A DNA stretch of 34,777 bases from a virus, in the IMG/VR virus record IMGVR_UViG_3300009164_000187, positions 1 to 34,777 of that record; one strand, written 5' to 3'. Made by a program: the position numbers and the translations under genes. Positions 1-34,777 of this stretch are shown here, in pieces. Each line of letters begins with the position of its first letter. Within the stretch, counting starts at the first letter, position 1. Below the pieces are notes generated by a model. It was not told the DNA's origin. It ran no database searches and worked only from the letters and a program-made list of their open reading frames with translations.

Positions 1-42
1 AAACCCTCTTAATTAGTAAATTTAGTAACAAAGGAAACTCAA

Positions 43-906
43 ATGAGTAATGATCTCGCAACAATGTTCAGCGGTGCAATGGTGCCCGTTGAAGGCTTAG
101 ATGACGACACGCTTGCCGTAGCAGGTGGTGCCCGTCAAGGCAACAAACGCATCTCTATCAAGGGTGGCGTATTCCGCAAGTATGCGGGCGGTAAAGAAAT
201 CGGTGCTATCGAAGATCGCCACATGAACGTGATCTTCGTCAAGATGGCGCACAAAGCCTCACGTATGTACTACGAGGGTGCATACCAAGAAGGTCAGAAG
301 ATCAGCCCAACCTGCTGGTCAACCGACTCTGAGACCCCAGATGCGGATGTTAAAACCCCTTGCGCATCCACATGCAATGACTGCGATAAGTCAGTCAGAG
401 GCTCTGGTCAGGGTGGTACAGGCTCAGCATGTCGCTTGTCTTGGCGCACTGCCGTGGTTCTTCCTAACGACCCAGCAGGGGACGTGATGCAGTTGGTGCT
501 CCCAGCAACCTCTGCCTTCGGTAAAGAAGATACTGGGCGTTGGCCTTTCCGTCCTTACATCCAACACTTGGCTTCGCACAATGTGTCGGCAGGTAGGGTT
601 ATTACTAAGATGGCATTTGATACCAAGGCTCCTACGCCCAAGGTATTGTTTAGCCCCGCTGGTAAGGTGGAAGACAACGTCTTGGAGATCATTGCGCGTC
701 AGGCTAAGAGCCCAGCCGCAGAAGCCGCAGTGAAGATGAATGTCTTCCAAAGCGATAGCACAGGTGATGCAGAGGTTGCCGCACCTGCCCGTGTACGTGA
801 AGAAGTGGCGGAGACTCCCGAGCCAGTCAAGCGTGAAACAACTAAGGCTTCGCCATCAGATGAGAAACAAATATCTGACGTAGTGAAGAAGTGGTCTAAG
901 AAATAA
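43..906 (+). CDS. Conserved phage cysteine-cluster protein, possibly ssDNA-binding
   Basis: A 287-residue cytoplasmic protein. The central part carries cysteines at 91 (in PTCWSTD), 107, 111, 114 and 130 (in GSACRLSWR). The C-x3-C-x2-C group with flanking cysteines suggests a bound zinc. It is followed by a hydrophobic beta-rich stretch (AVVLP, LVLPATSAFG) and a charged, disordered tail rich in Glu, Pro and Lys from about 235 to the end. The CWS...C..C...GSG...CR...AVVL layout matches a family often found beside replication genes in phages of aquatic bacteria. An acidic/disordered tail after a compact core is typical of phage single-strand-binding proteins, so that role is plausible but inferred. 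The ATG at 43 has AAGGAA a few bases upstream. The next gene starts 8 bases after its stop, so the two are probably co-transcribed. The name is only a family-pattern call; no enzyme motif is visible. Confidence 0.6.
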   Translation: MSNDLATMFSGAMVPVEGLDDDTLAVAGGARQGNKRISIKGGVFRKYAGGKEIGAIEDRHMNVIFVKMAHKASRMYYEGAYQEGQKISPTCWSTDSETPDADVKTPCASTCNDCDKSVRGSGQGGTGSACRLSWRTAVVLPNDPAGDVMQLVLPATSAFGKEDTGRWPFRPYIQHLASHNVSAGRVITKMAFDTKAPTPKVLFSPAGKVEDNVLEIIARQAKSPAAEAAVKMNVFQSDSTGDAEVAAPARVREEVAETPEPVKRETTKASPSDEKQISDVVKKWSKK

Positions 907-914
907 GGATAGGC

Positions 915-1229
915 ATGTCACGGACGTACAGCGAAGCTTTTTTAATCGAGTTACACAAGGCAAACCCTAATAGGGCAGGTACTGCCCTAGCACTAGCATG
1001 CGTTAAGGCAAACTTACCTGCTAAGTTTATTGCGGAGACCCTTGAAGTATCTCGCATGACTGTCTTTAGTTGGTTCCGTGGCAATCCAATTCGCCATAAG
1101 AACCTTCTAAAAGTCGAAACACTAACTGACTTGATCGAGAGCGATACAGCCAAAGGCACCTTGCCAGCCAAGACTGTTAAAGGGGCTAAAGCGTATCTCG
1201 AAGATATGGTTGGGAGGAAATTCGACTAA
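915..1229 (+). CDS. Small helix-turn-helix protein
   Basis: A 104-residue protein. A helix-turn-helix is readable at about 35-56: an A-x-x-L-x-V-S-R-x-T-V-x-x-W-x-R-G pattern (FIAETLEVSRMTVFSWFRG), in which the Trp-Phe-Arg segment would form the recognition helix. The rest is basic and helical. The start at 915 sits just after the stop of the upstream gene, with AAGGATAGG in front of it as the ribosome binding site. It is closed by a strong terminator at 1271-1294, so it is the last gene of the first transcription unit. It could be a transcriptional regulator or a replication-associated DNA-binding protein. No dimerisation or ligand domain is visible to choose between these. Confidence 0.7.
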   Translation: MSRTYSEAFLIELHKANPNRAGTALALACVKANLPAKFIAETLEVSRMTVFSWFRGNPIRHKNLLKVETLTDLIESDTAKGTLPAKTVKGAKAYLEDMVGRKFD

Positions 1230-1237
1230 CCAAAAAA

Positions 1238-1256
1238 GAGGGGCTGAACACCCCTC
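1238..1256 (+). other. GC-rich hairpin ahead of the terminator
   Basis: A perfect 6-bp stem GAGGGG/CCCCTC with a 7-base loop lies 8 bases after the stop of the helix-turn-helix gene and has no T-tract. It precedes the terminator at 1271. It may block 3' to 5' exonucleases or support the terminator; this is inference. Confidence 0.5.
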
Positions 1257-1270
1257 ACATTTCTTTCACC

Positions 1271-1294
1271 GAGCGGGCATCGTCCCGCTCTTTT
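1271..1294 (+). terminator. Rho-independent terminator
   Basis: A perfect 7-bp stem GAGCGGG/CCCGCTC with a 6-base loop is followed directly by TTTT. It ends the transcription unit of the two small genes. It lies only 16 bases before the start codon of the primase-helicase, so either that gene is reached by read-through or it has its own promoter. No convincing promoter is visible in the short gap. Confidence 0.8.
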
Positions 1295-1309
1295 CAACTC
1301 TGACGAGAC

Positions 1310-4147
1310 ATGTTAAAACAATTCTACGAGAAAGCATTACCAAGTCAGGGTGTCTATTGCATCACGAGCATCGGGACTGATAAGAAAGTCACGAACAAGT
1401 TTGCAGAGACACTTGACGAAGTAATTGAACAGGTCGAAAGACTCAAGGCTAAGAACCTAAACACTTTTGTTGCCCTTGGCACATTCGACGGGTTCAGCAG
1501 AAAAGCAGATGATTGCCTCTTCATGCGATCATTCTTCATTGACCTAGATGTTGGTGAACACAAAGACTACGCTGGCAAAGAAGACGCGCACATTGCGGTC
1601 TACAAACTAGTTGCGAAGGCTGGATTACCAGAGCCTGTGCTAATTGATTCTGGTGGTGGGGTACACGCCTACTGGATCATGGATGAAGACATCCCCAAAG
1701 ACGAATGGAAAGTGTACGCTGAGATATTCAAAGGACTATGCCTAGAACATATCTCTATTGATCCAGTGGTTACCGCAGACGCCGCACGTATCATGCGCGC
1801 ACCTGAGACGTTCAACCATAAGTTTGATCCGCCTGCTCCTACGTTTGTTATCAATGAAGAGATCTTTGTCTATAGCTGGAAAGAGTTCAAAGCATTCCTC
1901 GGGGGAGAAGCAGTAGAGCATGCCTATGAGCCACGAGATGTTCTTGCACAAGTACCCAAGGGTCTGGACGATGACACTAAAGCGATGCTCAAGTTGGACA
2001 ACTTCGCTAAAACATTTGAGGTATTAGCGCAGAAAAGCATAGACGACGAAGGTGGATGTGAGCAGATCAAATACATCCTCATGAATGCCGAGGCACTTGA
2101 AGAACCGCTATGGCGTGCTGGCCTATCAATCGCTAAGTTTTGTGATGATGGAGCCACCGCTATCCATGAACTATCTAACCCTGACCCAAGATATGACTAT
2201 GCAAAAACACAAGAAAAGGCAGACGCCATACCTGCTCCGAGAACCTGTGATTGGTTCATTAGTAACTACCCCTCCCGTTGCCAAGGATGTCAGCACCGAG
2301 GAAAGATTACAACCCCAATCGTCTTGGGAAAAACCTTCAAAGCCGCACCCGCGCCAGATAAAGCGGAATCAGTTCGGCAAGAGTCGGATACCAAAGCAGT
2401 TTCTGCTTTCCCAGACTTCCTATTCCCTTTCTTGAAGGGCGAGAACGGGGGCATCTACTACCAGCCACCAAACAAATACAACAAGAAGGGCGAAGCTGTA
2501 CCGCAAGACCCTATCCTGATCCTGCCTCATGAATTCTTTCCTGTCCGTAGGATGTTCAGCAAACATGATGGTGAGTGCTTACTCATGCGCTTGGAGTTGC
2601 CCCGTGACCCTGTGCGTGAGATCCTCGTGCCCATGAAACATGTGTATGCCCTAGAAAACTTTAAATCACTCATGTCATCCAATGGCGTGTTTGCTTCAGC
2701 AGAGAAATTACCGCACCTTATGAACTACATAATTAAATGGGGTCAGTACATGCAACTGACCGACAAGGCAGAGATGATGCGCATGCAGATGGGCTGGACT
2801 GAAGAACCAGCAGACGAGATCGCTTGGGCTACTCGAAGCTTTGTAATTGGTAAGCGCGAGATATTAACGAATGGCGAGATCATTGATGCACCATCCTCAC
2901 CCTTTGTGCGTGGCATCGCTAAGCATCTTGTTCCACGTGGAACGTACGAGAGGTGGCGTGAGTCAGCAGACTATCTAGACAAACCCGGCTTTGAGATGCA
3001 TGCATTCACGATGCTATGTGGTATGGCGTCTCCATATATGACCTATACGTCAACTGCCGGAGTGACTGTGTGCCTTTTAGGGCAGTCGGGTAGTGCCAAG
3101 ACAGGTGCAATGTACGCAGGACTAAGCATGTGGGGCAACCCAAAAGATCTCAGCGTGTTTGAAGCAACAGACAACGGCATGGTGGGTCGCTTCCTAGGAC
3201 TGCACAACATACCGCTAGGCATTGACGAGATCTCTAACAAGGATGCAAAGATACTGTCTCAGCTAGTGCATAAGATCTCTCACGGTAAAGCCAAAATCAG
3301 GATGCAAGGTTCAGTCAATGCAGAACGTGAGCATGAGATGTCTGCCTCTATGACCTGCATCATGACTACTAACCAGTCAGCGTATAACAAGTTTGAGTTG
3401 ATCAAGTCTAGCCCTGATGGTGAAGCCGCACGTCTGATTGAGTTCTTAATCCAGAAGCCAGAACTGCTCAAGGCAGAAGGTGGCGCGGCATTAGGTAAGC
3501 ACATCTTCGATGCGTTCCGCGTTAACTACGGGCACACTGGGCCGATGGTCATCCAAGAAGGTTTGCGTTTAGGCGACAGTTATATAGAAGACAACCTTGG
3601 ATTATGGGATGAGAGATTCACTAAAGACTTTGGAGATGATGGCACGTATCGTTTCTATCAGAACCTTGTGTCTACCGCTTGCATGTCTGGCACGATGGCG
3701 CACGAAGCCAACATCATCAAACTAGATATATCCCGCGTCTATCACGAGACTGTGCGTGAGATGATCACCATCCGTGACAAGGTAGTCAAGGTCAACCGCA
3801 CTGACTATCCATCTGTACTGTCTGACTTCCTGCACAAGAACACCAACAGTCTGCTGGTTATCAAGGACGGCAAGGTCACCAAAGAACCTACTAACCAGAT
3901 CGTTGCACGTATGGTCAGCGATGAGAATCTTCTGCAAGTGTCTAAGACCGCACTCAAGAAGTATTTGGCAGAGTGTCAGATCAGTAGCCGTGAGTTTGAG
4001 TTTGAGATGCGGCAGAACGGTGCGCTGATTGAGGACAAGAAGGGACGACTCACTACAGGTTGGAAGAGAGCTATACACATAGACCCAACTAATCTGTATT
4101 GGTTCAAGACCCAGTTGCCAGATGGTTTCTTCAATGATACCGAGTGA
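1310..4147 (+). CDS. Primase-helicase (AEP-like primase plus DUF927-type helicase)
   Basis: A 945-residue replication protein with two enzymatic halves. The N-terminal half resembles archaeo-eukaryotic/RepB-type primases: FIDLD supplies the metal-binding acidic pair D78/D80, and SGGGVHAYW at 114-122 gives the conserved Ser-x-His region (H119). A possible zinc site follows (C313, C324, C327, H329). The C-terminal half is a helicase-type ATPase: Walker A GQSGSAKT at 591-598, Walker B LGIDE with D639/E640, a sensor-1-like TTNQS with N688, and a possible arginine finger in GEAARLIEF (R708). The KISHGKAKIRMQGS stretch is typical of DUF927. The protein should unwind the fork and lay primers. No DNA polymerase gene is in the window. 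The start is ATG 1310 with only a weak purine-rich site upstream. The start of the next gene overlaps its end. Confidence 0.88.
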   Translation: MLKQFYEKALPSQGVYCITSIGTDKKVTNKFAETLDEVIEQVERLKAKNLNTFVALGTFDGFSRKADDCLFMRSFFIDLDVGEHKDYAGKEDAHIAVYKLVAKAGLPEPVLIDSGGGVHAYWIMDEDIPKDEWKVYAEIFKGLCLEHISIDPVVTADAARIMRAPETFNHKFDPPAPTFVINEEIFVYSWKEFKAFLGGEAVEHAYEPRDVLAQVPKGLDDDTKAMLKLDNFAKTFEVLAQKSIDDEGGCEQIKYILMNAEALEEPLWRAGLSIAKFCDDGATAIHELSNPDPRYDYAKTQEKADAIPAPRTCDWFISNYPSRCQGCQHRGKITTPIVLGKTFKAAPAPDKAESVRQESDTKAVSAFPDFLFPFLKGENGGIYYQPPNKYNKKGEAVPQDPILILPHEFFPVRRMFSKHDGECLLMRLELPRDPVREILVPMKHVYALENFKSLMSSNGVFASAEKLPHLMNYIIKWGQYMQLTDKAEMMRMQMGWTEEPADEIAWATRSFVIGKREILTNGEIIDAPSSPFVRGIAKHLVPRGTYERWRESADYLDKPGFEMHAFTMLCGMASPYMTYTSTAGVTVCLLGQSGSAKTGAMYAGLSMWGNPKDLSVFEATDNGMVGRFLGLHNIPLGIDEISNKDAKILSQLVHKISHGKAKIRMQGSVNAEREHEMSASMTCIMTTNQSAYNKFELIKSSPDGEAARLIEFLIQKPELLKAEGGAALGKHIFDAFRVNYGHTGPMVIQEGLRLGDSYIEDNLGLWDERFTKDFGDDGTYRFYQNLVSTACMSGTMAHEANIIKLDISRVYHETVREMITIRDKVVKVNRTDYPSVLSDFLHKNTNSLLVIKDGKVTKEPTNQIVARMVSDENLLQVSKTALKKYLAECQISSREFEFEMRQNGALIEDKKGRLTTGWKRAIHIDPTNLYWFKTQLPDGFFNDTE

Positions 4148-4340
4148 ACTAAAAGAACCTGAATGGATCTTTCCGTTTCAAGGGATGGAGATAGGCGATA
4201 GTTTCTTCATCCCTACCTTGCGCTTCGCAGAGATGATCTATGCAGTTGATAGCGGAAGCAAGCGCGCCAAACTCCGTGTTAAGTCCTACGTTACAGTCAA
4301 AGACTCACACATAGGCGTACGGGTATGGCGCGTTGGTTAG
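4122..4340 (+). CDS. Hypothetical 72-aa protein after the primase-helicase
   Basis: A 72-residue unrecognised protein rich in beta-type segments (EWIFPFQGMEIGDSFFIP, then KLRVKSYVTVKD). It begins inside the last codons of the primase-helicase. Two candidate ATGs exist, at 4122 and 4134; neither has a good ribosome binding site, so translation is probably coupled to the upstream gene. The EIGDSFFIPT stretch and basic centre recall small phage proteins often found after replication genes, but no function is known to me. Its TAG stop overlaps the TAA stop of the giant minus-strand gene. It is kept as a real gene because it fills the gap exactly in the direction of the operon. Confidence 0.65.
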   Translation: MVSSMIPSELKEPEWIFPFQGMEIGDSFFIPTLRFAEMIYAVDSGSKRAKLRVKSYVTVKDSHIGVRVWRVG

Positions 4341-7300
4341 GGTTTCAATCCGTATGCTTTGAAGTCTTCCACCATCTCATGCTTGATGATGTTTTGCTCA
4401 AAGGTAATAATCTTTAGCATCGCCTCTTTAGAGCTAGGTTGAAGCGTTCTATCTGTACGGATCTCAGTAGCCTTCTGTCGTAGTTTATTAAGTTCACCTT
4501 GGCGAGCCTTGTACATTTCCACAAGCGTAACATTGAACGGATTTTTTGCTTCGTACTGAAGCGCGCCAGCAGGATCTTGTTGTTCAAGAGTATAGATAGT
4601 CTTATCCATCTTCTTGATCTGTGACTCCATCGCGCTGTACTCTCTTGCATCAACGTTAGATTTAGCGCCAAAGAACGAGCCAAACAAAGGTAAGTCAGTC
4701 TTAGGGTTGAATGTCTTCTCTTCTTTACTAACGCCTACTAATGAGTAAGCAACTTCACCCAAACGCGCAATACCGTCAATATAGCTATTAGCAAAGAAAT
4801 GTATTGTGTTAGGAGGCCAACTAAAATCACCATTAGAGACACGGAACATTTTGTCAGATATGTCTTTATAAACCTGCGGCACGCGATCACTTCCTGTATA
4901 AGCATCACCTAGACGTCTGTTTGAAGTGCTGTTAATAGCGCGACCCACACCGTCAATGTTGAATAAGTACTCGAAGTAAGGACGTACAAGCGAAGGTGTC
5001 ATAGTGTCTGCAATAGCATAACCCGGCATTTCTGACCAAGGCATCTTAGAGACAGGCAATGGGAAGAACGCATCAGCCAACGACCCAGCAGCAATATTTG
5101 CTAAGCCCTTCTTCAACGAAGTCTCACCATGAACCATGCCAGCTATCTGCGCGCCCATAGATGCGATAGCGCCTAGACCAAAGCCCCAAGGCGACTGCAA
5201 CACAGTATCTTCACGTAGACCCATGTATTTAAGGATGCTAGGAGGTAGATGGAAACGCGCATAACGAATCCATTGATCCATGTTGTCAGTCTTAGTAGCG
5301 TTACGCCTCCACTCATCTTCGGGAGCCATCATCATTGACATGATGTACATAGCGTAACCAAAAGCAGCCAACGAACCAAACATAATTTGTGCATTAGTTT
5401 GCAGATTCTTGTATTCTTTTCTCCAGTTATTTAGAGCTGTCTGGTCATCGCGGATAGCTGGGGGCAGTAGTTTCTCTTCCCACTCCATCCTACGGAACAT
5501 TGGGGAGAGTGATTCCATAGTACGTAATGAACTAACTGCTGACGCTTTAAAGAACATGAAAAATGTAGACATCCATGTTGCTGAATCAGCCGAGCCCACT
5601 AACTCAAAATTAGTTAAGTTCTTTGTATCAGCAGCGGCACGTACAGCGGCAGCATATTCCGCTGGAGACATTTCTTCCCCGGGTTCTCTTTTATTAGATG
5701 TCCCGGCTTCTATCTCTCGCTTAAGGTACTCACGCTCGAATAGTTGGAAAGCAGCAGCGCGGCTTGTAAATTCAAACATACTACCCCAGACGTCAGCGAC
5801 TTTACCTACTGCCTCAAGGCTCTTAGTCACACCATTTTTAGTCACTCCTTTTTCCAACTCATTTAAGCTGGATTTAAGAGACATGCTCTGGATATAGGCT
5901 GTCTTACCACCAAACTTCAGCATCTTGAGTAGGGCGGCAACAAACTCATCTTTTTCTGCCATTTCACGTAGTCTGAGGTTGCTCGCATCATCGCCATTCT
6001 CATAGAGCATAGCGACTTCCATGGACTTACCAAGACCGTTCTTAGTAACAGTGGTACTTACGGTATCTATTAAATACTTGAGCGAGCTCAATGGACCAAC
6101 TGTTCCAGCGCCTATGTTCCAAGCGTTCTGCAACGTATCGCTAACAAAGTTCTTAGCTGCAAAGTTCATGTTCCATCTAGTGTGCATAGACCCAACTTTG
6201 CTAGTAAGTTGAGCAGCTAAGTCCATCAAGAACCCGTTGTCTTTGTACTGGTAGCGTAACGCTTTGAGGATGTCAGGCTCATTAACCTTGATGATGCTAA
6301 GACTACCGTCAGGGCTATGCACAAATATGTGTGACTTGCCTTTGTATTTTGATAGGTCGGTTGTTTCTTTGTCTGCAAACTCTACGCGCTCAACTACATC
6401 GGCATCAATAATGCCTGTACCGTTTGGATTCTTTTTCTTGTCTGGGTTAGATGCATTCAGTACAGCCTGCATAAACTCAGCACGGCCCGCACGACCAGCG
6501 GCACGGGCAGCATCACTCATTGTCTGTAGGATTGGGTTATCAGACACGGTGAAACGACCATGCGCTGCCTTCTCTTCATCTATAAGGATACGACTTGTCT
6601 TAGTGCGTCCACCATCTGGCTCAATCATCTCATCCACGATGGAGTGCTTTGCCAAACCTTTGAACGGCATGTAGTTCTGGTAGTCGTAGATACCCACAAT
6701 GTTAGTCACAGGGTACGACCAGTAGTTACCAATCTTATTAAGATCAGAAGTACTCTTTGTAAGCTTACGGATAGAAGCCATTACTTTATTGATAGCTTCT
6801 TTTTCAGCCGGATCCATATCCTTAAACTGCTGTAAACGCAGTTCAACTTCTTCTTTGTTAATACCCAATACGTTATAGGTAGAGCTATCTTCGTTGATGT
6901 CCATCACACCAAGTTGATTCTTCTTCTGACGCTTAGTCAGCGCACGTTCACGGATCTTTTCGTTTTTAATACGTGGGCTATCACCTAATGGGTCAACATG
7001 CCCTTTTGCCAACGCTTCTAACTCAGCGCGTACTTGTTTCTGTTGAGCTTCAGTCAATTCAATCTTATGAACAATACCGGGTTTACCAGTGCGTGGATCA
7101 CCCATCAAGTCAATACGACGCTGAGCAGCGCTTATCATCTTGCCGTTGTGCATTAGATTTTTAGTTAGGCTAAGTGGTACGCTAAGTAACCATTTCATGT
7201 GGCGCTTCTCAGGCTCACCAAATGCTTCAGCCAGCATATGCAGTGTAGGCAGAATATCTTTCTCTATGTCCTGCTTAGTTATCTTAGCTAGCTCTGCGAT

Positions 7301-10300
7301 GCTATCTTGCAGTTCCTTCATCGGTTCGTATATGTATTGAACTAAATACTGACGCGCCTTACCAGACGCGTTATCCATGTGCTCAACAATATTGTTAAAA
7401 TATTTAGTCGGATCACGCTCTAGCTTTTTAGCCCTACTGAATTGTTGCTCACGTAACCGCAAAGGTAACGTACGGTCAATGTTTTCTGTAAATGTTTTTC
7501 TCCAGCCTTTGTTAGTGAAGACTCGGTTTAAAAACGCTTTAGTTCTAGAGGCTGACTTTTCAAGTACAGATAACGCGTAACTATCACGTATCTCTTTCTT
7601 ATAGATGCCGCCACCTTCACGCGGCGCTGCTGGTGGTTTATTTTGATCTTTAGCGGCAAGTTCTGAACCGATGCTCCCCTTACCTGCCAACTGCGCTATG
7701 CCACCTTCTGGTGCAGCAAGGATTAACTGGAACATCTCGGCAGCTTCTAAAAGAAGATTACCCTTGAAGCCGGGCTCACGCAAAAAAGCTTTCTTCAAAT
7801 TGGTAATGCCGTTGACATGCGAGTATTGAATCGTTGACTTGAACTTGGGTTCGCCCTCTGGCTTTTCATTGATTCTGTCAAACAACTTACCGGGAGACAA
7901 CGCTTCCATCTCCGAGGCAGTCATCTCTTTTCCGGGCCCCTTTGCTGCCTTTTCTAACTCTTCACCTTCTTTAATTTCTTTTTCTGTGCGTACTTTTGGA
8001 AAGCCTGTTTGCTCTGTATAGAGATAAACCTTTTCAGACTTAGACTTTGGCGTAAACAACTTGTACATGTATGCCAACGCGCCAGTAAACGAGTTGAACA
8101 AGTTGTCCATAAATGAGTCGTACTGCTTTTCTCCGCCAGCCCTCTCACGCTCTAAACGGAGTGCTTCAGATTGTTCTTCATCCCTAGAGGTGACAGTAGC
8201 AAGGCTCTCAACCTGCTGGTTAGCCAGATCAGCTTGAAAATCAGGGTCGGTCATTGCATAAGCAATAAACTCATAAATATTGTCAAACGCTTCTTTGTAT
8301 TTTTCAATACCGCCAAGACGTTTTTGTGCAGCAGCTGCGACGCGAATTAATTGCTCAACAGCTTTGCGCATGTGCGCTGGCAGTTTAGAAGGATCAGTGA
8401 AGAATTGATGGATGATCTTGACAGTAGCAGCATGCACTAATTCATGCAAAATAGTGCCTTCGGTCAAACCGTTAGGACCAACGTAAACAGTATTTGTGTT
8501 GGCGTTGTATCGCGCAAGATCACCATAGACCATGCCGGGGTCATACACCACGTTTACTTGTAGGTTTTCAATAGCGCCAAGACGCCCAGCTACCAGACGG
8601 AACACACCCATAGCAATGGAGTCACGGATATTGACTCTTTGCCTTCTATATCCAGCTTGTTTACGACCTAGTTTATTTATAAAGATGTCGGTCATAACCG
8701 ACTGTTTGACAGTCTTTAGTTTGCGACCATTACCATTCTCATAGATGTAGTCCAATACACCTTTGATATCGCCCTTAAAAAGCATTTCAACTACATTTGC
8801 TGGGAGCGCCTCAGTAGTTTGTCCCTTAGTCTTACTCGTCTCCATAGCCTGTTGAACTTGAGACGATACCCAAGACTGCTCATTTCGAGTACGATTACCG
8901 CTAGCTTCCTCTGACAGTTCTTTTTGTATTTGTTTCTTTACTAGACGAAACGCCATGTCTTGTGAAAGAACACTATCAGCCTTATAAATCGACGTAAAAA
9001 GTTTTTTGCTTTCGTCTGACAGAATATTCCAAGCAGGGAAAGAATAAGATAGACCTGTCTTACGCCCAAATGAATCGCGTTCACGGTTGTATGACTCTCT
9101 TGCGCGGGTTTCTCCGGGCAAAGTAGTCTTCGCCATCATTGGAGTACCATCTGGATTGAATAGAAGTTCACCAGTCTTCTTATCTTTTATTTGATAAGGC
9201 TCGGCTTCTTCTTTTACACCGCTGCGGTAGTCGGAGAGTCTTTGTGCTGCTTGCGCATGTTCTGTATTCGAGCCAGCGCCGGGGCGTGAAATACCTTCTT
9301 GGAAGTACACACGGCGGTCATCGGCAGAGAGTTCCTTATATGCAGGAAGTTCATCTGACTGTAGTTCACCTGTCTCTGGGTCTCTTTCAATAGACTCGTT
9401 GAACTTTTGGCGTTGTCTCTCATATTCTTCAATCTGAAGATCAGGCGGGATGTATGAGGTGTCTTCGCGCAAAGTCTGCTTGGCAATGTCTTGATCTGAC
9501 ACGGCAGACAAAGGCTTGTCTGTACGCATGTTTTCAAACTCAATCGCGTCTTTAATGCGTGCACCAAACTCTTTAGCAGTCTCATCAAGACTGCGGCTCA
9601 AACCATACCGCTTAGCAAGCGCATCAAGTTTTTGGTCTACTTCAATTTGTGCGTCACTGCGGCGTATACGGGCGGGTAAACCATCATTACCTAACAAATC
9701 GTTTAGGTAATCCATATCCTGTTGCGCAGCATTTTTAGGTTGCGCAACTTCTGTAGTACCAGTCTCAGCTTCTAGCTTCTGTATTTGGTTATCTATCTCA
9801 AGAGTCTGCGCGTTGAGTGCGGCAAGCGCCACGCCTTTTTTAGACTTAGGGCTAGGCTTTCTATCACTGCCACCAAACAGTTTGAGACGTTGTTCTGTTA
9901 ACTGTGCCTTCTTAGCTTTTAAATCATCTAGTGCAGTGGACTGTGCAGCTTTTCCAACAGTAGTTGGTCCAGTAGTTGTTCCATCAGATACCACTCCACC
10001 GGCGATAGGTCCGGCAGCTCCTCCGTCTCCAGTCTGGGTGACGTCTTTTGATGGAACAGCCAACTCAGCACCACTTCGATCTGCTGGTTTGATAGGTTCT
10101 GCAGGTTTAACTGTTGTAGCTGTCGCATCTGGTGTTCCTTGTTCTCCAAGCTGGTCTCTGATAAGTTTGATCGCACCAACACTAGAAATTGCAAACGGTA
10201 GTTTTACACCTAGCGCTTTAGCAACTGGGCGAATATCGTTCTTTAAATTTAATTTCTCTCCAGCGTCAGCTTTAGCAATGATCTCATTTGCTTTTACAGT

Positions 10301-11767
10301 TGCTTCATCAAGAGATATTTTGGTCTGCGCTGCAACAGCAGCAGCTTCTGTATCGGCCTTTGTTTTTGCCGTCTGCGTATCAGGATCAATATCCGTTAGC
10401 GCTTTACCTGCTTTATCTGTAGCAGGCACCAAAGTGTTTATGTCGTCAGCCGTAGCGCTGATTGCGGCTTTAGTTCTGTTTAGGTTGCCGGTAGTTAATA
10501 CATTCTTAAGAGAAGGATCTTCGCCTTCTGTCTTAACTTTTTCTTCAGCTAGTTCACGCTTAGCTCTAGCTGCTTCAATAGCGCCCGCTGGCGCACCCAT
10601 GCCTAAACCAGCAAGACCTTCCAACGTACCTTGACCCACTACACCGCGCATAGTGGGGACATCAAAGCCCTCACGTTGCAATGCAATGTTCTGTGCTAAC
10701 TGTTCTTGACCGCCTTGACCAAACTCAGTTAAGAATTCTTTACCACCAGCAACCGAAGCGTTCTTCAACATACCGCGTTTAGCAGCTAGTTCAGTTGCTT
10801 CCCGTTGCGAGGCTTTAATAGCGGCATCAGTAGCAGTTTGTTTTGCTGCAGCGCCAGCCACAGCTTTAGATTCTTCTGCAACTGCTTTACCTATGATTTT
10901 TTTACCCAACTCACGGGCAATAATTGGCTCAGCACCAGAGTAAGAACCGAGAGCTCCAAGTATCATGCCCCCCAGAATCATGTCGGTGTTCTTGCCACCA
11001 TACTCTTGTGCTTTTACCGCAATCTCTTCAATCTGTTTTGGAGAAAGTTTTAAATCTTTTTGTTCTGCTAGAGTTTGTTTGGTAGCGTCATAAATAGAAC
11101 TCTTAACAGTACCAGCACCCATCACAGTACCAACACCTAGGGAGGCAGCGGTAGCTAAAGCAACAGGAGCGCCTGCTACAAATGTGGCAATACCAGTCAA
11201 AATTCCCGGAGCAGCAGTACCAAGCCCTTGAGCAATTAGATCGACCGGAGCTTCTTTAAAAGCGTTAAGCGCAGCAACGATGTTTGCAACCACGCCTTGA
11301 TCTTCAGCGGCTTTCATAATCTCAGCCATGCGCTTACTGTCTTTTTTGGACTGCGCGCTATATAACTCAGCAATCCAGTCTTCTGCACCACGTAAGTTTT
11401 TAGATACAGCCGAGTCAGCGCCCATGGCATCTGCCACCATACGGACACCACTTACAACACCGCTACCAACTTTTAATGGAACGTCAGCAACTTGACGGAG
11501 AAAGTTTTGGTCTTCTGGACGCGCTTCTTTTTTAGCCGGTGGTGGCTCAACAGGCTTTTCAGTAGCCGTAGTAGGCGCAGGCGCAGCCTCTCCTCTTGCA
11601 GTTTTTCTACTAGCAAGCCAAGCATCCGGATCAAATCCGGTAGAAGCAGTTGGCTCAGCTGGTTTTTCAGTAGTTGCTTTTTCAGTAGTTGCTTTTTCAA
11701 GATCAATCGGTTTTTCTTTGGCAGCTCTTCTTTCAGCAAGCCATGCATCAGGATCAAAAGCTCCCAT
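4337..11767 (-). CDS. Giant 2476-aa ejection-type virion protein with zincin protease motif and LPD38-like domain
   Basis: The largest gene here, about a fifth of the window. Residues 1-80 are Glu/Pro/Thr-rich and carry the FDPDAWLA motif twice (4-11 and 45-52). Residues 175-280 hold glycine/alanine-rich hydrophobic stretches able to insert in a membrane. At 1108-1112 there is HELVH, a zincin motif; E1166 in the following NIYEFIAYA segment is a candidate third zinc ligand, as in the metallopeptidase domains of polyvalent proteins. From about 1990 to 2330 the sequence resembles LPD38 of large polyvalent proteins (TSRAAAF, NLTNFE, FFMFFKASA), with a hydrophobic helix near 2130-2150. Size and last place in the late operon match T7 gp16-type internal proteins, which enter the cell with the DNA. 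The ATG at 11767 is preceded by GAGAGG. No lysozyme or transglycosylase motif was recognised. The virion role is inferred from position. Confidence 0.8.
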   Translation of the reverse strand: MGAFDPDAWLAERRAAKEKPIDLEKATTEKATTEKPAEPTASTGFDPDAWLASRKTARGEAAPAPTTATEKPVEPPPAKKEARPEDQNFLRQVADVPLKVGSGVVSGVRMVADAMGADSAVSKNLRGAEDWIAELYSAQSKKDSKRMAEIMKAAEDQGVVANIVAALNAFKEAPVDLIAQGLGTAAPGILTGIATFVAGAPVALATAASLGVGTVMGAGTVKSSIYDATKQTLAEQKDLKLSPKQIEEIAVKAQEYGGKNTDMILGGMILGALGSYSGAEPIIARELGKKIIGKAVAEESKAVAGAAAKQTATDAAIKASQREATELAAKRGMLKNASVAGGKEFLTEFGQGGQEQLAQNIALQREGFDVPTMRGVVGQGTLEGLAGLGMGAPAGAIEAARAKRELAEEKVKTEGEDPSLKNVLTTGNLNRTKAAISATADDINTLVPATDKAGKALTDIDPDTQTAKTKADTEAAAVAAQTKISLDEATVKANEIIAKADAGEKLNLKNDIRPVAKALGVKLPFAISSVGAIKLIRDQLGEQGTPDATATTVKPAEPIKPADRSGAELAVPSKDVTQTGDGGAAGPIAGGVVSDGTTTGPTTVGKAAQSTALDDLKAKKAQLTEQRLKLFGGSDRKPSPKSKKGVALAALNAQTLEIDNQIQKLEAETGTTEVAQPKNAAQQDMDYLNDLLGNDGLPARIRRSDAQIEVDQKLDALAKRYGLSRSLDETAKEFGARIKDAIEFENMRTDKPLSAVSDQDIAKQTLREDTSYIPPDLQIEEYERQRQKFNESIERDPETGELQSDELPAYKELSADDRRVYFQEGISRPGAGSNTEHAQAAQRLSDYRSGVKEEAEPYQIKDKKTGELLFNPDGTPMMAKTTLPGETRARESYNRERDSFGRKTGLSYSFPAWNILSDESKKLFTSIYKADSVLSQDMAFRLVKKQIQKELSEEASGNRTRNEQSWVSSQVQQAMETSKTKGQTTEALPANVVEMLFKGDIKGVLDYIYENGNGRKLKTVKQSVMTDIFINKLGRKQAGYRRQRVNIRDSIAMGVFRLVAGRLGAIENLQVNVVYDPGMVYGDLARYNANTNTVYVGPNGLTEGTILHELVHAATVKIIHQFFTDPSKLPAHMRKAVEQLIRVAAAAQKRLGGIEKYKEAFDNIYEFIAYAMTDPDFQADLANQQVESLATVTSRDEEQSEALRLERERAGGEKQYDSFMDNLFNSFTGALAYMYKLFTPKSKSEKVYLYTEQTGFPKVRTEKEIKEGEELEKAAKGPGKEMTASEMEALSPGKLFDRINEKPEGEPKFKSTIQYSHVNGITNLKKAFLREPGFKGNLLLEAAEMFQLILAAPEGGIAQLAGKGSIGSELAAKDQNKPPAAPREGGGIYKKEIRDSYALSVLEKSASRTKAFLNRVFTNKGWRKTFTENIDRTLPLRLREQQFSRAKKLERDPTKYFNNIVEHMDNASGKARQYLVQYIYEPMKELQDSIAELAKITKQDIEKDILPTLHMLAEAFGEPEKRHMKWLLSVPLSLTKNLMHNGKMISAAQRRIDLMGDPRTGKPGIVHKIELTEAQQKQVRAELEALAKGHVDPLGDSPRIKNEKIRERALTKRQKKNQLGVMDINEDSSTYNVLGINKEEVELRLQQFKDMDPAEKEAINKVMASIRKLTKSTSDLNKIGNYWSYPVTNIVGIYDYQNYMPFKGLAKHSIVDEMIEPDGGRTKTSRILIDEEKAAHGRFTVSDNPILQTMSDAARAAGRAGRAEFMQAVLNASNPDKKKNPNGTGIIDADVVERVEFADKETTDLSKYKGKSHIFVHSPDGSLSIIKVNEPDILKALRYQYKDNGFLMDLAAQLTSKVGSMHTRWNMNFAAKNFVSDTLQNAWNIGAGTVGPLSSLKYLIDTVSTTVTKNGLGKSMEVAMLYENGDDASNLRLREMAEKDEFVAALLKMLKFGGKTAYIQSMSLKSSLNELEKGVTKNGVTKSLEAVGKVADVWGSMFEFTSRAAAFQLFEREYLKREIEAGTSNKREPGEEMSPAEYAAAVRAAADTKNLTNFELVGSADSATWMSTFFMFFKASAVSSLRTMESLSPMFRRMEWEEKLLPPAIRDDQTALNNWRKEYKNLQTNAQIMFGSLAAFGYAMYIMSMMMAPEDEWRRNATKTDNMDQWIRYARFHLPPSILKYMGLREDTVLQSPWGFGLGAIASMGAQIAGMVHGETSLKKGLANIAAGSLADAFFPLPVSKMPWSEMPGYAIADTMTPSLVRPYFEYLFNIDGVGRAINSTSNRRLGDAYTGSDRVPQVYKDISDKMFRVSNGDFSWPPNTIHFFANSYIDGIARLGEVAYSLVGVSKEEKTFNPKTDLPLFGSFFGAKSNVDAREYSAMESQIKKMDKTIYTLEQQDPAGALQYEAKNPFNVTLVEMYKARQGELNKLRQKATEIRTDRTLQPSSKEAMLKIITFEQNIIKHEMVEDFKAYGLKP
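11663..11692 (-). repeat. 15-bp tandem repeat (two copies)
   Basis: On the plus strand the unit TTTTTCAGTAGTTGC occurs twice, back to back. In the giant protein it encodes the repeated segment ATTEK-ATTEK within the disordered N-terminal linker between the two FDPDAWLA motifs. It probably arose by slippage; it keeps the frame. Confidence 0.8.
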
Positions 11768-11768
11768 A

Positions 11769-14336
11769 TTAACGACCTCTCAAATCGCGTTTTATTTCTT
11801 CCGCCTTTACTCTAGACCATCCTGTAGATGTCGGGTTATTTGCCCAATCCCATGCGGCTTTGTCATCGCCAGTCAATGTTTTAGGGTTGAAAGCGTCTGG
11901 GTTCTTTTTATCTTTAAGCTCCATTGCTCGATCTCGGTAATCTTGCACCACTGTTTCTGCAACAACAATCCTATCGTTGTATTCTCTATCCAGTTTTATT
12001 ATGGCGGCTTTTGCTTTTGCTAGCTGTGTTTTCATTTCTGGAGTTAGTTTTTCCTCGTCGGCTCTTTCGTATCTTTCGACTACAGCAGCATTCTTTGCAT
12101 ACTCGCCATCTTTTAGACCTTTCTCTCGTGCAATAGCGCCTTTAATATCAGCCGCCTTTGCTTCTGCTTCTCTTGCTTGCTGGAAAGCTTTGGTCACATT
12201 ACCTTGATCTCTAAACACGTTTGTGTTTGCAATTTGCGCAGCGGTAGCTCTATCTCTAGAGTCTACTTCCATCTTAGTGCGCTCAAGAGCATTTCTACCT
12301 GTTGTCTCATCGGATCTAGCACGCGACATAAAGTTAGTGATATCTGACCATGACTTAGACATTCTTTCAGCAATATCTTTCTTCTCTGCAGAAGCCTCTT
12401 TCATATAGCCCATCTTCTCAAGACGAGTAGCTTGATCCAGATCGTATATACCTTTGTCAAGATCACGTTTGATTTTCTTATAAGACTGTTCATCAGTAAT
12501 GATGTCAGGCAATTTTTCATTCAATGCGTTCATACCAGCAACAAGCACTGGGCCGGGAGTTGAACCCCACTTAGCAAAGAATTGAGCAGCGCGCATCCAA
12601 CGTTGGCGTTTAGCCTCGTCATCTGCATTAGCGCGTTCGTCCATAACCTTAGCGCGCATCTCTTGAGCTGCTACGTTAGGACCCATAGCCGCTTCTTTTG
12701 CAGCCGCTATCTCTTCCACCGTACGCGCATCTTGCTGCTTTAGTTTGGAATGCTCCCTCTTAAGCTGAGCTAGATATTGATCATTCTCTCCAGAAAAATC
12801 TTCTACTGGAATTGCTCTTTCAGCAGTCATCGGCGCTGCTTTGGTAAGTGAAGTAGAGGCGTTACCAAGTATGCCGCCCGCAGGGTTTTCATCAAAGCTA
12901 GGAGCTACTTTTGCACCCCTATTTGGCGCTATTTCATAACTTTCGTCCGTAGGAGCAAGAGTTGCGGTATCTACAAGGCTGTAGTTATTTCTTTTATCGG
13001 GCTTAGCAAACGCAATGATGCCACCACCCGCCAACTGTGGTGCTTGATAGTCAACACCCATTGGCCCAGTAGGACCAGCGCCCTGCGCCATTTTCTTTTC
13101 GCGTAAGAGTTGTTTTGCCATCTCACGCACAGTTTTGCTAGAAGACTCGTTAGCTTGTCTCTCTAAGTCTTCTACTTCCATACTTGCAAGTTGGCCTTTG
13201 ATTTCGCCACCAACGTCGTAGCTAGGCACAGACGTAATACCGCCTTGAGCCATAGACTTGATCACGCCACCTTCAGCCTTAGTAGCGTTATAGATAGAAG
13301 CAGCCGCGCCTGCAGTACCAATACCTTGAGTGATAGCGTTAGGAGCCGCAACGTACTGGTTAGTTGTAGTGGCTTGCATTGGCAGACCACGTAACATGTT
13401 GGACATGACACCCAACTGCATGAGCGGGTACTGCTGCGCATTGGCATAGTCTTGGATAGACTGGTTGATCTTCTGCTGCTCCATTGACTGCTGTTGTGCG
13501 CCAACCGTGTTTTGCAGATTAGCAATACCTTGCTCCGTTTGGAGTTGTTGTGCGCCAAGTCCTGCGTACTGCCCAGCGCCTTGCATAGTTTGATTGATAG
13601 CGGCTTGTTGCGCACCAATACCTTGCCCGTACATACCAGCGCCAGCTTGCAAACCTTGCAGGTTTAATCCCGCACCATACTGCTGAGCTTGTTGTGCATT
13701 TTGGAAAGCATTTTGCAAACCTTGGGCTTGGATACCACCAAGCTGAGTACCTAGGTTGCGTTGACGCTCTGCTTCTACCAATGCTTGACGGCTACCACCA
13801 AATGCGCCTGCTTGTACCGCTTGCGCATTGTTACCTTGTTTCTGCATTTCAGACTGGCGAATAGCTTCGTTTTGTTGCCCCTGCAGTACGTTTTGCATGT
13901 ATGGGGACATATACGCCGATATAGCGTTAGGGTCAGTTGCTTGCTGCGCATACTGATTACCAGCATTAGCCGCTGCGTTACCCATGCCATACAGACTACC
14001 AGCTTGCTGTCCAACTTGCGCCGCGCCCATAATGCCTCGGCCCGTGACATCCATAGCTTGCCCAAATGATCCGGGGGTTTGCATACCGCCGACAGTCTTT
14101 TGTGCTTGTTGTTGAAGAGGGCTAAAACCCGCAATATAGTCAGATGCGTTTGTACTGTACGGCTGATATGGTTTGAAACCAGTTATGTTATAGCCGCCGT
14201 CCTCAGTATCGTTCCCCGTAAACAATTGCTTCTGGGTCGCGCCCAGCATCGTCTCGACGTATGGCTTTGCATACTCGGGGATGTTTGAGGTGTACGTTGT
14301 TCCGGTACTTGTTTGATTACCGCCGCCTTTACCCAT
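11769..14336 (-). CDS. Gln/Gly/Ala-rich ejection-type virion protein (855 aa)
   Basis: The reading frame is open to a TTG at 14351, but the ATG at 14336 is the better start, with AAGGAG six bases upstream (14343-14348). The N-terminal 350 residues are very rich in Gln, Ala and Gly (repeated GAQQ, QGLQ and GQ segments), as in podovirus ejection proteins such as P22 gp20. Around 350-440 are several short double-glycine motifs (AEGGVI, AQGGIT, AGGGII). The second half is charged and helical and could form coiled coils. The start codon overlaps the stop of the GNAT-like gene in ATGGGTAA. The stop is one base before the start of the giant gene. Position between a gp13-like protein and a gp16-like giant suggests a T7 gp14/gp15-type role. 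No enzyme motif is seen. Confidence 0.72.
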   Translation of the reverse strand: MGKGGGNQTSTGTTYTSNIPEYAKPYVETMLGATQKQLFTGNDTEDGGYNITGFKPYQPYSTNASDYIAGFSPLQQQAQKTVGGMQTPGSFGQAMDVTGRGIMGAAQVGQQAGSLYGMGNAAANAGNQYAQQATDPNAISAYMSPYMQNVLQGQQNEAIRQSEMQKQGNNAQAVQAGAFGGSRQALVEAERQRNLGTQLGGIQAQGLQNAFQNAQQAQQYGAGLNLQGLQAGAGMYGQGIGAQQAAINQTMQGAGQYAGLGAQQLQTEQGIANLQNTVGAQQQSMEQQKINQSIQDYANAQQYPLMQLGVMSNMLRGLPMQATTTNQYVAAPNAITQGIGTAGAAASIYNATKAEGGVIKSMAQGGITSVPSYDVGGEIKGQLASMEVEDLERQANESSSKTVREMAKQLLREKKMAQGAGPTGPMGVDYQAPQLAGGGIIAFAKPDKRNNYSLVDTATLAPTDESYEIAPNRGAKVAPSFDENPAGGILGNASTSLTKAAPMTAERAIPVEDFSGENDQYLAQLKREHSKLKQQDARTVEEIAAAKEAAMGPNVAAQEMRAKVMDERANADDEAKRQRWMRAAQFFAKWGSTPGPVLVAGMNALNEKLPDIITDEQSYKKIKRDLDKGIYDLDQATRLEKMGYMKEASAEKKDIAERMSKSWSDITNFMSRARSDETTGRNALERTKMEVDSRDRATAAQIANTNVFRDQGNVTKAFQQAREAEAKAADIKGAIAREKGLKDGEYAKNAAVVERYERADEEKLTPEMKTQLAKAKAAIIKLDREYNDRIVVAETVVQDYRDRAMELKDKKNPDAFNPKTLTGDDKAAWDWANNPTSTGWSRVKAEEIKRDLRGR

Positions 14337-14760
14337 AATGAGCTCCTTCAAGGGGCAACTCGAACGTTACCCAATTACTTTTATAACCATCGGATTGAAA
14401 TACTTTAGCCCACCCACGGCGAGCAGTTGCCTCAATCCCATCACAGTTTGTGTCCCGTGCAAACCTCTGAAGAAGTTCTAGCATCGGGGCTTTCCATAGT
14501 CTTAATTCAACACCACCGCAAAACGACATGCATAGCACTTTGCGTTTAGGGTAGATAACAAAGTTTGTTACCACTGCGCCTTTGAATTCTCCGCCTTCAT
14601 ATGCGACCCAAAGCTGATAGTCGTAGTCTGTGATCGAGTCATAGATATCATCGACTGTATAACGTCCATAAGTATAGTCTGCCGCCTTCTCCAGAAAAGG
14701 AGCGATCTTTGCCCAGCACGTATCCACGTACTGAGTCGGGACCATAGAGACTTCGATCAT
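14329..14760 (-). CDS. GNAT-like acetyltransferase-fold protein (T7 gp13-like position)
   Basis: A 143-residue protein whose pattern fits a GNAT fold: an N-terminal helix region, the strand QLWVAYEGGEFKGAVV, then VLCMSFCGGVEL, a helix with LLQRFARDTNCDGIEA, and the C-terminal GWAKVFQSDGYKSNWVTFEL, which is typical of the last beta-alpha-beta part of acetyltransferases. The usual acetyl-CoA signature (Q/R-x-x-G-x-G/A) is not evident, so activity is uncertain. T7 gp13, a similarly sized virion-assembly protein, occupies the same place ahead of the internal-protein genes; function by position is inferred. It starts in an ATGA overlap with the stop of the upstream gene and its own stop overlaps the next start, so the three are translationally coupled. 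Confidence 0.65.
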   Translation of the reverse strand: MIEVSMVPTQYVDTCWAKIAPFLEKAADYTYGRYTVDDIYDSITDYDYQLWVAYEGGEFKGAVVTNFVIYPKRKVLCMSFCGGVELRLWKAPMLELLQRFARDTNCDGIEATARRGWAKVFQSDGYKSNWVTFELPLEGAHYG

Positions 14761-16508
14761 GCAGGCATGAACTTGTTAGGGTTGATCTGCTTACCTTGCT
14801 TTGGATTGCCAGTACGCGCCTTGCGTACTTTGTTCATCATCTCATGCAAACGCTTAGCGCCAGCCTCGGTAGAACCATTACCTAGATGCGATACCACATC
14901 GGCAGGGATCACAAACTCACCATCGGCTAGTCGGGCAGGTTGCTTGTTAGCAATCGTTGCTGGAATGTTGTCAGACATGCCATCCCCCGGCCCTTTAAGT
15001 AACCTAGGGTTTCCACCAGCAGCGTAGCCACCTAGCGAAGAATGCATGATGCCACCCTGCGCTGCATTTTCTGGATCTAGTGAAGAACCACTAGCTGCAG
15101 CTGCTTGGACTCCGGGCGGTCTAAGATTTAATTGACCCATAGGTGTAGGACGCTTAGCCACAGGCGGCTCCACATTTGAACGCTTGTTAATCTTGGCTTG
15201 GCGGATCTGTGCCGCAGTCAATGCGTCTTGGTATCGGGTATCAGGATCCATGTCGTAATAGATATCCGATGCATAACTAGCTCCGGGATCTGACTTTCCG
15301 CTATGTCCTCTACCGCCACGGGATTCAGTCAGGCTTTTATAGAAATCTAATGAGTCAGCTAAATCACCTCTACGGAAATGAGCAATACCGCCTTGGGCAA
15401 ATCTTTCCTGCCCAGTCTGAGGGTTTACCCCAGTATCTCCTGCATCGCCCTGCACTACGTTTTGAGGAATGGGACTTGCCGTAGGGGAAGCGTATCCTGC
15501 TGAGTGAGGTAAACCTGCTTGGGGATAACCCGTATTACCACCAATAGCGTTCATAGACATCTGCTCTACCGGACCGCCAGCCTGCATGATGCCGCCAGCC
15601 GCAGCGTAGGTAGGTCTATATACATTAGGTTGCGCATTGCTGGCTTGGAAGTTAGGCGACATCTTATATCTAGTAAGTACGCCGTTGTACTTCTCTTCTT
15701 CCTTACCACCACGGGGGTCAAGCAGACCAAGGTTATATGCGCCAAGATAGCCTAGACCACCAGCAATCCATGGACTTTCTTTAGCAAACGCGGCTGCTTT
15801 ATCAAACATACTAGGCGGCGCCACTTCCGCACCGGCGGCTTTAATACCTGTACCACTAGCCCCAGCCATGGAGTTAGTCGCAGGAGCGCCAGCTTGCGGT
15901 GCAAGGTTGTAATTAGCGCCTACTGAATAGGGGTCTAACGGAGGAGCGCCTACTGGAGCGGTAGGCAACGTAGTACGTACAGCGCCCTCACCAATCTGTT
16001 TCCTAAAAGTATTTTGCGCAGCATTATCAGTATTAGCGTCACCAGTAGATGGGATACTAGGAATACCTCTTGCTGTAAGTGTAGGGTCACCAGCGGGAGG
16101 GGGAGTTGTGACTGGAGTAGTAGTTGCAGCTTGCTGTACTGCTTCAAAGTTTGTTGGACTAGGAGGGGGAAGAGAACCAAGCGACTCTGCAACCATAGGC
16201 GTGCCAGAACCAACTACTGGAGTAGCGGTAGCGCCCATAATTCCGGGAACGACGGTTTCATACGCGGGTAATGATCCTGCCGCACCAATAGTCTGAGGAG
16301 TAATAGCAGTGACGCCTTCACCTAATGCTGGAAGAACATCCCATGAACCCATTGATGCACCAACACCTTCAGCGCCCAACGAAGTGCCACCAGTCAATGC
16401 GGCAGCTGCCGCTATCATGGCTAACTTACCTTCATCGCTCTCAGCAAAGTCACTTACGCTGTCACCAAGGTTGGAAAAGGCGTCTAAAAATGGGTCAAAA
16501 AAGCTCAT
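14757..16508 (-). CDS. Gly/Ala/Pro-rich virion protein, probable ejection protein (583 aa)
   Basis: A 583-residue low-complexity protein. The N-terminus has an acidic start, an alanine-rich hydrophobic stretch (LAMIAAAAALTGG, about 29-41) and long Pro/Thr/Gly segments. Double-glycine motifs recur: AAGGIM near 302, AQGGIA near 367 and AQGGIM near 482. The C-terminus carries a recognisable conserved segment, LADGEFVIPADVVSHLGNGS, followed by a helix and a basic tail. I have seen this segment at the ends of phage internal or tape-like proteins. First of the block that also holds the GNAT-like, Gln-rich and giant proteins, it is probably one of three ejection proteins. The start ATG 16508 has GAGG close upstream, inside a small hairpin. 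No catalytic motif was found. Confidence 0.68.
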   Translation of the reverse strand: MSFFDPFLDAFSNLGDSVSDFAESDEGKLAMIAAAAALTGGTSLGAEGVGASMGSWDVLPALGEGVTAITPQTIGAAGSLPAYETVVPGIMGATATPVVGSGTPMVAESLGSLPPPSPTNFEAVQQAATTTPVTTPPPAGDPTLTARGIPSIPSTGDANTDNAAQNTFRKQIGEGAVRTTLPTAPVGAPPLDPYSVGANYNLAPQAGAPATNSMAGASGTGIKAAGAEVAPPSMFDKAAAFAKESPWIAGGLGYLGAYNLGLLDPRGGKEEEKYNGVLTRYKMSPNFQASNAQPNVYRPTYAAAGGIMQAGGPVEQMSMNAIGGNTGYPQAGLPHSAGYASPTASPIPQNVVQGDAGDTGVNPQTGQERFAQGGIAHFRRGDLADSLDFYKSLTESRGGRGHSGKSDPGASYASDIYYDMDPDTRYQDALTAAQIRQAKINKRSNVEPPVAKRPTPMGQLNLRPPGVQAAAASGSSLDPENAAQGGIMHSSLGGYAAGGNPRLLKGPGDGMSDNIPATIANKQPARLADGEFVIPADVVSHLGNGSTEAGAKRLHEMMNKVRKARTGNPKQGKQINPNKFMPA

Positions 16509-16523
16509 ATAAACCTCGTTTAT
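16509..16523 (-). promoter_or_regulatory. Hairpin holding the ribosome binding site
   Basis: Directly before the start codon at 16508 the sequence ATAAAC-GAG-GTTTAT can fold into a 6-bp stem whose loop and edge contain the GAGG ribosome binding site. It is AT-rich and weak, so any effect on translation is speculative. Confidence 0.3.
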
Positions 16524-16541
16524 AAGGATAAGTTAATCGTA

Positions 16542-16862
16542 TCACGCCTTAATCCTTAATGGGTAACTTGTAGCTACTCCACCAGAGGTGTCATAGTAAA
16601 CATCACCTGATCTAAGGTTAGCGAAATCGGCTTGGGTTGGTAGGCTAATTACAAACTGCCCACTAGAGTTTGGCTGAGCAAATGTCAAACCAGTAACAAC
16701 GCTAGTAGTCCCTACAGCTTGCGATGATGCGAGTATCGGTGCCGCGTTGTCTAACTGGGTAAAGTACAAACGCAAAATGTTTGTAAGTTGATCCATAAAC
16801 CGCGCGTCGTATTCAATCGGGGCGGCTGGTAAACGCGGGGCAATTACATTTTTCTGTGCCAT
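16542..16862 (-). CDS. Small conserved phage structural-type protein (106 aa)
   Basis: A 106-residue protein. The N-terminal part (IAPRLPAAPIEYD then a helix DQLTNILRLYFTQLDN) is followed by a Ser/Thr/Gly-rich middle and a C-terminal segment LRSGDVYYDTSGG. This DVYYDTSGG ending recurs in small phage proteins that sit beside tail genes, where it may be part of a fibre or neck protein. A strong ribosome binding site AGGAG lies six bases upstream, formed by the last codons of the gp10-like gene. No function can be assigned. Confidence 0.6.
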   Translation of the reverse strand: MAQKNVIAPRLPAAPIEYDARFMDQLTNILRLYFTQLDNAAPILASSQAVGTTSVVTGLTFAQPNSSGQFVISLPTQADFANLRSGDVYYDTSGGVATSYPLRIKA

Positions 16863-16864
16863 GC

Positions 16865-19054
16865 TTATCTCCTACCGTCAGGACGAACATCAAGGCGGGG
16901 ACTACCCAACTGCCACGCCACGCCTAATCCATCTGAACTAATCTTGAACGCCATTTGACGCCCGCGCACTCGCACATACGCATACTCAGTAAAAGTCTGC
17001 ACGTTATATGTTTGCTGTCCTGAGTAGTTCTGTGTACTAGCCACGCTTGGAGTGTCCGTGCTTCCGTAGTTAGCACCGGGGTTCTGGCGAGGGCGAACAG
17101 TAAACACTACAGATGGGGCATCCACATTAGACCCATCAAAGGTTACGTCAGGAATAATGCGCCACACAAAACCAAAATTATGCCCATCTCCAATATCGAA
17201 ATCGGAAGACTGGCAATACGCTGTAATAGGCGAAGCAGGGGTAGTGGATCCATCGTCGTTTCCGTTCTCATGATAAAGAAGTTGTCCGTTGTATCCAGCG
17301 CCCATAGGTGTTGCGCGTAGCGGGCTATCACACCATGCAGTGCGAGCAATAGTGCCGTAATACCAAGTACGCTCTAAGTGGTTGAAGATGACATACTTGT
17401 CTACAGTGGTTGATCCAGCCGAACAATAAAACCACCAGATCTCGTTGTAGCCTTCATTAGTCCCAGTGCATATCTGAAACGCTTGCTGAAGGTTAATGTC
17501 GTCAAAAATGTATTGGCGCAAAGTACAAGGAAGGGTCTCCACACGACCGGTATACATGTAGAACTTATCTGTGCCCATCCAGTAGGTAACGTTGTTTACA
17601 GTGATTACAGCGTTAGGACTAATGATTGAAATGTTGTCTCCCATGATCTGGAAGCCCCACACATAAGGTGGGCCAAGATATTGCATGGAGTAGATCGCTG
17701 CATCAGTTAATACTAAGACCTCTTGACGAGTCTGAACAACTGCCAAAATAGTTGAACCATGGCTTAATTGGTAGCTACCTGCTTGGTTAGTAACTGCTGG
17801 ATACCATGTAGCGTAAGTTTCTTGATCAGACCAGCGGATCAGTAAAGGGTTCTGTACAGTAGACCCATAGTCATTACAACCGAACGCAATAACAAAACGA
17901 GAAGCATCAGATACAAGCACCGCGCTTGCTACAGTTGGGCAGTATGCATCTAGTGTGATATTTCCAGTAGACGTAACAATTACTTCCCCGGGGCCAAGAA
18001 GCACGGCACGGTTATAAGTATTTGGGTTAGCAGCTACGTTCCAGATATACAGAGGGCCGTTACGTGGGTTGAAGATTAAATCTTGCCCAAAAGTTGTTTG
18101 TGTCCACGTACGTAATTGCGTACCAATAGTAGCGGCTGCTGGCTGACCCCAACCAATAAACGTAGTGGCTAACTGAACAGTAGCGCCAGTAGTGTGAGCC
18201 GCCGCAGTTGTGCTGCTTACTCCGCGAGTACAACCTGTTAATGTATTAGTAGAGACTCCGCTATATGTAATCAGTTCACTATCAATCAATATAGTGCCAG
18301 AAGTACCAAAGCCTGTAGCAGAGGTCAACACAATAGACGTCACTGAAGAGTTAATTGTTCCATTAAGAGTTGTTGTAGCCACACTAGTAAGAGTGCCGCC
18401 CCAAAGACCAGCACCCCAGCCAGTACCGAAGGTAAAGACTTCATTACCTGTTGTGATTTGAAAAGCAGCTGAAACTGTACCGCCACCGGGAGATCCAGTT
18501 ACAGACGCCGCATTCGCAGCGACAGAGACTGTAATTGTGAATGTATTTGAACTAACGTAAGTAACTTGATACTCGGCATTAAGGATAGCCGCAGTAATAT
18601 TTCCGCCTGAACCTAATGTTGTAGCGCCGCTAAACGTAACAAAGTCCCCAGTGATAGCGCCATGCCCCGGCGCATAGACAGATATAGTTGTAGACGAAAG
18701 CGTGGCAGTAAATGGGTTGGTTAGGGACTTAGTAGTTCTAATAGGTGTGACGTCGTAAAAGTAACCGCCTGTGGAGTTCTGAATATAAAACTTTAGGTTT
18801 GTACCAAGCCCAACTAAGTTGTTACCCGCAAGAGTCAACCAATTCCACATAGAACGGCATACGCCCCAGAATGACCCTGCTGGGGGTTGAAGGGTAGATG
18901 GAGTAGTACCGGTATCCTTTACCCAGCCACCAAGCTTTTCAGGATAGCCAGAACGCCATCTAACTTTGTCGGACTCATACCAGCCGCCCTCGTTTGCAAG
19001 GGTAGTAGATTCACGGTTAGTCCCCGGTCTAAATTGAAGTGCTTGTAATGGCAT
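16865..19054 (-). CDS. P22 gp10-like neck/tail protein (DNA stabilisation type)
   Basis: A 729-residue beta-rich protein. The N-terminus (LQFRPGTNRESTTLANEGGWYESD then KVRWRSGYPEKLGGW) is characteristic of the phage family related to P22 gp10, which closes the head after packaging and joins it to the tail hub. Many repeated Trp-Trp-Phe strand segments (ATYASWYP-like, NEIWWFYCS, GTIARTAWCD) suggest a beta-propeller-like core. Two insert modules are visible: one with APGHGAITGDFVTFSG near 130-190, and one at about 230-297 ending CTRGVSSTTAAAH, also found in the gp4-like protein of this phage. The start ATG 19054 has AGGATAAG in front of it. Direct neighbours are the lysozyme and a small structural protein. 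T7 gp12 would be the alternative parallel. Confidence 0.68.
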   Translation of the reverse strand: MPLQALQFRPGTNRESTTLANEGGWYESDKVRWRSGYPEKLGGWVKDTGTTPSTLQPPAGSFWGVCRSMWNWLTLAGNNLVGLGTNLKFYIQNSTGGYFYDVTPIRTTKSLTNPFTATLSSTTISVYAPGHGAITGDFVTFSGATTLGSGGNITAAILNAEYQVTYVSSNTFTITVSVAANAASVTGSPGGGTVSAAFQITTGNEVFTFGTGWGAGLWGGTLTSVATTTLNGTINSSVTSIVLTSATGFGTSGTILIDSELITYSGVSTNTLTGCTRGVSSTTAAAHTTGATVQLATTFIGWGQPAAATIGTQLRTWTQTTFGQDLIFNPRNGPLYIWNVAANPNTYNRAVLLGPGEVIVTSTGNITLDAYCPTVASAVLVSDASRFVIAFGCNDYGSTVQNPLLIRWSDQETYATWYPAVTNQAGSYQLSHGSTILAVVQTRQEVLVLTDAAIYSMQYLGPPYVWGFQIMGDNISIISPNAVITVNNVTYWMGTDKFYMYTGRVETLPCTLRQYIFDDINLQQAFQICTGTNEGYNEIWWFYCSAGSTTVDKYVIFNHLERTWYYGTIARTAWCDSPLRATPMGAGYNGQLLYHENGNDDGSTTPASPITAYCQSSDFDIGDGHNFGFVWRIIPDVTFDGSNVDAPSVVFTVRPRQNPGANYGSTDTPSVASTQNYSGQQTYNVQTFTEYAYVRVRGRQMAFKISSDGLGVAWQLGSPRLDVRPDGRR

Positions 19055-19057
19055 GTC

Positions 19058-19534
19058 TTATCCTAAAAACAGGGCACGCTCGTCCTTGCGACGATTCTCT
19101 AACCCTTTGAGTATTTTCCCACCAGCTTTGCAATACTTCAAGAGTTCTTCCGCAGCGCCTTCCATATCCCCACGCAGAACTTTCTGACGGAGGGTTGAGC
19201 GCTGTAGTGTTCCCAGACCGACATTGAAACTAAAAGATATGAGAGCATCATATTGACCTTGAGTGAGGGGAACAGGACAGAACTGAACCACACCTCGCTC
19301 AAACCTAGCCAAATCTGCTTTAAGAATTCCATCAACTTCTTCCATGCTGAATGTGCGATTGTCGGCATCTTTTAAGCCAAACCCATCACGCTCTTCTATT
19401 TTCATCTTGCCCTGCTCTGGGTACAAGACGTGCCCTACCCCCACCGTCCACAGCTTGGCTGGGCAACGGTAAGGCTTCTGACGCACCCCTTCATGGTGCT
19501 TAATCATCTTGAGGGCTTTGTCTGACAGGTTCAT
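19058..19534 (-). CDS. Endolysin, T4-type lysozyme (glycoside hydrolase 24)
   Basis: A 158-residue muramidase that would cleave the MurNAc-GlcNAc bond of peptidoglycan. E15 in HHEG is the catalytic acid. Nine residues later, where T4 lysozyme has D20, this protein has C24. T30 in LWTVGVGH matches T26 of T4. The downstream SFSFNVG at about 96-102 and the C-terminal GLENRRKDERALFLG are also typical of the family. A Cys in place of the Asp is known to be tolerated in this family (the T4 D20C variant is active), so the enzyme is probably functional. No signal peptide or SAR segment is present, so it should need the holin. It starts in an ATGA overlap with the holin stop. Confidence 0.93.
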   Translation of the reverse strand: MNLSDKALKMIKHHEGVRQKPYRCPAKLWTVGVGHVLYPEQGKMKIEERDGFGLKDADNRTFSMEEVDGILKADLARFERGVVQFCPVPLTQGQYDALISFSFNVGLGTLQRSTLRQKVLRGDMEGAAEELLKYCKAGGKILKGLENRRKDERALFLG

Positions 19535-20037
19535 TTCTTGCCAAAAGCCTGAGTACCAAACCAGAAAGACACTACAGATGCCCAGATGATCTGAGTCTCG
19601 TTATCCCACAGCAGGTCTAGAGCCACATCAAATGGCACTTCCTTGTGATATGCAAACCAGAAGCCAAATATTTCCACAAAAGCAAACAGAACAAACAGAC
19701 CATAAGTTATGGCGGGGCGCACCATAGCACGGGCGTTAATCACCCACTGACTAGAGCCCTGACCAATAGCGATGTCGTGGGCATACAGGGCTTGACGCTC
19801 CTGCATGGCAGTTTGTGCGTTGGTTACTTCAGCGTTAATCTGTATCTGCTCTGTCTGGATATGTTCAATACGCTCTTGGGCTTCTAACCCCGCCTTCTTC
19901 AAGGTAAGTTCGCGCTCAGTCTGCATCTGCGCCAAGGCTAACTCATGCTTCTTATCAGCACGGTCTTGGAAGAAGTCAAACAGTTTGGGTAACCCGCCCA
20001 TCAGGAAAGACAGTAGGGTTGAAAATAGCGTCATCAT
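19531..20037 (-). CDS. Holin, coiled-coil type with C-terminal membrane segments
   Basis: A 168-residue protein next to the lysozyme. Residues 1-22 form an amphipathic or membrane-associated helix (LFSTLLSFLMGGLPKLF). Residues 28-90 are a charged coiled coil. A clear membrane helix runs from about 108 to 130 (PAITYGLFVLFAFVEIFGFWFAY) and a second hydrophobic stretch from 148 to 164. The RAMVRPAIT lead into the helix and this architecture match the three-segment holins (Holin_3TM group) found in many phages and gene transfer agents. The start is ATG 20037, with AAGGAAT upstream. Overlap with the lysozyme supports coupled expression at lysis. Confidence 0.8.
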   Translation of the reverse strand: MMTLFSTLLSFLMGGLPKLFDFFQDRADKKHELALAQMQTERELTLKKAGLEAQERIEHIQTEQIQINAEVTNAQTAMQERQALYAHDIAIGQGSSQWVINARAMVRPAITYGLFVLFAFVEIFGFWFAYHKEVPFDVALDLLWDNETQIIWASVVSFWFGTQAFGKK

Positions 20038-20046
20038 TTTGATTCC

Positions 20047-20634
20047 TTATCTAAATGGGGTTCCGGTAATCCAAGCAACCAAACTATACCGAGTTCCTTT
20101 GGTTACAGGGCGAACTTCATGTAATACATAACTTGGAAAAACAACCATTTTTCCTAGATCTTTTGACATTAAAGAAGCATCTGGGCCGATCTGAAGAGCC
20201 AATTCACCTCCTTCATAATCTTCTGGAGAGGACAGCTGAATTGTCAAAGATAACTTACGAACTGCACTATGTATAGATTTATCCACATGCAAACCATAAA
20301 AACCTGACGGGGCATCATATCTAGTGAATTGAAATCCTTCGCTAAACCCAAACAAATCAAACTTAAAGAACTGACTGTTTAGGCTCATAACAGCATCTGT
20401 AACTTTACGAAAAGCCCAGTCCATATCATCTGCTGCGTATAACCACGCAATCGTGCTGTCGCGTGTGTCTTCAAGCCTAAATTCACCACCAACAATACCT
20501 TTACTGGGTACTTTGCTCTCTCCAATAGCAATAATTCGAGCACATTCTTCCGGCGTAAAAAGGTTATCCAGATACGCCCAGTGCTCAACATGATCAGGAG
20601 CAAAAGGCCATGCGGAATTAGTAGTTAATATCAT
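20047..20634 (-). CDS. 2-oxoglutarate/Fe(II)-dependent oxygenase (prolyl-hydroxylase-like)
   Basis: A 195-residue soluble enzyme of the 2OG-Fe(II) oxygenase superfamily. The iron triad is complete: H116 and D118 in GLHVDKS, and distal H172 in VLHEV. R182 in KGTRYSL would bind the 2-oxoglutarate carboxylate. EGGELAL before the distal His and the final strand YSLVAWITG also fit the PKHD/P4H-like subgroup. Such enzymes hydroxylate proteins, nucleotides or small molecules; the substrate cannot be told from sequence. It lies between a 58-aa membrane protein (ATGA overlap) and the holin, an odd place for a metabolic-type enzyme. Confidence 0.88.
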   Translation of the reverse strand: MILTTNSAWPFAPDHVEHWAYLDNLFTPEECARIIAIGESKVPSKGIVGGEFRLEDTRDSTIAWLYAADDMDWAFRKVTDAVMSLNSQFFKFDLFGFSEGFQFTRYDAPSGFYGLHVDKSIHSAVRKLSLTIQLSSPEDYEGGELALQIGPDASLMSKDLGKMVVFPSYVLHEVRPVTKGTRYSLVAWITGTPFR

Positions 20635-20807
20635 TTTGATTCTTTTAGTTCACGTTTGAGTTTACGTAATTCTTTCATCTCTTGCTTAAGTTGTGCCCGC
20701 ATGTATAGGGTTTCTACGTATGCCATTGAGGTAGCCCCTACAACAATACATATTGCTACTCCTATTAAAACCCACCAGATAAGTTTTGTAGTGCCCACAT
20801 CATCCAT
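20631..20807 (-). CDS. Small one-pass membrane protein (58 aa), spanin- or holin-like
   Basis: Reading 20807 to 20631 on the minus strand gives a 58-residue frame starting MDDVGTTKLIWW. Residues 9-28 are a clear membrane helix (LIWWVLIGVAICIVVGA) and residues 37-58 are a charged, basic helix rich in Lys, Glu and Leu, probably a short coiled coil. It overlaps the upstream gene by 43 bases in another frame, and its TGA is shared with the ATG of the oxygenase (ATGA). It has no strong ribosome binding site. One membrane pass followed by a coiled coil, inside a lysis cassette, is the layout of an inner-membrane spanin or accessory holin. Its length and the lack of a partner lipoprotein gene leave that open. 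Confidence 0.6.
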   Translation of the reverse strand: MDDVGTTKLIWWVLIGVAICIVVGATSMAYVETLYMRAQLKQEMKELRKLKRELKESK

Positions 20808-21472
20808 CCAAAAAACATAGATATAAACACAACTGCGACCCCGCTACTTATCAGCCCAATTAACTCAATCTCGTCTTGCTCTTGCTTCCACCTAGCCTGC
20901 CTAGCTCTACGAATCATCTCTGCCCTAGCCCACTCTTGTTCACGTTCAATCTTGCCGTGCATCACTAAGAATCTGCTGTACAAGTCTTTTAACTCAGGCG
21001 GCGCATAGACCATCGCCTCTCTGGTCTGCTCCATCAACTTCTCTATCTGCAATTCAATAAGCGCTCGCTCAATAGCTTTCTTACTGGTGTTTTGCGTTGG
21101 GTTGTAGTTGGTTTTGCTCTCCTCTTCAAGTTCTAGATAGTGGTTGTTTATATCTTGTTGTGTGTCAAACAGGACTCCGAGGTTTGCCCCAATCTCGCTG
21201 ATGAGTTTGAGTTCAAGTTCTTCGTAGGACTGTTGCTTGGCTGCGGCTTTCTTTTGCGCCACAGGCTTGGGCGCTTCGGCGGTTGGTTTACTAACAAATA
21301 GACCAATGAACCAATCAAAAATTCCTTTGATTGCCTTGACATCTCCAATGACCTGCTCTGCCGTCTTCTTTGCGCCCTCAAGTTCCATGCGGCCTTCATG
21401 CAGGAGAGCGCACCCCTGCTTGATAAAGCCAACGGCAGTTTGGGCTGCCATGAGGAGAGTGAAGGGGTCCAC
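20765..21472 (-). CDS. Coiled-coil protein with C-terminal membrane segment (235 aa)
   Basis: A 235-residue protein of unknown function. Its N-terminal part (DPFTLLMAAQTAVGFIKQG, then an amphipathic FDWFIGLFV near 52-60) may touch the membrane. The middle, 85-200, is highly charged and helical. Residues 204-226 form a membrane helix (IGLISSGVAVVFISMFFGW). The chosen start is GTG at 21472, directly after the stop of the tail-fibre gene, because the MDPFTL start looks family-like; an internal ATG at residue 29 with GAAGG just ahead is an alternative. Its place next to the lysis genes suggests a lysis accessory or membrane-associated late protein. Confidence 0.65.
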   Translation of the reverse strand: MDPFTLLMAAQTAVGFIKQGCALLHEGRMELEGAKKTAEQVIGDVKAIKGIFDWFIGLFVSKPTAEAPKPVAQKKAAAKQQSYEELELKLISEIGANLGVLFDTQQDINNHYLELEEESKTNYNPTQNTSKKAIERALIELQIEKLMEQTREAMVYAPPELKDLYSRFLVMHGKIEREQEWARAEMIRRARQARWKQEQDEIELIGLISSGVAVVFISMFFGWMMWALQNLSGGF

Positions 21473-21478
21473 ATCTGA

Positions 21479-22588
21479 TTAACGTAATTCAGTCCAACGA
21501 ATTGGAACGCCGCCGCTACCAAGATTTACTTGATAGGTGTTACCTGCTGGGACAATAAAGGCTGTATTAGTATTTGTACTACCTGTTGTAAAAACAGATT
21601 GTTGAACTAGAACACCATTAACATATGCGTTCATCGTTGTATTACCCCCACCATATACAGATACAAAAATTGGACTGGAAGTTGAGTTTGTATACTGGGT
21701 ACTATAACTACGACTACCTGTTACATCTTGATAGCTTTGGTTATTACCTAAGAAAGTGCCAGCGGCTGTTGGCCCTGCGGCTGCTGTTGCAGTTGCAGCG
21801 TTACCCGTAGTGTTTTGGTTCAGTGTCGGGAACGTACAGTTTGCAAGATTACCAGATGTAGGCGTACCTAATATGGGTGTAACTAATGTTGGGCTTGTAG
21901 ATAAGACATTGCTACCCGAACCCGTAGAAGTGGTCACACCCGTACCACCAGAAGCAACAGCCAAAGTTGCAGATAATCCCGCCGCTGTAGTTGCCGTAGC
22001 TGCATTACCACCAATAGATAAGCCAGCCGCAGTTCCAGTTATGTTTGTTCCAACTAAAGCGGTTGGAGTCCCAAGAGCAGGGGTTACCAAAGTGGGGCTT
22101 GTGGCTAATACTACCCCGCCAGTACCAGTAGAAGCAGTAGTAGAGCCCGTACCGCCAGACGCGACGGGTAGTGCGGTGCCAAGGGTAAGAGAGGATACAT
22201 AGTTAGTCGCATCAATGATGTCTGTGCCGTTTGAGACTAGGATGGTCTTTCGCCCAGCGGGGACGGACACGCCAGTCAGTCCTGTGACCTTGACCGTGAT
22301 GGCTGTAGACGTTGCGTTGTAGATGAAATAGAGCTTTTTGTTAACAGGCACTATCAAACTACCGCCGCCTGTACCGGTCAACTGGAGATACATATTGCGG
22401 GCTACGCCTGTCGCACCGTCTGGGATTGTGATGACATCTGTGCCGCCAGTACACGCTTGCAACTCATAGCCAGAGATAGCCTGCTCAAGCAACGTGCCAA
22501 GGTTGGTGTTAGTCGTATCTCCCCAAGTACCCGCCTGCGTACCGGTAGTGATTAGCTCAAGCTTTAAGTTAGTTGAATATGTTGACAT
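21479..22588 (-). CDS. Tail fibre protein with SGGTG repeats (369 aa)
   Basis: A 369-residue fibre-type protein. The N-terminal 130 residues (KLELITTGTQAGTWGDTTN and following) resemble a domain common at the start of phage tail fibres. From 140 to 285 two copies of about 70 residues follow, each with VASGGTG, SPTLVTP and LGTPT motifs and a GNAATAT linker, typical of trimeric fibre shafts. The last 80 residues (GSRSYSTQYTNSTSSPIFVSVYGGG onwards) look like a compact beta tip. It is expected to bind host surface structures. The ATG at 22588 has AGAGG upstream. Confidence 0.8.
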   Translation of the reverse strand: MSTYSTNLKLELITTGTQAGTWGDTTNTNLGTLLEQAISGYELQACTGGTDVITIPDGATGVARNMYLQLTGTGGGSLIVPVNKKLYFIYNATSTAITVKVTGLTGVSVPAGRKTILVSNGTDIIDATNYVSSLTLGTALPVASGGTGSTTASTGTGGVVLATSPTLVTPALGTPTALVGTNITGTAAGLSIGGNAATATTAAGLSATLAVASGGTGVTTSTGSGSNVLSTSPTLVTPILGTPTSGNLANCTFPTLNQNTTGNAATATAAAGPTAAGTFLGNNQSYQDVTGSRSYSTQYTNSTSSPIFVSVYGGGNTTMNAYVNGVLVQQSVFTTGSTNTNTAFIVPAGNTYQVNLGSGGVPIRWTELR

Positions 22589-22597
22589 TTAATACCT

Positions 22598-23743
22598 CTA
22601 TTGAATGTTGTTTATGGTTGTCCAGCCAGCAGTCTCAGAGTTGTTTATAACCGCCCACCCCGCTGTCTCAGGGTTGTTGATCAGCGCCCAATTTGCTGTC
22701 TGGTCGTCAATAATTTTTATCCAGCCTGATACCACTGTATTGTCCGCCATATTGATGTTCTCAGCAATGGACGCACGGAATTGGGCGGTGATGGTTGAGG
22801 CGTCTGCGGGGTTGATGTTTTCTATGATTGACTGAAAGAAACCAGCAAAAATAGTTTGAGCGTTAGCTACACCGAAGTTTTCTGTTATATCAAAGAAGAA
22901 CACCGAGATGATGGTGATTAGTTCAGCAACAGTTATGTTTTCCGTACGACTGACTGCAAACTGGGCAGTGATGACTCTAACATCATCTAGCGTTATGGCT
23001 TCTGATAGAGCTACGGCAAACTGAGCTGTCATAGTTTGCGTATTGGCTACTGTAATTGGTTCAGAAATAGATGTAACAAACTGGGCAGTGATGGCTCTAA
23101 CATCATCTAGCGTTATGGCTTCTGATAAGGCTACGGCAAACTGCGCCGCAATAGTTTGAGCATTATCTAAAGTAATTAATTCGGATATAGATGCAACAAA
23201 CTGGGCTGCAACCGCTTCAACCTCTGCCATAGTAATGGCTTCTGAAACAGCCGCAGCAAACTGCGCCGTGATTGTCTGGGCATTAGCTACGGTTATTGGC
23301 TCTGATATGGTTTGTAAGAACGTAGATGCTTGTGTACTAAAGTCAGCTAAATCAAATGGTTCTGCGCGAGATTGCAACATAGCGGTATATACCACTTGGC
23401 TATCTTCAATAGTTATTGGCTCGGTTCTAGATACGGCAAACTGAGCAGATATTGCGAGTAAGTCGGCGGGGTTTAAGTTTTCAGTTATAGACTGTAAGAA
23501 AGTAGACGCTTGTGTACTGGAGTCAGCAAACGCAATTGTTTCTGTGGCGCTACCAAAATAGTTAATTCCTGCATTATTAATGATTTCCGTTATTCCGATT
23601 GGCTCAGTTATGGACTGTAAAAACGCAGATGTTTGGGAGCTAGAGTCAGCTAAAGAAATGTTTTCAGTGACAGTAAAGTTATAGACATTTCCTCCGCCTA
23701 GCGCAGCAAATGAAGTTTGTGCAAAGGAGGAAAGTCCAAACAT
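22598..23743 (-). CDS. Protein built from sixteen 20-residue repeats (381 aa), probable adhesin or fibre
   Basis: After a 25-residue leader, sixteen units of 20 residues follow in register (one of 21), with the pattern S/T-E-x-I-T-x-A/D-x-x-x-x-x-x-A-x-F-x-x-x-I/V, for example SEPITVANAQTITAQFAAAV. The C-terminus switches to three 11-residue units of the form TAxW-x-x-INN-x-x. Both parts point to an elongated repetitive beta or solenoid fold. Lying between two fibre genes, it is probably a fibre or adhesin, but no known domain was recognised. AGGG eight to nine bases upstream of ATG 23743 is the likely ribosome binding site; it overlaps the end of the upstream gene. Confidence 0.75.
   Translation of the reverse strand: MFGLSSFAQTSFAALGGGNVYNFTVTENISLADSSSQTSAFLQSITEPIGITEIINNAGINYFGSATETIAFADSSTQASTFLQSITENLNPADLLAISAQFAVSRTEPITIEDSQVVYTAMLQSRAEPFDLADFSTQASTFLQTISEPITVANAQTITAQFAAAVSEAITMAEVEAVAAQFVASISELITLDNAQTIAAQFAVALSEAITLDDVRAITAQFVTSISEPITVANTQTMTAQFAVALSEAITLDDVRVITAQFAVSRTENITVAELITIISVFFFDITENFGVANAQTIFAGFFQSIIENINPADASTITAQFRASIAENINMADNTVVSGWIKIIDDQTANWALINNPETAGWAVINNSETAGWTTINNIQ
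22601..22699 (-). repeat. Three 33-bp units (TAxW..INN repeats)
   Basis: The last 33 residues of the repeat protein are three 11-residue units: TANWALINNPE, TAGWAVINNSE and TAGWTTINNIQ. This gives a 33-bp period on the DNA just before the stop codon. It is distinct from the 60-bp units that precede it. Confidence 0.85.
22700..23670 (-). repeat. Sixteen tandem 60-bp units
   Basis: The body of the repeat protein has a 60-bp DNA period. Most units are diverged, but 22961-23034 and 23081-23154 are nearly identical at a spacing of 120 bp, which indicates a recent duplication of two units. All but one unit keep the 60-bp length, so the frame is preserved. Confidence 0.85.
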
Positions 23744-23747
23744 TTAA

Positions 23748-24284
23748 TTAAGCCCTAGATTCAGTTCGTTTCCAAAACGCCCCGTTTTCTTCCCACTGAT
23801 AAGTTTCTCCGTCACTTGGGAACGGAATAGGTGGCTCCCAGTCGTTTGTAACTACGTTATAAACCCAACTGTTGTATGGTTGTGGGCGAACAAAGACATC
23901 TAAATCTTCTCTATATATTCCGCCAAGATAAGCATAGAGTCGTCTAAATTCGGCAGTGGAACTAGTCTGCTTCCACTTTGTATTCGCGCCAAACAAAGAT
24001 TGCAAAAATGCAATGCCCAACGGCTCTGTGTCTGGATATGTTGCGTCACCTAAGACTTGATCATCGACAACAACAACTTGCATAACTATGTTGCTGAAAT
24101 CTAGTTGAGCAAAATGTGCCATATTTTTTTCCTTCCTCCTCCATTTGTTAATTGGGCAACAAGAACTTGAAATTCGCGCCTTGGCGAACATGAAGCACCC
24201 GCACACCTTGCATCGACTTGTAATACTTTCATACTGATCGCATTTTTTACAGATTGATATTCTTGTCTCGTATAGGCTTACCAT
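23748..24284 (-). CDS. Fused reading frame: zinc-cluster protein plus MAHF-type phage protein
   Basis: One open frame holds two parts usually seen as separate genes. Residues 1-54 are a cysteine-rich protein (C12, C15, C25, C28, C30, C42, C43; CKKC, CKVCGC, CPINKW) typical of small phage zinc proteins. From residue 55 a conserved phage protein begins at MAHFAQLDFSNIV and continues to WEEN...WKRTESRA (124 residues). An ATG for this second part lies at 24122 with the strong ribosome binding site GGAGGAGGAAGG eight bases upstream, so it can be made on its own. The frame also extends upstream to a GTG at 24308, but ATG 24284, whose ATGGTAA overlaps the fibre stop, is the better start. Function unknown; the MAHF part is probably fibre-associated. 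Confidence 0.7.
   Translation of the reverse strand: MVSLYETRISICKKCDQYESITSRCKVCGCFMFAKARISSSCCPINKWRRKEKNMAHFAQLDFSNIVMQVVVVDDQVLGDATYPDTEPLGIAFLQSLFGANTKWKQTSSTAEFRRLYAYLGGIYREDLDVFVRPQPYNSWVYNVVTNDWEPPIPFPSDGETYQWEENGAFWKRTESRA
24131..24142 (-). promoter_or_regulatory. Strong internal ribosome binding site for the MAHF part
   Basis: GGAGGAGGAAGG, eight bases before the ATG at 24122, is the strongest Shine-Dalgarno-like sequence noticed in the window, and it lies inside an open reading frame. The same bases code for WRRKE of the fused product. Confidence 0.75.
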
Positions 24285-27200
24285 GTAATAGACCCAGCGC
24301 CTCTCCACGTATAAGTTTTTGTTCCCCCAGAATTTGAGTAACTTGGGCTACCTGTTGTAGATGTTGCATCTGGGTATGAAGATGAGTACTGGACAACAAC
24401 GGCTCCAGTAGCGCCAGCGCCACCAACACCACCAGAACAGCCACTACCTGTACCACCCCCGCAACATTTACCGCCTTGACCGCCACCACCACCAGCGCCA
24501 TAACCAGAGCCAGTACCCCCGGCAACAGAACAGCCACCCGCACCAGCAGAACCACCGCCACCGTTATAAGGAGAACCTCCACCAGCGCCTCCGGGTTGAG
24601 GAGTAGTTGACTGACAAGCGCCGCCGGGACTACCACTTCCCGCACTGCCGGGATTACCACTTGGTGAGCCACCACCACCGCCAGAACCACCCGGATTTGG
24701 GTTAGTAGCGCCTCCACCAGCGCCTCCACCGTTGGCAGTCTGTCCAAATGCGGTTGATGCAGAACCACCACTTCCAGTACCACCGTTAGCATCGCAGCCA
24801 GTACCGGGGCTTCCGTTACCGCCACCTCCACCGCCAACGCTAAATGAATAACTTGTTCCGTTTACAGTAATAGATTGAGTGCTTGCAACATAACCGCCGC
24901 TACCACCACCGCCTCCACCACAGCCAGACCATCCTCCGGTTGCACCGCTTCCGCCACCACCACCGCCGCCTAAAAGGTAGTAGTTAACAGTAAATGTGTT
25001 GTACGGAGTTGTAATACTATTAGAAGCAGAAGATGCAGAACTAGTACCTACAGCATTAGTTGCAGTGACAGTAAACGTATATGAAGTTGCCTGAGACAAA
25101 CCTGTAACAGTAATAGTTCCAGAACCTGCCTGAGACAAAGTCCCAGTTAAACCACCCGGACTTGACGTTGCTGTGTAAGAAGTAATTGCTGTACCACCAT
25201 TACTAGCCGGTGCTGTAAATGAAACTGTTGCTGTGTTATACGCAGTAGCTGTAGCAGTTCCAATAGTAGGAGCGCCGGGGACTGAATAAGTAGTAACAGC
25301 TGAACTTGCAGCACTAGCCGCGCCAGTACCTACCGCGTTAGTTGCAGTTACTGTGTATGTATACGCCGTGTTGTTAGCGCCGCCTGTCGCAGATATAGGG
25401 GAAGAAGCGCCTGTAAAAGTTGAACCCCCGGGACTTCTAGTAACCGTGTAACTTGTAATCGCTGTACCACCAGTAAATGCTGGTGCAGTAAAGGCTACAG
25501 ATTGAGTACCTACTCCAGTATTGGTAGCGCTAACACTTGTAGGAGCGCCGGGGACTGCCCATGACGTAATGGAATTACTAGCCGCTGAAGCCGAACCTGT
25601 TCCTACAGCATTAGTTGCGGTAACAGTAAATGTGTAGGCTGTATTAGTAGTTAAACCTGTAACTGAGATAGTTCCAGAACCAGCTTGAGATAGCGTACCA
25701 GTACCACCTGCTGGGCTAGATGTTGCTGTATACGAGGTAATTGCCGTACCACCATTACTAGCTGGTGCTGTGAATGTGACAGTTGCGGTTGTTGACCCAG
25801 TTGCTGTTGCTGTACCGATTGTTGGTGCCCCGGGGACTGAGTAAGTTGTTACTGAGTTACTAGCGGCTGAAGAAGTACCATTACCGGCGGCGTTAGTCGC
25901 GTATACGGTAAATGTGTACGCAGTGTTGTTAGATAGACCAGAAACAGTGATGCTTCCAGAACCTGACTGAGAGACAGTACCCGTTATTCCACCGGGGCTA
26001 GAAACAGCGGTATAAGAAGTGACCGGTTGAGCATCTGTATCAGTATTAGTTGGGGCTGTATATGAAACTGAAACTGTGCCGACACCCGTATTAGTTGCAG
26101 TGCCAATAGTAGGTGCAGCAGGAGTAGTAAAGTAGCCAATGATTTCCCATTTAGCGCTTGATTCTGAATAGACCTCCATGGCATTTAATGTGGTATTAAA
26201 TCTTGTTGCTCCGTTTGTTGGAGAACCGGGACGTTGAGCTGTTGTCCCAGAAGGAACATCAAAGTACCCAGTAGATGTATTTACTTGGTCGCTCACAGCC
26301 GCTGGAGTAACTGCCGCAGGAGCAGCCCATGTTGGCGCTGAACCATTAGAAGTAAGAATGTATCCGTTTGTACCAATACCTAATTTAGATAGCGCAGTGC
26401 CAGAAACATAGTAAGGCACATCGCCAGCGGCGTAGCTTGTCAGTCCTGTACCGCCATAATTACTAGCAATTGTTCCGCCTTGCCAAGTACCGTTACTGAT
26501 GACCGTAGAGCCAAGGTTTAACGCGTTAGTGCCCCAAGTTACGTTCTCAGGGAGAAACCCATGTACGTCCCATGTACCCGCGACCGTGCCGTTTGCTAAC
26601 AATACAAGTTCAACCGCACCGCCGGAAGTAATCGTTCCAATAGAACCAGTGGCGTAGTCTTGGAGAGTCAGTGTTCCAGTTGCGTTGTTGTTAAATCCGA
26701 ACGCTACACCTGTAGTCAGAGTGGTCGCATCAGGCATCGTATAGGTCTGATTGCCCGTGCCAGTAAGCGTTTGTGAATAACTAGACGCCGCAGTTAAAGC
26801 TGTTGTACCGCCTGCCGCCGCAGTATTTGCATTAGATTGATTTAAACGGTTGATGGATACGTTTTGGTTAGCATCACGCAACATTACCGAGTTAGCACCA
26901 GAAGAAGCGGTTACGCCTGTGCCACCATACGCTACAGCAACAGTTGCCCCTTGCCAAGTACCAGAGGCAACCGTGCCCAACGCACTTACGTTACCAGACG
27001 CATCAAGATTTACAGACCTGCCAGATGGGTAGGTAAGAAAGATACTTAATGCGCCAACAAAAGTAACGGCGCTTCCAGAGTTACTAGAAGCGTAAACAGT
27101 CGTGCGAGTAAGAGTAGGTCCCGTAGTTGAATACGTACCAAGACCTACTTCCCAACTACCACTACCATCTGTAGCCGCGTAATACGTTGTATTGGTATTA

Positions 27201-27310
27201 CCAACAACAGCAAAGGTCTGAAAACCTTGTACAGCACCAGCAAGCGTAAAACTTACAGTGGTATTAGCGGTACCTGTTTCTTGAACACGGTTTGCTAAAA
27301 CTAGAGCCAT
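24278..27310 (-). CDS. Large tail fibre with four fibronectin III domains and a glycine-rich tip (1010 aa)
   Basis: A 1010-residue fibre. The N-terminal 110 residues (MALVLANRVQETGTANTTV, GSWEVGLGTYSTTGPTLTRT, SIFLTYP) form a virion-attachment domain common in phage fibres. Residues 110-390 hold shaft motifs such as YGGTGVT and YGGTGLT. From about 396 to 773 are four fibronectin type III domains, each starting (V)PGAPT or PAAPT and containing ITSYT and NTAYTFTVTATNA-type strands. Residues 776-975 are extremely glycine-rich with seven cysteines, and the protein ends YTWRGAGSITW. Glycine-rich tips of this kind act as adhesins in some phages (polyglycine II helices in phage S16 gp38), so this is the probable main receptor-binding protein. 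AAGGAG lies six bases upstream of the start. Confidence 0.88.
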   Translation of the reverse strand: MALVLANRVQETGTANTTVSFTLAGAVQGFQTFAVVGNTNTTYYAATDGSGSWEVGLGTYSTTGPTLTRTTVYASSNSGSAVTFVGALSIFLTYPSGRSVNLDASGNVSALGTVASGTWQGATVAVAYGGTGVTASSGANSVMLRDANQNVSINRLNQSNANTAAAGGTTALTAASSYSQTLTGTGNQTYTMPDATTLTTGVAFGFNNNATGTLTLQDYATGSIGTITSGGAVELVLLANGTVAGTWDVHGFLPENVTWGTNALNLGSTVISNGTWQGGTIASNYGGTGLTSYAAGDVPYYVSGTALSKLGIGTNGYILTSNGSAPTWAAPAAVTPAAVSDQVNTSTGYFDVPSGTTAQRPGSPTNGATRFNTTLNAMEVYSESSAKWEIIGYFTTPAAPTIGTATNTGVGTVSVSYTAPTNTDTDAQPVTSYTAVSSPGGITGTVSQSGSGSITVSGLSNNTAYTFTVYATNAAGNGTSSAASNSVTTYSVPGAPTIGTATATGSTTATVTFTAPASNGGTAITSYTATSSPAGGTGTLSQAGSGTISVTGLTTNTAYTFTVTATNAVGTGSASAASNSITSWAVPGAPTSVSATNTGVGTQSVAFTAPAFTGGTAITSYTVTRSPGGSTFTGASSPISATGGANNTAYTYTVTATNAVGTGAASAASSAVTTYSVPGAPTIGTATATAYNTATVSFTAPASNGGTAITSYTATSSPGGLTGTLSQAGSGTITVTGLSQATSYTFTVTATNAVGTSSASSASNSITTPYNTFTVNYYLLGGGGGGGSGATGGWSGCGGGGGGSGGYVASTQSITVNGTSYSFSVGGGGGGNGSPGTGCDANGGTGSGGSASTAFGQTANGGGAGGGATNPNPGGSGGGGGSPSGNPGSAGSGSPGGACQSTTPQPGGAGGGSPYNGGGGSAGAGGCSVAGGTGSGYGAGGGGGQGGKCCGGGTGSGCSGGVGGAGATGAVVVQYSSSYPDATSTTGSPSYSNSGGTKTYTWRGAGSITW

Positions 27311-27320
27311 TTAAGACTCC

Positions 27321-27917
27321 TTAAGAAGTCGCAGTTGTCGAGTAAGTAACAGTTACGGTGTCGCCAGAAGTAACAGTCTTGGCAGTGCTGAAGTTACCTT
27401 CTGAGTACAAAGTACCCGCAGTGCTAGAGATTGTGCTGACCGCGCCAGTACCCGTCACCAAGAAACATCCATATACGGTAGCAGAACCTGTCATTGTGTA
27501 GGTTATAGCTGTAGCCGTTGACGTAGTGACGTTTGATGGAGTCGTACCAGATGAACTAGATGCAGCAAATACTGCTGTACCACGCACTGCTGAACCGCCC
27601 ACAGTGTAAGTAGTCAATTCAGTCCATGTCTTAGAAGTCATGGTATCTGAGGCGGCATAAGTAGTGCTATTGTTAATCAGACCTAAGAATGGGCCAACAG
27701 TTGTATAAGCGGAACCTCTTAACAATGTATCCAGCAATAACTGTTTACCAATAGCAACGACTAAGTTAGGGAACTCATCATTCCACTTTAGGTTGCCTTG
27801 TGCATCGTGGCACTCTACTTTGTAGAAGCCTTCAATACCCATACCTTCTGGTATGGATGCGTTAGCTTGTAGTGTGGCTACGGCGTTATCGCCAAAACCG
27901 GATTGTTCTTTATGCAT
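27321..27917 (-). CDS. Beta-rich phage structural protein (198 aa)
   Basis: A 198-residue protein of a type often found beside fibre genes in phages of aquatic bacteria. It has an N-terminal segment GFYKVECHDAQGNLKWNDEF, then NLVVAIGKQLLLDTLL, a GPFLGLINNS strand, a SKTWTELTTY strand, and a C-terminal repeat of beta hairpins with GTLYSEGNF and GDTVTVTYS. It is probably a small tail-tip or fibre-associated component. AAGGAG lies close upstream of ATG 27917. No catalytic motif. Confidence 0.68.
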   Translation of the reverse strand: MHKEQSGFGDNAVATLQANASIPEGMGIEGFYKVECHDAQGNLKWNDEFPNLVVAIGKQLLLDTLLRGSAYTTVGPFLGLINNSTTYAASDTMTSKTWTELTTYTVGGSAVRGTAVFAASSSSGTTPSNVTTSTATAITYTMTGSATVYGCFLVTGTGAVSTISSTAGTLYSEGNFSTAKTVTSGDTVTVTYSTTATS

Positions 27918-27926
27918 ATATGCTCC

Positions 27927-28352
27927 TTATGATAAGCGGATGATTGCGGATGTATCGGTAGCAGACGGGAACTGTACCGTGAAAGTTGTTGTTGAGGTCT
28001 TGTCACTACCAAAATCTAGTACGCAAACAGCCCCATTATCTCCGGCCTTATAGATTAACGCACCCCGTGCAGTTAACGCTGAAGTCCAAGATGAGTTTGA
28101 GAAAGAAATATACGACGTAGCAGGATCTGTCCCGCCAATGATTGGCACCTGCGAGATTATAAGTAGGTTGCCCCCAGCCGTATAGCCAGACGCTGATACT
28201 TCTCCATTTGTTGTATACGCAGTAGTAAGGTTGTTAAGCGATGCAGAATTGGTGTACAGGGCAATGTAAAAAGAACCAGACGTAAAGTTGAACGAGCCAT
28301 TCATTAAGCCCGTCAAAAACGTGTTGCATGTCCAATTCCCTGTAAACGCCAT
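27927..28352 (-). CDS. Beta-rich phage structural protein (141 aa)
   Basis: A 141-residue protein with the segments FYIALYTNSASL, EVSASGYTAGG, ARGALIYK and VLDFGSDK, followed by a final FTVQFPSATDTSAIIRL strand. This order recurs in phage structural proteins near tail fibres. It is predicted to be a small beta-sandwich of the tail or fibre region. It starts in a one-base overlap with the upstream stop (TAATG), so translation is probably coupled. Confidence 0.68.
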   Translation of the reverse strand: MAFTGNWTCNTFLTGLMNGSFNFTSGSFYIALYTNSASLNNLTTAYTTNGEVSASGYTAGGNLLIISQVPIIGGTDPATSYISFSNSSWTSALTARGALIYKAGDNGAVCVLDFGSDKTSTTTFTVQFPSATDTSAIIRLS

Positions 28353-29050
28353 TAGGACACCGCCTGTCTATATTGACCAGAACGGTACGCGTCTTGACGC
28401 TCCATACCATCGCCCAAACGTTTAGCCAAAGCTAGTGCTTCCTTGTACTTGCCGTCATAGAAAGCCATAACGTCAGCCTCACCCTTCATGAAGGTGTAAG
28501 CCTCAACTAATGAACCATACAACAATACCGTATCAAAGTTATCGCCAAGCCAAGTCGTACTAGCAGTTACTATTGACTCGGGGTAGTAGTAATAGTGAAG
28601 CTCTACACTATACGCTGCATCAGGGGTTGGGCCAACAAGAAAAGACAACTCATTACTGACCGTAGAAGATGTAACAGTCGGACCAAACAAAGCATAGTAC
28701 TTAGGAATACCAACATCAGTAGTTGGATTGGGATACGCCTGACGGATAAAGTTCACATCCTTGTTCAACAAATATTCATAGTTACCGTCACCATCAATGG
28801 ACGCTAGTGAATATACAGCTAAGAAATCATCTGGAGCAGACAAGTACCTATTACTTGTTGAGACGTTACCTGTGACATTCTTACGTAGTGATGGAAACTG
28901 AATAGTGTTGTAGATGCGTTGTTCTGCCTGCTCGACAAAGCGGGCAATCTGCTCATCTGCGGTTACTGCGGTACCGCTAGATAAATACGTAGTTGGAAAT
29001 TGGTTTTCCGTATACGTTTGGATTGCAGAAGACAACGCAGCGTAGTTCAT
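28352..29050 (-). CDS. Neck/adaptor-like protein (232 aa)
   Basis: A 232-residue protein. The N-terminal helices (ALSSAIQTYTENQF, then IARFVEQAEQRIYNTI) and the following RYLSAPDDFLAVYSLA and LHYYYYPE strands are typical of phage adaptor proteins that sit under the portal. The C-terminal helical half (FDTVLLYGSLVEAYTFMKG, FYDGKYKEALALAKRLGDG) also fits. It shares an ATGA overlap with the small basic gene before it. T7 gp11 and other connector adaptors are the nearest functional parallels; the assignment rests on pattern and position. Confidence 0.65.
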   Translation of the reverse strand: MNYAALSSAIQTYTENQFPTTYLSSGTAVTADEQIARFVEQAEQRIYNTIQFPSLRKNVTGNVSTSNRYLSAPDDFLAVYSLASIDGDGNYEYLLNKDVNFIRQAYPNPTTDVGIPKYYALFGPTVTSSTVSNELSFLVGPTPDAAYSVELHYYYYPESIVTASTTWLGDNFDTVLLYGSLVEAYTFMKGEADVMAFYDGKYKEALALAKRLGDGMERQDAYRSGQYRQAVS

Positions 29051-29310
29051 GCCATCGGGCCTCTAGACTTGATACCTTTGGTAGCCGCTCCATGACCACG
29101 CATAGTGATGCCGTCAGTCTTGGTAGGTTTGAAGTTACCTTTGTTAAGAGCGCCAACAGAAATGTTCATGTCAGACATAGTCTGAGCACCAGTCTTGTTC
29201 TTGATAGCGTTATTCACGTTAACAGACTCACCGCTCATAGTATGGGGCTGAGCATAGGTACTAGCTTGACCAATCTCTTTACCCATCTGCTTATTGCTAA
29301 ATTTAGCCAT
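29047..29310 (-). CDS. Small basic phage protein with DGI...GAATKG...RG tail (87 aa)
   Basis: ATG 29310 with GGAGG upstream is the start; the frame also extends upstream to an alternative start. The 87-residue protein is rich in Asn, Lys, Gly and Met, and ends with a TDGITMRGHGAATKG and KSRGPMA segment. This tail resembles those of three proteins near 31.1-32.3 kb and is common at the end of small proteins in this kind of phage. No fold or function can be assigned. It lies immediately after the 59-aa gene and overlaps the adaptor start (ATGA). Confidence 0.65.
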   Translation of the reverse strand: MAKFSNKQMGKEIGQASTYAQPHTMSGESVNVNNAIKNKTGAQTMSDMNISVGALNKGNFKPTKTDGITMRGHGAATKGIKSRGPMA

Positions 29311-29311
29311 A

Positions 29312-29491
29312 TTAGCCTCCGCGTTGGTTGTTTGCGCGAGCCATGTTGCGACCAACAGATCTCATAGCTTTGCCTGTTACGCCGCCCTTTTTGAGCTTAG
29401 TCATTGGCTTGCCGGGATGCATGCTTTTCTCGTGCTTATGCACGGCACCTGCGATCATTTTCTTGTCTTGTTTTAAATCTGCTTTATCCAT
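29312..29491 (-). CDS. Small basic protein (59 aa) with KKGG motif
   Basis: Reading 29491 to 29312 gives 59 residues beginning MDKADLKQDKKMIAGAVHKH. It is highly charged, with Lys and His in the first half, the KLKKGGVTGKAM motif at about 32-43, and an end rich in Arg, Asn and Gly (GRNMARANNQRGG). A good AGGAG lies about six bases before the start, and the stop is one base from the start of the next gene, so it is a real gene despite its length. The KKGG motif recurs in its neighbours. It is probably a virion-associated or nucleic-acid-binding accessory protein; function unknown. Confidence 0.7.
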   Translation of the reverse strand: MDKADLKQDKKMIAGAVHKHEKSMHPGKPMTKLKKGGVTGKAMRSVGRNMARANNQRGG

Positions 29492-29499
29492 TTCAACTC

Positions 29500-29928
29500 C
29501 TAGGTTGTTGATATCGTTACTGTACCAAGTTGCACGCTTAATGCCAAGTTATTTGGCGTTAAAGCGGCATCAAAATATGATGACCCACCTACTGGGTTCC
29601 ACCCCCACTGAATGATACGACTACCACCAGATGGGTATCCGAATCCGTCCTCAGTGTTATTGTTCGTCAAGTCAATCTGCAAACCACTAGATCCTGAGAC
29701 TTGGTAGCTAACATCCGGACGAGGCTCGCGCACCGCCTGTGGGTCATTGACTGGATATAGACCAAGAGACAACTGAGGCTGATCTGGATCCCAACAGGAT
29801 GGACAAACCTTGATGTTGTACAGCTTAGTCTTGACAATCTGCTTTCTTAACTCTTTGAGCATGTAGCGACCAGCACACCGATCGCACTCTGCAATCGCGT
29901 ATTTACCGGAAGCAAACCGACTAGGCAT
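29500..29928 (-). CDS. Zinc-ribbon phage protein (142 aa)
   Basis: A 142-residue protein. The first half is a zinc ribbon: C15 and C18 in CDRC, then C42 and C45 in CPSC, with a basic helix between (LKELRKQIVKTKL). Just after it is the conserved segment LGLYPVNDPQAVREPRPD. The second half is a Gly/Asn/Ser-rich beta region. Phage proteins of this type sit next to head-completion genes. They may be structural; the ribbon suggests binding of a protein or nucleic acid. It starts in a one-base TAATG overlap with the gp4-like stop. Confidence 0.72.
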   Translation of the reverse strand: MPSRFASGKYAIAECDRCAGRYMLKELRKQIVKTKLYNIKVCPSCWDPDQPQLSLGLYPVNDPQAVREPRPDVSYQVSGSSGLQIDLTNNNTEDGFGYPSGGSRIIQWGWNPVGGSSYFDAALTPNNLALSVQLGTVTISTT

Positions 29929-30893
29929 TAGTAAAACAACTGACGAGGAACAAACCTGTCAGGAGCCTTTTCACGATCCTCTTGTGATGCCAATAGCCAT
30001 TGCTGCTCATACTCTTGCTTCAAGAACATTACCCGATCTGGAGACACTTCTGGCTTCTTCTGGGCAATATAGAACGCTAGACCAGCCACCAAACAAGGAA
30101 TCAGACGAAATGGGATATCTTGGATGTTCACACCATTACCAGCATCTTGCAGGCGACGCATACGCCAATACACGAATATGTACTGATCACCGGGGGAATT
30201 AGGGGTAGGCCAGACGTTGATGCTAGGTAAGTTAGTGACCGCTATCGTTGTAGTCGCTATTGCATGCGCAGCGGCTACGGTGTTGTTCTGCCCACGGGTA
30301 CAGTTCAAGAGCTGACCAGCGTTAGGTAAACCTGTAAGCGGAGCTGGATTCACGTTCTGATATACGATTGTTTCTGTAACGCTAGTAGTAGTGACGTTAA
30401 TAAATCCAGCCGTAGCAAGTTGGGTTATATCTGATACATAGACAGTGGTATCGGTAGACGTAAGAGCCGTAGTTAACACAACACTTGTGTTGTTCCCCGC
30501 ACCTGTCTGGCGGTTAATCCAGACTTGAATAGGTCTACCTTGAGCCAGCTTATTAGGAATCATGGCATACGTAGATTCACTAATGCGAGAGATGTTGATG
30601 TCTATCTGGTTCAAGTCATTGGCTTGGGTACGGACTACCTGATCAAGCAGGTCAATCGTGTCTTCTGGGAATGGGTAGATACCCTGCCCAGTGTTCATTA
30701 CGATCTGGCCTTGCTCAATAGTCCATAAATTGATGCCACGGTTAGCCCATTCAATCGTCAGCATGTTGAGCGATCTACGTCCTGTACGGAACTCATAACC
30801 CGTGCGGATCTCTAAACCCGCACGTTCATACGCCTCCTCCATGATCTCGTTGAGATCGAGGTTAAACGCGGTGAGTCCTGTGGTAACCGCCAT
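29928..30893 (-). CDS. P22 gp4-like head-completion protein (321 aa)
   Basis: A 321-residue protein. The N-terminus carries the signature of the gp4 family: LDLNEIMEEAYERAGLEIR, RTGRRSLNMLTIEWANRG, then INLWTIEQG. This family plugs the portal after DNA packaging and in P22 also has muramidase activity; whether this one does is unknown. At about 138-218 is an insert ending LLNCTRGQNNTVAAAHA, which is also present in the gp10-like protein. The C-terminal helical part (PFRLIPCLVAGLAFYIAQKKP) completes the family pattern. Downstream neighbours are a zinc ribbon, two small basic proteins and the adaptor. Confidence 0.8.
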   Translation of the reverse strand: MAVTTGLTAFNLDLNEIMEEAYERAGLEIRTGYEFRTGRRSLNMLTIEWANRGINLWTIEQGQIVMNTGQGIYPFPEDTIDLLDQVVRTQANDLNQIDINISRISESTYAMIPNKLAQGRPIQVWINRQTGAGNNTSVVLTTALTSTDTTVYVSDITQLATAGFINVTTTSVTETIVYQNVNPAPLTGLPNAGQLLNCTRGQNNTVAAAHAIATTTIAVTNLPSINVWPTPNSPGDQYIFVYWRMRRLQDAGNGVNIQDIPFRLIPCLVAGLAFYIAQKKPEVSPDRVMFLKQEYEQQWLLASQEDREKAPDRFVPRQLFY

Positions 30894-30896
30894 TAT

Positions 30897-31145
30897 TTAC
30901 TTTCTGGCTGTTTTGGCTGATTGTCTGAACGCGTCAGCCGTTGGCGCACCTTTGCTACCAACTCTACGCATCTTTTCACCAGACCCTGCAGCAATTCTTT
31001 TACGTTTTGCATTAATGTTGTCATATAGACCAACCTTTCCGCCAGAGGCGTATTGAGTGAAGTCGGTATCGTCGCGGCGTGACTTCTTGACACCTTTAGG
31101 CATCTTAGTTTCACGGATATCTCCCATGCCGCGACTCGCTCTCAT
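30897..31145 (-). CDS. Small basic phage protein with ASGGKVGLYDN and SKGAPTA segments (82 aa)
   Basis: An 82-residue, Lys/Arg-rich protein. ATG 31145 overlaps the upstream stop (ATGA) and is preferred over a longer version. Its features are a basic N-terminus (MRASRGMGDIRETKMPKG), a double-glycine motif YASGGKVGLYDNI at 32-44, and a C-terminus KRKRIAAGSGEKMRRVGSKG then APTADAFRQSAKTARK. This order is widespread in small proteins of tailed phages from aquatic settings. High charge suggests binding to DNA or to another capsid component. Function unknown. It lies three bases before the gp4-like gene. Confidence 0.72.
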   Translation of the reverse strand: MRASRGMGDIRETKMPKGVKKSRRDDTDFTQYASGGKVGLYDNINAKRKRIAAGSGEKMRRVGSKGAPTADAFRQSAKTARK

Positions 31146-31387
31146 CGCTTGCCCTTTGACATCCCGCCACCACACATAGCAGCGATAGTGCCACGAGTCT
31201 TACCTCGTTGAGCAATACCGTCAGCACGGCTAGAAGCTGAGCCACCAGAAGCCATTTTCTTTACTGGCTTTGGCATGGGTTTAGGTTCTTTTTCAACCCT
31301 GATCCCACTACCGGGTTCTGCTGGTTTAGGACCTGTACGAACAGGCTCGTCTACTGGGGTGTAGTCTGGGTATTTAACGTCAGCCAT
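31142..31387 (-). CDS. Small basic protein with RADGIAQRGKTRG tail (81 aa)
   Basis: The start ATG 31387 has GGAAGG a few bases upstream; the frame also extends to a GTG further upstream. The 81-residue protein is Pro/Glu/Lys-rich up to residue 45, then has MASGGSASSRADGIA and QRGKTRG at about 45-66 and an end with MCGGGMSKGKR. The RADGIA(x)RGKTRG motif is shared with the two genes that precede it in the operon. The first half looks disordered. No function can be assigned. Confidence 0.72.
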   Translation of the reverse strand: MADVKYPDYTPVDEPVRTGPKPAEPGSGIRVEKEPKPMPKPVKKMASGGSASSRADGIAQRGKTRGTIAAMCGGGMSKGKR

Positions 31388-31389
31388 GA

Positions 31390-31911
31390 TTAGCACATCC
31401 TTCCACGGGTTTTACCTTTGGTAGCAATACCATCGGCACGACTAGAAGCAGAAGAGACTTTACCGCCAGCCTTGTATCCGCCCATAGAAGCGCCAATGTT
31501 TGCTTCTTTTTGGCGGGCTTGCTTGGCTCTATAGTCTTTTACGATCTTATCGTTTTGCTGTTGAACAATAGCTTTATCCCGAGCTACCATTTGTTCACCA
31601 AGACGTTTAGCATCCTGAGCTTTTTCAGGATCCATTTTGGTCATGGACATGCCTTCGTTCTTAGTCACTGGAGATGACTTAGGGGTAGGCGCAGAATCAG
31701 AAGATTCGCCACGACGGGTTAAACCTTGTTGCTTGTTCATATAGTCACGCAAAGTCATACCAGATGCAGCCAATTCTTCTTTGGTAACAATCTTTGGTTT
31801 AGGCTTTGAGGGTGTTATGGTTTCAGAAGTACCAGCAGAGCCACGACCCTCGCCTGAGTCATAGTCGCTTACCTCATCACCCGCGAAAAAACGTTTTGGT
31901 CGTTTAGCCAT
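31390..31911 (-). CDS. Small charged protein with RADGIATKGKTRG tail (173 aa)
   Basis: The start is ATG 31911, with GGAGCC close ahead. It is a 173-residue protein with a disordered N-terminal part (Lys, Pro, Ser, Glu), a helical charged middle (about 95-138, KMDPEKAQDAKRLGEQMVARD and on) and a C-terminal segment YKAGGKVSSASSRADGIA followed by TKGKTRGRMC. The tail matches its two neighbours in both amino acids and DNA (the plus strand reads CAATACC-TC-GCACG-CTAGAAGC in two of them, with single-base differences), so they are probably paralogues or share a duplicated end. Confidence 0.72.
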   Translation of the reverse strand: MAKRPKRFFAGDEVSDYDSGEGRGSAGTSETITPSKPKPKIVTKEELAASGMTLRDYMNKQQGLTRRGESSDSAPTPKSSPVTKNEGMSMTKMDPEKAQDAKRLGEQMVARDKAIVQQQNDKIVKDYRAKQARQKEANIGASMGGYKAGGKVSSASSRADGIATKGKTRGRMC

Positions 31912-31921
31912 GATAGGCTCC

Positions 31922-32299
31922 TTACATCTTAATGTTTTTGCCTTTGGTCTTGCCTTTAATAGCAACACCATCGCGGCTTGGGGCAGCGGTCTTTACTGCG
32001 CCCATAGCGGAAACTTTTCCGCCCTTTTTCATACCCATGCCGCCCATACCACCCATCATGGTGTTAGCCATAGGAGTAGGCTTTTTCATACCGTCTTTAG
32101 CGGTACTCATGCCGGGTTTCATCATTGGTTTGCCCATCTTAGTAGTAGCCATACGGCCTCCTTCTTTAAAAGTTTTGCCTTTATCGGCTTTAGAAAAATC
32201 TTTACCCACAGACTGTGGAACTCCTGCTTTCTTAGCGAACGCAGCGTTATGGGCTACGGCCTCCATGAAATTGTGTTGCTTCTTGCTAGTGCTAGGCAT
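31922..32299 (-). CDS. Small basic Gly/Met/Lys-rich protein with SRDGVAIKGKTKG tail (125 aa)
   Basis: The start is ATG 32299, one base after the stop of the small membrane gene and with AAGG upstream. The first 45 residues, MPSTSKKQHNFMEAVAHNAA, then FAKKAGVPQSVGKDFSKADKG, form a conserved opening seen in small phage proteins. A Met/Gly/Lys-rich middle (several MGG and MKK segments) follows, and the protein ends KKGGKVSAMGAVKTAAP and SRDGVAIKGKTKG. The N- and C-terminal motifs are therefore separate modules. High positive charge suggests interaction with DNA or the capsid lining; this is inference. Confidence 0.72.
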   Translation of the reverse strand: MPSTSKKQHNFMEAVAHNAAFAKKAGVPQSVGKDFSKADKGKTFKEGGRMATTKMGKPMMKPGMSTAKDGMKKPTPMANTMMGGMGGMGMKKGGKVSAMGAVKTAAPSRDGVAIKGKTKGKNIKM

Positions 32300-32300
32300 A

Positions 32301-32489
32301 TCAGACCTTAATCGGTAAACCTTTACCAGCAAGGTAACCAGCGGCTAAAAGACCAATCCAAATAAGCACTTTCTCTACAACAGTCTTACCAACTTTTTTG
32401 TAAAACTCCGAAGACAGCTCTTCAAGGGCGAGCTTAGCCGCTTCCTTGGCAATCAATCTTTCGCGGTCGGTTAATTCAATATCAGACAT
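32301..32489 (-). CDS. Small one-pass membrane protein (62 aa)
   Basis: A 62-residue protein with a charged helical first half (DIELTDRERLIAKEAAKLALEE) and a membrane helix at about 38-57 (VEKVLIWIGLLAAGYLAGKG). It sits in the head-gene cluster, not in the lysis cassette. Short proteins with this DRERLIAKEAAKLA opening are common in such clusters, but I know of no function. Its stop (TGA) is one base from the next start, and its start follows the DUF6321 stop by one base. Confidence 0.72.
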   Translation of the reverse strand: MSDIELTDRERLIAKEAAKLALEELSSEFYKKVGKTVVEKVLIWIGLLAAGYLAGKGLPIKV

Positions 32490-32490
32490 A

Positions 32491-32736
32491 TCAACAATCC
32501 CATGCCCGTAGGCTTTTGTTAATTCTAGAGTTCGGGTCTTTCGCTGTCTTTGCGGATGTCAGCTTCTTTTTCATCCCACTCATCCTTGCACAGAAAGAGT
32601 CGCGCCTTGATCCGCCTTCTGGTTGCGGCGGTTTCAAGTTGTGCCCTTCTTTCTTCGCAGAGGCTCGCCCTTTGGCGTTTAAGCCCCCATTCGGATTCTT
32701 GCCTTCTTTTCTCTGCCATGCTGGTGATTTAGCCAT
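32491..32736 (-). CDS. DUF6321 family protein (81 aa)
   Basis: An 81-residue basic protein that I recognise as DUF6321. It begins SPAWQRKEGKNPNGGLN and continues with KGRASAKKEGHNLKPPQPEG, RRDSFCARMSGMKKKLTS and DPNSRINKSLRAWDC, all diagnostic of this small phage and bacterial family. No function is established. The ATG at 32736 overlaps the glycosyltransferase stop in ATGGCTAA. The invariant-looking Cys residues (in SFCARM and at the end) might form a metal site or disulphide. Confidence 0.85.
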   Translation of the reverse strand: MAKSPAWQRKEGKNPNGGLNAKGRASAKKEGHNLKPPQPEGGSRRDSFCARMSGMKKKLTSAKTAKDPNSRINKSLRAWDC

Positions 32737-33472
32737 TTACGACTTTCAAACGTGACTCTCGAATATTTTCGAGCAACGGAATAACAACCTCCTCGCGGAA
32801 GTTTCTGGTAAAAGATTCACTACCAATATGTGGCAAGCTAATGTCTACATCAACGTGGACTTTGAACCCCATCTCAGTAGCTCTGTCGCAAAACAAATAG
32901 TCCTCGCCAACATACTGGTCATCTCTGATCTCAAAATCAAACAGCGCAGCCATACGCTCGCCAGTTGGTTTGTTCTTGTATGACCACTCAGGATGCGCCT
33001 GCGCCATCTTCTCAATGACATGACGTTGAATGAGCATGAACCCTGTACCAATACGCTTGACACGCATCAGTGAGCCATCAAACTCTAAGTTGTCATCCTC
33101 AGTCCAATACAAATCTGTAAAGAACTTCTTGTCATGCGATCTGCGTGGGTATGTACCCGCAGTGATATCTCTACCACCGCTTTGAGCCATTAAACGCAAG
33201 ATGTCGCCTGACGTTGCAATAACATCGGAATCAATAAACAATAGTTCTGTACAGTCTGTTTTCAAAAACTCATGTACCAATGAGTTGCGCGCCAACGTGA
33301 TGATGGAGCAATTAGAAAGATCAGATAGGGTGACAGAAACACCAAGCCGCATAGCCTCGGGCATTAACTGCACAAGGTTAAATGCGGTCTTGACGTTCAA
33401 GCGCCCATCATGGCAAGGTATGCCGATGAACAGCTTACGCCCTGCTAGAACTGCTTGTTTAGACTCAGCCAT
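32729..33472 (-). CDS. Glycosyltransferase, GT-A type
   Basis: A 247-residue soluble enzyme that looks like a GT-A fold glycosyltransferase. IGIPCHDGR at 16-24 is the usual first strand. LLFIDSDV at 78-84 supplies the metal-binding DxD (D81/D83). VGEDYLFCDRA at about 188-198 holds E190/D191, the typical acidic pair of the acceptor side, and LPHIGS (H215) is a later metal-binding candidate. It should transfer a sugar from a nucleotide sugar to an unknown acceptor. Its place next to capsid genes allows modification of virion proteins, but host surface glycans are equally possible. The start overlaps the stop of the upstream gene (ATGGCTGA). Confidence 0.82.
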   Translation of the reverse strand: MAESKQAVLAGRKLFIGIPCHDGRLNVKTAFNLVQLMPEAMRLGVSVTLSDLSNCSIITLARNSLVHEFLKTDCTELLFIDSDVIATSGDILRLMAQSGGRDITAGTYPRRSHDKKFFTDLYWTEDDNLEFDGSLMRVKRIGTGFMLIQRHVIEKMAQAHPEWSYKNKPTGERMAALFDFEIRDDQYVGEDYLFCDRATEMGFKVHVDVDISLPHIGSESFTRNFREEVVIPLLENIRESRLKVVNG

Positions 33473-33755
33473 AGAACGCGGTTACTCCAGTTACCGCTGC
33501 ACTTAGTGCCAAATACAAAGTAGTATTGAACTTGATACCTTCTCCGGGGATGTCAAAGGTATAGGTGTTTGGGTTTGTATTGCTAGCGATGTCAATCTCC
33601 AACAAAACTGTTCCACTTGATCCACCATCTTTAAACTGGATAGTAGCTGCCGTACTTGCCGCTGGGCAAATAATCAAACCTTTAAGACGGGTTGGACCGG
33701 CAAATAATGTTCCAGCAACACTTAAATGCGCCGATTTAACGTCAGTTTGCATCAT
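33465..33755 (-). CDS. Small beta-rich virion-type protein (96 aa)
   Basis: ATG 33755 with AGGAG seven bases ahead is the best start; the frame also extends to a TTG at 33761, and a second ATG lies at 33752. The 96-residue protein begins MMQTDVKSAHLSVAG, then PTRLKGLIICPAAST, a TIQFKDGGSSGTVLLEID strand pair, and a C-terminal IPGEGIKFNTTLYLAL and FYG. This order is common in small phage structural proteins next to the capsid. Possible decoration or head-vertex role, inferred by position only. Confidence 0.68.
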   Translation of the reverse strand: MMQTDVKSAHLSVAGTLFAGPTRLKGLIICPAASTAATIQFKDGGSSGTVLLEIDIASNTNPNTYTFDIPGEGIKFNTTLYLALSAAVTGVTAFYG

Positions 33756-33770
33756 AATCAATCTCCTTTG

Positions 33771-33796
33771 TTTAAAAACAAGGGGCCGAAGCCCCT
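33771..33796 (-). terminator. Rho-independent terminator with UUCG loop
   Basis: On the minus strand: AGGGGC-TTCG-GCCCCT, a 6-bp perfect stem closed by the very stable UUCG tetraloop (hairpin 33781-33796), followed by TGTTTTTAAA. It lies between the 233-aa gene and the 96-aa gene, so it should lower expression of everything downstream in the late operon. Confidence 0.85.
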
Positions 33797-33804
33797 AGGA
33801 CTGA

Positions 33805-34506
33805 TTAGTCAAAGTTACCGTATGGGTAAGTTGTAGTGTTACCGATGTTGGGATCGTTCTGGGTGTAGCCAATACGTATATTGAACTTACCAGCAGACAA
33901 GGCCGACAGACCTGTACCTACGATAGCCAAAGTAGCAACAATCTGAGACACCGATGATGGGCTGCTTGTGCCCGTGTTGATGTCAGATGTAGTAGCCAAC
34001 ATGTTAGTCAAGTTAGTTGCGCTATAGGTAGTAGAGATACGACCAGCAGTACCAACAGTTGTAGTGCCCAAAGTTGCAGTCGCATAGGTAGGTGCGCTAG
34101 TCACAAACCCGTTAGAGAACAACCAAGAAACCGAACTGTATGTAGAGTTAACTGTAGTCAGTGCAAGGAGGTAATCAACTGTGATTGAGTCGATCGTAGA
34201 ACCTGTAGGAACCCAGAACACCACACCGCGATAAATCGCAGTAGCCGCATCCGCTGTAGGAGTTACCACTACTGGTGGGTTTGTTGCTCCGCCCGCTGCT
34301 GTATATACAGAAGCGTTGACGTTAGGAATAGTGTTTCCATTTACGAATTGAGTAGACGCGCCGGGGTATCCAGCAGTGCCATTTCCACCAGTATTGGCGA
34401 AATCAATGTAAATGTCTTGTTCTAACCGAGCGTAACCTACGTTACGGTATGGGCTAAAACGTTGATCGCCAGATAGAACTGGGCCTTCAAATGTGGAACG
34501 TGCCAT
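33805..34506 (-). CDS. Head decoration-like structural protein (233 aa)
   Basis: A 233-residue Ser/Thr/Ala/Gly-rich protein with a conserved opening MARSTFEGPVLSGDQRFSPYRN, a QDIYIDFANTGG strand, IPNVNASVYTAAGG, and an IYRGVVFWVPTG strand, followed by repetitive beta strands and a C-terminal NIRIGYTQNDPNIGN. It is the first gene after the probable capsid gene and is bounded by two terminators, which fits a second abundant capsid component such as a decoration protein. No charged or catalytic cluster is seen. AAGGA lies about nine bases upstream of ATG 34506. Confidence 0.72.
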   Translation of the reverse strand: MARSTFEGPVLSGDQRFSPYRNVGYARLEQDIYIDFANTGGNGTAGYPGASTQFVNGNTIPNVNASVYTAAGGATNPPVVVTPTADAATAIYRGVVFWVPTGSTIDSITVDYLLALTTVNSTYSSVSWLFSNGFVTSAPTYATATLGTTTVGTAGRISTTYSATNLTNMLATTSDINTGTSSPSSVSQIVATLAIVGTGLSALSAGKFNIRIGYTQNDPNIGNTTTYPYGNFD

Positions 34507-34627
34507 GACAAAAAGTCCTTATGCAAAAGTACCTTACCAATCGTTGCATCGTCTGCTGGGGCAGTGGCGGTAAGGCGGATCACCCAGATGTTTGGAATAT
34601 ACACCATATTTCTATGATGTACATAGA

Positions 34628-34650
34628 AAAGGGGGCACGGGGCCCCCTTT
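34628..34650 (-). terminator. Rho-independent terminator after the capsid gene
   Basis: A perfect 9-bp stem AAAGGGGGC/GCCCCCTTT with a 5-base loop, six bases after the stop of the probable capsid gene on the minus strand, followed by a fourth T (TTTT). It is nearly symmetric, so it could also stop plus-strand transcription. Strong terminators right after the major capsid gene are a common way to keep capsid protein in excess. The 34507-34627 stretch between it and the next gene has no clear promoter. Confidence 0.85.
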
Positions 34651-34655
34651 ATTCT

Positions 34656-34777
34656 TTAAGCACCGGCAGAGCCGTACATACCTAAAGGATCAGACCAGCC
34701 GAAGCTGTAACGCTCACGAGACTTGTAACGGACGTTACCAGTATCGAAGTCACCGTCCATAGACTGACTCAAAGCAA
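34656..34777 (-). CDS. C-terminus of probable major capsid protein (partial)
   Basis: The last 39 codons of a gene that enters from beyond the right edge. The readable end contains SMDGDFDTGNVRYKSRER, then YSFGWSDPLGMYGSAGA before TAA at 34656-34658. A Phe-Gly-Trp-Ser/Thr-Asp stretch and a Gly-Ser-Ala-Gly-Ala end are what I recall from coat proteins of this kind of phage, and a strong terminator follows directly. Only the end can be seen, so identity is probable, not certain. The start and length cannot be judged. Confidence 0.58.
   Translation of the reverse strand, partial: ALSQSMDGDFDTGNVRYKSRERYSFGWSDPLGMYGSAGA

Follow-up and report, generated by a model that had tools for sequence, protein, structure and literature searches.

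A conserved C-terminal tag on dissimilar small proteins in the head-gene module of aquatic phages, a probable signal for particle loading

The window analysed here is the whole 34,777-base record of an uncultured virus (IMGVR_UViG_3300009164_000187), in which the genes of the tagged island and its flanks all lie on the minus strand. Starting from the MCP end, the order is p233, p98, a glycosyltransferase-like gene, DUF6321, a 62-aa membrane-like protein and three tagged proteins of 125, 173 and 81 aa. Downstream of the 81-aa gene follow an 80-aa phrog_16028 protein, a 321-aa adaptor-like protein, p142, p59, p87 and an SU10-type adaptor. The MCP gene is partial in the window and its complete relatives are Phage_capsid_4/Mu gpT-like. 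ORF starts are mechanical throughout, the caller taking the first start codon; the overlap of the A226 gene with p80 in L149-L154 is an artefact of this rule, the real start probably lying later. The features of the tagged island and its flanks are as follows.

34656..34777, minus strand: C-terminal end of the MCP gene (last 39 codons, stop at 34656-34658), the upstream boundary of the island
32491..32736, minus strand: small basic protein DUF6321 (PF19846), without the tag in the window
31922..32299, minus strand: 125-aa tagged protein, class B, with a predicted 3-helix microdomain at residues 6-38 (the phrog_16759 module), a disordered GG-rich linker and the tag
31940..31978, minus strand: tag SRDGVAIKGKTKG of the 125-aa protein, with 5 residues between it and the stop
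31390..31911, minus strand: 173-aa tagged protein, class A, with a hypervariable body containing the VTKEELAASGMTLRDYMN motif
31393..31455, minus strand: tag SSASSRADGIATKGKTRGRMC of the 173-aa protein, at the extreme C-terminus and 7 residues past the xAx[RK]G core
31142..31387, minus strand: 81-aa tagged protein, with the body YPDYTPVDEPV... and 15 residues beyond the tag
31190..31240, minus strand: tag SASSRADGIAQRGKTRG of the 81-aa protein
30897..31139, minus strand: 80-aa phrog_16028 small basic protein, an untagged conserved neighbour (alternative ORF start at 31175; start codon provisional)
29928..30893, minus strand: 321-aa first head-tail adaptor-like protein, the downstream boundary of the island
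29047..29310, minus strand: 87-aa protein (p87), with the tail RGxGAATKGxxxRGPMA before the stop; one orthologue per genome, adjoining the SU10-type adaptor
28352..29050, minus strand: SU10-type adaptor (PF24175, E 1.6e-22)

Elsewhere in the window, the sequence predicts oxygenase-like and acetyltransferase-like proteins (20047-20634, 14329-14760), a 1010-aa repeat protein whose end is rich in Gly (24278-27310) and a 2476-aa ORF (4337-11767).

The original prediction held that the three consecutive genes of 125, 173 and 81 aa have a common tail, which we confirmed as SRDGVAIKGKTKG, SRADGIATKGKTRG and SRADGIAQRGKTRG, respectively. The motif occurs in 3 ORFs of the window and in none of 200 amino-acid shuffles. 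That the proteins end in this tail is true of the 173-aa protein, which stops at RMC, and not of the 125-aa and 81-aa proteins, which run on for 5 and 15 more residues. The likeness proposed for the 173- and 81-aa copies at the DNA level was borne out, with 34/45 positions of the tag DNA identical; the 125-aa copy is identical to the other two at 27/45 and 23/45 positions. The 87-aa gene, ending in KTDGITMRGHGAATKGIKSRGPMA before the stop, had been put forward as a looser version of the tail. It is missed by a profile of the GKT tag but fits the wider tag family described below, and a first reading of its tail as unrelated was reversed by the wider-family scan.

To locate the tag in other viruses, a degenerate DNA pattern for DG[IVM]Ax[KR]GKT[KR]G was scanned alone in IMG/VR and in genome contigs. 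More than 120 viral contigs matched in IMG/VR, compared with 5 of 11.3 million genome contigs. Among the matches listed, all 183 tagged ORFs lie on the structural strand and 178/183 are compatible with a position between the MCP and the first adaptor: 63 follow the MCP and precede the adaptor with both flanks seen, 95 precede the adaptor where no MCP was recognised in the contig, and 20 follow the MCP where no adaptor could be placed. The remaining five lie beyond the adaptor. The outcome that would have told against the original prediction, tags never linked to capsid genes in other phages, did not occur, the tags clustering between MCP and adaptor across viral contigs. Fifteen near-complete records (41-66 kb) carried tags in 14 cases, each in a single cluster, with no match to the reversed pattern. 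Equally, when 80 loci were picked independently by their adaptor and not by the tag, 73 were tagged and the other 7 contigs end within 1.1 kb upstream of the adaptor. Complete MCP-to-adaptor islands were available in 28 and contained 1-4 tags in 28/28, although the sole tag match of the L190 island is weak, at 13 bits where reversed-sequence controls reach 14. Islands with both DUF6321 and the adaptor have 1-5 tags at >=20 bits in 115/117 cases.

Whereas the DGIA.GKT.G residues were fixed by the scan pattern, the distance to the stop and the flanking residues were not. The stop nevertheless falls exactly 3 residues past GKT[RK]G (the main class) in 105/183 of the ORFs among the matches listed, against about 1% expected. 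Also conserved outside the pattern are S-A-S-x-R-[AG] upstream, a Q and a hydrophobic or Cys last residue, with V, C and I dominating. Four-fold codon positions within the tag vary freely while the amino acids stay constant, and selection therefore acts on the tag peptide. Tags are more alike within a genome than expected by permutation (0.649 versus 0.578; 0/2000), with synonymous identity barely raised (four-fold-site identity of 0.42 within contigs and 0.39 between contigs); this likeness is expected from a shared partner but also reflects lineage. The tag matched nothing in Pfam, PHROG or the PDB, in line with its not being part of one known globular domain. Searching phage isolates with the tail peptide (tblastn) gave no match, nor did a search with a tagged 64-aa protein, and of the papers listed when open-access literature was searched by sequence string none was relevant.

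Two departures from the terminal position were seen. The tag is doubled in tandem inside single proteins in L119, L045 and L010, as GGSVFRKxADGIAxKGKTKGTMVKM repeats. A small family (L030, L034, L083 and L112) has a DGIAxKGKTKG motif near the N-terminus followed by KNLGDSGP, its gene lying beyond the adaptor and outside the main island. Doubled tags (L045, L119) and N-terminal copies (L030, L083) would not be predicted by a purely terminal address.

Pelagibacter phage HTVC023P was reached through isolates that share this capsid family, and its gp51, encoded between the capsid and adaptor genes, ends YSRGGGAAVRGMGFKGVF and has the C-terminal tag RGGGAAVRGMGFKGVF. A second scan with the pattern RGxGAAxRGxxF placed it at the extreme C-terminus in 123/124 ORFs among the matches listed, in which 7 residues follow xAx[RK]G in 96 and 6 in 25; in the first tag, too, 7 residues follow xAx[RK]G, as in KTRGKMC. 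The second tag has TKFxG in place of KTRG with the spacing unchanged, and a hybrid end, RRNGIAIKGTKFKGIF, exists. The same portal/scaffold/MCP/adaptor head family was present in 113/114 second-tag contigs among the matches listed, the tagged genes lying mostly between portal and scaffold or ahead of the adaptor. These contigs are probably mostly marine, judging from their likeness to the Pelagibacter phage and not from sample records. The generic form R-x-x-G-x-A-x-[RK]-G-x(6-8)-COOH was seen 432 times among the matches listed, against 0.2 expected; its core-to-end distances peak at 7 (289) and 8 (115), and both scans had selected tag cores, not the distance to the C-terminus. Since core, spacing and neighbouring genes are shared, we infer that the two tags are homologous and form one superfamily of this form, including the 87-aa protein of the window. 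The 173- and 87-aa window proteins fit the superfamily spacing, while the 125- and 81-aa proteins have longer ends.

The bodies upstream of the tag are highly diverse. After removal of the tag, 366 bodies fell into 107 BLAST clusters, 78 of them singletons, and the 107 representatives matched Pfam essentially only via DUF6321. The claim that the N-terminal parts are unrelated needs qualifying: some bodies share the short motifs LRDYLN and PVDEP, and their apparent unrelatedness is partly fast divergence. A helical motif, K-x-E-L-x-x-S-G-[ML]-[ST]-L-R-D-[YF]-[LM]-N-x-x-x-G-L-x-R-R, is common to the window gene at 31390-31911 and to L102, L170, L172 and L097, and its LRD..N core occurs in 11/236 class A proteins. 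The description of the proteins as small and basic was upheld, with 236/236 class A proteins net positive (median +10); a good deal of the charge sits in the tag itself, the body median being +3.5. By the charge-hydropathy rule 95% of the bodies in class A, the strict class, are predicted to be disordered, and GG occurs within the final 45 residues of every class A and class B protein. In AlphaFold2 models the tag has a pLDDT of about 45-60 and no secondary structure. Weak Pfam matches to window proteins (E 0.03-0.2) and one LPXTG-anchor match (7e-4) were set aside as composition noise. Searching the 107 representatives with PADLOC gave no convincing anti-defence family, with one match at 1e-5 to a type II nicking endonuclease model and two weak ones.

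The 125-aa family makes up the largest body cluster. AlphaFold2 models its N-terminal module confidently as a 3-helix microdomain; Foldseek with the 125-aa model returned nothing at E<=1e-3. This module (phrog_16759/phrog_22033, SKKQ..FMxAVAHN) is separate from the tag and also forms the N-terminal part of the proteins in an 845-aa 'virion structural protein' family. In phiKZ-like jumbo phages the SKKQ..AVAHN module (window 31922-32299) is found as small proteins standing alone (phiKZ ORF165.1; AF399011.1 171679-171804), and in Stenotrophomonas phage BUCT555 it adjoins portal/scaffold-region genes. DUF6321, normally untagged and with no tag in the window, bears an appended GKT tag in L075, L085 and L121, and the tag is thus an add-on module. 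DUF6321 is common in cyanophages. The window copy (32491-32736) is 89% identical to that of Synechococcus phage MinM2 (OQ594354.1 9188-9433), in which the gene sits away from the capsid genes, and its conservation is unusually strong for a basic, disordered-looking protein.

Tagged genes turn over far faster than their neighbours. At 75-90% adaptor identity, a homologue could be detected in the partner for 13% of class A bodies, compared with 96-100% for DUF6321, p80, p142, p87 and the SU10 adaptor and 78% for p98 and class B; the number of tagged genes ranges from 0 to 5 among relatives. In 155 gene-partner comparisons the bodies are non-homologous and the ends homologous, DNA homology resuming at a median of 80 nt before the stop, which equals the tag length. 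Since the tag is conserved anyway, where homology resumes is not in itself proof of recombination there; contiguous near-identity running into the downstream flank does suggest it. The body is swapped between flanks 87-95% identical in L161/L180, and an entire tagged gene has been gained or lost in L145/L148 and L153/L155.

Diverse bodies, fixed spacing, conservation at the protein level and a near-exclusive tie to one head module, here extended to other phages, together strongly support the core idea of the original prediction, a C-terminal targeting or assembly tag on dissimilar proteins. Known systems offer parallels. The capsid-targeting sequence (CTS) of T4 let internal proteins be found by their leader, and those proteins turned out to be injected and to inhibit host restriction. 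T4 Ip1-3 have only this N-terminal packaging leader in common (PMC12373910; PMC9026906). As with IPI-III, small proteins that change fast and are otherwise unrelated carry one short terminal signal, which by itself suffices to find candidates, and each genome has several cargo genes (PMC9026906, PMC12373910); here one tag spans the 107 body clusters, and the cargo varies between close relatives. In contrast to the N-terminal CTS, the present tag is C-terminal, in class A mostly 3 residues before the stop. The head lineage, with its Phage_capsid_4/Mu gpT-like MCP and a GroES-like gene, also differs from T4, no sequence likeness was noted, and the tagged genes are embedded in the head module, packaging of their products being putative. 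No prohead protease was found among the TerL-to-MCP ORFs of L076, and a T4-type step of cleavage after delivery is not supported here. We do not class the tag as a CTS because its position is not N-terminal and processing is at most putative; by analogy it would work like the T4 signal without being homologous to it. The DarA and Hdf proteins of P1 are head-internal and thought to protect injected DNA (PMC12810830). They are specific structured proteins seen in cryo-EM. We know of no C-terminal tag shared by DarA and Hdf. Encapsulin cargo-loading peptides are short, often C-terminal, found on different proteins and load an HK97-fold shell; they belong to bacterial enzyme compartments and are a different peptide, and shell binding by the present tag is putative.

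Because a constant terminal address, replaceable cargo and one head module resemble the T4 CTS and internal proteins, we read the tail as a C-terminal signal that would target a hypervariable set of cargo proteins to the virion, an interpretation we favour with measured confidence and in which packaging, recognition, placement within the particle and ejection are proposed by analogy. Late in infection, the phage would make a small set of basic proteins, mostly disordered and quick to change, all of which end in R-x-x-G-x-A-x-[RK]-G-x(6-8)-COOH after a GG linker. A component of the head family (capsid protein, scaffold, portal or adaptor) may bind the tag together with its free carboxyl end and so draw the proteins into the growing head, and the cargo would probably be released into the host together with the DNA, like the T4 internal proteins. 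The tag would thus be a constant address and the bodies exchangeable cargo, with tag DNA lying at the junctions of body swaps and of whole-gene gain and loss. A Mantel test of tag against MCP distances over 33 common contigs was not significant or discriminating and singled out no candidate partner. In this head family the portal and scaffold proteins (L076:5205-7712, L076:8308-9276 and L041) both start with acidic stretches rich in IEIE, which may form a counterpart to the basic tag.

Other explanations account for parts of these data. The tag could instead dock proteins on the portal or adaptor ring as neck or assembly factors that are not ejected; its genes stand among those for portal, scaffold, MCP and adaptor, and p87 and p80 are conserved one-per-genome neighbours of the adaptors. 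Structural parts should be conserved, however, whereas class A bodies look disordered and have been exchanged even where the phages are closely related, and copy number varies from 0 to 5; we consider such a role unlikely. DNA binding, named in the original prediction, would have the basic KGKTRG condense or anchor packaged DNA, which then carries the proteins in. It agrees with the uniformly positive charge of class A, and basic internal proteins are also found in T4-related phages (PMC9026906). Yet conservation extends to non-basic positions (SAS, DGIA and the hydrophobic last residues) and to the spacing from the free carboxyl end, and the second tag swaps KTRG for TKFxG at the same spacing, which makes this option less likely and, in our estimate, improbable.

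A control signal for late small proteins, such as a C-degron or a site for a host or phage regulator, has still less to recommend it. Degrons do feature a free C-terminus with a hydrophobic residue or Cys in last position, and V, C or I dominate here, but a signal unconnected with the virion gives no reason why the tag, in freshwater and marine relatives alike, should be confined to a single head-gene module. A selfish or recombining DNA element placed at the ends of genes, for which the peptide would be a by-product, would fit the swap junctions at the tag and the tag DNA shared by neighbouring genes; as a pure DNA element it was dropped, being largely refuted by the wide variation of synonymous codons around fixed amino acids and the near-equal four-fold-site identities, and we regard it as very improbable. 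We likewise dropped a nucleotide- or phosphate-binding loop, for which we see hardly any chance: GIAxRGKT fits the Walker A string GxxxxGK[ST] and nothing beyond it, while Rossmann-like context is absent, the modelled tag is disordered at the chain end and the second tag has no GKT.

Returning to virion targeting, many uncultured aquatic phages tag several dissimilar small head-region proteins, probably marking them for particle loading. More tentatively, this may be a cassette system of abundant aquatic phages, in which the tag both targets cargo and serves as a homologous junction for swapping in injected effectors. In the same reading, freshwater and marine lineages within one head family would have kept a single address tag, and the effectors would likely have an anti-host or counter-defence role, which would extend the T4 analogy a step further. 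If the tag works like the CTS, its C-terminal pattern would turn up hundreds of candidates for injection among the proteins of uncultured aquatic phages, the majority without a database relative. A cultured phage bearing the tag is available in Pelagibacter phage HTVC023P, through gp51, and the tag would, if this reading is true, be a portable loading signal for another capsid type.
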